Of a stretch of 41,896 bases of DNA, positions 1 through 41,896 are shown in pieces. The DNA is from an uncultured Acidobacteriia bacterium (GTDB taxonomy: Bacteria; Acidobacteriota; Terriglobia; Bryobacterales; Bryobacteraceae): assembly GCA_903875575.1 (NCBI GenBank), contig CAIQWJ010000068.1:1-41896 (forward strand). The letters are read 5' to 3'. The notes below the pieces were generated by a model that worked only from the letters and a program-made list of their open reading frames with translations, searched no databases and was not told where the DNA came from. How positions within the stretch are numbered: position 1 is the stretch's first letter; every line of letters starts with the position of its first letter. A program made the translations under genes and the position numbers.

Positions 1-140
1 CCGTCGCCTCGGCTTTGGGCTTCCGTTCGGGAGCGACCCCGTTCGGACACGATCACATTAACACGACTTTCCGGCAACCCTCGTCAAAACCGGACATTTC
101 TATGTGGCAGAGAAGCGGACATTTCTATTTGGCGTTGACA
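1..140. mobile_element. Insertion sequence end (fragment, IS21-like)
   Basis: On the minus strand the element would start with TGTCAACGCC at 140-131, a TG-initial terminus. Just inside it are two near-identical 18-bp direct repeats, 116-133 and 91-108, that differ at one base and are offset by 25 bp. Multiple short terminal repeats next to a TG...CA end are typical of IS21-family elements; the family call is an inference. No transposase can be read in these 140 bases, so the rest of the element lies left of the window. The boundary at 140/141 fits the loss of coding sense in the neighbouring gene. Confidence 0.5.
91..133. repeat. Pair of 18-bp terminal direct repeats of the IS
   Basis: CGGACATTTCTATGTGGC at 91-108 and CGGACATTTCTATTTGGC at 116-133 match at 17 of 18 positions, 25 bp apart. 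They lie immediately inside the proposed IS end and may be transposase binding sites. Confidence 0.6.
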
Positions 141-320
141 CAGCACCGCCGGATCGTCGGTTTCACGATAACCGGCCTGCCCGGCAATCGTATAGACAGC
201 CGCCACCCCAGGCAGAATGACATTGGCGCCAAGCGGCATCTTCGCCGTCGCACCCCTCATCCAGCCGGAAGCCGCCAGCCCGACAGCCCCGCCCAGCAGA
301 CTGCGCCGCGTCATGTCCAT
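141..320 (-). pseudogene. Tat-exported protein gene, truncated by IS insertion
   Basis: Sixty codons remain of a gene starting at ATG 320, with a good ribosome site (GAGG at 331-328, 7 nt spacing). The N-terminus MDMTRRSLLGG followed by a hydrophobic Ala/Gly stretch is a twin-arginine signal. After it, a short mature part (around residues 28-60, with VYTIAGQAGYRETDD) resembles the start of an NHL/gluconolactonase-type beta-propeller, but this is weak. At codon 61 the frame enters the IS terminus (TGT CAA CGC...), adds 18 foreign residues and stops at 84-86. The gene starts 34 bp downstream of the TIM-barrel gene on the same strand, so the two were probably one operon. The missing part should lie beyond the IS outside the window. 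Confidence 0.6.
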
Positions 321-353
321 CTTTCAACCTCGCTTTGTCGGTAAAGCCCGGTA

Positions 354-1679
354 TCAAACCCAGCCGGATTGCGAAAATGCCGTGCGCAGCACCAGCAGAT
401 CCCGCTTCATCGCGCCGAGGACCTGAGCCCTTGGCAGCGTGATCGTGTCGGCGGCATTGTTCGCCCCGCCGTTGGGATACTCTGCCTGAATCTCAATCGG
501 ACCATTGAAGCCGATATCCATGAGGATCGATCCCAACAACGGCAGATTGTCGAGGCCTTCGCCAAGCGGAACCTGTCGAATTCTCCAGGGATTCGCCGCA
601 CCGCCGCCTCCGCGACCACCGCCGGCAGCACCACCGCCGCCCGGTCCACCGCCGCGACCGCCACCGCCACTTCCACCGCGACCGCCACTACCGCCTCGGC
701 CTCCACCACCCGGTCCACCCGGCCCACCGGGACCTCCCGGTCCGGCAGCAACAGGTCCACCCGCGCCGGGAGCGCCGCCCGGACCGCCTGGACCACCCGG
801 TCCACCAGGACCTCCAGGTCCGCCAAAGCCGCCACCACCGCCGCTCGCTCCCCGGCCACCGCCGCCTCTGCCACCCGCAGCCAGCGAAGCCGGCGTACCC
901 GTGAACGGACCGCCGCCACTCACCGGCAAATTCAACTCAATGACCGAATCCTTCACCGATACTCCGGCGATATACTGCGCTGCCGCCCGCAGATTCAGAT
1001 CCCAGCTGGCATAACCCGCGTCCATCATGTGGCCCACGTCGTAGTGAAAGCCCACCCGCTTCGGATCGAAGTTATTAAACACGGAAAGCAGATCCCAGAT
1101 GGCCGATCCCACCGAACCACTTCCCGAATACGTGTGGTACATGGCGGTCATCTTATACTTCTCCAGCAGCGTGACCAGCTTCGCCAGGCGCGGCTTGAGG
1201 GCCTCCAGTTGATCCGCAATCGGCTTGTTCAGATCGTACCGGAAGGTTCCACCCCAGTAATGGGTCATCCCCAAAGACGACGCCGTCTGCAGCATCTTCT
1301 CCGCGTTCGGCGTGTCCGCATCGGTAATCGTGCAGCGCATCGTCGTCACGCGCAGGCCCTGCTTCCGCGCCGCGTTCACATAAAGTGGCAGATCCGTCGC
1401 GACTTTTTCGGGGTCCACGTGACCGGGATACGGCACCACGGTAATATCCAGACCCTCGTATCCCATCTCAGCCGCGGCAGCCGCGACTTCCTCGGGCTTT
1501 CTCAGCCACTGGAGGTGGCGCGAATACGCATCCACAATCAGTCTTCGGCTCGCTCCCGACGCTGGGGCAGCGGGTGCCGGAGCCTGTGCCGCCCCGGGGG
1601 GCTGCGCCACGGCCTGCGCCAGAAACTCCGCGGTCACGGCCGCGCCAAGGCTGGATTGAAAAAAGTCGCGTCTATTCAT
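354..1679 (-). CDS. Tat-exported sugar phosphate isomerase/epimerase-like TIM barrel with Gly-rich insert
   Basis: A 441-residue protein. MNRRDFFQSSLGAAV is a Tat signal (RRDFF), followed by an Ala/Pro linker to about residue 42. The core matches the xylose-isomerase-like TIM barrel family (AP endonuclease 2 fold): GYEGLDI near the start, GFHYDVGHM with metal-binding His/Asp, VSVKDS, then VPLGEGLDNLPLL and IEIQAEYP. Roughly residues 263-363 are an almost pure Gly/Pro/Arg/Ala segment with runs of GGPGGPGG and GRGGGGRGG. It sits in the loop between the VKDS strand and VPLGEG, where ordinary homologues have only a short loop. I chose ATG 1679 because it starts the Tat signal; the longer open frame upstream to 1847 is not protein-like. 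Substrate unknown; such exported isomerase-like proteins are common in Acidobacteria and Planctomycetes. Confidence 0.8.
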   Translation of the reverse strand: MNRRDFFQSSLGAAVTAEFLAQAVAQPPGAAQAPAPAAPASGASRRLIVDAYSRHLQWLRKPEEVAAAAAEMGYEGLDITVVPYPGHVDPEKVATDLPLYVNAARKQGLRVTTMRCTITDADTPNAEKMLQTASSLGMTHYWGGTFRYDLNKPIADQLEALKPRLAKLVTLLEKYKMTAMYHTYSGSGSVGSAIWDLLSVFNNFDPKRVGFHYDVGHMMDAGYASWDLNLRAAAQYIAGVSVKDSVIELNLPVSGGGPFTGTPASLAAGGRGGGGRGASGGGGGFGGPGGPGGPGGPGGPGGAPGAGGPVAAGPGGPGGPGGPGGGGRGGSGGRGGSGGGGRGGGPGGGGAAGGGRGGGGAANPWRIRQVPLGEGLDNLPLLGSILMDIGFNGPIEIQAEYPNGGANNAADTITLPRAQVLGAMKRDLLVLRTAFSQSGWV

Positions 1680-1705
1680 GGTGGCCAGTTTATACCAACT
1701 TCCCG

Positions 1706-1754
1706 CCGCTAACCGCCGATTGACCGTCTTTTTACGGTTACACGGCGGTTGCGG
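1706..1754. promoter_or_regulatory. Two-tier hairpin in the leader of the TIM-barrel gene
   Basis: Nested inverted repeats: CCGC 1706-1709 with GCGG 1751-1754, AACCGCCG 1711-1718 with CGGCGGTT 1743-1750, and ACCGT 1723-1727 with ACGGT 1734-1738 around a CTTTTT loop. On the minus strand it lies about 27-75 nt upstream of the start at 1679. No T-run follows it in that direction, so it is not a clear intrinsic terminator of the upstream operon. It could be a 5'-leader structure or an operator. Confidence 0.4.
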
Positions 1755-1908
1755 CCCGTGTCGCACCTCGGGGCAGCGGCTCAGCTTTGCGACTGTCCGC
1801 GCAGCTTTGCGGTCGCTCGGAATGCCGCGTTCCACTGAGCCGCGCACGCAAGTAAGCGGTCAATCTGAACTTCGCCACGCGCCTTCCGCGGCGGCCCTAC
1901 CCCGACCC

Positions 1909-3315
1909 TCAGAACGTTTCGCTGTTGAAGAACTCCCCGAAAATCTCCTGCTCCGAGGGTTGATCAGCCGGAATCGGCACACTCACCCACGTCACGTTCA
2001 TAAAGTGCTTCACCCCGATGTTTTCGCTCGTAATATTGCCGCCCCACGTCCCGCACCCCAGACTGGCCGTCATCGGCATGCCGTTCGTAAAAGCCCCGGC
2101 GTTGCCCCTGACCTGCGGCTGCCGGACCATGATCCGGCTCACCGGAGCCATCAGCGCCAGTTGATGAGTGTGTTCCGGATTAAACGTATAGATTCCGCAC
2201 GAGTGCCCTTTCCCGCCCACTTCAAAAATCTGCGAAATCATGTTCAGTGCAGTCTCAAACCCCTTGTAACGGAAGATCGCCAGCACCGGCGATAGTTTTT
2301 CGCCGGAAAACACGTGTTCCTTACCGATCTTGTCTTCCTTCACAATGATGAACGTCTTGCCCGCCGGCAGAGCGAAGCCTGCCACTTCCGCGATCGTCGC
2401 CGCCGAGCGCGCCACTGTCTCCAGCGTCCGGTGATTCTCCGCGTCCCACATCACGGCCTTCAGCCGCGCTTTGTCGTCATCCGACGCGAGGTAGCCGCCT
2501 TCTTTCTGCAACTGCTCCAGGAAACGGTCGTAAATGGAATCCTCCACCACCAGATTGCCGTCGCACGAGCAGCCCGACCCGTTGTTGTGAGTCTTGCTGA
2601 TCCTGGTATTCGCAGCGGCCTCCGCGATGTCGGCGGTTTCGTCGATGATCATCGTGGCATTGCCCGCCCCCACACCATACGCAGGTTTCCCCGAACTATA
2701 CGCCGCGCGCACCATGGCCGACCCGCCGGTGGCCACCGTCAGATCGCAGATCGACATCAGTTCCTGCGCCAACGGAATGCTGGGCTTTTCGATGCACTGG
2801 ATCGCGTCTTCCGGCGCGCCCTGTTTCTTCAAGGCGGCTCGCAAGATGCGCGTGGCTTCGAGCGCCGTCTTCTTACTCGCCGGATGCGGCGAGAAGACAA
2901 TGGCATCCCGGCACTTGAGGCCGTTGATGGCCATCGCGACCATGGTGACCACAGGATTCGTCACCGGCAGCAGGCCAGCGATCACACCCGCCGGCTTCGC
3001 GTACTTGACGATGCCCTTCTCCGGAATCTCTTCAATGACACCAATACTCTTCTGCCGCAAAGCGTCGCGCAGAATGCCGACAATCTTGAAGCGCCGTGCC
3101 GGACCGCCGTCCGCGCTCCCCATCTTGCTCTCGTCCACGCTCATCTGCGTCAATGCGACAAACGTCTTCTCATTTGCCGTCGCCCATGCCACCGCGCGGC
3201 ACAGATTGTCCACTCTGGCCTGATCGTAACCATCAATCTCGCGCATCGCGGCACGGGCCTTGTCGAGTAGTCCGTGAGCTATCGCCTTTTCTTCTTCAGT
3301 AACTGCTCTCGCCAT
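1909..3315 (-). CDS. CoA-acylating aldehyde dehydrogenase, SauS-like
   Basis: A 468-residue aldehyde dehydrogenase of the CoA-acylating class, which interconverts an aldehyde + CoA + NAD(P)+ with an acyl-CoA. It resembles the N-terminal half of AdhE and especially sulfoacetaldehyde dehydrogenase SauS: VTNPVVTMV, FSPHPASKKT, AYSSGKPAYGVGAGNA, then the catalytic segment KTHNNGSGCS with Cys249, and LGCGTWGGN near the end. The start at 3315 is set by a strong ribosome site (GGGAGG, 3326-3321); the open frame runs further upstream. It is the last gene of a minus-strand operon, 34 bp after the CoA-transferase. The substrate is not evident: SauS-like proteins are often annotated as sulfoacetaldehyde-specific, but no canonical xsc or sulfoacetate importer is present here. 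Confidence 0.85.
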   Translation of the reverse strand: MARAVTEEEKAIAHGLLDKARAAMREIDGYDQARVDNLCRAVAWATANEKTFVALTQMSVDESKMGSADGGPARRFKIVGILRDALRQKSIGVIEEIPEKGIVKYAKPAGVIAGLLPVTNPVVTMVAMAINGLKCRDAIVFSPHPASKKTALEATRILRAALKKQGAPEDAIQCIEKPSIPLAQELMSICDLTVATGGSAMVRAAYSSGKPAYGVGAGNATMIIDETADIAEAAANTRISKTHNNGSGCSCDGNLVVEDSIYDRFLEQLQKEGGYLASDDDKARLKAVMWDAENHRTLETVARSAATIAEVAGFALPAGKTFIIVKEDKIGKEHVFSGEKLSPVLAIFRYKGFETALNMISQIFEVGGKGHSCGIYTFNPEHTHQLALMAPVSRIMVRQPQVRGNAGAFTNGMPMTASLGCGTWGGNITSENIGVKHFMNVTWVSVPIPADQPSEQEIFGEFFNSETF

Positions 3316-3349
3316 ATTTGCCTCCCAAAAGGAATTTCGATAATCTTTG

Positions 3350-4552
3350 TCAAGAGATCGCGCCGGAACGGCGCAGCGTCTCAATCTCTTCCGCGCTGTA
3401 GCCCGCGTCCGCCAGAATCTCCGCGGTATGTTGACCCAGCGCCGGTGCTTCGAACGGCTCCGCGCCAGACGCCCCGCTGAATTTCAATGGCTGCCTCAAG
3501 CCGCTGTAGCGGCCTACCGTGGAGTGTCCCATCTCGGCCACCAACCCCTGCTCCACCACCTGCGGATGACTGAACATTTCTTCAATGGATCGAACCGCGC
3601 AGCAGGGAACCTGTTCTCCGAAAATCGCTTCCCATTCGAGCGCCGTATGCGCATTCAGCGCCTTCCGGATCACAGGCACAATCTCATCTGCAGCCTTCGC
3701 GCGCTTCCGGACACTGTCGTATCTCGTGTCTATCGCCAAATCCGGCAAGCCGATCAGCGTACACAGCGCCCGCCAGAAATGCGGCGTGTTCGCAGAAAGG
3801 TAAATCTCGCCCGCGCTCGTTGGATGAATACCGGTAATGCCACCCGAACGGAGATCCCGATCCACCCCGTCTGGCTCGCCTTCCGCCTGCACAAAACGGC
3901 CGGATTGCATAGCCAGTGCTGCGCCCAGCAACGACAGGCCAACATACTGTCCCTCGCCCGTTCGCTCCCGCTGGAACAATGCGGCGGAAACTCCGTAGGC
4001 GAGCAGCGATGCCGCGTAAAAATCCACCACGGAACCCAGCACAATCTCCGGCCTTCCACCAGCCGCGCCCTGGAACGTAGCGATACCGGTGAAACACTGG
4101 AGCACCTGATCGTAACCGGCCTTGTCCTTCATCGGCCCGGTTTCGCCATAGCCGGTCAGTGCGCAGTAAATCAATCGTGGATTCGCTTCCCGGAGCCGGT
4201 CGTAGTCAATTCCCAGACGCACCGGCACCGATGGACGAAAGTTATGCACCATTACATCCGCCGACTGCGCCAGCCGCAGAAAGACCGCCAAACCCTCCGC
4301 CTGCTTCAGATCCAGGGCCAGCCCGCGTTTGCTGCGGTTCGTACCCACGAAAGCGCGCGACTCGGCGTCCAACGTCGAAGGATACTGGCGCAGTGCATCT
4401 CCACCGGGCGGCTCGATCTTGATAACCTCGGCACCCAAATCCGCCAGCAAAGAACACGCATACGGCCCCGCAACATAGGAGCTCAAATCCAACACCCGTA
4501 TCCCGGCCAAAGGACCCGCCTGGTTACGCAGCGTATCCGAATCAGCGGACAT
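3350..4552 (-). CDS. Family III CoA-transferase (CaiB/BaiF/Frc type)
   Basis: A 400-residue class III CoA-transferase, which moves CoA between carboxylic acids through an aspartyl-CoA intermediate. Landmarks: GIRVLDLSSYVAGPYACSLL at the N-terminus, LGAEVIKIEPP, TNRSKRGLALDL, VMVHNFRP, GYGETGP, and GSVVDFYAASL, whose Asp177 is at the expected catalytic position. Length is normal for the family. Its start overlaps the stop of the CitE-like gene by 11 bp, so translation is probably coupled. In context it would activate the acid substrate, or recycle CoA, for the CitE-like lyase and the acylating dehydrogenase. Formyl-CoA:oxalate transferase is one family member, but nothing here fixes oxalate as substrate. 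Confidence 0.88.
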   Translation of the reverse strand: MSADSDTLRNQAGPLAGIRVLDLSSYVAGPYACSLLADLGAEVIKIEPPGGDALRQYPSTLDAESRAFVGTNRSKRGLALDLKQAEGLAVFLRLAQSADVMVHNFRPSVPVRLGIDYDRLREANPRLIYCALTGYGETGPMKDKAGYDQVLQCFTGIATFQGAAGGRPEIVLGSVVDFYAASLLAYGVSAALFQRERTGEGQYVGLSLLGAALAMQSGRFVQAEGEPDGVDRDLRSGGITGIHPTSAGEIYLSANTPHFWRALCTLIGLPDLAIDTRYDSVRKRAKAADEIVPVIRKALNAHTALEWEAIFGEQVPCCAVRSIEEMFSHPQVVEQGLVAEMGHSTVGRYSGLRQPLKFSGASGAEPFEAPALGQHTAEILADAGYSAEEIETLRRSGAIS

Positions 4553-5417
4553 TCATCTCCCGAACGCGACCCGCCGCCGCGGCAATCGCGTGGGCGTGAT
4601 CGATCATCGGCGCGTCAATCAGTTGTCCATCCACCACGAAAGCCTGCACTCCCCGTTGAGCAGCCTCACTCGCGGCCGCCAGTACCTTTTCGGCATGCGC
4701 CACTTCGGCGGCCCCGGGCGCGAACACTTCGTTGGCGATCGCGATCTGACTCGGATGAATACAGCTCTTCCCTGCGTAGCCTAACCGCCTCGCGGCCTCG
4801 GCCTCCGCACGGCAGAATTCCACATTCTTAATATCGGGGAATGCCGCGTCGTATGCCGCGATTCCCGCCTCGCCAGCCGCCAGTCGAACTGCGACCCGCA
4901 CAAACTGAAGGGCACTCATCTCCTGCCGGTTAATATTCAAAGGCAGGAACAAATCCGCAAATCCAATCTGAAGTCCGGCAACCCGCAGATCCGCCGTGGC
5001 AATCTCCGCCGCCCTGCGCAGCCCCTTCGGCGTCTCGATGTTCGCCAGGATCGGCGTCTTTCGCCCGGAGCCGCACGCCTCTTCTGCCCGCGCAATCACC
5101 GCAACTGCCGCGTGCACATCGTCGGCGGACTCCACTTTCGGAAGATTGATCATGTCCAGACCGGCACCAATCACCGCCTCCACATCGCGCTCGAACCACG
5201 GCGAGGAGAGCGAGTTCACACGTACAATCACGATCTTGCGGAAACCACCCGATCTCCCGCACAGGAATTCCGCGACAGCCGCCCTCGCCGCATCCTTGCG
5301 TTCCGGCGCTACCGCATCTTCCAGATCGAACGAAACGGCATCGGCCGCGGACGCCGCAGCCTTTTCGAATAACTCAGGGCGCGATCCGGGAACGAAGAGC
5401 TTGCTGCGAATGTACAT
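4542..5417 (-). CDS. HpcH/HpaI aldolase / citrate lyase beta-subunit (CitE)-like lyase
   Basis: A 291-residue TIM-barrel lyase of the CitE-like family, which includes malyl-CoA, citramalyl-CoA and beta-methylmalyl-CoA lyases. Motifs in order: RSKLFVPGSRPELFEKA, VSFDLEDAVAPERK, IVRVNSL, INLPKVES, ANIETPKGL (Mg-site Glu), GFADLFL (Asp), and GYAGKSCIHPSQIAIANEVF. It would cleave or form a beta-hydroxyacyl-CoA, giving a short oxo-acid such as glyoxylate or pyruvate plus an acyl-CoA. I placed the start at ATG 5417, where homology begins; upstream in-frame codons are not convincing. It is the first gene of the operon and divergent from the ThDP enzyme gene. No citrate lyase alpha or gamma subunit is near, so it is not classical citrate lyase. 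Confidence 0.87.
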   Translation of the reverse strand: MYIRSKLFVPGSRPELFEKAAASAADAVSFDLEDAVAPERKDAARAAVAEFLCGRSGGFRKIVIVRVNSLSSPWFERDVEAVIGAGLDMINLPKVESADDVHAAVAVIARAEEACGSGRKTPILANIETPKGLRRAAEIATADLRVAGLQIGFADLFLPLNINRQEMSALQFVRVAVRLAAGEAGIAAYDAAFPDIKNVEFCRAEAEAARRLGYAGKSCIHPSQIAIANEVFAPGAAEVAHAEKVLAAASEAAQRGVQAFVVDGQLIDAPMIDHAHAIAAAAGRVREMNVR

Positions 5418-5825
5418 GAAAATCGACGCCGGAACAGACAAACTTACCTTACCCAACCGCTGTTCTGCTGTCTGGCTGGAGCGATCATAGCACCCGTTTT
5501 CAATTCCCGGCAAGCGTGTAACGGTCCACCTTCCCCCGCTTGCCACACGTTACCTGCACTCGTCGCAGCCCGATGAATCAACCGAAAACAGTCTTGCGCA
5601 AACACGCGGCTGCCCTGCCAATCCGGCGCGTCAAGCGTTTTCTTTACCTGAACTTACACCAGCCGCACCGCCGTCAAACTTTCCGGGAAAGGCAGTCGGC
5701 CCCCAGCCAATCGATACCGTTACGCAATTGCCCAGCCTCAATCAAGCTGTTAGAATCGCCTACGTTAGTATCAGATCATCAGGCTCCATCAGAGTCCGGA
5801 TTCAGTCGGGAGAAAGTACATAACA
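5418..5825. promoter_or_regulatory. Divergent promoter region of the CoA/ThDP gene cluster
   Basis: A 408-bp intergenic region between the divergent CitE-like and ThDP genes, with no convincing coding content. It contains an 8-bp inverted repeat (GGCAAGCG 5509-5516 / CGCTTGCC 5537-5544) nearer the CitE side. Nearer the ThDP gene it contains the 16-bp CAATCGATACCGTTAC at 5708-5723 (repeated before the PQQ dehydrogenase gene), and a sigma70-like promoter at 5728-5756. A shared regulator for both transcripts is plausible but inferred. Confidence 0.55.
5728..5756 (+). promoter_or_regulatory. Predicted sigma70 promoter of the ThDP enzyme gene
   Basis: TTGCCC at 5728-5733 and TAGAAT at 5751-5756 with the ideal 17-bp spacer, about 70 bp before the start codon. 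The 16-bp repeat at 5708-5723 lies just upstream of the -35 box. Prediction from consensus only. Confidence 0.4.
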
Positions 5826-7619
5826 ATGACCGGAGCAATGTTCATCGCAGCGTGCCTCAAACAGGAAGGCGTAACGAAGGTCTTCGGTCAATGCGGACAT
5901 ACGAACTACGCCCTCATCGACGCCTGCCAGCAGCACGGCATTGAGTACATCTCTTTCCGCCACGAACAGCAGGCCGCCCACGCAGCCGACGCTTACTTCA
6001 GAGTGACCCATAAGCTGGCGGTCCTCAATGTCCACCTCTCGCCCGGCATGACCAACGCCATCACCGGAGTCATTTCCGCCGCGGCGGACTGCACGCCCAT
6101 GCTGGTCATTTGCGGCAACACCCCGGCCTATAACCACGCTCGCGAACCCCATCAGGGCATCCGCTTTCATGCCGATGCTTCGCAGGGCGACATCTATCGC
6201 CCCTTCTGCAAACGCGTCTGGCGCGTAGACGACGTCAAACTGCTGGCCGATGTGATGCCCCGCGCCCTCAACGTTGCTCAAACCGGACGCCCCGGTGCCG
6301 TCCTGATCGATGTCCCCATGGACGTCTTCTCTGCGCAAATCAATGCTGAGGCCGTAACCGTGGCCCGCCGCCCCACTCACGCCCGCGCCGCTGGCTCCAG
6401 CGCCGGCATCGCGGAAGCTGCCTGCCTGTTACTGGCCGCCGCAAGACCGGTCATCTTCGCTGGCAACGGCGTGTTGCTTTCTGAAGCGAGCGAGGAATTG
6501 AAAACCCTCGCGGAACTCATGGAAATTCCCGTCGCCACCACCCTCATGGGCAAAGGCGCATTTCCTGAACACCATCCCCTGGCTCTGGGCACCGCCGGCA
6601 TTTGGGGCACCCGGGCGGCCAACCAGACCACGCACGAGGCCGATGTCATCCTTGCCGTCGGCACCGGCTTCGCCGAAGCCGATTGCAGCTCCTGGAATCC
6701 CGACTACACGTTCTCCATCCCGTCGTCCCGCCTGATTCAGATTGATACCGATCCTCAGGAGATCGGCAAAATCTATCCTGCGGAAGTCGGCATTGTTGGC
6801 GACGCCCGCGAGACTCTTCGCGAGTTGATTACTCACCTGCGCGGCGAAAAACGTATGACTTCAGACACCAGCGCCAGGCTTCGCGAAATCGCTCTCAGGA
6901 AACAAGCCTGGAATGCAGAGCTCGTTGCCACGCAGACCAACGCAGACAAGCCAATTCACCCGGCCCGCCTCCTGTTTGAAGTCTCAAAAGCAGCGCCCGC
7001 GGACGCCATCTTCGTTACGGATGTCGGCTGGAACAAGAACGGTGCCGGTCAACAACTGAAGTGCTCGCTCCCCGGTACTTTCATCACATCAGGCGGCATG
7101 GCCACCATGGGCTTCGCGCCCGCCGCCGCCATCGGAGCCAAACTCGGCGCGCCAGATCGCAAAGTGATCTGCCTCGTGGGCGATGGCGGCTTCCTCTCCG
7201 TGATCGGCGCTCTCACGACTGCGGTTGAACTCAACGTGCCCGTGCTCTGGGTGCTGTTCAATAACTTCTGTTTCTCCACCATTCGTTCAGTCGGCGCCAA
7301 TTACTTCAAGAACACTTACGGTACCGAATTCACCACGCCCGATGGCGCGCCTTATAACCCGGATTTCATGCTGCTCGCGAAATCCTTCGGAGTGGAATCG
7401 GCGCTGGTCGTGGAACCGTCCGACCTGGGCCCCGCCCTCGAAAAGGCCATAAAGTCCAACGTTCCCTACCTGCTGGAAGTCCGCACCCGGGCTGACGTCC
7501 CCATGCCGCGCACTGGTTATTGGGATATCGCTGATTTTCTGGTTGGCGGCAATGGCCCGGCCGACGACGCCATCGCCACCTCTCAGACCCCGCGCGAAGT
7601 CGAAACCACCGTCGCATAA
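5826..7619 (+). CDS. Thiamine diphosphate-dependent decarboxylase/carboligase-like enzyme
   Basis: A 597-residue full-length ThDP enzyme of the acetolactate synthase/benzoylformate decarboxylase superfamily. The N-terminal Pyr domain carries the cofactor-activating Glu47 in SFRHEQQAAHAADAY. The middle domain (around residues 195-330) has PVIFAGNGVLLSEASEEL. The C-terminal PP domain holds the Mg/diphosphate motif from GDGG (452) to NN (479-480). The retained Glu argues against glyoxylate carboligase, which has Val there; the C-terminal motif lacks the signature of sulfoacetaldehyde acetyltransferase Xsc. Being divergent from CitE-like, CoA-transferase and acylating dehydrogenase genes, it most likely decarboxylates a 2-oxo-acid or cleaves a 2-hydroxyacyl-CoA, giving an aldehyde for the dehydrogenase. 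A ribosome site GGGAGAAAG (5808-5816) supports the start. Confidence 0.8.
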   Translation: MTGAMFIAACLKQEGVTKVFGQCGHTNYALIDACQQHGIEYISFRHEQQAAHAADAYFRVTHKLAVLNVHLSPGMTNAITGVISAAADCTPMLVICGNTPAYNHAREPHQGIRFHADASQGDIYRPFCKRVWRVDDVKLLADVMPRALNVAQTGRPGAVLIDVPMDVFSAQINAEAVTVARRPTHARAAGSSAGIAEAACLLLAAARPVIFAGNGVLLSEASEELKTLAELMEIPVATTLMGKGAFPEHHPLALGTAGIWGTRAANQTTHEADVILAVGTGFAEADCSSWNPDYTFSIPSSRLIQIDTDPQEIGKIYPAEVGIVGDARETLRELITHLRGEKRMTSDTSARLREIALRKQAWNAELVATQTNADKPIHPARLLFEVSKAAPADAIFVTDVGWNKNGAGQQLKCSLPGTFITSGGMATMGFAPAAAIGAKLGAPDRKVICLVGDGGFLSVIGALTTAVELNVPVLWVLFNNFCFSTIRSVGANYFKNTYGTEFTTPDGAPYNPDFMLLAKSFGVESALVVEPSDLGPALEKAIKSNVPYLLEVRTRADVPMPRTGYWDIADFLVGGNGPADDAIATSQTPREVETTVA

Positions 7620-7665
7620 CCACGCGACACCAGACTGGAATTCACGCCACTTTCCGTCGCACGTC

Positions 7666-7694
7666 AAAGCCCTCCGCCCAACGGAGGGCTTTTC
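7666..7694 (+). terminator. Rho-independent terminator after the ThDP gene
   Basis: A 9-bp perfect stem, AGCCCTCCG (7668-7676) with CGGAGGGCT (7682-7690), has a 5-nt loop and is followed by TTT. It begins 47 bp past the stop codon. Confidence 0.85.
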
Positions 7695-7918
7695 TCCGCC
7701 AGCACCGCGTCTGCGCGTCCCGTAATCTTCCCGTGTAACGCCGCGCAAACTCAGTATCGGACCTGTAAGCAATTGGCTTATTAACCAGTTAGCGGATAAG
7801 TCGGCCTGCAATACACACCTTCTGATCGCCTTCGGAACGAAGGTAAATGATACGGTTACTCGCACCTGAATGTCATCAAATTTATGATACGCTCAACCCG
7901 GTGGAAGAGGTCTCAAAC

Positions 7919-10900
7919 ATGAAACGATTTACACTTGCTCTGCTATTTACCTGCCTGATTGCTCTGAATGCGTTCTCTCAGACGACGTCCGCAATCTCCG
8001 GACGCGTCGCGGATCCCGGCGGCGGTGCCATTCCCGGAGCCCAGGTCCAGGTGACCAACACCGATACCAATGCCGTGCGCACCCTCCAGACCGGTCCGGA
8101 CGGCGCTTACAACTTTCCGTCCCTCGTCATCGGACCCTACAAGCTCGAAGTCAAGAAAGACGGCTTTCAAACCTACGTCCAGTCCGGCATCGTTCTCCAG
8201 TTGAACGTGAACCCTTCCGTCAACGTGGAAATGAAGCTCGGCAACGTCACGCAATCCGTCGAAGTCCAGGCCGATGCCGCCATGGTCGAGACCCAGAGCA
8301 CCGGTGTCGGCCAGGTGATTCAGCCCGAACAGGTGGTTGACCTCCCCCTCAATGGGCGCCAGGCGACGCAGCTGATCGCCCTCTCCGGCGCAGCAGTCGT
8401 CAGCGGTGCAGGTGGCACCGTGAATACCCTTGACTACCCCAGCGCCGTCTCATTCTCCGTCGCCGGCAGTCAGGGCAATGAGACCAACTACCAGCTGGAT
8501 GGCTCCCCCAACATGGATTACCGCACCAACGTCGGCGCGCCCATGCCCTTCCCCGACGCACTTCAGGAGTTTCGCGTCGAATCCAACTCGCTTCCAGCCA
8601 ATTCCGGCAGCCGCCCCGGCGGCACCGTCGGCGGTGTCACCAAAGGCGGCACCAATAACATCCATGGCGATCTCTTCGAGTTCATGCGCAATGGCATCAT
8701 GAATGCCGATTCCTTCCAGTTCGGCAATTCCTCCGGCGTCGTCAGCCCCGGCATTCAGGACAACCTCAAGCGCAATCAGTTCGGCGGCGTCATTGGCGGG
8801 CCCATCAAGAAGAACAAATTGTTCTTCTTCTACGGCCTTCAGGGAACGCAGGAACGTTCCCAGACCAACGGAACCAGAGGCGGCGTCCCCACGGCCGCTA
8901 CGCTGTCCGGCGACTTCCGCGCGTGGCTGGCCCCGCCCTGCCAGGCCAATCAGGTATATCTGAATGACACGATCGCGTCGCCCATTTCCGGCAATCCGGC
9001 GCAGCAACTCACCACCGGCACCAAAAGCAACATCATCCTGCCACAGTGGCTCAACACTCCCTCGGCGAAAATCTCGGCGAAAATCGCAGCGATGCTGCCC
9101 ACCCCTGTGGACGCCTGCGGTAACGTCTTCACGGTCAGCCACAACATTAACCGCGAATACCAGAACGTCGCCAAGGTCGATTGGCAGCGCTCCGCCAGCG
9201 AGTCGCTGTTCATCCGTTACTTCGTCGCCGACTATTCGCAGACCAACTATTTCGTGCCCGGCAATCTGCTCAGCAACACCGGCCCTGGCCTGGCCGACCG
9301 CGTCCAGAACGTCGTCATCGGAGATTCCCGAACCCTGAAGTCCAGTATGGTGAATTCGCTCACCATCAACTTTGGCCGCACCGCCACCGTGCGCACCGCC
9401 AATCCAGCCATTCCGAATCTTTGTTCGCTCGGCACTCTGGCCACCTGTCCCTTGCCCAACTACCTCTCATACTCCTTCTCAGCCCCTGGCTTCCTCGGTT
9501 ATGACTACGAAAACGTTCATGGCATCGCGGAAAATCTCGGCTGGCAAATTCGGTCGCATCACCTCGAACTGGGTGCCGTCTTCCAGCACGTGCAGATGAA
9601 CAACAACGGTCTCTTCCAGGTCAATCCCGGCCCCACCGTTTCCACCGGCAGCAGTTCCTACACTGGCCAAAGCGTTGCCGACTTCGTCACCGGCAATGTG
9701 GATGGCTACAGTCAGGGCAACGGCCAGATTGGCCGCGAAGGCCAGAACTACCCTGCGCTGTTTGTTCAGGACAACTGGAAAGTCGCACGTCGCTTCCAGC
9801 TCAATCTCGGCCTTCGCTGGGATCCCTACCTGCCGCAGCACACCAAATACGGCTACGCTTCCGATTTCAACATCACCGATTTTCTCGCCAACAAGAAAGG
9901 CACCGTCTATCCCAACGCACCCGCCGGCACCACTTTCCCGGGTGACCCGGGTTTCAACGGCACCTCAGACACCCGGAATCATCCGTGGCAATTCGCCCCC
10001 CGTATCGGTGTGGTTTGGGATCCGACCGGCTCCGGCAAAATGTCTGTACGCGCCGGCTACGGTTTGTCGTACAACACCGCGGTCCTCTGGAACGCCATGC
10101 ATATCGTGCTGAATCCACCATGGGGCGGCACGCTCAGCTTCACACCTTCTCCCGTCAACGTGTCGTCTTCCGACCCGCTCGCGGGCGGCGGCATCGCAAA
10201 CCCCTTCTACGGCTACCCGGGAGGCAATCCCTTCCCCACGCCGGGAAATCCGCCCTCGTCGTTTGCGTTCCCCGTCAACGGAACCTACGTTTTTGAAGAC
10301 CGAAACATCGTGCCTTCGCACACGCAGTCCTGGAACGTTTCCATCCAGCGGCAGATCACCCGCAACTGGCTGGCCTCTGCCACATATATCGGCAATAAAT
10401 CGAACAATATGTGGCTGGGCGTCAGCCAGAACCCCGCCACTGTCATCACCGCCGGCATGACCGCTCCGGGCATTGTGAGCACTGCGGCCATGACCGGAAT
10501 CACCGGTGCCTGCACCCTGCTCTACGGCACGCAGACCGTCACGTTCCCCACCTGCAACGCCTCCTCTACCGTAACCGTCAGTGGCGTATCAAACCAAAAG
10601 GCACGCGGCGCTCTCAATCTTGCCAACCCGACCTCCGGTCCCTTATTCGCCGGCGGCAACGTCTTTGAAAGCGCCATGGGTTATGCCAATTACAACGGCC
10701 TCCTGCTCTCCCTCCAGCATCGCCTCAGCCACGGCTTCTCCGTACTCTCCAACTACACCTGGTCGCATTGCACTGACCTTGGCGAAGGCGGTCAGGACAT
10801 TGGCAACAACTTCTCCAACCCCAACAATCCCCGGATGGACTTCGGCAACTGCGGTCAGGATCGCCGCCAGCTCCTCAACATCTCGGTGGTTGCGCAAACG

Positions 10901-11416
10901 CCCAAACTCAGCAATCCGTGGATGGAACGCCTCCTCGGCGGCTGGAGCGCCTCCACCATTTACACCGCTGCCACCGGCTCTCCCTTCAATGTCGCCGATG
11001 GTTCCGATATCTCCCTCACCGGCGTGAACAGTGACCGTCCCAATATCGTGGGAGACCCCTGGACCGCCGGCACCGTCTCCGCGAATTCCGCCTGCGTGGC
11101 ACCTGCCGAACTCCGCACGCTCGGCCACTGGTACAACAACTGCGCCTTCGTCAAACAGGCCTCCGGCACCTACGGCAATGGCGGTCGTAACAATATGACC
11201 GGCCCCGGCCGCTGGAACGTGGATGCCGCCATCTGGCGAACCTTCCGTATCGCGGAAAAGTATAAGTTCGACTTCCGCGGCGAAGGCTTCAACGTCCTGA
11301 ACCACGCCAACTGGGGTAACCCGTCAGCCAGCCTCAATACCGGCGTTCCCGGCCAGATCACCACGGCTTCGAACACCGCCCGTATACTTCAGGTCGCCCT
11401 GAAACTCACGTTCTGA
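7919..11416 (+). CDS. Oar-like TonB-dependent outer-membrane protein with carboxypeptidase-regulatory domain
   Basis: An 1165-residue outer-membrane protein of the type expanded in Acidobacteria. A Sec signal peptide (MKRFTLALLF...NAFSQ, about 21 residues) is followed by a carboxypeptidase regulatory-like Ig fold (SAISGRVADPGGGAIPGAQV to KKDGFQTYV, about 24-110). Then come a plug-like region (VVDLPLNGRQATQL, about 140-250) and a long C-terminal beta-barrel with many aromatic strands ending in LQVALKLTF, a typical C-terminal Phe. It probably imports or binds oligosaccharides or other large ligands with TonB energy; the ligand is unknown. Start 7919 was chosen because GGAAGAGG lies 8 nt upstream and the signal peptide begins there; the frame extends to 7847. 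It stands alone, bounded by hairpins on both sides. Confidence 0.9.
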   Translation: MKRFTLALLFTCLIALNAFSQTTSAISGRVADPGGGAIPGAQVQVTNTDTNAVRTLQTGPDGAYNFPSLVIGPYKLEVKKDGFQTYVQSGIVLQLNVNPSVNVEMKLGNVTQSVEVQADAAMVETQSTGVGQVIQPEQVVDLPLNGRQATQLIALSGAAVVSGAGGTVNTLDYPSAVSFSVAGSQGNETNYQLDGSPNMDYRTNVGAPMPFPDALQEFRVESNSLPANSGSRPGGTVGGVTKGGTNNIHGDLFEFMRNGIMNADSFQFGNSSGVVSPGIQDNLKRNQFGGVIGGPIKKNKLFFFYGLQGTQERSQTNGTRGGVPTAATLSGDFRAWLAPPCQANQVYLNDTIASPISGNPAQQLTTGTKSNIILPQWLNTPSAKISAKIAAMLPTPVDACGNVFTVSHNINREYQNVAKVDWQRSASESLFIRYFVADYSQTNYFVPGNLLSNTGPGLADRVQNVVIGDSRTLKSSMVNSLTINFGRTATVRTANPAIPNLCSLGTLATCPLPNYLSYSFSAPGFLGYDYENVHGIAENLGWQIRSHHLELGAVFQHVQMNNNGLFQVNPGPTVSTGSSSYTGQSVADFVTGNVDGYSQGNGQIGREGQNYPALFVQDNWKVARRFQLNLGLRWDPYLPQHTKYGYASDFNITDFLANKKGTVYPNAPAGTTFPGDPGFNGTSDTRNHPWQFAPRIGVVWDPTGSGKMSVRAGYGLSYNTAVLWNAMHIVLNPPWGGTLSFTPSPVNVSSSDPLAGGGIANPFYGYPGGNPFPTPGNPPSSFAFPVNGTYVFEDRNIVPSHTQSWNVSIQRQITRNWLASATYIGNKSNNMWLGVSQNPATVITAGMTAPGIVSTAAMTGITGACTLLYGTQTVTFPTCNASSTVTVSGVSNQKARGALNLANPTSGPLFAGGNVFESAMGYANYNGLLLSLQHRLSHGFSVLSNYTWSHCTDLGEGGQDIGNNFSNPNNPRMDFGNCGQDRRQLLNISVVAQTPKLSNPWMERLLGGWSASTIYTAATGSPFNVADGSDISLTGVNSDRPNIVGDPWTAGTVSANSACVAPAELRTLGHWYNNCAFVKQASGTYGNGGRNNMTGPGRWNVDAAIWRTFRIAEKYKFDFRGEGFNVLNHANWGNPSASLNTGVPGQITTASNTARILQVALKLTF

Positions 11417-11429
11417 GTCTCTCCGTACC

Positions 11430-11467
11430 AACGTCCCCGGGGTCCACCAGTGGCTCCCGGGGACGTT
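11430..11467 (+). terminator. Terminator-like hairpin after the Oar-like gene
   Basis: A perfect 12-bp inverted repeat, AACGTCCCCGGG (11430-11441) and CCCGGGGACGTT (11456-11467), has a 14-nt loop. It starts 13 bp after the stop. There is no long T-run, so termination may be partial or Rho-assisted. Confidence 0.6.
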
Positions 11468-11485
11468 ACTTCACCCGCAACTACT

Positions 11486-11501
11486 CAATCGATACCGTTA
11501 C
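11486..11501. promoter_or_regulatory. 16-bp repeat upstream of PQQ dehydrogenase, shared with the ThDP gene promoter
   Basis: CAATCGATACCGTTAC is identical to 5708-5723. Its core ATCGATACCGTT is an imperfect palindrome (8 of 12 positions), a shape seen in LacI-type operators. It lies about 95 bp before the start codon at 11597. Confidence 0.45.
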
Positions 11502-11596
11502 CTTCCTTGCCCGCCCCCTCCCAGTGGTGATAGTCTCATCCTTGAATAACTAGCCTTGCCCATATCGGGTCTGCCGGATTCTGAGGTTCTAATTTA

Positions 11597-13450
11597 ATGA
11601 AAATCCTTCGTGTACCAGTTCTGATCGCTTCCGCCTTGCCGCTCCTGTTTGCGCAGTCCGGCGATTGGCCCAATATCGGCAATGATCCGGGCGGCATGCG
11701 CTACTCCACGCTGAAACAGATCACCCCCGCCAACGTCAGCAAACTCGTTCGCGCCTGGACGTATGACATGGGTGAACCCGGCGGCGGCTTTCGCGGCACC
11801 GAAGCCACCCCGATCGTCGTCGGCGGCATCATGTACTTCTCCACCCCCGGCGGTAAAGAAGTCGCACTCGACGCCGCCACCGGCAAAGAAGTCTGGAAGT
11901 ATGACCTCAAGGAAGTCACTGCCACCGGCCGTGGTGCCAAGTACGGCGTCTCTTACTGGCCCGGCGACGGCAAAATGGCGCCCCGCGTGGTCGTCGCCAC
12001 CACCGACGGCCTCCTGATTCAACTCGATGCCAAAACCGGCAAACTCTACAAAGAAGTCGGCGATAACGGCATTGTCGATCTCAAAGTCGGCATGGTGGAA
12101 AAATACGGCGGCGGCTACACCCCGGGTTCCACCCCCGCCATCTACAAAAATTTGGCCATCATTTCCCCCACTACCGGCGAACAGGGCCGCTACGGCATCG
12201 CCGGCGACCCCCGAGCCTTTGACCTCCAGACCGGCAAGGAAGTCTGGCGCTTCCACACCGTCCCGCAGCCCGGCGAACCAGGCTTTCCCTCCTGGGGAGT
12301 TGACGGCTGGCAGGACCGCCGCGGTCCCGGTGCCTGGGTTCCCATGACCGTCGATACCGCCAACGGCCTCATCTTCGTTCCGCTCGGTAATGCCACCGAC
12401 CAGAACTACGGCGGCAGCCGCCCCGGTCCAAATCTCTACGCCACCAGCCTGGTCGCGCTCGACGCCAATACCGGCAAGATGAAATGGTATTACCAGACCA
12501 CCCACCACGACATCTACGACTGGGACGTGAACGCACCACCCACTCTGATTGAAGTCACGAAAGACGGCAAAAAGATTCCCGCCGTCGCGCAGTCCACCAA
12601 ACTGGGTTTCCTGTTCATCCTGGACCTCCTGACAGGCAAAGCCGTTTGGGGCGACGAAGAGCGCCCCGTACCCGATACCGACGCCCCGGGCGACCACGCC
12701 TCTCCCACCCAGCCCTTCCCCCTCAAGCCCGAGCCCATTTCGCGCATCAGCATGACCCGCGAAGAAGTCAGCAAGATCTCGCCCGAGACGGAAAAGACCT
12801 GCAAAGCCCAGTACGATAAGGCTGTCCAGATGGGTCCCTACACCCCGTATGGCATGATGCCGAGCCTGGTATTCCCCAGTTCGGAAGGCGGCGGCAGTTG
12901 GTCGGGCGCGTCCTTCGATCCCGGCCTCGGCTACGTCTTTGTAAACACCCGCAGTCTGGGCACCATGGCCAAACTGAATCCCACCACTTCCTCCGGACTT
13001 CTGCCGTCCTACGCGAAACAGAAGATTCCGTTTGAAGACGCGGCCGGCTATCCGTGCAGCGCTCCGCCATGGGGCGAACTGATGGCGGTCAGCGCGACAA
13101 CAGGCGATATCGTCTGGCGCGTCCCGCTCGGCGAATACAAAGAACTGACGGCGAAAGGTGTGCCGAAGACCGGTACACCGAACGCGGGCGGCCCCATTAT
13201 CACCGCCGGCGGTGTGCTCTTCATCGGTGCCACAGCCGACCTCATGTTCCGCGCCTTCGACCCAAAAACCGGCAAAGAACTCTGGTCGACGCAACTCGAA
13301 AACAGCGCCGTCAACACGCCGATCACTTATTCCGCCGGCACCGCTTCGAAGCAGTACGTCGCGGTCTGGGCAGGTGGTGGCCTGGGCGATTTCAAGACCT
13401 CAGCCCCCGGCCAGAAGACGAATCTGATCGTGGCCTACTCGCTGCCGTAA
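11597..13450 (+). CDS. Periplasmic PQQ-dependent dehydrogenase (quinoprotein)
   Basis: A 617-residue quinoprotein. The signal peptide MKILRVPVLIASALPLLFAQ is followed at once by an eight-bladed propeller of the glucose/alcohol quinoprotein dehydrogenase type. The opening DWPNIGNDPGGMRYSTLKQI and VRAWTYDMGEP are typical of the family. Repeated blade motifs include LDAATGKEVWKYD, FDLQTGKEVWRF, LDANTGKMKWYY and FDPKTGKELWST; HHDIYDWD at about 303-310 is the active-site region. It would oxidise sugars or alcohols in the periplasm and pass electrons to quinone or a cytochrome. No membrane anchor or cytochrome c domain is present. Glucose specificity is not established and no PQQ synthesis genes are in the window. 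GAGG 10 nt upstream supports the start. Confidence 0.88.
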   Translation: MKILRVPVLIASALPLLFAQSGDWPNIGNDPGGMRYSTLKQITPANVSKLVRAWTYDMGEPGGGFRGTEATPIVVGGIMYFSTPGGKEVALDAATGKEVWKYDLKEVTATGRGAKYGVSYWPGDGKMAPRVVVATTDGLLIQLDAKTGKLYKEVGDNGIVDLKVGMVEKYGGGYTPGSTPAIYKNLAIISPTTGEQGRYGIAGDPRAFDLQTGKEVWRFHTVPQPGEPGFPSWGVDGWQDRRGPGAWVPMTVDTANGLIFVPLGNATDQNYGGSRPGPNLYATSLVALDANTGKMKWYYQTTHHDIYDWDVNAPPTLIEVTKDGKKIPAVAQSTKLGFLFILDLLTGKAVWGDEERPVPDTDAPGDHASPTQPFPLKPEPISRISMTREEVSKISPETEKTCKAQYDKAVQMGPYTPYGMMPSLVFPSSEGGGSWSGASFDPGLGYVFVNTRSLGTMAKLNPTTSSGLLPSYAKQKIPFEDAAGYPCSAPPWGELMAVSATTGDIVWRVPLGEYKELTAKGVPKTGTPNAGGPIITAGGVLFIGATADLMFRAFDPKTGKELWSTQLENSAVNTPITYSAGTASKQYVAVWAGGGLGDFKTSAPGQKTNLIVAYSLP

Positions 13451-13476
13451 GCAGCTGCCTCAGAAGACAGCAAGAC

Positions 13477-13512
13477 AAAAAAGACCAGCCGCGCAACCGG
13501 CTGGTCTTTTTT
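13477..13512. terminator. Bidirectional Rho-independent terminator
   Basis: A 15-bp perfect stem, AAAAAAGACCAGCCG (13477-13491) and CGGCTGGTCTTTTTT (13498-13512), has a 6-nt loop. The A-run and T-run make it work on both strands. It separates the convergent PQQ dehydrogenase and cysA genes. Confidence 0.95.
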
Positions 13513-13536
13513 GCGTGTATCGAATTTCGCGGACGT

Positions 13537-14514
13537 TCAGCTTGCGAACACTTTCATGTGTCGCGGTACGATGCTGACGAAATCGCCCACCTGCAGGTGC
13601 AGTTCCCGGTAGTGTTCCCGCGTAATCTCCGCTTCAATCACCACGCCAGAGTCTTCCCGGCGCAGTTCCACTCGCACCACTCCCCCTGCGGCTCCAACGT
13701 ACAGCACCTTAGAGAGGACTGCCGCCGGATTCAGGTTGGTGTCGCGCGAGATCTCAATATCGTGCGGACGTACATAGCTGCCATTGAACAACGTCACATC
13801 CCCCAGAAATTCGTAGACAAACGAATTCGCCGGGTTATCGTAGACATCCGCCGGTGCCCCGGTCTGCTCAATCCGGCCGTGGTTCATGATCGCCACCCGG
13901 TCCGCCACCTCAAGCGCTTCTTCCTGATCGTGCGTCACAAAAACGCTGGCGACGTGCAGCGTGTCGTGCAGATGCCGCAGCCAGCGCCGAAGCTCCTTCC
14001 TCACTCGCGCGTCCAGTGCGCCGAAAGGCTCATCCAGCAGCAGCACCTTTGGCTCCACCGCCAGTGCCCGCGCCAACGCCACCCGTTGCCGCTGGCCGCC
14101 GGAGAGTTGGCTCGGAAACCGATCGCCCAGCGGTGTGAGCTGAATCAACTCCAGCAGCTTGCCTACCTTTTCGCGAATCGCGTGTTCGTTCGGTCGCGTT
14201 TCCCTTGGCCGCACACGCAACCCAAATGCGATGTTTTCGAAGACAGTCATATGCCGGAAAAGCGCATAATGCTGGAACACGAACCCTACCTGACGGTCGC
14301 GCGCGGCGGACTTTGTCGCGTCCTCATCGTTCAGCCGGATCGTCCCGCTGTCCGGCAGTTCCAGTCCGGCGATAATTCGCAGCAACGAAGTCTTGCCGGA
14401 GCCCGAAGGTCCCAGCAGAGCGAACAGTTCACCGTCCTCCACGCGAAGATTCACGTCCTTCAGCACCTCAAAAGATCCGAAAGATTTGTGAATATTGTTG
14501 ACTTCGATACTCAT
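13537..14514 (-). CDS. cysA: Sulfate ABC transporter ATP-binding protein CysA
   Basis: A 325-residue ATPase energising sulfate/thiosulfate import from the cytoplasmic face. Walker A GPSGSGKT at 35-42, signature LSGGQ at 137-141, Walker B VLLLDEP at 157-163 and switch His195 (VTHDQEEAL) are all present. A C-terminal accessory domain (from about 235, [11 protein letters not shown]) is of the TOBE-like type usual in CysA. The start at 14514 overlaps the cysW stop in an ATGA arrangement; the extra 8 residues upstream lie within cysW. It is the last gene of the porin-sbp-cysT-cysW-cysA operon and ends at a strong bidirectional terminator. Confidence 0.95.
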
Positions 14515-15353
14515 CCGTTGTCCTCCCGCGTCTTCCACTCCAGGAACTTCTTCAAAGCCAGTGTCACCACCGCCACCACACTGAGCAGCGAGGCCACCGC
14601 AAACGCGGCCGTGTAATTGTATTCGTTATAGAGAATTTCCACGTGCAGTGGAATCGTATTGGTCGCCCCGCGAATGTGGCCGGACACCACCGACACAGCC
14701 CCGAACTCGCCCAACGCGCGGGCCGTGCAGAGCACCACACCATACAGCAGGCCCCACTTGATGTTCGGCAGCGTCACCCGGCGAAACATCTGCCACGCGG
14801 TCGCACCAAGCACGATTGCCGCTTCTTCTTCATCCGAGCCCTGCGACTGCATCAGCGGAATCAGTTCACGCGCCACAAAAGGAAACGTGACAAACACAGT
14901 CGCAAGCACGATGCCCGGCACCGCGAAAATGATCTGCACGTCGCGATCCGCCAGCCAGGCTCCGAACCAACCCTGCGCCCCAAAGACCAGCACGAAAATC
15001 AGGCCCGAAACCACGGGTGAGACGCCAAATGGAATATCGATCAGGGTAAGCAGCAGGTTCCGCCCTTTAAATTGAAACCGCGCAATGGTCCACGCCGCGG
15101 TAAGCCCGAAAAACAGGTTCAGCGGCACGGAAATGCCCGTGACCATCAGCGACAGCATGATAGCGGAACGCGCGTTTTCTTCGGTCACCGCAGCCTGCCA
15201 TACCTGCCAACCCTTATCGAAAGCCTGGATGAAGACGGCGGCCAGCGGCAGAACAATAAACAGCAGAGTCAACCCGAGCGCCAGCCCGATCAGGCTCCTC
15301 CGCAGCCACGTCGGCTCCGCGCGCAGTACGCGTGTGCGACTGGTCGTGATCAT
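14511..15353 (-). CDS. cysW: Sulfate ABC transporter permease CysW
   Basis: A 280-residue inner-membrane permease with about six hydrophobic segments, beginning with [20 protein letters not shown]. The ABC ATPase-binding EAA loop reads [22 protein letters not shown] (part of residues 175-200), and the CysW-type segment [19 protein letters not shown] follows. It forms a heterodimer with CysT for sulfate translocation. The gene overlaps both cysT and cysA by 4 bp (ATGA), so translation of the three is coupled. Confidence 0.95.
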
Positions 15354-16207
15354 GACAGTTTCGTTTCCATGAAACGGCGCGACCTTCCCTGGATTGCGTT
15401 AATCCCAAAGAGCATCAGGAAAGAAGCAAGCAGCATCGCCACCGCAATGGCTGCGGCTCCCGCATAGTCGTATTGCTCCAGCTTCGCGATGATCAGCAGT
15501 GGTGCGATCTCAGTCTTCATCGGAAGATTTCCGGAGATGAAGACCACTGACCCGTATTCACCCAGCCCCCGTGCAAAAGCCAGCGCAAAGCCAGTCAGCA
15601 GCGCCGGACGAAAAGCTGGCAGCAGCACCAGCCGGAAGACCTGCCAACGGCTGGCCCCCAGACTGGACGCAGCTTCCTCGATTTCATGATCGGCGTCTTC
15701 AAGGACCGGCTGCACGCTGCGGACCACGAACGGCAGCCCAATGAAGATCAGTGCAATGGTGATCCCCAGCGGCGTGAATGCCACTTTGATGCCAAGCGGC
15801 TCAAGATATCGCCCCAGCCACCCGTTTGGCGCGTAGATGCTCGTGAGAGAAATGCCGGCCACCGCGGTGGGCAGCGCGAAGGGAATATCCACCAGAGCGT
15901 CCATCGCAGCTCGCCCCGGAAATTTGTAACGCGTCAGCGCCCACGCGATCAGGAAGCCGATCACGACACTGGCCACTGCCGCCGCGAAGGAAGCCCCGAA
16001 GGTCACCTTATAAGCGGCAACCACCCGGGGCGACGAAATGGTGTCCCAGATCTTCGACCATCCCGCCGTCGCCGCCTTCAGAAAGACCGCGCTCAGCGGA
16101 ATGAGAACGATCAGCGTCAGATAGAGCACACTGTAACTGAAGGCAGGCCAGAACCCCGGCAGAATGCCGGGGCGTTTGAACCAGGTACTCTTGGATGATC
16201 CTGCCAC
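15350..16207 (-). CDS. cysT: Sulfate ABC transporter permease CysT (CysU)
   Basis: About 285 residues. Motifs: GFWPAFSYSVLYLTLIVLIPL as first membrane segment, DALVDIPFALPTAVAGISL, the EAA loop EEAASSLGASRWQVFRLVLLP, and FARGLGEYGSVVFISGNLP, all characteristic of CysT. The start is uncertain. GTG at 16207 lies one base beyond the sbp stop (TAG 16211-16209) and gives the usual family N-terminus; in-frame ATGs at 16249 and 16282 lie inside sbp and would add an Arg-rich, unlikely leader. I prefer the GTG. Partner of CysW in the sulfate channel. Confidence 0.92.
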   Translation of the reverse strand: MAGSSKSTWFKRPGILPGFWPAFSYSVLYLTLIVLIPLSAVFLKAATAGWSKIWDTISSPRVVAAYKVTFGASFAAAVASVVIGFLIAWALTRYKFPGRAAMDALVDIPFALPTAVAGISLTSIYAPNGWLGRYLEPLGIKVAFTPLGITIALIFIGLPFVVRSVQPVLEDADHEIEEAASSLGASRWQVFRLVLLPAFRPALLTGFALAFARGLGEYGSVVFISGNLPMKTEIAPLLIIAKLEQYDYAGAAAIAVAMLLASFLMLFGINAIQGRSRRFMETKLS

Positions 16208-16208
16208 G

Positions 16209-17207
16209 CTATTTCGCCTGGTAAATCTGGTCGAATACCCCGCCGTCATCGAAGTGTTTCTTCTGCGCCTTCTGCCAGCCACCGAAGACCTGATCGATCG
16301 TGAACAACGTCAGCTTCGGGAATGAGGACGCATACTTTGCAGCAGCCTTTTCGTTGCGCGGACGATAGTAATTGCGAGCGGCGATCTCCTGCCCCTCGTC
16401 CGTATACAGATAGTCGAGGTATGCTTTCGCCACTTCCGTGGTCCCGTGTTTCGCTGCGTACTTATCCACTACCGCCACGGGAGGCTCAGCCAGAATGCTC
16501 TCGGTCGGATACACGATCTCGAACTTATCCGCGCCGAACTCCTTCAGCCCCAGATGCGCTTCGTTTTCCCATGAGAGCAGAACGTCGCCAATGCCGCGCT
16601 GCGCGAATGTCGTTGTGGAACCGCGCGCGCCGGAATCGAGCACCGGAACGTTCTTGAACAACCGGGTCACGAAGTCCTTCGACTTCGCCTCGTCGTTATT
16701 GTTGTGGCGGAGAGCATAGCCCCAGGCCGCCAGATAACTCCAGCGCGCCCCACCGGAAGTCTTGGGATTCGGTGTGATCACGCCAACACCCGGACGAACC
16801 AGATCGTTCCAATCCTTAATCTGCTTCGGATTCCCCTTGCGCACCAGAAAGATGATGGTGGAAGTGTACGGCGTGCTGTTGTTCGGCAGGCGCGTCTGCC
16901 AGTTGGCGGGCAGCAGCTTCGCTTTCTCCGAGATGGCATCAATGTCATAGGAAAGCGCCAGCGTCACAATGTCGGCCTGAAGTCCGTCAATGACAGATCG
17001 GGCCTGTTTGCCCGATCCACCATGCGACTGGTTCACAGTGACATCGACACCAGTCTTGCCTTTCCAGTACCTTGCGAAAGCCGCGTTGAAGTCCTGGTAA
17101 AGTTCGCGAGTGGGGTCGTAAGAAACGTTGAGCAGTTTCACCGGCCCGGCCGCGAATAGCGCGGAGGCGAGCAGCGAACTCAACATGACGGAAAGTATTC
17201 GTTTCAT
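16209..17207 (-). CDS. sbp: Periplasmic sulfate-binding protein
   Basis: A 332-residue sulfate-binding protein with signal peptide [20 protein letters not shown]. Family hallmarks: [17 protein letters not shown] at the mature N-terminus, [19 protein letters not shown] (anion-binding loop), [32 protein letters not shown] and [20 protein letters not shown]. It captures sulfate for CysTWA. The start at 17207 is fixed by a strong ribosome site (GAGGAG, 17220-17215); the longer frame to 17222 would overlap that site. It lies 35 bp after the porin gene in the same operon. CysP (thiosulfate) and Sbp (sulfate) cannot be separated with certainty from sequence alone. Confidence 0.93.
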
Positions 17208-17242
17208 TTGTGGTCTCCTCAATGTGGGTTACGGGTTGGTCT

Positions 17243-18625
17243 CTAGATGAAGTTGATCTGGAAACGGACGGTGACCACCTTCTCCTCAGTCCTGTTGCCG
17301 CCAACCGCCAATGCAGCGCCGCCTCCAAAATTGGTCTTGCCGTAGTCGGCTGTAATTCTCACCAGCCGATTCAGGAACCAGTTCACGCCCCCCACCCATT
17401 CGTGCGCCTCGCGGGCAGCGGTGGTCGGAGAAGCGAAACCGTCGTTGTAGAGGGCATGATCGGCCCAGAAACGACCGGTGCGAAGCGAGACTTCCCAGGC
17501 GCCCCAGGCGTTGTGTTTCGGGTCGAACGATCTCTTCGGAGTCGGGCTTCCAAACGACTTCTTTTCGCCGGTCAGGATGTAACTGAGCTCCACGTTGTAG
17601 GCGCGGAATGAAACGTCCGTGCGGAAGGTTCCTTTTTGCAGTCCTTCTTCGTTGACGCTGTAATCCGAGAGCAGACCGAAGCCGCCCAGATAGTAATAGA
17701 GCTGCGGCTGGAGGCGAGTGCGGTGGCCCGCTTCGGTAACGCCGGAAGCGAAGGTAAGAAAAGAATTCTGGCCGAACGTCTTGAAGTTGGGTAAGGCCTG
17801 GCCGTCCACATTACCTCCGGAAGCACCAATGCCCACGCCGAGACCGTGCAACGGATTCTTTGTGTCCGGCTGAAAAGGCGTCAGGAAAATTCGCCCCGCG
17901 TAATCTCTGTGATTGCTGGCTGCGGTATCGGCCAGCGATCCGTCGGGAACGCCGTTGAAAATGCCGACGGCGTAAGTCGCACGGCCCTTCACCAAATCGC
18001 CCGCAAGCTGAAAGCCGATATCCCGCTGGGGGACAAGCAACGTCGGCAGCCCGCGCTCCACAAAGGTGGTGTCGTCATCCACCTGAAGACGTTCCAGCCC
18101 GACCGGCGGCTTGAACTTACCCACGCGTAGTTTCGCTCTGCTGAAGTACTTCAGTTCCACGTAAGCGTCGTAAATCAGGGTTGTTCCCAGCCCAAAGTCA
18201 GGCCGGAAGAAGTAATCGACATTGTGATAAACAGTGCCGGAAAAAGTGGGTCGGATTCGGCGCAGCACGGTCGTATCTGTCAGAGACCCGCTTCCCGCCC
18301 CAAAAAAGGAGCGGTTATCCACCTGAAGGTCAGCGCCAATCTTCAGGGTGAAGTCACCGTCATTGGACTTAATGGTGAACCCGCCGGTATCCGCAGTTAC
18401 GGATGCGGCCGTTTTCGCTTTCTCGGCGGCGGCTTCGTCGGCAAGTTCTTTCGTGCGGGCTGTTACTTTCTGCTGTTGCTCCAGTTCGTCGAGACGCTGA
18501 CGGAGCTGATTGATTTCCTGCTGGGTACTGGTTGCGGATGTCGCTTGCACAGGCTGAGCCTGGGCCAGCCCGCTGGCGAAGGCCAGACCGAGCAGGATAA
18601 AGGACGTTGTCTTCTTATGAAGCAT
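17243..18625 (-). CDS. OprO/OprP-like outer-membrane porin, first gene of the sulfate operon
   Basis: A 460-residue porin. Signal peptide MLHKKTTSFILLGLAFASGLAQA is followed by a short coiled coil rich in Gln/Glu/Leu (TQQEINQLRQRLDELEQQQ, about residues 34-52). A beta-barrel of the phosphate-selective porin O/P family comes next: DGDFTLKIGADLQVDNR, FFRPDFG, LRVGKFKPPVGLERLQ, VPQRDIGFQLAGDL, ending VVTVRFQINFI with an aromatic C-terminal strand. Placed directly before sbp, it is likely the outer-membrane entry for sulfate or another anion; this role is inferred from position. I set the start at ATG 18625, where the signal peptide begins, not at 18793. A long untranslated leader of more than 200 bp may exist. 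Confidence 0.85.
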   Translation of the reverse strand: MLHKKTTSFILLGLAFASGLAQAQPVQATSATSTQQEINQLRQRLDELEQQQKVTARTKELADEAAAEKAKTAASVTADTGGFTIKSNDGDFTLKIGADLQVDNRSFFGAGSGSLTDTTVLRRIRPTFSGTVYHNVDYFFRPDFGLGTTLIYDAYVELKYFSRAKLRVGKFKPPVGLERLQVDDDTTFVERGLPTLLVPQRDIGFQLAGDLVKGRATYAVGIFNGVPDGSLADTAASNHRDYAGRIFLTPFQPDTKNPLHGLGVGIGASGGNVDGQALPNFKTFGQNSFLTFASGVTEAGHRTRLQPQLYYYLGGFGLLSDYSVNEEGLQKGTFRTDVSFRAYNVELSYILTGEKKSFGSPTPKRSFDPKHNAWGAWEVSLRTGRFWADHALYNDGFASPTTAAREAHEWVGGVNWFLNRLVRITADYGKTNFGGGAALAVGGNRTEEKVVTVRFQINFI

Positions 18626-19101
18626 GATTCGGATGACTCCAGATCTTGGGTAATACTCTGACCGGCTCCATGGATGGGGCCGGAGGGCTGCGGAACAGTA
18701 ACTGAGGGAGTCTAGCGAGCGGCGAATTCGTTGGCGGGAAGAGCTTAGCGATGCAGAACGCGCCCGGTCAGCAACCGAATTCGCGTGGTACACATCAGAG
18801 GCATGGTTTCAAAGTACTGTGAATACGAGGCTTGCCGGTTTCTTGGAGATAGCTGATGCATATATACCCTAATGCCTATAGGAATTAGTATATAACCTAC
18901 CCGACGCCCCGTCAAGGCATTTGTTTAATCTTGATCGACAATAGGGTGTATGGCCCGCAATTTGGCCGCCCAAAGCTTGGGCCGACAGCACATCGGCAAG
19001 GACGACGAAATCGTGGTCTCCACCCTTGATGTCGACATCACTTCCGTCCCGCGCGAACGACCGCCAGAATGCTCAGGGAAAAGCGGCGCTATACTTCAAT
19101 C
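18626..19101. promoter_or_regulatory. Intergenic region between sulfate operon and hicBA
   Basis: About 475 bp separating divergent transcripts. The main structure is the AT-rich dyad at 18861-18895. A 51-codon open frame on the plus strand (about 18951-19104) has no recognisable homology and I do not call it a gene. TATACT at 19090-19095 could be a -10 box only 7 bp before the hicB start, which would make that mRNA leaderless or nearly so; no good -35 box matches it. Confidence 0.4.
18861..18895. promoter_or_regulatory. AT-rich dyad upstream of the sulfate operon
   Basis: ATATA and CTAAT on the left pair with ATTAG and TATAT on the right, with a 2-nt bulge and a centre containing the palindrome CCTATAGG. 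On the minus strand this reads TACTAATTCCTATAGGCATTAGG. The region is strikingly AT-rich against its surroundings. It may be the operator of a sulfur-responsive regulator (an Rrf2/CymR-type is one possibility), but the regulator is not in the window. Confidence 0.4.
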
Positions 19102-19305
19102 ATGAGATTTCGAGTGGTCCTGGAATACGATCCCGAAACAAAGAGTTTCTCTGCCGTTTGCCCCGAATTGCCGGGCTGCACATCGGCTGGCGACACCGAA
19201 GAAGAGGCCGAACGCGGGATCGACGAAGCAATCCGGCTCTATCTCTCGCCATCGGATCTCCATTTGCCGCCAACCGCCAGGCTGGTTGAGGTAACGGTTG
19301 GGTGA
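19102..19305 (+). CDS. hicB: HicB-family antitoxin
   Basis: A 67-residue protein of the short HicB type. MRFRVVLEYDPETKSFSAVCPELPGCTSAGDT is the partial RNase H-like fold (VCPELPGC is the family hallmark), followed by EEEAERGIDEAIRLYL. It should neutralise HicA by direct binding. It is the first gene of the pair, overlapping hicA by 8 bp. The usual C-terminal DNA-binding domain of longer HicB proteins is absent, so autoregulation by this protein is doubtful. Confidence 0.85.
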   Translation: MRFRVVLEYDPETKSFSAVCPELPGCTSAGDTEEEAERGIDEAIRLYLSPSDLHLPPTARLVEVTVG

Positions 19306-19525
19306 ACGCGGGACTCCTCGCCTGTCGGCTGACCAGGTGATCTCAATCCTCCGTCTTCGGGGATTCATACTTTCAGGTTCGAGCGGCAGCCATCAGAAAT
19401 GGCGTAATCCGAGCACGACGAAACAGGTGATCGTGCCTTACCACCGTGGACGAATTCTTCCTTTAGGTACGATGCGGTCGATCATCGAAGGCAGCGGAAT
19501 CGATGTTGCCCATTGGGCCGATTAG
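19298..19525 (+). CDS. hicA: HicA-family mRNA interferase toxin
   Basis: A 75-residue double-stranded-RNA-binding-fold toxin. Motifs: LSADQVISILRLRGFILSG, then the catalytic GSHQKWRNP with the active His, and VIVPYHRGRILPLGTMRSII. It would cleave mRNAs when released from HicB. The reading frame opens at TTG 19298, overlapping the hicB stop by 8 bp; no ATG or GTG lies before the conserved region, so a TTG start is most likely. A weakly initiated toxin behind its antitoxin would keep toxin level low. Confidence 0.85.
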   Translation: MGERGTPRLSADQVISILRLRGFILSGSSGSHQKWRNPSTTKQVIVPYHRGRILPLGTMRSIIEGSGIDVAHWAD

Positions 19526-19548
19526 CCGCTGCACGAACGCAAAAACAC

Positions 19549-19574
19549 GGGTACCGGCCTCCGCACCGGTACCC
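19549..19574 (-). terminator. Rho-independent terminator on the minus strand
   Basis: A 9-bp perfect stem, GGGTACCGG (19549-19557) and CCGGTACCC (19566-19574), has an 8-nt loop. On the minus strand it is followed by GTGTTTTTGC. It lies about 27 bp beyond a minus-strand stop codon (19602-19604) and also close behind hicA on the plus strand. Confidence 0.65.
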
Positions 19575-19601
19575 GCCTCACTCACCATCCTCCGTTGTAA
19601 A

Positions 19602-19670
19602 CTACTTCCTCGCCGTCTGAGGATCTTCTGCCAAAAGCGCCTCCACCCTCGCCACGAATTCATTCTGAGC
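19602..19670 (-). pseudogene. 3' remnant of an unidentified minus-strand gene
   Basis: The minus strand reads about 22 codons ending QNEFVARVEALLAEDPQTAR plus Lys and a TAG stop, with the terminator at 19574-19549 just beyond. The peptide looks like a normal protein C-terminus, but no start or further recognisable sequence exists upstream, where the DNA is instead the sufS-like remnant on the other strand. I do not recognise the family. Confidence 0.3.
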
Positions 19671-19787
19671 CGCTTCGGCGTGGAAAGCAGCGTCCGCCCC
19701 TCGCTGGCGCTTTACAATACCTGCGCGGATGTCGATGCGTTGATTGCAGTGTTGCGGCGGCTGACCAGCGCCCGGTCGCGCTTCTGA
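19665..19787 (+). pseudogene. 3' remnant of a cysteine desulfurase (SufS/Csd-like, class V aminotransferase) gene
   Basis: About 40 codons ending at TGA 19787 encode SRFGVESSVRPSLALYNT followed by CADVDALIAVLRRL. This closely matches the C-terminus of SufS/CsdA-type cysteine desulfurases (pattern RxxG...VRxSLxLYNTxxEIDxLVxxLxR). The rest of the gene (about 360 codons, including the PLP lysine and catalytic Cys loop) is missing upstream, where hicBA and a terminator lie. It is a deletion or replacement scar. Confidence 0.65.
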
Positions 19788-19993
19788 ATCTGGGCGGAGA
19801 TTTCAGGAACCGGCTGCAACGCCGGCTCCCGGCTTCCCGTTACCATGGCCGCTCAGTTAGCGAATACCTTCATGTGGGGTGGCAAGATGGGCGATGTAGG
19901 CCTGAACAGCCGGGGACCGTGCCTGCTAACTGATTTGCGGTGCTTCTACCGGTCGGACGCCCAAATTACAAGGCGCACATCGAGTGCGCCCGG
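19788..19993. other. Intergenic, no feature recognised
   Basis: About 200 bp between the desulfurase remnant and the end of the response regulator gene. GC-rich, without a convincing gene or strong terminator; likely part of the same decayed region. Confidence 0.4.
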
Positions 19994-20644
19994 TCATGAA
20001 ATGATGCCCTTACGCACCGCATACAGAATTAACTCCGCAACGCTGTGCAGATTCAGCTTCTCCTGCAGATTCCGCCGATGCGTCTCCACGGTAAACAGAC
20101 TCAGGTTCAGCAGAGCCGCAATGTCCTTATTCGATTTGCCTTCCGCCAGCGATTGCAGAATCTCCCGTTCCCGGGCCGTCAGCAGCTCATAGCTATCCGT
20201 CATACCGCGCACGCGCATTTCGCGCACATAGTCTTCCATGAGAACGCGGCTGACTTCCGCGCTGAAGAACGCCCGTCCCTGGTGCACTGCGTGAATCGAG
20301 TCGATCAGATCTCCTTCGGCGGAGTTCTTCACCAGATATCCTTTCGCGCCGGCAGCCAGCGCCCGCAGCACATATCCTTCGTCGGAATGCATGCTCAGCA
20401 TGACGATCGCCGTGCCCGGTAACGCGTCGCTGATGCGTTTCGCGGCCTCCGTCCCGCTCATATGCGGCATGGAAACGTCGAGCACCGCAACATCCGGGCG
20501 ATGCTCTATCGCCAGTTCCACGGCCTTCCGTCCATCGGAAGCCTCGGCCACTACGGCGAACCCGTGCTGGCTTTCGAGCAGCATGCGAAGGCCGCGCCGC
20601 ATCACGTTGTGATCGTCCGCCAGCAGAATGCGAATCTGTTTCAT
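19994..20644 (-). CDS. NarL/FixJ-type response regulator
   Basis: A 216-residue two-domain regulator. The receiver domain (1-125) has acidic residues DD at 10-11, phospho-acceptor Asp56 in VLDVSMP and conserved Lys in YLVKNS. The C-terminal LuxR-type helix-turn-helix (from about 150) reads LTAREREILQSLAEGKSNKD and continues to FTVETHRRNLQEKLNL. It is the DNA-binding partner of the histidine kinase just upstream, with a 4-bp ATGA overlap. Targets are unknown; the divergent RraA/RND operon is the nearest candidate, but that is only positional. Confidence 0.92.
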   Translation of the reverse strand: MKQIRILLADDHNVMRRGLRMLLESQHGFAVVAEASDGRKAVELAIEHRPDVAVLDVSMPHMSGTEAAKRISDALPGTAIVMLSMHSDEGYVLRALAAGAKGYLVKNSAEGDLIDSIHAVHQGRAFFSAEVSRVLMEDYVREMRVRGMTDSYELLTAREREILQSLAEGKSNKDIAALLNLSLFTVETHRRNLQEKLNLHSVAELILYAVRKGIIS

Positions 20645-21981
20645 CCGATCGGCAACTCCACCAGGACCGTTGTGCCGCTTCCGGCCCCGGACTGAATCCG
20701 AAGTTTGCCGCCAAGATGACTCACCCGCTCCTCCATCCCGATCAGCCCCAGCCCTCTGGATTGTGCCGCGTCGAAGCCTCTCCCATCGTCCCCGATAGAT
20801 AGTGTCAGCCAGCCTGTCTTCTGCGCGACAACGATTCGGACGCGGGTCGCCCCGGAATGGCGTGAGCAGTTGTGCAGCGCCTCCTGTACCACACGATAGA
20901 TGCAGGTCTTGTATCCGTCCGCCAGATCGTCGGAAACAGAATCCGTCTCCACCGTCACATCCATGCCGGTCAGTTTAGACGTTTCACGTGCCTGCCAGCG
21001 CAGGGCCGCTACCAACCCAAGATCGTCCAGCATGGAAGGCCGCAGCAACAGTGACATATTCCGAATCCCGCGCACTGTGTTCTCCACCAGGCCGCGCACA
21101 ACTTCAATTCGATGCCGCGAATGCTCGGCCGGGCTGCCCTCCAGTCCACCGGAGAGGTTCCGCAACTCCACCAGCGCGGCCGAGAGCGTCTGCCCCACTT
21201 CGTCATGCAGTTCCCGCGAGAGCGCGCGTCGCTCCGCCTCCTGTGCCTCAACCAGGCGAGCCGAAAGGTTCGTCAACTGTTCCCGCGCTTCGGCGACCTC
21301 CTGGTAGCGGCCCTGTGCATGCTCCTCCAGTTTCAGGATCTTGCGCGTGCTAAACCACGCCATGCCTGCTCCGAGTGCCAGCGTGGCGAACAGACTGAGC
21401 GCCAATCGCGTCTGGAAGTCTACCAGCAAGCCCACCACGCGTTCATTTCCGGTATTCAGTTGCTGTTCGTTGATATCCGCGATGCGTCCCGCGATTTCCA
21501 GCGTCGCCGTGCGGCGGGGAAAAACAGTGTCACGCAGAAAAGCATAGCCGTCCGCGTGTCGTTTGCCGGCATCCCAGTTCAGGACGGGCTGAATCACTTC
21601 CCAATATCCCGCCAATTCCGTCTTCAGCGCGCCCGCATCGATCTGCCCATTGTAGGCAGCCAGTGCCGCTTCCATCTCACTTCTCACCTGCTCCAGACTC
21701 GCGCGGTAAGCCTCTGCGCGGTCAGCGTCCGGATCCAGCAGATAATCCCGAACGTACGTGCCGGATAGATAAAGTTTTGACCGGATATCATTCAGCAGAT
21801 GATTCCGCAGCAGGAACTGCGTCCGGATCTGGTCGTCTTCCACCCTGATCTGCCGCAACACCCGCAGCGCATCCGCGCCCGCCAGCGCCACAATGATCAG
21901 CAAGCCGCCAAAACCTAACGCCAGCGTGACGCGGCTTCCAGGCAGCAGTTTTTCGAATCGCTGTTTGGCCGCACCAGGCAT
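20641..21981 (-). CDS. NarX/LytS-like sensor histidine kinase (HisKA_3)
   Basis: A 446-residue inner-membrane sensor. A transmembrane helix at about 18-38 is followed by a periplasmic, mainly helical sensor region (about 40-190) with 4HB_MCP/CHASE3-like character. A second membrane helix (about 192-212), a linker coiled coil (220-250), and the HisKA_3 dimerisation domain with His259 in SRELHDEVGQTLSA follow. The HATPase domain has N-box VVQEALHNCSRH, then IGDDGRGF and LGLIGMEERV. It phosphorylates the overlapping NarL-type regulator. The stimulus cannot be read from sequence. Confidence 0.92.
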   Translation of the reverse strand: MPGAAKQRFEKLLPGSRVTLALGFGGLLIIVALAGADALRVLRQIRVEDDQIRTQFLLRNHLLNDIRSKLYLSGTYVRDYLLDPDADRAEAYRASLEQVRSEMEAALAAYNGQIDAGALKTELAGYWEVIQPVLNWDAGKRHADGYAFLRDTVFPRRTATLEIAGRIADINEQQLNTGNERVVGLLVDFQTRLALSLFATLALGAGMAWFSTRKILKLEEHAQGRYQEVAEAREQLTNLSARLVEAQEAERRALSRELHDEVGQTLSAALVELRNLSGGLEGSPAEHSRHRIEVVRGLVENTVRGIRNMSLLLRPSMLDDLGLVAALRWQARETSKLTGMDVTVETDSVSDDLADGYKTCIYRVVQEALHNCSRHSGATRVRIVVAQKTGWLTLSIGDDGRGFDAAQSRGLGLIGMEERVSHLGGKLRIQSGAGSGTTVLVELPIG

Positions 21982-22046
21982 CGTTATGACAACTCTACCG
22001 CCTCTTGACCGGCTTCGGCATCAGGATTCCGGCAAAGAGACGGAAA

Positions 22047-22064
22047 ATACCAGCCATCTGGTAT
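22047..22064. promoter_or_regulatory. 18-bp palindrome between the kinase and rraA-like genes
   Basis: ATACCAGCCATCTGGTAT is a perfect 7-bp inverted repeat around CCAT, in the 119-bp divergent intergenic region and 37 bp before the rraA-like start. Its size and symmetry suit a dimeric repressor such as a GntR-family protein, or the neighbouring NarL-type regulator. Confidence 0.5.
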
Positions 22065-22100
22065 GGAATGCCGTCCTCAGAAACTCTACAGTCGAATGAG

Positions 22101-22811
22101 ATGCCGCAACAGCAACGAACGTTATCCGCCGCGGACTTGTCGAAACTCGGCGCGCTCGATACCTGCAGCGTCTCGAATGCCATCGAACGGCTCAGCGTCC
22201 GGCCCCGCAATGAAGGTTTTGTTCACGGTGCGCTTGAGTGCCGGTTTCCATACTTGTCGCCTATGGTCGGCTACGCCGCCACCGCCCGGATTCGAACCTC
22301 CGAAGCGCCCATGGATGGCACCGCTTGCTATTACGACCGCATGGATTGGTGGACCTACGTAACGTCCATACCCGGACCACGGGTCATGGTTCTTGAAGAC
22401 GTGGACGAACGGCCAGGCTTTGGCGCCTTCGTCGGGGAGATCCATGCCGCCATTGGCCAGGCTTTGCACTGCGCGGGGTGCGTTACGAACGGCGCGGTTC
22501 GCGACCTTCCGGCGGTCGGGGCGCGCGGCTTTCAACTCTTCTCCGGTAGTGTCGCCGTATCCCATGCCTACGCCCATATCGTGGAATTCGGGCAGCCAGT
22601 CGAAATTGGCGGCACCAGATTTCATTCCGGAGACCTGATCCATGGCGATTGCCATGGCGTCCAGCGGATCCCGTCGGAGATCGCCGACGAGGTTCCTGGA
22701 GAGGTCTTCCGAATGCGGGTTGCCGAACGCGAACTGATCGATTTCTGCGTGTCACCCCGATTCTCGCTGGACGGTCTCGCGCAGCGCTTTCGGCGGGAGA
22801 ACGGCCAATGA
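22101..22811 (+). CDS. RraA-like family protein (class II oxo-acid aldolase/decarboxylase fold)
   Basis: A 236-residue member of the RraA family, which includes 4-hydroxy-4-methyl-2-oxoglutarate/oxaloacetate lyases and the E. coli RNase E inhibitor RraA. The diagnostic segment is CVTNGAVRDLPAVGARGFQL, where Arg and Asp of GAVRD are the substrate and Mg residues, followed by GQPVEIGGTRFHSGDLIHGD. Preserved Arg/Asp favours enzyme activity over a purely regulatory role. The start at 22101 is a judgement: the frame is open to 22005, but homology starts after it and no strong ribosome site marks either. Its stop overlaps the start of the RND adaptor (ATGA), an unusual coupling of a metabolic enzyme with efflux. 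Confidence 0.75.
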   Translation: MPQQQRTLSAADLSKLGALDTCSVSNAIERLSVRPRNEGFVHGALECRFPYLSPMVGYAATARIRTSEAPMDGTACYYDRMDWWTYVTSIPGPRVMVLEDVDERPGFGAFVGEIHAAIGQALHCAGCVTNGAVRDLPAVGARGFQLFSGSVAVSHAYAHIVEFGQPVEIGGTRFHSGDLIHGDCHGVQRIPSEIADEVPGEVFRMRVAERELIDFCVSPRFSLDGLAQRFRRENGQ

Positions 22812-24040
22812 GACGCAGCGCCACCGTGGGAGCCATCGCCATCGTCGGGGCCCTCCTGACTTCCTGTGCTACCGAAAAAGCTCAAAACGCCGCCTCGTCT
22901 GCCGCCCACACTGAAGTCTCGGTTGGGGTGATCCGCGTTGGCCACAAAGACCTGGGACGTACCCTCACGCTTTCCTCCGAACTGGTGCCCTTCCAGGAAA
23001 TCGACGTTTATGCCAAAGAGTCGGGCTACGTCAGGGAACTAAACGTCGACTACGGCACCCGCGTACAGGCGAATCAGACTCTCGCGACCCTGGAGATTCC
23101 CGAACTGCAATCACAACTGAAGCAGGACGACGCGGCCATTCGCAACGCCTCCGATGAGATTACCCATGCCGAAAACGAACTGGCCCGCGTCGAAGCCGGG
23201 CATAAGGTTATCCAGTTACAGTTCGAACGCCTGAACGGCGTGGCAAAGTCAAAGCCCGGCCTGGTCGCGCAGCAGGAAGTGGACGATTCGGAAGGCAAGG
23301 CGCTTTCTTCCGCCGCCCAGGTGGAATCGGCAAAATCGAATCTGCAATCCGCGCGAAGCCTGCTGGTGGCGGCGGAGGCGAGACGGGAGCACGATCAGGT
23401 ACTTTTCGATTACACGAAAATCACCGCGCCTTTTGCGGGCATCGTCACGCGACGCTACGCCAATTTCGGCACCCTCCTGCAGGCCGGCACCAACTCCAGT
23501 ACCCAGGCCATGCCTCTGGTCCGCCTTTCCCAGGACGACAAATTTCGCCTCGTAATTCCCGTACCGGAATCCGCCGTGCGCTTCATTCACATCGGAGCTC
23601 CGGTGAATGTCGTGGTGCCGTCGCTAAATCGAACCTTCCCAGGGACCATAGCGCGTTTCTCAGTCGATGTGACGCAGGATACGCGCACCATGCACACGGA
23701 AGTCGACGTTCTCAATACGAACCTGCTGCTGCTTCCCGGGCTCTATGCCGAGGCCACCGTCACCCTCGAACGAAAACCAAATGCCGTCTTCGTGCCGCTC
23801 CAGGCTCTGAGTCAGCAAAACGGTACCGCCAGTGTCGATGTGGTGGATGCTGCCGGTAAGCTCGAGATCCGCAAAGTGGTAACTGGAATTCAAACTGCCA
23901 CGGACGCGGAAATTGTCTCGGGGCTCGCGGAAGGCGAGACGGTAGTCGTCAGCGACCGCAGCAGTCTGAAGGCGGGCGAGACCGTTCGAACCAAACTGAC
24001 CGAACTGATTCAGTATCAGGCACCGGGAGAGGCGAAGTAG
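22808..24040 (+). CDS. RND efflux periplasmic adaptor lipoprotein (AcrA/HlyD family)
   Basis: A 410-residue membrane fusion protein. Lipobox LLTSC (Cys20) makes it a likely lipoprotein. Then come a barrel-sandwich half (VYAKESGYVRELNVDYGTRV), an alpha-helical hairpin (about 95-205, LKQDDAAIRNASDEITHAEN), the second lipoyl half (YTKITAPFAGIVTRRYANFG), a beta-barrel domain and a membrane-proximal domain ending near GEAK. It links the RND pump to the TolC-like channel. The start is at 22808, where ATGA overlaps the rraA-like stop; its own stop TAG overlaps the GTG start of the permease by one base. Confidence 0.92.
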   Translation: MRRSATVGAIAIVGALLTSCATEKAQNAASSAAHTEVSVGVIRVGHKDLGRTLTLSSELVPFQEIDVYAKESGYVRELNVDYGTRVQANQTLATLEIPELQSQLKQDDAAIRNASDEITHAENELARVEAGHKVIQLQFERLNGVAKSKPGLVAQQEVDDSEGKALSSAAQVESAKSNLQSARSLLVAAEARREHDQVLFDYTKITAPFAGIVTRRYANFGTLLQAGTNSSTQAMPLVRLSQDDKFRLVIPVPESAVRFIHIGAPVNVVVPSLNRTFPGTIARFSVDVTQDTRTMHTEVDVLNTNLLLLPGLYAEATVTLERKPNAVFVPLQALSQQNGTASVDVVDAAGKLEIRKVVTGIQTATDAEIVSGLAEGETVVVSDRSSLKAGETVRTKLTELIQYQAPGEAK

Positions 24041-27000
24041 TGTCCCGCTTCTCCATTCGCAATCCGTACTTTATTGTTGTCATCTGCCTTGCGCTCGCGG
24101 TGATCGGCGTTCTCAGTGTGGCGCGCATGCCAGTCGATCTCTTTCCCGAAATCAACATGCCGGAAGTTGTAGTGGCCACGTTCTACACCGGCATGCCGCC
24201 CGAAGATATCGAGACCGATATCACGAATCCTCTGGAACGCTTCTTCACGCTCGCTTCCGGCATTGACCATATGGAATCCCGTTCCCTGTTGGGCGTGAGC
24301 ATGATCAAGGTCTTCTTCCAGCCCGGCACGAACGCCGACGCGGACGTGACCCAACTCTCCAATCTCGCGATGGCGGACCTCAAACGTCTGCCCCCAGGTA
24401 CACTGCCCCCCGTAGTTCTCAAATTCGACGCCTCCAGTTTGCCCGTCTGTCTGGTCACTGTCAAAGGCGAGGGACTCAACGAAACCCAGTTGCAGGACCT
24501 GGCTCGCTTTCAGATCCGCAACCAGATCGCTGTCGTAAAAGGTGCCGAAATTCCGGGAGTTTTCGGCGGCAAAGCCCGGCAGGCCATGATTTATGCGGAT
24601 CCCTTCAGGCTTCTTTCGCGGCAGATGAGCCTGATGGACGTTGTCAGGGCAGTCAATGACAGCAATCTGATCATGCCCGCCGGTGACGTCAAGATCGGCC
24701 CCACCGATTATTACGTCTATGCCAACAGCCTGGTGGAAAACATCGCGGACCTCAACCAGTTGCCCATCAAGACCGTCGGCTCGAAATGGGTCACGGTCGG
24801 CGACATAGGAGAAGCCAAAGACTCCAGTCAGATGCAATACAACATGGTGCGCATCGACGGCCAGAAATCCGCCTACATTCCCATTATGAAGCAGGGCGGC
24901 GATACCAACACCGTGCAGGTGGTTGACGACGTCCGCGCCTTGATCGCGCATCTGTTCGACCTGCCCGCTCAGTTGAAAACCGCCATCGCCTTCGATCAAT
25001 CTGTCTTTGTCAAGAACGCCCTGAGTACCGTCCTCCATGAAGGCGCAATCGGGCTGGCTTTAACGACCCTGATGATCCTGCTCTTCCTCGGCAGTATGAG
25101 AGCAACCCTTGCCGTCCTGCTGTCCATCCCTATTTCGGCGCTGGCCACTTTCGTAATTCTCTATATGTTTGGCAGCACGATTAACACCATGATTCTGGGT
25201 GGCATGGCACTGGCATTCTCGCGCGTGATCGATAACTCCGTGATCTCCCTTGAAAATATCTATCGTCATCTCGAAATGGGCTCTTCTCCCGAAATAGCAG
25301 CCGAAGCCGGTGGCTCGGAAGTGAACCTGGCGGTGCTCTCCGCCACGCTGGTCGGCGTGGTCGACTTCTTTCCGGTCCTTTTGCTCATTGGAGTCAGTCG
25401 CTTCCTCTTCTCATCTCTTGCGCTCTCGTTTTGCCTTTCCCTGCTGGCCTCGTTTGTTGTGGCTATGACGCTGATTCCCCTTTTCTGCGCGAAGTTTCTC
25501 AAGACGATGCACCACGGTCACGCTGGCGCGGCGACGGCACACAAATCCCTCGGAGGGCGTTTCAACGCCTGGTTTAACCGCGGTTTCAATAGGGTGCTGG
25601 ATTTCTACGAACTCTGCGTGCGGCGCGCTCTGCGCTTCCCCAAACTGACCGTCGGGCTGCTGCTCGGTCTCTTCTGCGCCAGTTTGGCAATCTACCCGTT
25701 CCTCGGTCGTGCATTCTTTCCGCAAACGGACGCGGGTCAGTTCACCCTGAATATCAAAGTCCCAACCGGGAGCCGCATCGAAGTCACAGATCAGTACGTC
25801 GCCAGGATCGAAGACATGATCCGCCGCATTGTCCCCGCGTCCGATCTCAAAATGGTGGTCTCGAACATCGGCGTCGTGAACGACTTCTCCGCCCTCTATA
25901 CGGCAAACGCAGGGGAATACACGGCAACCATTCAGGTGGCGCTCAACGAGGGCCACACCGTGGCAAGTCTGGTCTACATGGAACGCGTGAAAATCGCCCT
26001 GACTTCCGACTTCCCGGACGTCCGTGCCTTCTTCCAGAGCGGTTCCATGGTGGATGCGATTCTCAATTCCGGCATGCCCGCGCCCATCGACATCCAGGTC
26101 AGCGCACGGGATCTCCCGAAGACTTTCGGCATGGCGCAGGATCTCGCGCGTAAGATCCGCCAACTCCCCGGAGTAGGGCAGATCTATATTCCGCAGGATT
26201 TGAATTATCCCGCCGTGCGCCTCAATGTCGATCGCGTACACGCCGCGGAACTCGGCCTTTCGCAACGCGACATCGTCAACAACGTCATTACGGCGCTCAA
26301 CTCCAGCACCATGATCGCTCCCAATTTCTGGGTGGACTACAAGACCGGCAATGATTACTTTCTGAGCGTGCAGTACGCGGAGCATGGCAAGGGTGCGATT
26401 CACGATCTTGTGGACCTGAAGCAGATCCCTCTTCGTTCCGCCAGTCTGAAAACCCCGACAACGCTCGATTCCGTCGTCAAACTGGAAGCCGTCCAGTCTC
26501 CTACTGAGATCGACCACTACCAGATTCAGCGTGTGGTCGATATCTACGTCACACCGTCAGGCGAAGACATGAGCAAACTCTCCACCGCGATTCGGAAAAC
26601 TATCGCGGATGCCGGCCTGCCCGCCAACGTACGGGTCAATATGCGCGGCATGGTGGAAGGCATGGATGCATCCTTCCGGAGTTTCGCGTTGGGCTTCGGT
26701 ATCTCCTTCGTCCTGCTCTTCCTGATTCTGGTGGCGCAGTTCCGCTCGTTCATTGACCCGTTTCTGATCCTGCTGGCCATCCCGATGGGTCTGATCGGGG
26801 TCCTGGTGATTCTGCCGCTGACGCACACGACGCTCAACGTGATGTCGTTGATGGGCATTCTGATGCTGATCGGTATTGCGGGTTCCAATAGCATCCTGAT
26901 CGTGGATTTTGCCCACAAACTGGAAGGTCAGGGTATGGCGGTGGCCGACGCCGTCATTACCGCGTGCCGCGTTCGTCTGCGGCCAATTCTGATGACTTCA

Positions 27001-27186
27001 CTGGCCACAATTTTCGGCATGATCCCCATGGCGATGAAGCTCGGCGAAGGTGGCGAACAGTACACCCCGATGGCGCGCGCCATTATCGGGGGCCTGACGT
27101 CGTCGGTCATGCTGACGGTGTTTATCGTACCCGCCGCTTATCTGCTGGTGTATCGGGGCAAGGAGAAGATCCGGCATGAGGCTTAA
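24040..27186 (+). CDS. RND family efflux permease
   Basis: A 1048-residue inner-membrane proton-driven pump of the AcrB/MMPL-related RND family, with N-terminal helix IRNPYFIVVICLALAVIGVL and VARMPVDLFPEINMPEVVV, two large periplasmic loops and twelve predicted helices. The start is GTG, one base overlapping the adaptor stop. The proton-relay region differs from AcrB. TM4 reads SRVIDNSVISLEN, so the paired Asp is Asp398-Asn399 instead of Asp-Asp. TM10 reads GIAGSNSILIVDFA, with Ser949 where AcrB has its Lys. The protein is otherwise intact. It probably exports organic toxicants or lipids; substrate unknown. HME metal pumps also belong to this superfamily, but the overall sequence looks more like HAE pumps. 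Confidence 0.9.
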   Translation: MSRFSIRNPYFIVVICLALAVIGVLSVARMPVDLFPEINMPEVVVATFYTGMPPEDIETDITNPLERFFTLASGIDHMESRSLLGVSMIKVFFQPGTNADADVTQLSNLAMADLKRLPPGTLPPVVLKFDASSLPVCLVTVKGEGLNETQLQDLARFQIRNQIAVVKGAEIPGVFGGKARQAMIYADPFRLLSRQMSLMDVVRAVNDSNLIMPAGDVKIGPTDYYVYANSLVENIADLNQLPIKTVGSKWVTVGDIGEAKDSSQMQYNMVRIDGQKSAYIPIMKQGGDTNTVQVVDDVRALIAHLFDLPAQLKTAIAFDQSVFVKNALSTVLHEGAIGLALTTLMILLFLGSMRATLAVLLSIPISALATFVILYMFGSTINTMILGGMALAFSRVIDNSVISLENIYRHLEMGSSPEIAAEAGGSEVNLAVLSATLVGVVDFFPVLLLIGVSRFLFSSLALSFCLSLLASFVVAMTLIPLFCAKFLKTMHHGHAGAATAHKSLGGRFNAWFNRGFNRVLDFYELCVRRALRFPKLTVGLLLGLFCASLAIYPFLGRAFFPQTDAGQFTLNIKVPTGSRIEVTDQYVARIEDMIRRIVPASDLKMVVSNIGVVNDFSALYTANAGEYTATIQVALNEGHTVASLVYMERVKIALTSDFPDVRAFFQSGSMVDAILNSGMPAPIDIQVSARDLPKTFGMAQDLARKIRQLPGVGQIYIPQDLNYPAVRLNVDRVHAAELGLSQRDIVNNVITALNSSTMIAPNFWVDYKTGNDYFLSVQYAEHGKGAIHDLVDLKQIPLRSASLKTPTTLDSVVKLEAVQSPTEIDHYQIQRVVDIYVTPSGEDMSKLSTAIRKTIADAGLPANVRVNMRGMVEGMDASFRSFALGFGISFVLLFLILVAQFRSFIDPFLILLAIPMGLIGVLVILPLTHTTLNVMSLMGILMLIGIAGSNSILIVDFAHKLEGQGMAVADAVITACRVRLRPILMTSLATIFGMIPMAMKLGEGGEQYTPMARAIIGGLTSSVMLTVFIVPAAYLLVYRGKEKIRHEA

Positions 27187-28471
27187 CGGACCGGCGGCCT
27201 TCCTTCTTCTGCTTTTACCTTTTACTGCAGCGGCGCAGACGCCTTCGCGCCTGACGCTTCAGGAAGCCGAGGCAATTGCCCTTCGCAATCATCCCCAGAT
27301 ACAGGCCGTCCAGCATGTGGTCAATTACGCCAAACAACAGATTACAGAGACACGCTCCGCCTATTACCCGACCGTTACGGCGAACCTGACCGTCTCCGAA
27401 GCAAATCACCTGGCCCAGATCGGTGCGGGGGACCTCTCGGTGTCCCGTATGTACGACCGTCTGGGGCAGGGAATCGTCGCCCGGCAATTGATTACCGATT
27501 CCGGACGCACCGCGAGTCTGGTGGCGAGTTCGAAACTACAGGCGCAGGCTGCGGGGCAGGATTTGCAGGCGACGCGATACGACGTTCTGGCCCAGGTGAA
27601 TCGCGCGTATTTCGAAGTGCTGCACGCGCAGGCGGTGGTGAAGGTGGCTACCCAAACCGTTGAAGCTCGTCGTCTGCTCAGCAATCAGGTTGCTGAATTA
27701 ACGAAGAACCAGTTGAAGTCGCAACTCGACGCGAGTTTCGCGGAAGTCAATGTGTCGGCGGCAAGACTGTTACTGCTTCGCGCGCAAAGCGCGGTACAGC
27801 AAGCGAGGGCGGAACTCGGTCGCGCCATGGGATCTGATCAGCCCGCTAACTACGAATTGGCTGACGAACCGGTTCCGGCCGCTCTCCCGGTCGCTGCGGA
27901 CGAACTGGTCGCACAGGCATTGGGCAATCGGCCTGAGTTGGCCGGACTTCGCCTCTCCCGCGACGCGGCATACAAATTCGCGGACGCGGAAAAAGATCTG
28001 TCCAAACCCACGGTCACCGCCATGGCGGTAGCGGGGCTTCTGCCTTACATCAACACGGCACCGAACTCACCCATTCCCGTGGAATACGAAGGCATCGCGG
28101 CGAATGTCAGCATTCCCGTTTTCAACGGCCACCTGTTCTCGGCACGCCGTGAGGCGGCCAACCAGCGCGCGCAGGAATCGGATGAGCGACTACGGGGTGA
28201 GCAACAACGAATATCCCGCGACGTTCGCGTGGCCTGGGCCAACGCAACCGACGCATGGCAACGGCTCGATGTTACTGCCCAGTTCGTGCGGCAGGCTGCC
28301 ATGGGAGTGGATCTGGCACAGGGACGCTACGATCTCGGGCTGTCCTCGATCATCGAACTGACGCAGGCACAATTGAATCTCACTCAGGCCGAGATCGAAA
28401 GTCTCAACGCAAAATACGATTACCAGGCCCGGTACGCCGAACTCCAGTACACAATTGGCTCGCTCCGTTAA
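27176..28471 (+). CDS. TolC-family outer-membrane efflux channel
   Basis: A 431-residue outer-membrane factor. Signal peptide (MRLNGPAAFLLLLLPFTAAAQ) is followed by two tandem OEP repeats: LTLQEAEAIALRNHPQIQAV in the first, and DELVAQALGNRPELAGLRLS in the second. The C-terminal helix ends IIELTQAQLNLTQAEIESLN. It forms the trimeric exit duct of the RND pump encoded just upstream. The start overlaps the permease stop by 11 bp and is preceded by AAGGAGAAG, a good ribosome site. Last gene of the rraA-adaptor-permease-channel operon. Confidence 0.92.
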   Translation: MRLNGPAAFLLLLLPFTAAAQTPSRLTLQEAEAIALRNHPQIQAVQHVVNYAKQQITETRSAYYPTVTANLTVSEANHLAQIGAGDLSVSRMYDRLGQGIVARQLITDSGRTASLVASSKLQAQAAGQDLQATRYDVLAQVNRAYFEVLHAQAVVKVATQTVEARRLLSNQVAELTKNQLKSQLDASFAEVNVSAARLLLLRAQSAVQQARAELGRAMGSDQPANYELADEPVPAALPVAADELVAQALGNRPELAGLRLSRDAAYKFADAEKDLSKPTVTAMAVAGLLPYINTAPNSPIPVEYEGIAANVSIPVFNGHLFSARREAANQRAQESDERLRGEQQRISRDVRVAWANATDAWQRLDVTAQFVRQAAMGVDLAQGRYDLGLSSIIELTQAQLNLTQAEIESLNAKYDYQARYAELQYTIGSLR

Positions 28472-28580
28472 ACCCCGGAGCAGAGACGCCGAATCGCGAA
28501 CCGGAAGCCCCGAAGTCCGCTGAAATGCCGGCTCCCGTTTGCCTTACCTGTGTCCACCTGTGTGCAATTGTGGCCAGGCT

Positions 28581-28787
28581 CTAACGATCTTTCGGCCGCG
28601 ACCGCTTCGCAAGAAAAAAAATACCCGCGAAAACCCCCAGCGCGGAAATCATCATCAGCAGGATGGCCTTATTAAACGCCGTGCCAAGCGATTCATCCTG
28701 CTCAACCGCCAACTTGCAAAGCGAACACTGCGCCCACGCGGGGACCGAGGCCAACAGCAACCCGAATGCCATCCTGACAGCTTTCAT
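28581..28787 (-). CDS. Small CxxC membrane protein of the cytochrome oxidase operon
   Basis: A 68-residue protein with signal peptide (MKAVRMAFGLLLASVPAWA), the motif QCSLCK directly after the predicted cleavage site, and one C-terminal membrane helix (ILLMMISALGVFAGIFFLA). Its start overlaps the subunit IV stop by one base (TGATG), so it is the last gene of the oxidase operon. Small proteins of this plan, a periplasmic CxxC next to the membrane, recur next to Acidobacteria oxidase genes. A role in copper or redox maturation of the oxidase is a guess from position and the Cys pair. Confidence 0.75.
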   Translation of the reverse strand: MKAVRMAFGLLLASVPAWAQCSLCKLAVEQDESLGTAFNKAILLMMISALGVFAGIFFLAKRSRPKDR

Positions 28788-29077
28788 CAGTGCGTACCCA
28801 GCTGAAACAACCGAAACGCATCAGGAAATATTGCGAACATCAGACTCAGCACAAGGACCAGCGGCGGTAGCAGCGTCAACACGAACGTCACTCTCTCGCT
28901 CCCCAAATGCATAAACCAGTTCATGATCATACCCGCCTTCGCCAGAGACAGCAGCATCAGCACCAGCATCATCATGCCCGGCGTGAACACATGCTGGTAA
29001 GCCAGCACCAGTTCAATCCCGGTCAGACCCAACAGGTAGATCCAGATCCACGTGTATGTGCGATTGTGGGTTGTCAT
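28787..29077 (-). CDS. Cytochrome c oxidase subunit IV
   Basis: A 96-residue protein with three membrane helices, starting MTTHNRTYTWIWIYLLGLTG and containing KAGMIMNWFMHLGSE, the usual signature of bacterial COX4-type subunits. The start at 29077 overlaps the subunit III stop by 4 bp (ATGA); the longer open frame upstream is inside subunit III. It is an accessory membrane subunit without cofactors. Confidence 0.9.
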   Translation of the reverse strand: MTTHNRTYTWIWIYLLGLTGIELVLAYQHVFTPGMMMLVLMLLSLAKAGMIMNWFMHLGSERVTFVLTLLPPLVLVLSLMFAIFPDAFRLFQLGTH

Positions 29078-29697
29078 TTTGGCGATACCGACATCAGATA
29101 AATCAGCGGGAAAATGAACATCCAGACCAGATCCACAAAGTGCCAGTAGAGTCCGCAAACCTCCACATCCTCGTGGCTGCGCTTCCCGTTGCGTGTACCC
29201 AGCGCAATAACGCCCAGGTAAACCACGCCACTGAACACGTGGAACATGTGGAGCCCCGTCAGTCCGAAAAACGATGCGCCGAATAATGGCGATCCCCACG
29301 GATTACTCCACGGTCGAACGCCTTCGTCGATCAGGTGCAGCCATTCCCGCGCGTGCAGTACGAGGAACGCAACGCCGCCCAGAATAGTGAGCAGAATAAA
29401 TTTCACCGCGGCCGCGCGATCCCCACGCTTCGATGCCGCGACCGCAAACGCCATCGTCAGGCTGGAAGTCAGCAGGCAAAATGTCATGAGGCTGGCGAAA
29501 GCAATCGACGGCCACATCGGGAACGGCGTGGGCCAGTTGCTGCTGGCGGTTCTTGCATACATGCAGGAAATCAGCAGCGAACCAAATGTCAACGAATCGG
29601 ACACAAGGAACAGCCACATCCCCAGCTTTTTGTGCCCCACGGCATAGGGGGACCCGCCGCCGTTCCAGTTCTCCGATGCCAGACCGCTATTCATCAT
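29074..29697 (-). CDS. ctaE: Cytochrome c oxidase subunit III
   Basis: A 207-residue membrane protein with about five helices. KLGMWLFLVSDSLTFGSLL, LHAREWLHLI, GLTGLHMFHVFSGVVYLG and GLYWHFVDLVWMFIFPLIYL are the standard subunit III signatures. Start 29697 is an ATGATG where ATGA overlaps the stop of the upstream second subunit III. It stabilises subunit I and its proton uptake. Confidence 0.92.
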   Translation of the reverse strand: MMNSGLASENWNGGGSPYAVGHKKLGMWLFLVSDSLTFGSLLISCMYARTASSNWPTPFPMWPSIAFASLMTFCLLTSSLTMAFAVAASKRGDRAAAVKFILLTILGGVAFLVLHAREWLHLIDEGVRPWSNPWGSPLFGASFFGLTGLHMFHVFSGVVYLGVIALGTRNGKRSHEDVEVCGLYWHFVDLVWMFIFPLIYLMSVSPK

Positions 29698-30260
29698 AAG
29701 AAAATCACCAGGAGCAGATAAAGCCACAGACCGCCCATGAAATGCCAGTAGAGAGAAGTCAATTCGAGCGTGGACCTCTTCATGCCCACCGCCGCCCAGG
29801 CCAGCGCCGTAACGCCTCCCAGGATGTGAATGCCGTGCAGACCGGCCAGCACGTAATAAAAAGATGTCTGCCGCCCGGTACTCAGATAAAGCCCTTCATC
29901 TGCAAGTTGGCGAAACACGCCAACTTGTCCGGCTAGAAATGCAACGCCGAGGACGAGAGTACCGATCAGCCACCCGCGCGATATTCCCCGCCGCGCTCGT
30001 TCCATCGCGTAACCACTGGCGAGCAGAACGGCGGCATTGATCCCAATCAGCGGGCTCAGGTGTACTTGCTTCCAAAGTGGGCCCAGCCCCTGACTCACGA
30101 CGTAGGCACTCGTCAGCCCAATGAACATCATGGAGACAGCGGCAAGGCCCAGCATGACGCCTGTGCGATGCGTAATGGATGCACCAGGCCCTGAACCGCC
30201 ATCTCTGCCCATATCCCTGGGAAGCGAAGCTCGCGGAGGCGGTGCGACGATGGTTGCCAT
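29694..30260 (-). CDS. Second cytochrome c oxidase subunit III-like protein
   Basis: A 188-residue heme-copper oxidase subunit III homologue, with THRTGVMLGLAAVSMMFIGL, SFYYVLAGLHGIHILGGVTAL and ELTSLYWHFMGGLWLYLLLVIFL. The LHGIH...YWHF pattern matches subunit III, but the protein is shorter and divergent from the adjacent ctaE product. It starts 2 bp after ctaD. Two tandem subunit III genes suggest either a split division of labour or an old duplication. Confidence 0.88.
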   Translation of the reverse strand: MATIVAPPPRASLPRDMGRDGGSGPGASITHRTGVMLGLAAVSMMFIGLTSAYVVSQGLGPLWKQVHLSPLIGINAAVLLASGYAMERARRGISRGWLIGTLVLGVAFLAGQVGVFRQLADEGLYLSTGRQTSFYYVLAGLHGIHILGGVTALAWAAVGMKRSTLELTSLYWHFMGGLWLYLLLVIFL

Positions 30261-30262
30261 GG

Positions 30263-32041
30263 CTATTCGCCGCCCTCCACTTCCTGCTCCGTCTGAAGGA
30301 TAAAGTCAGCCTTGGCACCCGGCACGCTGAACTCGTACGGTCCGCGGTAAACCACCGGCTCCATATCTCCGAAGTTGTCGTGCGGAGGCGGCGATGGAAT
30401 CACCCATTCGAGTGTGGTCGCTTCCCAGGCATTGTCCGGCGCGCGCTTCCCCCAGCGCATGCTCCGGAAGATATTGAACAGCAGGATCAGTTGTGCGGCG
30501 CCAACAACAAACGCCGCCCATGAGATGTGGATCGTCAATGGCTGCAACTTACTCAGGTACGCAAATTCCGTAAATTGCGCATACCGGCGCGGCGCACCGG
30601 CCATCCCAAGGAAGTGCATGGGAATGAAGATTGAATACACACCCGTGATCGTGATCCAGAAGTGCACCTTGCCAAGCGTCTCGCTCATATAGCGCCCGAA
30701 CATCTTCGGGAACCAGAAATGCAGAGCCGCGAAAATGGAGAACACGGCGGCCAGTCCCATGATGATGTGGAAATGCGCCACCACAAAATACGTATCGTGG
30801 AAGTATACGTCAATGGCCGGCTGAGCCAGCAGCAAACCGGTGACTCCACCCGTCACGAAGAACGAAACGAAACCCAACGCGTAGAGCATCGACGCCGTAC
30901 ACCGGATGTGACCGCCCCACAAAGTGGCCAGCCAGTTAAATACCTTAATAGCCGAAGGCACGCCCACTGTGAGAGTCAGTACCGAAAACACCATGCCCAC
31001 CAGCGGACTCATGCCGCTCGCAAACATGTGATGACCCCACACAATGAAGCCGATAAAGCCGATCGCGAAGATCGCCGCGACCATGGCTTTATAAGCGAAA
31101 ATCGGCTTGCGCGAAAACGTGGAGATGATGTGCGACGTAATGCCCATGCCCGGAAGAATGATGATGTAAACCTCGGGATGGCCGAAAAACCAGAACAGAT
31201 GTTGCCACAGGATCGGTGACCCGCCGCTGTTGGTCATGACCTTGCCGCTGACCACCATGCCGGATGCGAGAAAAAAGCTGGTGCCTGCCAGCCGATCCAG
31301 CAACAACAAAATCCCACCGCCCAGCAAAACCGGAAACGCCAGCAACGCAACCGTAGAGGCCGTGAACCACGCCCACACGGTAAGTGGCATTCGCATCAGG
31401 CTCATCCCCGCCGCCCGCATATTCAGCGTGGTCGTGATGAAGTTGAGTGCCGTCAATAGCGACGCCAGACAGAAAATCGCGATGCTGGCGATCCACAGCG
31501 TTTGCCCGGCACCCAGACCAGGACCCGCAATCTTCCCCAGCGCACTCAGCGGCGGATACGCAGTCCACCCGGAAATCGGTGCCCCACCTTCCACAAACAT
31601 CGACGCCATCAGCACCATCAGCGCCACCACGGTTGTCCAGTACGACAACATGTTCAGTACCGGAAACGCCATATCCCGCGCGCCAATCTGAATCGGCAGA
31701 ATGTAGTTACCGAAGCCCGAGAGCGGCACCGTGGTCAGCAGGAAGAACACCATGATCGTGCCGTGAATCGTGAGCACGGCAAGATAGAACTCAGGCGACA
31801 TCACTCCGCCCGGAAAGCCCGTGGGGAAGATGTGTTCGAGTAGCGGAAATTGCGAACCAGGCCACGCCAGCCGCAGCCGCATCATCATGGAAAGCGCGGT
31901 GCCCAGGATCGCGGAAAACAATCCGAGAAAAATGTACTGAATGCCGATCACCTTATGATCCGTGCTGAAAACGTACTTGCGAATGAACCCCTGGGGAGCC
32001 GCATGACCTGTCGAATGAGATGTCGAAGCGTGTGACGACAT
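30263..32041 (-). CDS. ctaD: Cytochrome c oxidase subunit I (A-type heme-copper oxidase)
   Basis: A 592-residue catalytic subunit reducing O2 and pumping protons. Low-spin heme His lies in VLTIHGTIMVFF; CuB/cross-link motif WFFGHPEVYIIILPGMG; CuB pair WGHHMFASGM; high-spin and low-spin heme His in YFVVAHFHIIMG. D-channel residues ARDMAFPVLN and the Glu of GHPEVY mark an A1-type enzyme; the K-channel Lys is in SAIKVFNW. It overlaps subunit II by one base (TAATG). The C-terminal extension after about residue 530 is short and lacks subunit III fusion. Confidence 0.96.
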   Translation of the reverse strand: MSSHASTSHSTGHAAPQGFIRKYVFSTDHKVIGIQYIFLGLFSAILGTALSMMMRLRLAWPGSQFPLLEHIFPTGFPGGVMSPEFYLAVLTIHGTIMVFFLLTTVPLSGFGNYILPIQIGARDMAFPVLNMLSYWTTVVALMVLMASMFVEGGAPISGWTAYPPLSALGKIAGPGLGAGQTLWIASIAIFCLASLLTALNFITTTLNMRAAGMSLMRMPLTVWAWFTASTVALLAFPVLLGGGILLLLDRLAGTSFFLASGMVVSGKVMTNSGGSPILWQHLFWFFGHPEVYIIILPGMGITSHIISTFSRKPIFAYKAMVAAIFAIGFIGFIVWGHHMFASGMSPLVGMVFSVLTLTVGVPSAIKVFNWLATLWGGHIRCTASMLYALGFVSFFVTGGVTGLLLAQPAIDVYFHDTYFVVAHFHIIMGLAAVFSIFAALHFWFPKMFGRYMSETLGKVHFWITITGVYSIFIPMHFLGMAGAPRRYAQFTEFAYLSKLQPLTIHISWAAFVVGAAQLILLFNIFRSMRWGKRAPDNAWEATTLEWVIPSPPPHDNFGDMEPVVYRGPYEFSVPGAKADFILQTEQEVEGGE

Positions 32042-32862
32042 TACTGGCTCCTCGATTTCAGCCAGGCATTGAAATCGGTATCGGTCATCACCAGAAAACG
32101 GGCGCGCATCTTATAGTGCTGCATCCCGCAGAGTTCCGCGCAGGCCACTTCGTACTCTCCCGTCTTCGTCGCCGTGAAATGAACGGGAATACCCATGCCG
32201 GGTACCGCATCCTGCTTGAACCGCAGCACCGGCACAAAAAAACTGTGCAGCACATCGCGTGATCGGATGATCAACTGAATCGGACGATTAACCGGTATGG
32301 CGATCACGTTTTGCGTCGTGATGTCGTCCGTTCCGGCGGGATCGCCGTCATCAAGACCAATATAGTTGCCTTCGGAATCGTCCACCTTGTCGGGGCGGGT
32401 GCGGCCGAACTTTCCATCCGGTCCCGGATAACGGAAATTCCATGCGAACTGCTGCCCGGTGACTTCAATGGTCATGGCGTTAGCGGGTGGATCGGTAAGA
32501 TACTCACGCGCCCACACGCGGCTTCCCTGCAGGCCGAGGCCGACGAATATCACGGCAGTCACAACGGTCCAGGCGGTTTCCATGCGGTGGCTTTCATGCC
32601 AATAGAGCGCCCGCCCGGCTTGTTTCCCCCCGAAGCGCCAAAGAAAAAGACCAAGCAGCATATGGGCGATAACAAACGCAGCACCCGCGATACAGAGCGT
32701 GAGATTCAACTGCTGATCGACGTCAACGCCGTTGAGCGAGATGTTTTCAGGCAACCAGATTGGATGAACAATGAAGGCTGTCGCAGTGGCGATCGCCAGG
32801 GCCCAGAAGAACAGCGCCAACAGTTTCAACAGGGGCCCCGGAAGATCGGGAGCGAGAAGCAT
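32041..32862 (-). CDS. ctaC: Cytochrome c oxidase subunit II (CuA)
   Basis: A 273-residue subunit with N-terminal membrane helices and a periplasmic cupredoxin. The CuA site ACAELCGMQHYKM holds the two Cys, Glu, His and Met ligands, with the remaining His in RDVLHSFFVPVLRFKQDAVPG. VTGQQFAWNFRYPGPDG is the aromatic electron-entry region. There is no C-terminal cytochrome c domain, so the oxidase needs a separate electron donor. First gene of the ctaC-ctaD-III-ctaE-IV-CxxC operon. The ribosome site is weak. Confidence 0.95.
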   Translation of the reverse strand: MLLAPDLPGPLLKLLALFFWALAIATATAFIVHPIWLPENISLNGVDVDQQLNLTLCIAGAAFVIAHMLLGLFLWRFGGKQAGRALYWHESHRMETAWTVVTAVIFVGLGLQGSRVWAREYLTDPPANAMTIEVTGQQFAWNFRYPGPDGKFGRTRPDKVDDSEGNYIGLDDGDPAGTDDITTQNVIAIPVNRPIQLIIRSRDVLHSFFVPVLRFKQDAVPGMGIPVHFTATKTGEYEVACAELCGMQHYKMRARFLVMTDTDFNAWLKSRSQ

Positions 32863-32993
32863 CCGCGTATTTGCATCGTATGAGCTCTTGACTGAGATTC
32901 ATTGTACACAGACTGTCGTCCAGGCGAATTCGCGCGGACCCGCTTCGGATCGCGCGCAAATCCGGTTGAACTGCGTTCGGCGTGCAGCGCCGG

Positions 32994-35900
32994 TTATTTC
33001 GCGGCCGCCGCCACCGTCGGTGTCTGGAACAACTGTACCTTTTGGATCGCCCAGGCAGGCGCATTCGCAGCGGTCGCAGTCTGCGTGATGCGGACAAACT
33101 TCGCCTTTGTCGGCTTGAAATCTATCACCACAGTGCCGCTGTCGCCCTGGCCTTCAGCCAGCGGAGCGCCCCAGGTCTTGCCGTCGATGGACGCTTCCAC
33201 CTTGTACCCGCGTGGCCACATGCCGTTGTTCTGGCCTCCACGTCCGCCACCGAATGCAGCGCCACCGAATCCGCCTGGGCCACCGCCAGGGAATCCGCCG
33301 GGGCCGGCTCCAGCGAAGCCACCCGGACCGCCGGCAGCCAGCGCGCCATCAGCGGGTGTCCCGCCCGGTGCACCTGCTGCTGCCGGTCCGCGTCCGCCAC
33401 CAGCGCCACCACCACCGCGCCCGCCACGTCCACCGCCAGATCCACCTGCCGCGCCAGCCGGACCACTCGCACCACCCGGGCCACCCCGGCCAGGCGCTTG
33501 CGGCGGAGGCGGAGCGGTCAGCTCCATTCCCGCCAGAGTTACGGTCGCCGGCAATTCAAGCTGGAACCAGGTACCCGCAGTCTGAGCCGTACCCGTCGTC
33601 CACGGTGCGCCCGGCTTAGCAGCGAGTACATTGCCCGCAGTCTCGGGACTCACGCTTGCCGTTGCTTTCCATGTCTGCTGGCCCTGCACCACGGCAGGCA
33701 CCACACCTTCCAGTTCGCGAACCGTCCATTTCTTATGATTCAGATTCGCCGCGCGCACCGCCGCCACCTGAGCAGGCGTCACAAACGATGCGCTGTTACC
33801 GAAACTGTTTCGCAGGTACGAGACAACGTCCGCGATCCACTGATCGGTATTCTTGTTCATCGGGACCATTTCTTCGGTGTACGTCTTGCCATCCACCGGT
33901 CCGTTGAGTCCCGCGAGCACGACGTTGATCGCGTAATCGCGATGACCCAGAACGCGGATTGAGCCGGCGTGTGGCGGAGCCTTGGTCCGCGCCGGACCCG
34001 CTCCGGCCTGCGGTGCGCCCTTGCCGTCATCGCCATGGCAACTGAAGCACAGCTCTTCGTAGACCGCCGCGCCGCGTTGCATCGTCTGTAAATCTGTTTG
34101 CGAAAGCCCCGCCCGTGAGAACGTCTGTATCGGATACAGAATCTGGTTCCCGATTTCACGCACTCCCCGCGCCTTGTTTGCTTCTTCGGCCGAGTGAATC
34201 GTATTGCGCGCGTCCGGATCCTTCAGCGTGTTCATCGTCAGCATCGCCTGAATCGTAACGTCGGCGTCTTTATCCGTCTGAGCTGCGCGATTGTAATCCG
34301 CCGCGAACGATTTGTCGCCCGCTTTATAAAGCGTTTCGCTGGCGCGAATAGCCTGTACCCGCATCTCAGGATGTGAGTCCCGCATTTCCGTGCGCGCCAA
34401 TGCCGGGTCCAGTGCATTCAAACCTTCCAGCGTCCAAAGCGCATGAATGCGCGCCAGTTGATTGCCGGACGTGCGAACCATCGCTTCCAGAGCCGGCACT
34501 ACCGATTTATCCTGCTTCAGCACCAGCAGCTTCTGTGCCGTATCGCGCCACCAGCCGATCGGATTATCCAGATGCGCCACCAGTTGCGCGGGCGTCTCAT
34601 CGAACATGTGCGGCTGTTGTGAAGCAGCGGGCTTGCCATCGTACACCAGCCGCCAAACGCGCCCATAGTTGATGACTTTGTCCAGCTTGTACTGATCGAT
34701 CTTCGCTCTCAGGTAAGAACCCGGCGGCGTCCACTGCGATTCCTGAATAATGCCGTGATACATATCCAGCACATAGAGCAAACCGTCCGGGCCAACCCGG
34801 ATATTGACCGGGCGGAACAGAGGATCGGTACTCAACACAAATTCCGAACCAGGATAGGCGTTTCGCAGCTGCGTCAGGCCTTCCGTCTTGACAATTTTTG
34901 CCCGGCGAATCAGCCGTCCCACAGGCTCGCAGAACAACAGATCGCCCTGCATATCTTCCGGATACCGGTCGGTGCGAACAATGGCGGGGCCATTGGAAGC
35001 GGTCACATGATTCAGTGCGCCGATCGGCAACCGCACGCGGCGCGTTCCGCCCTGCATATCGCCAATCGTCGGTGCGGGCCACACCGTCAGGAAATCCGGC
35101 TCCGTCTGGTCGTTCACGCTGAATGCGCCGTACTGGATCGGCACCTGGAAATTGACCGGTCCGCGCTCGCCGCCCGCGTCCACAAACCACATCTTGCCGT
35201 AATCATCCTGGGCCAGTCCCCACTGTCCGCCGTTCGGGCCCGTTGGTTCTCTCAGGACACCGTTCGGTGTCCAGCGAATGCGAAATGCATTGTAGGTACT
35301 GTAAATCCAGTTGTCCAGGCCCCAGACGAATCCGCTCTCCTGATGCTCAAGATTTCCCCGGACTCCCCCGCCGTTGTAAAACACTTCTTTCTGGTCCGCG
35401 GTTCCCGTGCCCTTGCTGTCGACGTACTTCATAATGTCGTTGGCATCCGTTTCGATCGAAAGAATCTTGTTCTTGTCGAGCGGCAGTACCATGCGTGGGA
35501 GCACCATCTTGTCCACGAACACGCCGTGCTTGTCGTACTTGCCGTCGCCCTTCGTGCTCTCGTGCGTGCTGATCCGGCTGATGGGCAGATATTCGTCGTT
35601 CCCGTCCGCATCCGGCATGTAAGTGCGCATCTCCGTAATGAACATGCGACCGTTGCCATCCCATTCGATGGCTGATGGATTGATGACATTCGGGTCCGAC
35701 AGTACCAGTTCCATATGGAAGCCGGCCGGCAGAATGAAATGTTTCGCTTCTTCCTGTGCGGTCAGCGGACGAATGGCGTCCTTGGGTGTGAAATCCGCAC
35801 CCGGGTTGTCCAGATTGAGATCGCCTGTGCCACGGCCGCCACCACCACCTCCTCGCGCTGGGGGCAACACGCCACGGCCAGGTCCCTGAGCTGCGGGTGG

Positions 35901-36014
35901 AGGCGGAGCCTGCGTCTGGCCGAAAAGGGCGATGCCGACCAGCATGGCCGATAGCCCAAGGGGAACTGCCAGCCACAGACGACGGGTGCGCGATTGATTT
36001 ATTTTTGAATGCAC
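32994..36014 (-). CDS. Exported PVC-type dehydrogenase: beta-propeller, HEAT repeats, cytochrome c, discoidin-like domain
   Basis: A 1006-residue multi-domain periplasmic protein. Signal/anchor (RRLWLAVPLGLSAMLVGIALF) is followed by a Pro/Gly linker and a PVC-type membrane-bound dehydrogenase propeller (about 85-480: GFHMELVLSDPNVINPSAIE, NIRVGPDGLLYVLDMYHG). Armadillo/HEAT-like helices follow (about 490-640), then a class I cytochrome c with CFSCH at about 654-658. A C-terminal F5/8 type C-like domain (LELPATVTLAGMELTA and YKVEASIDGKTWG) is split by a Gly-rich insert at about 838-928. The start is GTG 36014 with GAGAGG (36029-36024) upstream. It likely oxidises a sugar or other reduced compound and passes electrons through its heme c, perhaps toward the adjacent oxidase. 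Confidence 0.85.
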   Translation of the reverse strand: MHSKINQSRTRRLWLAVPLGLSAMLVGIALFGQTQAPPPPAAQGPGRGVLPPARGGGGGGRGTGDLNLDNPGADFTPKDAIRPLTAQEEAKHFILPAGFHMELVLSDPNVINPSAIEWDGNGRMFITEMRTYMPDADGNDEYLPISRISTHESTKGDGKYDKHGVFVDKMVLPRMVLPLDKNKILSIETDANDIMKYVDSKGTGTADQKEVFYNGGGVRGNLEHQESGFVWGLDNWIYSTYNAFRIRWTPNGVLREPTGPNGGQWGLAQDDYGKMWFVDAGGERGPVNFQVPIQYGAFSVNDQTEPDFLTVWPAPTIGDMQGGTRRVRLPIGALNHVTASNGPAIVRTDRYPEDMQGDLLFCEPVGRLIRRAKIVKTEGLTQLRNAYPGSEFVLSTDPLFRPVNIRVGPDGLLYVLDMYHGIIQESQWTPPGSYLRAKIDQYKLDKVINYGRVWRLVYDGKPAASQQPHMFDETPAQLVAHLDNPIGWWRDTAQKLLVLKQDKSVVPALEAMVRTSGNQLARIHALWTLEGLNALDPALARTEMRDSHPEMRVQAIRASETLYKAGDKSFAADYNRAAQTDKDADVTIQAMLTMNTLKDPDARNTIHSAEEANKARGVREIGNQILYPIQTFSRAGLSQTDLQTMQRGAAVYEELCFSCHGDDGKGAPQAGAGPARTKAPPHAGSIRVLGHRDYAINVVLAGLNGPVDGKTYTEEMVPMNKNTDQWIADVVSYLRNSFGNSASFVTPAQVAAVRAANLNHKKWTVRELEGVVPAVVQGQQTWKATASVSPETAGNVLAAKPGAPWTTGTAQTAGTWFQLELPATVTLAGMELTAPPPPQAPGRGGPGGASGPAGAAGGSGGGRGGRGGGGAGGGRGPAAAGAPGGTPADGALAAGGPGGFAGAGPGGFPGGGPGGFGGAAFGGGRGGQNNGMWPRGYKVEASIDGKTWGAPLAEGQGDSGTVVIDFKPTKAKFVRITQTATAANAPAWAIQKVQLFQTPTVAAAAK

Positions 36015-36311
36015 GGAATTTTACCTCTCACTCTATTCCTGGACCGAAATAGTGGACGGACAAACGCATATAACTATATATGAACTCCAGGCCGACGGCA
36101 ACCGCGATTCACCAACTCCACTCCCTGCCATGAAGCGGCACCCCGACCCACCATCATGACCCTGCCGGCGCAAAACAACCTTTCCGGCGGAGTGCCATAA
36201 CCCTGCATGTAATTGTCGTGACCCACTGACTGGGAAGCGCACAAAGCCGGCGCGAAAAAACGACACCGAAAAGCAGATGCCCGGTAGAACTGCGTGCTAA
36301 ACTCAGAGGCC
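36015..36311. promoter_or_regulatory. Divergent promoter region (propeller/cytochrome gene vs cupredoxin operon)
   Basis: 297 bp without a credible gene. It contains the AT-rich inverted repeat CATATAACTATATATG at 36067-36082 (6-bp arms, 4-bp spacer), about 55 bp upstream of the minus-strand GTG start. This could carry the promoter or an operator for the cytochrome c gene. No clear promoter is seen for the plus-strand cupredoxin gene. Confidence 0.4.
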
Positions 36312-37157
36312 ATGAGTGTTCCTTACCCCTCACGTTCCACGTTTTTGAGCGCAGGCGTTATGCTCCTGGCAACCGTAGCTGCCTATGGCCAGGCACCTAA
36401 AGCCACCCCAAAAGCCGCTCCGAAAGCCGCTGCAACTGCCGGCGCGCCCGCAGCTCCTTCCGGGCCGGATGTAGCCGTTCTGGGCAGAATTTCCTTCAAG
36501 GGCCAGGCCCCCGTGCTCAAGCCGATCGCGATGGATTCGGAACCCACCTGCGCCGCAAAACATACCGGCAAAGTATTTCCGGAGACCGTCGTGGTCAACC
36601 CAAACGGCACTCTGAAGAATGTATTCGTTTACGTGAAAACGGGCCTCGAAGGGAAGACCTTCCCGGTGCCCCAGACTCCGGTCACCTTGAATCAGCTCGG
36701 CTGCATGTATGACCCGCACGTCTTCGGTATCCTTGTCGGTCAGGATTTGAAGATCGTCAACAGTGACGCCACCACGCACAACGTTCACGGTGCCGCGCAG
36801 ATCAACCCGGACTTCAATATCGGCCAGCGCCAGGGTGCGGGTCCCATCATCCGCATCTTCGATAAGCCGGAAACCACCGTGCCGATTGTCTGCAATCAAC
36901 ACCCCTGGATGAAGTCAGTTGCTCACGTCATGTCCAACCCGTTCTTCGCGGTTTCGGGTGCCGATGGCGGCTTTGAGATCAAGAACCTGCCTCCCGGCAC
37001 TTACACCCTGGAAGCCCTCCATGAAAAATACGGAGCCAGCACCCAACAGGTCACCGTAGTCGCCGGCAAGCCGGTCACCGTAAACTTCAGCTTCAGTTCC
37101 GGACAGGCCTTCGTGCCGGGTTCCCTGAAAACGCTGGCGACCGTCATCGTCCCATAA
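36312..37157 (+). CDS. Exported cupredoxin with carboxypeptidase-regulatory-like domain
   Basis: A 281-residue periplasmic copper protein. Signal peptide (to about AAYG) is followed by a Lys/Ala/Pro linker (KATPKAAPKAAATA), then a plastocyanin-like domain. Type-1 copper ligands are plausible: His156 in TTHNVHG, Cys194, His197 and a Met (200 or 207) in CNQHPWMKSVAHVM. After it, FEIKNLPPGTYTLEALHEKYGA is a short carboxypeptidase-regulatory-like beta-sandwich. It is the first gene of a plus-strand operon with an ABC transporter and TonB receptor, divergent from the cytochrome c dehydrogenase and near the oxidase, so an electron-carrier or copper-carrier role is likely. I chose ATG 36312; an in-frame GTG at 36294 is an alternative. 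Confidence 0.82.
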   Translation: MSVPYPSRSTFLSAGVMLLATVAAYGQAPKATPKAAPKAAATAGAPAAPSGPDVAVLGRISFKGQAPVLKPIAMDSEPTCAAKHTGKVFPETVVVNPNGTLKNVFVYVKTGLEGKTFPVPQTPVTLNQLGCMYDPHVFGILVGQDLKIVNSDATTHNVHGAAQINPDFNIGQRQGAGPIIRIFDKPETTVPIVCNQHPWMKSVAHVMSNPFFAVSGADGGFEIKNLPPGTYTLEALHEKYGASTQQVTVVAGKPVTVNFSFSSGQAFVPGSLKTLATVIVP

Positions 37158-37179
37158 CCCCGTTCGCAGACCGGCGAAA

Positions 37180-38088
37180 ATGTCCGCCAAATTGAACGTC
37201 CGGAATATCCGCAAACGCTACGGTGCTGTGCAGGCTCTGAACGGTGTCAGCTTCCACATTGATGCGGGAGAAATTTTGGGCCTGCTCGGCGCGAACGGCG
37301 CGGGAAAGACCACCGCTGTTGAATCCATCGCCGGCTTGTGCGAACCCGATAGCGGCACCGTCGAAGTCTGCGGAATAGACGCGTGCCGCCATCCGAATGA
37401 AGCGAAACAACGGATGGGGCTCGCCCTCTCCGCCACCTCCCTGCAGGATAAGATCACTCCCCGCGAAGCCATCGAAAATTTCGGCTCGTTCTACCGCCAC
37501 CGCGTTCGTACGGAAGCGCTGCTCGAACGCTTCGATCTCAACGGCAAGGCCGATCAGCCTTTCGAAACACTCTCTACCGGGCAGCGGCAGCGTCTGGCTC
37601 TCGCCCTCGCCTTCGTCAACGAACCGGAACTGCTGATTCTGGACGAACCCTCCGCCGGCCTCGATCCGGACGCCCGTCGCAATATGCAGGCGTCAGTCCG
37701 GGAGATGAAGGAAGGCGGCGGTGCCGTGCTGCTGACCACCCACGACATGGAGGAAGCGCGGCAACTGTGCGACCGCTTGGTTGTGATTCACCTTGGCCGC
37801 GTTGTAGCGGAAGGCTCACCCGCCAGTCTGATCTCAGGTTCGCGAACCACCACAACGGTTTCCCTGAGGCTGACGCCCTCTCTGGACCCACAGTCACTCT
37901 CCTCCATCGATGGAATAAGTGCGGTCGAATGTAACGGTGCCATCGTGAGTTTCGCCACTGCTGATGTGAATCGGGCGTTGGCGCAACTCATCCCGCTGCT
38001 GAACTCGCGCGCCATCGCCATCACCGAACTCCACGCGCAGAAGGCAACACTGGAAGAAGTCGTCTCCGCCCTCATGAACCAGAATTGA
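37180..38088 (+). CDS. ABC transporter ATP-binding protein (ABC-2 type exporter)
   Basis: A 302-residue ATPase: Walker A GANGAGKT at about 38-45, signature LSTGQ (Thr replaces the usual Gly), Walker B LLILDEPSAGLDPDARR, switch His in TTHDMEEA. The C-terminal 80 residues are a typical regulatory extension. It pairs with the ABC-2 permease 13 bp downstream. The NosF/CcmA-like architecture is generic to exporters and does not define the substrate. It starts 22 bp after the cupredoxin gene. Confidence 0.9.
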   Translation: MSAKLNVRNIRKRYGAVQALNGVSFHIDAGEILGLLGANGAGKTTAVESIAGLCEPDSGTVEVCGIDACRHPNEAKQRMGLALSATSLQDKITPREAIENFGSFYRHRVRTEALLERFDLNGKADQPFETLSTGQRQRLALALAFVNEPELLILDEPSAGLDPDARRNMQASVREMKEGGGAVLLTTHDMEEARQLCDRLVVIHLGRVVAEGSPASLISGSRTTTTVSLRLTPSLDPQSLSSIDGISAVECNGAIVSFATADVNRALAQLIPLLNSRAIAITELHAQKATLEEVVSALMNQN

Positions 38089-38101
38089 TGCCGGACGAAT
38101 C

Positions 38102-39604
38102 ATGATGCCAAGCCTGCTGCGACAGATCGCGCTGAACGTCCGGCTGAATTTTCGCAGCCGGATGGCGCTGATCTACGGCTACCTGTTCCCCACGATATTT
38201 CTGCTCGCGTTCCGCACTCTCTATCGCCATGAAAGGCTTCCACTCGCGCTGCATGCCGGTGAACTGCTCACCGTCACCATTCTTGGCGGTGCGTGCTTCG
38301 GCCTGCCCACCGGCATCGTGAGCGACCGCGAACGTGGCGTCTGGCGTCGCTATAAAGTACTGCCCACTTCAGCCCTGAGTATTCTGGGCGGCACCCTGGT
38401 GACACGATACCTGCTGCTGCTCACCTCCGGAATACTGCAACTCGCCCTCGCCATGGCAATCGGGATGCCTGCGCCGCGGCACCCCCTCGCTCTGTGGGCC
38501 GCGTTCAGCGTAGCGGCAATTGCCTTCATGGGAATCGGTCTCGATATCGCCATGCTCGCCGCGAACGTGCCCGCGGTGCAGGCTCTCGGACAATGCATTT
38601 TTCTGCCGATGCTGATCGTCGGAGGAGTCGCGGTTTCGCTCGCCAGTCTTCCGGCTTGGGCGCAGCACGTCTCCGCTTTCGCGCCGGGCCGTTACGCGGT
38701 AGAGGCGATTCAGGCCTGCGTCACGGGCGCTGGCCTTACCGGCTCCCGCGCCACAGAAACCCGATTCGATCTACTGGCTCTCCTCGCAATTGGCTTAGTG
38801 GCCGCGGCCGCCGGAGTTCGCGCCTTCCGCTGGGACACCCGACAGCGCCCCAGCCCGTGGCTCGCAGCCTCCGTCCTCGGCTGTCTTGCGACTGGCCTTG
38901 CGACCGAGTTCAGCGGACGTGTCCACAGCGAAACCGTTCAGCGCGAAGAACAACACAACGCCAGCGAATATCTCCCAGTCCATACCCCAACCCTCCAGAC
39001 CGACGCCGCAACAAGTCCCTCCGAACAGCAGCCAATCGGCGCGAGCGCTTCCTCCGGACCCACTGTTTCCAAACCGGCAACTGCCCATAGAGCCAACGCC
39101 ACCGATCCCGCAACCTGGCAGGATGTCACGCGCGAGGATATCGCCGGCGTCGCCTTCGAACGCCTCCCCGCCGATACCGGCGTGGTTGCCCCAATCGCTG
39201 GCATCAGTGACGAGCCCGATCCCGAGATCGCCGATCAGCTCCAGCAGCTTCAATCGGCTCTTCCTTCCTGGCAGCCCGGCAAAAGTGGCGACCCCGTTCA
39301 GCGCGTCCGAAACTATCTTTACGCCGCCGCCATCGCCGATGTGTCCCGCATGGATCCTTTGGAACGCTTTGTGCCTCTTGTCGTCTTCGAACAGCTCCGA
39401 AAGAGCATCGCGGCGGAAAATCTCCCCAAAATTCTCTATTTCATCGCCCTGCATCCGCTCGATGGCAGCGACGCAGCCGTTCAGCGGTTGCACGAACTAG
39501 GCCTGCCAGACGGACCTGAAGATACTCGGTTACTTCGGAACCGGGCTATGATGTACGCATTCAAGTTACTGGGCCGCATCACTGTTGCTCCAGACGCGAA
39601 ATAA
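38102..39604 (+). CDS. ABC-2 type permease with unknown C-terminal extension
   Basis: A 500-residue protein. Residues 1-245 are an ABC-2 permease with six hydrophobic segments (FPTIFLLAFRTLY, GGACFGLPTGIVSDRERGV, and so on). A seventh hydrophobic segment at about 252-271 should put the rest in the periplasm. A Ser/Thr/Pro/Gln-rich linker (about 280-340) leads to a mostly helical domain of about 150 residues (IADQLQQLQSALPSWQPG, VRNYLYAAAIADVSRMDPLE, KILYFIALHPLDG) that I do not recognise. Ordinary ABC-2 permeases end near residue 260, so this one is almost double length. Partner of the ATPase just upstream; substrate unknown. Confidence 0.8.
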   Translation: MMPSLLRQIALNVRLNFRSRMALIYGYLFPTIFLLAFRTLYRHERLPLALHAGELLTVTILGGACFGLPTGIVSDRERGVWRRYKVLPTSALSILGGTLVTRYLLLLTSGILQLALAMAIGMPAPRHPLALWAAFSVAAIAFMGIGLDIAMLAANVPAVQALGQCIFLPMLIVGGVAVSLASLPAWAQHVSAFAPGRYAVEAIQACVTGAGLTGSRATETRFDLLALLAIGLVAAAAGVRAFRWDTRQRPSPWLAASVLGCLATGLATEFSGRVHSETVQREEQHNASEYLPVHTPTLQTDAATSPSEQQPIGASASSGPTVSKPATAHRANATDPATWQDVTREDIAGVAFERLPADTGVVAPIAGISDEPDPEIADQLQQLQSALPSWQPGKSGDPVQRVRNYLYAAAIADVSRMDPLERFVPLVVFEQLRKSIAAENLPKILYFIALHPLDGSDAAVQRLHELGLPDGPEDTRLLRNRAMMYAFKLLGRITVAPDAK

Positions 39605-39629
39605 GGGACAACATCGATTGCAGAGTAGA

Positions 39630-41528
39630 ATGCTGAAACTGTTAAGACTTGCGGGCGAAGCGCTGTTCATCCTGCCTTTGTGTGCTCAATCGCAGGTTCC
39701 CGCCACCACCAGCCCCACCGTGGTGACGGTCACCGCTCAGGCCCTCCCCCTTTCCGCAGTCTCGGCGTCAGTCACCATCATTTCCAGCGATTACATTGAG
39801 AGCAGCCACGCGGACAATGCGGCGGACCTCCTGCGCGCCGCGCCGTTTCTCCAGTTCGCGCAAAGCGGCGCTAGCGGGGGGCTCACCACAGTCACCATCC
39901 GCGGCGGCAAACCGAACTTCACTCTCGTGATGATCGATGGCGTACCTGTGAATGACATCACCAATCTGCTCGGCGGCTCGTTCGATCTCTCCAGTCTTCC
40001 GATCGTCAATATCGACCACGTGGAGATTGTCCGCGGCCCTCTCTCCGCGGTCTACGGTTCGGATGCTATCGGCGGCGTGATCAATTTCATTTCAAAAAAG
40101 GGCTCCAAAACCAAAACTCTGGATGTTGCCGCGGAGGGAGGAAGTTTCGCTCGCAGGCAACTGGAGCTCAGCACGGCGGGCGCGTGGAAAGCTCTCCAGT
40201 ATTCCGTAGGCGGATCCTGGCTCCAGGTTGGTCAGCAGGTGCTCAACGACGCTTACTCCGTCGGCTCCCTCGCGTTGAACGGCAGCGTGAACCTGGGGAA
40301 AAACCAGGTCCTCGATTTCAATGGGCGCTGGCTCAACGATGAAAGCGCCGGCTTTCCCACAGGCAGCGGCGGCGCGGAGTACGTTCTTTCGCGCAAGCCT
40401 GTCAGCGATCATGCCATTGAGTTGCTCCTTGGCACAAGCCTCAAAGGCCAGCTTCGGCCCTGGTGGCTGTACACCGTAGATCTCGATTGGGTCAAGCGGA
40501 CGGAGAATAATTCAACGCCCGCCGAACCGAGCGGCATTCCGCCGGGCCCCACCTCCCTTCCCGCTTCCACCGCATACACAGACTTCAACCGCACCAGATT
40601 TGGCGCGACCAGCCGTTTTATTTTGCCCGACAATTTTTCTCTCGCCGTAAGCGCCGGCGTACGGCAGGAAGATGGCAGCACGAAGGGTTTCCTGGCGAGC
40701 GTACTCCCGCAGTCGTTCAATCTCAGCCGCAAATCTTTGCTGGCCACTTCGGAGTTGCAGTATTCCACACCTCACCTGACCGTAACGGCAGGCTTGAGTT
40801 TCGATAGCAGCGACGGTTACGGCGAAGTGACTTCCCCGCGTCTGGGTCTCACCTGGTCGCCTGTCGAACACGGCCCACGCTTCCGCACAACGTGGACAAA
40901 GGGTTTCAAACTCCCGTCGTTTTATTCTTTCGGAAATCCGATTGTGGGGAACAAGTCACTCCAGCCGGAGCACGCTCGGTCTTTCGACGTGGGAATGGAA
41001 CAGCCGCTCGGGAAAACCCATATCACCCTTACCGGCACTTACTTCCGCAACGACTTCAGAGATCTGATCGACTTCAACTCCGTCATCTTTCGCCTGGTCA
41101 ACCGAAGTCAGGCCCTGGTCCAGGGTGGAGAGTTCGGCGGCGACTACGCCCCGAATACACGGATTCGCTTTGGAGTCGACGCATCGTACCTCGTCTGGAA
41201 CCTGAAGGACACCACCCAGCCTCTTCGCAACATCCCCCACATGAGCGGGGGCGTCCACCTCGACTGGAAGTTCACTGACCGTTTCCGCTCCCGCATCGAG
41301 ACGCAATGGCTGGGCCGTCGTTATGACTATGAAGTTACGGTTCCAACTGTGGCCAGCGTGGGAGGCTATTCAGACACAAACCTCTCGGCAAGCTACGATC
41401 TCAATCCCCGGTTCTCCCTGTACCTGCGCGGCGATAACCTGCTCAACAGCAGCTTCCACGAATACATTGGCTTTCCGAATCCCGGAGTCGCGGTTCGCTT
41501 TGGTATCCGGTTTCATGCGCTGCCGTGA
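39630..41528 (+). CDS. TonB-dependent receptor, BtuB/CirA-like
   Basis: A 632-residue outer-membrane receptor. Signal peptide (to about LCAQ) is followed by a TonB-box-like PTVVTVTAQ, the plug domain (ADLLRAAPFLQFAQSG, TVTIRGGKPNFTLVMIDGVP, VEIVRGPLSAVYGSDAIGGV), and a 22-strand barrel with FKLPSFYSFGNPIVGNKSLQ and the terminal NLLNSSFHEYIGFPNPG region. Unlike the Oar-like protein at 7919 it has no N-terminal carboxypeptidase domain. No cobalamin riboswitch precedes it, and it follows the ABC permease by 25 bp, so it is in the cupredoxin operon; a metal or metallophore ligand is a reasonable guess. The start is uncertain: TTG 39618, 9 nt after AGGGA, is an alternative to ATG 39630. Confidence 0.85.
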   Translation: MLKLLRLAGEALFILPLCAQSQVPATTSPTVVTVTAQALPLSAVSASVTIISSDYIESSHADNAADLLRAAPFLQFAQSGASGGLTTVTIRGGKPNFTLVMIDGVPVNDITNLLGGSFDLSSLPIVNIDHVEIVRGPLSAVYGSDAIGGVINFISKKGSKTKTLDVAAEGGSFARRQLELSTAGAWKALQYSVGGSWLQVGQQVLNDAYSVGSLALNGSVNLGKNQVLDFNGRWLNDESAGFPTGSGGAEYVLSRKPVSDHAIELLLGTSLKGQLRPWWLYTVDLDWVKRTENNSTPAEPSGIPPGPTSLPASTAYTDFNRTRFGATSRFILPDNFSLAVSAGVRQEDGSTKGFLASVLPQSFNLSRKSLLATSELQYSTPHLTVTAGLSFDSSDGYGEVTSPRLGLTWSPVEHGPRFRTTWTKGFKLPSFYSFGNPIVGNKSLQPEHARSFDVGMEQPLGKTHITLTGTYFRNDFRDLIDFNSVIFRLVNRSQALVQGGEFGGDYAPNTRIRFGVDASYLVWNLKDTTQPLRNIPHMSGGVHLDWKFTDRFRSRIETQWLGRRYDYEVTVPTVASVGGYSDTNLSASYDLNPRFSLYLRGDNLLNSSFHEYIGFPNPGVAVRFGIRFHALP

Positions 41529-41896
41529 CGCCGGCATCCGCCGACTGTGCACACTTCCTACCGAACCGCGACTTTCATGGTAGGTAATTGTCAAGCGATG
41601 ACGCAAAAAATCTTGGGGCTACCGGAGGGAGCCCGAAGACGGTGGATATTGGTCAGCAGTAGAACTGGTTTTTTATCTCGGCTTAGCGGCGATCCGGAAC
41701 AGGCCGGTCACCAGACATTCATTTGCCGGATCGTGATGTTGGCAGGCAACAGAGCACGTCACGGAAGATTGAGTTGCAGCTAAACCCTCCCGCCCCGAAA
41801 CAGTAAGAAAAGCGGCATGACAGCGAACTGTCTGCCGAGTCGCGGTTCCGCGGGGTCAGGAAGGAACCTGTTCACAACGGCTGAGCCATTGTGTCG
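41529..41896. other. Unassigned right end
   Basis: 368 bp after the TonB receptor. I see no credible gene, no recognisable RNA and no clear terminator; a weak 5-bp hairpin (GGGCT/AGCCC near 41615-41632) and a TTTTTT run at about 41670 are present. Base composition is less GC-biased than in the coding regions. Confidence 0.3.

Follow-up and report, generated by a model that had tools for sequence, protein, structure and literature searches.

Which pathway joins four neighbouring genes, coding for an aldehyde dehydrogenase, a CoA-transferase, a CoA-ester lyase and a ThDP enzyme, in an uncultured acidobacterium? The genes lie in a window of 41,896 nucleotides (the whole stretch of DNA that was analysed), and the ORF list with its translations confirms all four where the preliminary description had put them, in 1909..7619. 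That description knew no standard pathway with exactly this set; we too could not match it to a described pathway, and a literature search with most subscription journals outside its scope returned no paper describing such a module. The answer put forward here, to which comparison of the sequences lends about an even chance, is that the module serves the catabolism of a hydroaromatic acid of the quinate/shikimate kind, the ring being opened without aromatisation. The features concerned are the following.

357..1679, minus strand: xylose-isomerase-like TIM barrel, exported, a candidate keto-acid dehydratase/isomerase (PF01261, 68.3 bits)
1909..3315, minus strand: CoA-acylating aldehyde dehydrogenase, nearest to SauS yet outside SauS
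3350..4552, minus strand: family III (CaiB/FRC) CoA-transferase (PF02515, 386.9 bits; Asp177 kept)
4542..5417, minus strand: CitE-like CoA-ester lyase of the HpcH/HpaI fold (PF03328, 170.3 bits; kept residues)
5826..7619, plus strand: ThDP enzyme, branch A of its family, proposed ring-opening diketone hydrolase (profiles, His25, structure match)
7847..11416, plus strand: TonB-dependent/Oar-like outer-membrane receptor, likely for uptake (PF25183, 576.3 bits; PF13620, 71.1 bits)
11597..13450, plus strand: PQQ-type dehydrogenase with a leader-like start, candidate for the first oxidation (best NCBIfam match the glucose/quinate/shikimate family TIGR03074, 445 bits against a cut-off of 832.65)
13537-17222: sulfate-type ABC importer, after the PQQ-type dehydrogenase gene

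The four proteins match Aldedh, CoA_transf_3, HpcH_HpaI and three TPP domains in Pfam, all above the gathering score. Alignment with relatives moved the start of the aldehyde dehydrogenase to ATG 3315 (from TTG 3384) and that of CitE to ATG 5417 (from GTG 5546). The CitE and CaiB genes overlap by 11 bases, a gap of 34 bases separates CaiB from the dehydrogenase, and the ThDP gene diverges from these three at a distance of about 400 bases. CaiB is a family III CoA-transferase by its Pfam score and by Asp177, presumably the equivalent of FRC Asp169, a position with no other residue in 30 rows. The CitE-like protein scores 223.8 bits with citE TIGR01588 (cut-off 443.4); its PF03328 score and its kept Arg, Glu and Asp make it a CoA-ester lyase of the HpcH/HpaI fold, and Arg109, Glu171, Asp198 and Asp306 (ORF numbering), which we take to be the catalytic residues, are kept in 7 rows. 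In the dehydrogenase, the likely catalytic Cys249 (numbered from ATG 3315) is invariant in 12 rows. The leader of the 357..1679 barrel is presumably of the twin-arginine type, judged by its motif.

That these genes form a conserved module is well supported. All four genomes of the window's genus with a close ThDP gene (the window's own, G006, G008 and G012) keep the four-gene arrangement, the CaiB gene of G008 reading in two frames; hence this is no chance neighbourhood. In all four loci the 357..1679 barrel adjoins the dehydrogenase. Among 61 related genomes, the ThDP family (at least 44% identity) and the dehydrogenase (at least 67%) occur in the same 12 and neither occurs in the other 49. 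The coupled gene set of the preliminary description is thus borne out. At E 1e-125 or better, the ThDP family is present in 5 of 396 Acidobacteriota genomes, the window's included, with at most three candidates scored per genome. Across many phyla, 80 ThDP loci were compared (L063 and L099 belong to the same genomes as G006 and G012), and the ThDP gene is usually accompanied by an acylating or an ordinary aldehyde dehydrogenase and by a lyase of one of three families: citryl-CoA-lyase-like, CitE-like or HMG-CoA-lyase-like (HMGL-like). By identity, 14 loci are of type A (the window's branch) and 66 of type B (the larger, sister branch); L076 (51%), at which none of the sought neighbour genes was found, is counted as type B, though the tree places it beside A. 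Matches enter the neighbour counts of a locus up to 9.5 kb from the ThDP midpoint, a limit that leaves the acylating dehydrogenase of L091 uncounted, and alignment A3 is without L072 (stop in its row) and L138. The cluster of the receptor at 7847..11416 is also found beside sister modules.

The best profile of the ThDP enzyme is acetolactate synthase (TIGR00118, 405.5 bits, cut-off 538.35); the true acetolactate synthases of the window's and related genomes score 720-776 bits. Plain acetolactate synthase, a doubt raised earlier, is ruled out by the score below the cut-off and by His25 and His70, both found in 81 of 81 rows of the ThDP family. Position 25 is also His in 7 of 8 IolD rows (Thr in the eighth) and in none of 9 AHAS rows, the latter checked by profile; among the IolD comparison rows, L148 is misread with 13 stops and L145 is short. 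His70 is not common to IolD. In plain identity the enzyme is closer to AHAS, at about 32%, than to IolD, at about 25%; on the IolD profile, members of the ThDP family in the window's genome score 268 and 258 bits and AHAS scores 193. An identity as oxalyl-CoA decarboxylase or HACL was rejected, as these structures score lower; in the alignments HACL1, acetolactate synthase and oxalyl-CoA decarboxylase have no His at position 25 or 70. By analogy, we propose that the enzyme acts like a ring-opening diketone hydrolase.

The preliminary description rightly took this enzyme not to be Xsc (297.5 bits against TIGR03457, cut-off 676.4), which already weakens its suggestion of a pathway for sulfoacetate or another sulfonate, with CoA transfer replacing ligation. 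The best profile of the dehydrogenase is indeed SauS (NF047625), but its 470.5 bits are below the cut-off of 600. Its relatives at ThDP loci score 422-480 bits on this model and true SauS proteins 670-677; a search of 16 genomes found 4 that encode a true SauS (670-677 bits) separately from this enzyme (422-427 bits), the two being about 23 kb apart on one contig in G474. A sulfate-type importer lies in the window, and a further hint of sulfur chemistry comes from an Azoarcus plasmid, which by others' annotation carries in order a 4-hydroxyphenylpyruvate dioxygenase-like gene, a sugar-phosphate isomerase-like barrel, a CoA-transferase, a citryl-CoA lyase, the ThDP protein, shikimate dehydrogenase and aroD, followed by a TauE/SafE-family gene. 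With two queries, however, such a gene was found in only 2 of the 80 loci and not in the other 78. On the SauS and Xsc scores and the separate true SauS genes, sulfoacetate was rejected; this or any other sulfonate pathway is most improbable.

The replacement of genes among loci informs the order of the steps. In type B, CaiB is present in 0 of 40 loci with only an acylating dehydrogenase and in 14 of 16 with only an ordinary one (Fisher 2e-11, relatedness ignored). Because of shared descent the statistics are weaker than this: allowing for kinship, supported branches offer 4 independent pairs and all branches 5; a mean of 3.7 go the same way and none the opposite way (sign test p 0.125), in a count without the ordinary dehydrogenases of L085, L101 and L111, which are far off and on the other strand. 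The absence of CaiB with acylating and its presence with ordinary dehydrogenases fit an order of oxidation, CoA ester formation and lyase. This is the opposite of what one would expect from the order first suggested, in which a hydroxy or dicarboxylic acid, once activated by CaiB, is split by CitE into acetyl-CoA and a 2-oxo acid, this oxo acid is decarboxylated to an aldehyde by the ThDP enzyme, and the dehydrogenase yields the acyl-CoA used by CaiB. Such an order is not supported in the sister branch and may hold in the window's, where both enzymes are present: CaiB accompanies the acylating dehydrogenase in the window and in 6 of the 8 type A loci having that dehydrogenase, which the simple CaiB rule does not predict and which would leave the cycle chemically closed there. 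Many ThDP enzymes of this superfamily are, moreover, decarboxylases. Still, quinate/shikimate and QuiC-like neighbours would go unexplained, and we consider this order unlikely. The CaiB proteins of the loci fall into 5 groups (each of at least 2 members) without linkage at more than 50% identity, so that the function seems to have been recruited repeatedly.

The lyase is replaced as well. Type B loci (n = 66) have a citryl-CoA-lyase-like protein in 38 cases and an HMGL-like one in 16, never both. No lyase was seen in the other 12, 8 of which span at least 20 kb, hence it may lie elsewhere in the genome or the step may not be universal. Type A loci (n = 14) have CitE in 6, a citryl-CoA-lyase-like protein in 4 and no lyase seen in 4. 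The family changes at least 9 times on the tree. The substrates of these families include citryl-CoA and HMG-CoA, which are tertiary alcohols like C1 of quinate.

The sister branch has a quinate/shikimate context. Of the 44 type B loci of at least 18 kb, 34 hold 3-dehydroquinase (AroD or AroQ), shikimate dehydrogenase (AroE) or shikimate kinase, against 0 of 36 control regions, with queries drawn from the loci themselves; with type A included, the count is 35 of 53 long loci. Sequences had to reach 18 kb to enter this count, which leaves 53 of the 80 loci and 36 of the 40 controls; the controls come from 16 carrier genomes and have an ordinary aldehyde dehydrogenase at their centre. The gene order on the Azoarcus plasmid, with shikimate dehydrogenase and aroD following the ThDP protein, also speaks for this context. 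For AroE, shikimate kinase, QuiC-like and PQQ genes, the density within 5 kb of the ThDP gene does not exceed that at 5-10 kb, and the scheme proposed below leaves shikimate kinase without a role. The nearest folds to a model of the type B TIM barrel are IolI and a TIM/HPPD fusion; residues E135, D165, D194 and E239 are invariant in 23 rows, and D194 and E239 are found in 34 of 35 rows of a wider set.

For the window's own branch the evidence for quinate is much weaker. Aro genes are rare there (1 of 14 loci, L065), so the link is mainly through the PQQ gene, a neighbour in 8 of the 14 type A loci; the PQQ profile has 65 match pieces in the window's genome, 9 of them over 270 bits. Exported TIM barrels lie near 6 of the 14. 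With such neighbours rather than Aro genes, and with type B present too in 8 of 14 type A genomes and not in 6, type A might open another cyclic acid by the same logic, only type B being a quinate/shikimate pathway. L065, where AroE, TIM, QuiC-like and AroD genes lie within 10 kb of a type A ThDP gene, argues against this division, which we regard as rather unlikely.

A LigAB-fusion dioxygenase and a tannase-family protein, some 4 kb past the sister module on contig C33 of the window's genome, keep a further rival in play, namely a branch of protocatechuate/gallate 4,5-cleavage. The ThDP enzyme would then decarboxylate 4-carboxy-4-hydroxy-2-oxoadipate, giving citrate semialdehyde, the dehydrogenase would form citryl-CoA, and the lyase would release acetyl-CoA and oxaloacetate. 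True citryl-CoA would suit the lyases. LigB matches number 4 in this genome, of which one lies some 4 kb from the sister module, but 4 LigB queries matched in none of the 80 loci nor in 16 stretches from the window's and related genomes (the C33 stretch ends before the dioxygenase). For the intradiol type, a search of the window's genome gave a match of 30.3 bits, barely above the cut-off of 27.3, over 73 of 182 positions. Carriers include Alkaliphilus, Anaerospora, Anoxynatronum, Tissierellia and Desulfofustis, presumably anaerobic lineages, for which a dioxygenase would be unusable. Furthermore, the variant with an ordinary dehydrogenase would give citrate, making CaiB and the lyase needless. 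This branch is therefore quite improbable.

For ring opening without aromatisation, we infer all substrates and products of the module. The exported PQQ dehydrogenase, whose place is taken elsewhere by AroE-type or zinc dehydrogenases, would oxidise quinate to 3-dehydroquinate, and shikimate could enter through 3-dehydroshikimate and 3-dehydroquinase in reverse. The xylose-isomerase-like TIM barrel, a relative of QuiC and IolI, would strip the hydroxyl beta to the ketone as in QuiC, but on a hydrated ring, giving 1-hydroxy-3,4-dioxocyclohexane-1-carboxylate. The ThDP enzyme would hydrolyse the bond between the two carbonyls, as IolD and cyclohexane-1,2-dione hydrolase do, to an aldehyde acid with the homocitrate carbon skeleton. 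An acylating dehydrogenase would convert the aldehyde into a CoA thioester; alternatively, an ordinary one would give homocitrate, to which CaiB would add CoA. CitE, or its stand-ins of other families, would release acetyl-CoA, probably from homocitryl-CoA, with 2-oxoglutarate as the other product. In the window's branch our guess is that the aldehyde stays on the far arm, in which case the lyase could act only once CaiB had moved CoA to the near arm.

Quinate and the chlorogenic acids, which are its esters, belong to the most common acids of plants. In bacteria, the textbook route leads to protocatechuate, and oxygen is required to open the ring. The genes described here seem to belong to a widespread and apparently undescribed ring-cleavage route for such acids. 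Its full form, a widespread oxygen-independent breakdown of quinate and shikimate through a non-aromatic ring diketone, ThDP-dependent opening and cleavage of homocitryl-CoA to acetyl-CoA and 2-oxoglutarate, in which lineages differ by swaps among three lyase families and between two ways of making the CoA ester, is advanced tentatively, at somewhat less than an even chance. If true, it would be a second quinate route in soil, marine and anaerobic bacteria, leading straight to acetyl-CoA and 2-oxoglutarate, and would account for a possible use of hydroaromatic acids by anaerobes. ThDP proteins whose best score is for acetolactate synthase, and "citryl-CoA lyases" with no role assigned, would also gain a function, and a new ring-opening enzyme would be added.

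Among known systems, the route from quinate and shikimate to protocatechuate (QuiA, QuiB, QuiC) shares the kind of entry genes found by type B modules, and QuiC-like barrels. It differs in QuiC itself, whose model gives 500 and 156 bits here (cut-off 1200), and probably in its ring dioxygenase, for which no LigB-type match was found in the 80 loci. Anaerobic quinate fermentation without aromatic intermediates, whose enzymes are not known to have been described, would need a route like the one proposed. Cyclohexane-1,2-dione hydrolase (CDH) of Azoarcus is a structural match to the ThDP enzyme, though at 26-27% identity. The first aligned pair is residue 3 of this enzyme and residue 6 of CDH; judged from this offset, His25 would stand opposite CDH His28, and H28A/N484A is a known CDH variant (PMC12247030). 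The ThDP enzyme here, which has His25 in common with IolD, is not IolD (TIGR04377, 258 bits against a cut-off of 715). Myo-inositol catabolism (IolG, IolE, IolD, IolA) proceeds by oxidation of a ring alcohol, dehydration by a TIM barrel, ThDP-dependent ring opening and an acylating aldehyde dehydrogenase. The proposed module would follow the same logic, with a xylose-isomerase-like barrel for the dehydration and an acyl-CoA as the product of the dehydrogenase. Unlike the inositol pathway, with its kinase and aldolase, it ends with a CoA-ester lyase, and its neighbours in the sister branch are quinate/shikimate genes.

The window, 41,896 bases long, makes up all of contig C68 in a 5.98 Mb genome. 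The four open reading frames lie where the preliminary description had placed them, with two starts shifted by alignment with relatives, that of the dehydrogenase to 3315 and that of CitE to 5417. The cluster extends past these four genes on both flanks:

357–1679, minus strand, as CitE, CaiB, and the dehydrogenase: exported-looking xylose-isomerase-like (TIM) barrel
within 1909–5417, minus strand: acylating dehydrogenase, CaiB, and CitE
5826–7619, plus strand: ThDP enzyme
beyond the ThDP gene: TonB-dependent-type receptor, then PQQ dehydrogenase

After the cluster, on the opposite strand, there are a sulfate-type ABC importer (CysA, CysW, CysT, and a sulfate-binding protein) and a phosphate-selective-type porin (13537–18793), which have no match in the 15 other stretches compared.

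The coupling of these genes had been correctly observed but understated, as the module is conserved and spreads far wider than the window. Among the matches listed, the nearest named relatives of the ThDP protein are in a Bryobacteraceae bin (85% identity) and, as a truncated copy at 89%, in an Acidobacteriia bin, which makes an acidobacterial host very likely. Three genus relatives have ThDP proteins 85–89% identical to the window's, and in each of them the genes for CitE, CaiB, and the dehydrogenase diverge from the ThDP gene. In one of them (G008), CaiB is split over two frames, residues 1–121 and 110–394 (L039, 11877–13045), by a frameshift or an assembly error. A second ThDP subfamily, at 44–49% identity, is found on contig C33 of the same genome as the window and also among other relatives, beside a dehydrogenase 67–72% identical to the window's; several of its loci add a citryl-CoA-lyase-like protein of the citrate-synthase fold, an MFS transporter, a receptor, ThuA-family proteins, and a PQQ dehydrogenase. 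The ThDP family and the dehydrogenase occur in the same 12 of 61 related genomes, and none of the 49 others has either. On C33, some 4 kb separate the sister module from a LigAB-fusion dioxygenase and a protein of the tannase/feruloyl-esterase family (L160, 9622–12766), possibly for the use of gallate or galloyl-quinate.

The ThDP alignment was scanned against one genome per species (84,980 species). Relatives are encoded in at least 574 stretches, from which the 80 best loci were retained. Type A comprises 14 of these, at 69% identity or more, in Acidobacteriota, Brevundimonas, and one gammaproteobacterium. Type B comprises the remaining 66 (43–51%), in Proteobacteria, Bacillota, Actinomycetota, and others. 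Named carriers include Brevundimonas denitrificans for type A and Aromatoleum diolicum and Ruegeria denitrificans for type B. Actinomycetes also carry the family, since a 44% relative is found in Streptomyces (L144) and Nonomuraea (NZ_LT559118.1) records, where no gene is annotated. Neighbors were sought by tblastn with queries from the loci themselves, and Pfam and NCBIfam served to name representatives of the main ones. When clustered without names, the neighbors in the best 80 loci include TIM/QuiC-like barrels (44 loci), acylating dehydrogenase (44), citryl-CoA-lyase-like protein (37), the TRAP transporter DctM (31), CaiB (24), ordinary dehydrogenase (21), AroE (20), zinc dehydrogenase (16), HMG-CoA-lyase-like (HMGL-like) protein (15), AroD (15), and shikimate kinase (14).

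Third-party annotation of an Azoarcus sp. KH32C plasmid places shikimate dehydrogenase and aroD in the operon. A TauE/SafE-family transporter gene comes next after aroD there, and such a gene was seen in 2 of the 80 loci (L143, 15544–16293; L126; L135). Shikimate kinase, for which the degradative pathway proposed below has no step, is mostly in bacilli (L077, L078, L079, L084, L086, L088, L091, L095, L103, L104, L113, L129, L140, and L141). Bacilli loci also have a conserved 448-residue protein (L095, 5893–7239; eight loci), with no Pfam match at E 0.001, that may be the transporter of these loci. Two clusters of Gfo/Idh/MocA dehydrogenases, weakly similar to inositol dehydrogenase, are mostly in Rhodobacteraceae (L081, L098, L101, L110, L111, L114, L119, L122, L124, L127, L131, L136, and L137).

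Because the neighbor queries came from the ThDP loci themselves, 40 control regions centered on ordinary aldehyde dehydrogenases were drawn from 16 carrier genomes. Among regions of at least 18 kb (36 controls and 53 ThDP loci, 44 of type B and 9 of type A), AroD, AroQ, AroE, or shikimate kinase is found in 35 ThDP loci (34/44 in type B, 1/9 in type A) and in no control. The corresponding counts are 39 versus 0 for a TIM or QuiC-like barrel, 44 versus 2 for any lyase, 36 versus 1 for the acylating dehydrogenase, and 19 versus 1 for CaiB. Acylating dehydrogenase, TIM, CaiB, HMGL, and AroD genes are much denser within 5 kb of the ThDP gene than at 5–10 kb, and the citryl-CoA-lyase-like gene about twofold denser; AroE, shikimate kinase, QuiC-like, and PQQ genes are no denser.

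The distribution of CaiB in type B is largely complementary to that of the acylating dehydrogenase. CaiB is absent from all 40 loci with only the acylating enzyme and present in 14 of 16 with only an ordinary dehydrogenase; it is missing in L077 and in L091, where an acylating gene lies just beyond the search radius. Both kinds of dehydrogenase occur at three loci, one of which has CaiB, and neither occurs at seven, two of which have it. The plain reading is that an aldehyde is converted to a CoA thioester in either one step or two. On a FastTree phylogeny built from 81 ThDP rows, type B shows at least five changes of dehydrogenase kind and six of CaiB. As shared descent leaves only 4 to 5 independent pairs (sign test p 0.125), the rule is suggestive, not proven. 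Lyases are similarly exchanged, changing at least nine times over all rows. Type B has a citryl-CoA-lyase-like protein in 38 of 66 loci, an HMGL-like one in 16, never both, and none seen in 12 (eight of these at least 20 kb long); type A has CitE in 6 of 14, a citryl-CoA-lyase-like protein in 4, and none seen in 4 (two of these shorter than 6 kb). Because the CaiB proteins form five groups of two or more that are unlinked at >50% identity, and the window's CitE is only 32–33% identical to that of Brevundimonas, CaiB and CitE have each probably been recruited more than once.

These neighbors suggest a non-aromatic cleavage of the quinate/shikimate ring, and the organosulfonate substrate and SauS-like dehydrogenase of the preliminary description are not borne out. 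TIM proteins of type B keep three arginines and Glu135, Asp165, Asp194, and Glu239, the last four forming the usual metal-ligand pattern. The model of the Anaerospora TIM protein (pLDDT 94) has IolI and a TIM/HPPD fusion protein as nearest folds. Bacterial QuiC/QsuB is reported to be a TIM/HPPD-type fusion whose N-terminal domain has the dehydratase activity (PMC7442255). A QuiC/QsuB-like elimination by TIM on 3-dehydroquinate would give a ring diketone, the opening of which would leave a homocitrate skeleton, and a citryl-CoA-type lyase would then release acetyl-CoA and 2-oxoglutarate. The central carbon of citrate and C1 of quinate both bear a hydroxyl and a carboxyl group. Such a scheme would explain the interchange of three lyase families, the dispensability of CaiB beside the acylating enzyme, and the anaerobes that carry the gene set. 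No paper describing this pathway was found in the literature searched, which left out most subscription journals, and as drawn it is a testable proposal.

Type A fits this scheme less simply. CaiB accompanies the acylating dehydrogenase in six of the eight type A loci having the latter, a pairing that the homocitrate-type scheme alone leaves unexplained. The aldehyde might be on the far arm, with CaiB then shifting the CoA, for which mesaconyl-CoA transfer is a precedent. The pairing also fits the order of steps first envisaged, in which acid activation precedes cleavage of a hydroxyacyl-CoA to an oxo-acid, its conversion to an aldehyde, and a final step at the thioester level. Type A is not a mere accessory of type B, since it is alone in 6 of its 14 genomes (8 have both). 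Its neighbors include PQQ dehydrogenase (8 of 14 loci), exported TIM barrels (6), and carboxylesterase (4). One type A locus (L065) has AroE, TIM, QuiC-like, and AroD genes, and the direct link of type A to quinate is thin. The only type I 3-dehydroquinase match in the window's genome falls in a 514-codon frame on a different contig; hence, the window's cluster has no linked gene of this type. Within the superfamily, the exported barrel of the window is more distant (PF01261, 68 bits), and that it would perform the same elimination as the type B proteins is a further inference.

The ring-opening step of the proposed pathway would fall to the ThDP enzyme. The best profile for the window's protein is acetolactate synthase, yet it is under the cut-off for all 25 models listed. 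Scored against the IolD profile, the two members of the family in the window's genome reach 268 and 258 bits, compared with 193 for its acetolactate synthase. In the G-H-x-N stretch, all 81 family rows have His25 and 75 have Asn27; each is found in seven of eight IolD rows, and both are absent from acetolactate synthases. Plain identity runs contrary to this likeness, being about 32% to acetolactate synthase and 25% to IolD. His70 is present in all 81 family rows and in neither IolD nor acetolactate synthase. The ThDP-dependent synthase BbmA is the nearest structural match to the predicted model (pLDDT 82), whose fold does not discriminate function, because TM-scores to acetohydroxyacid synthase, glyoxylate carboligase, and cyclohexane-1,2-dione hydrolase are similar. 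In the last of these, His28, which is mutated in solved variants, would align with His25 of the family provided that an N-terminal offset of 3 holds.
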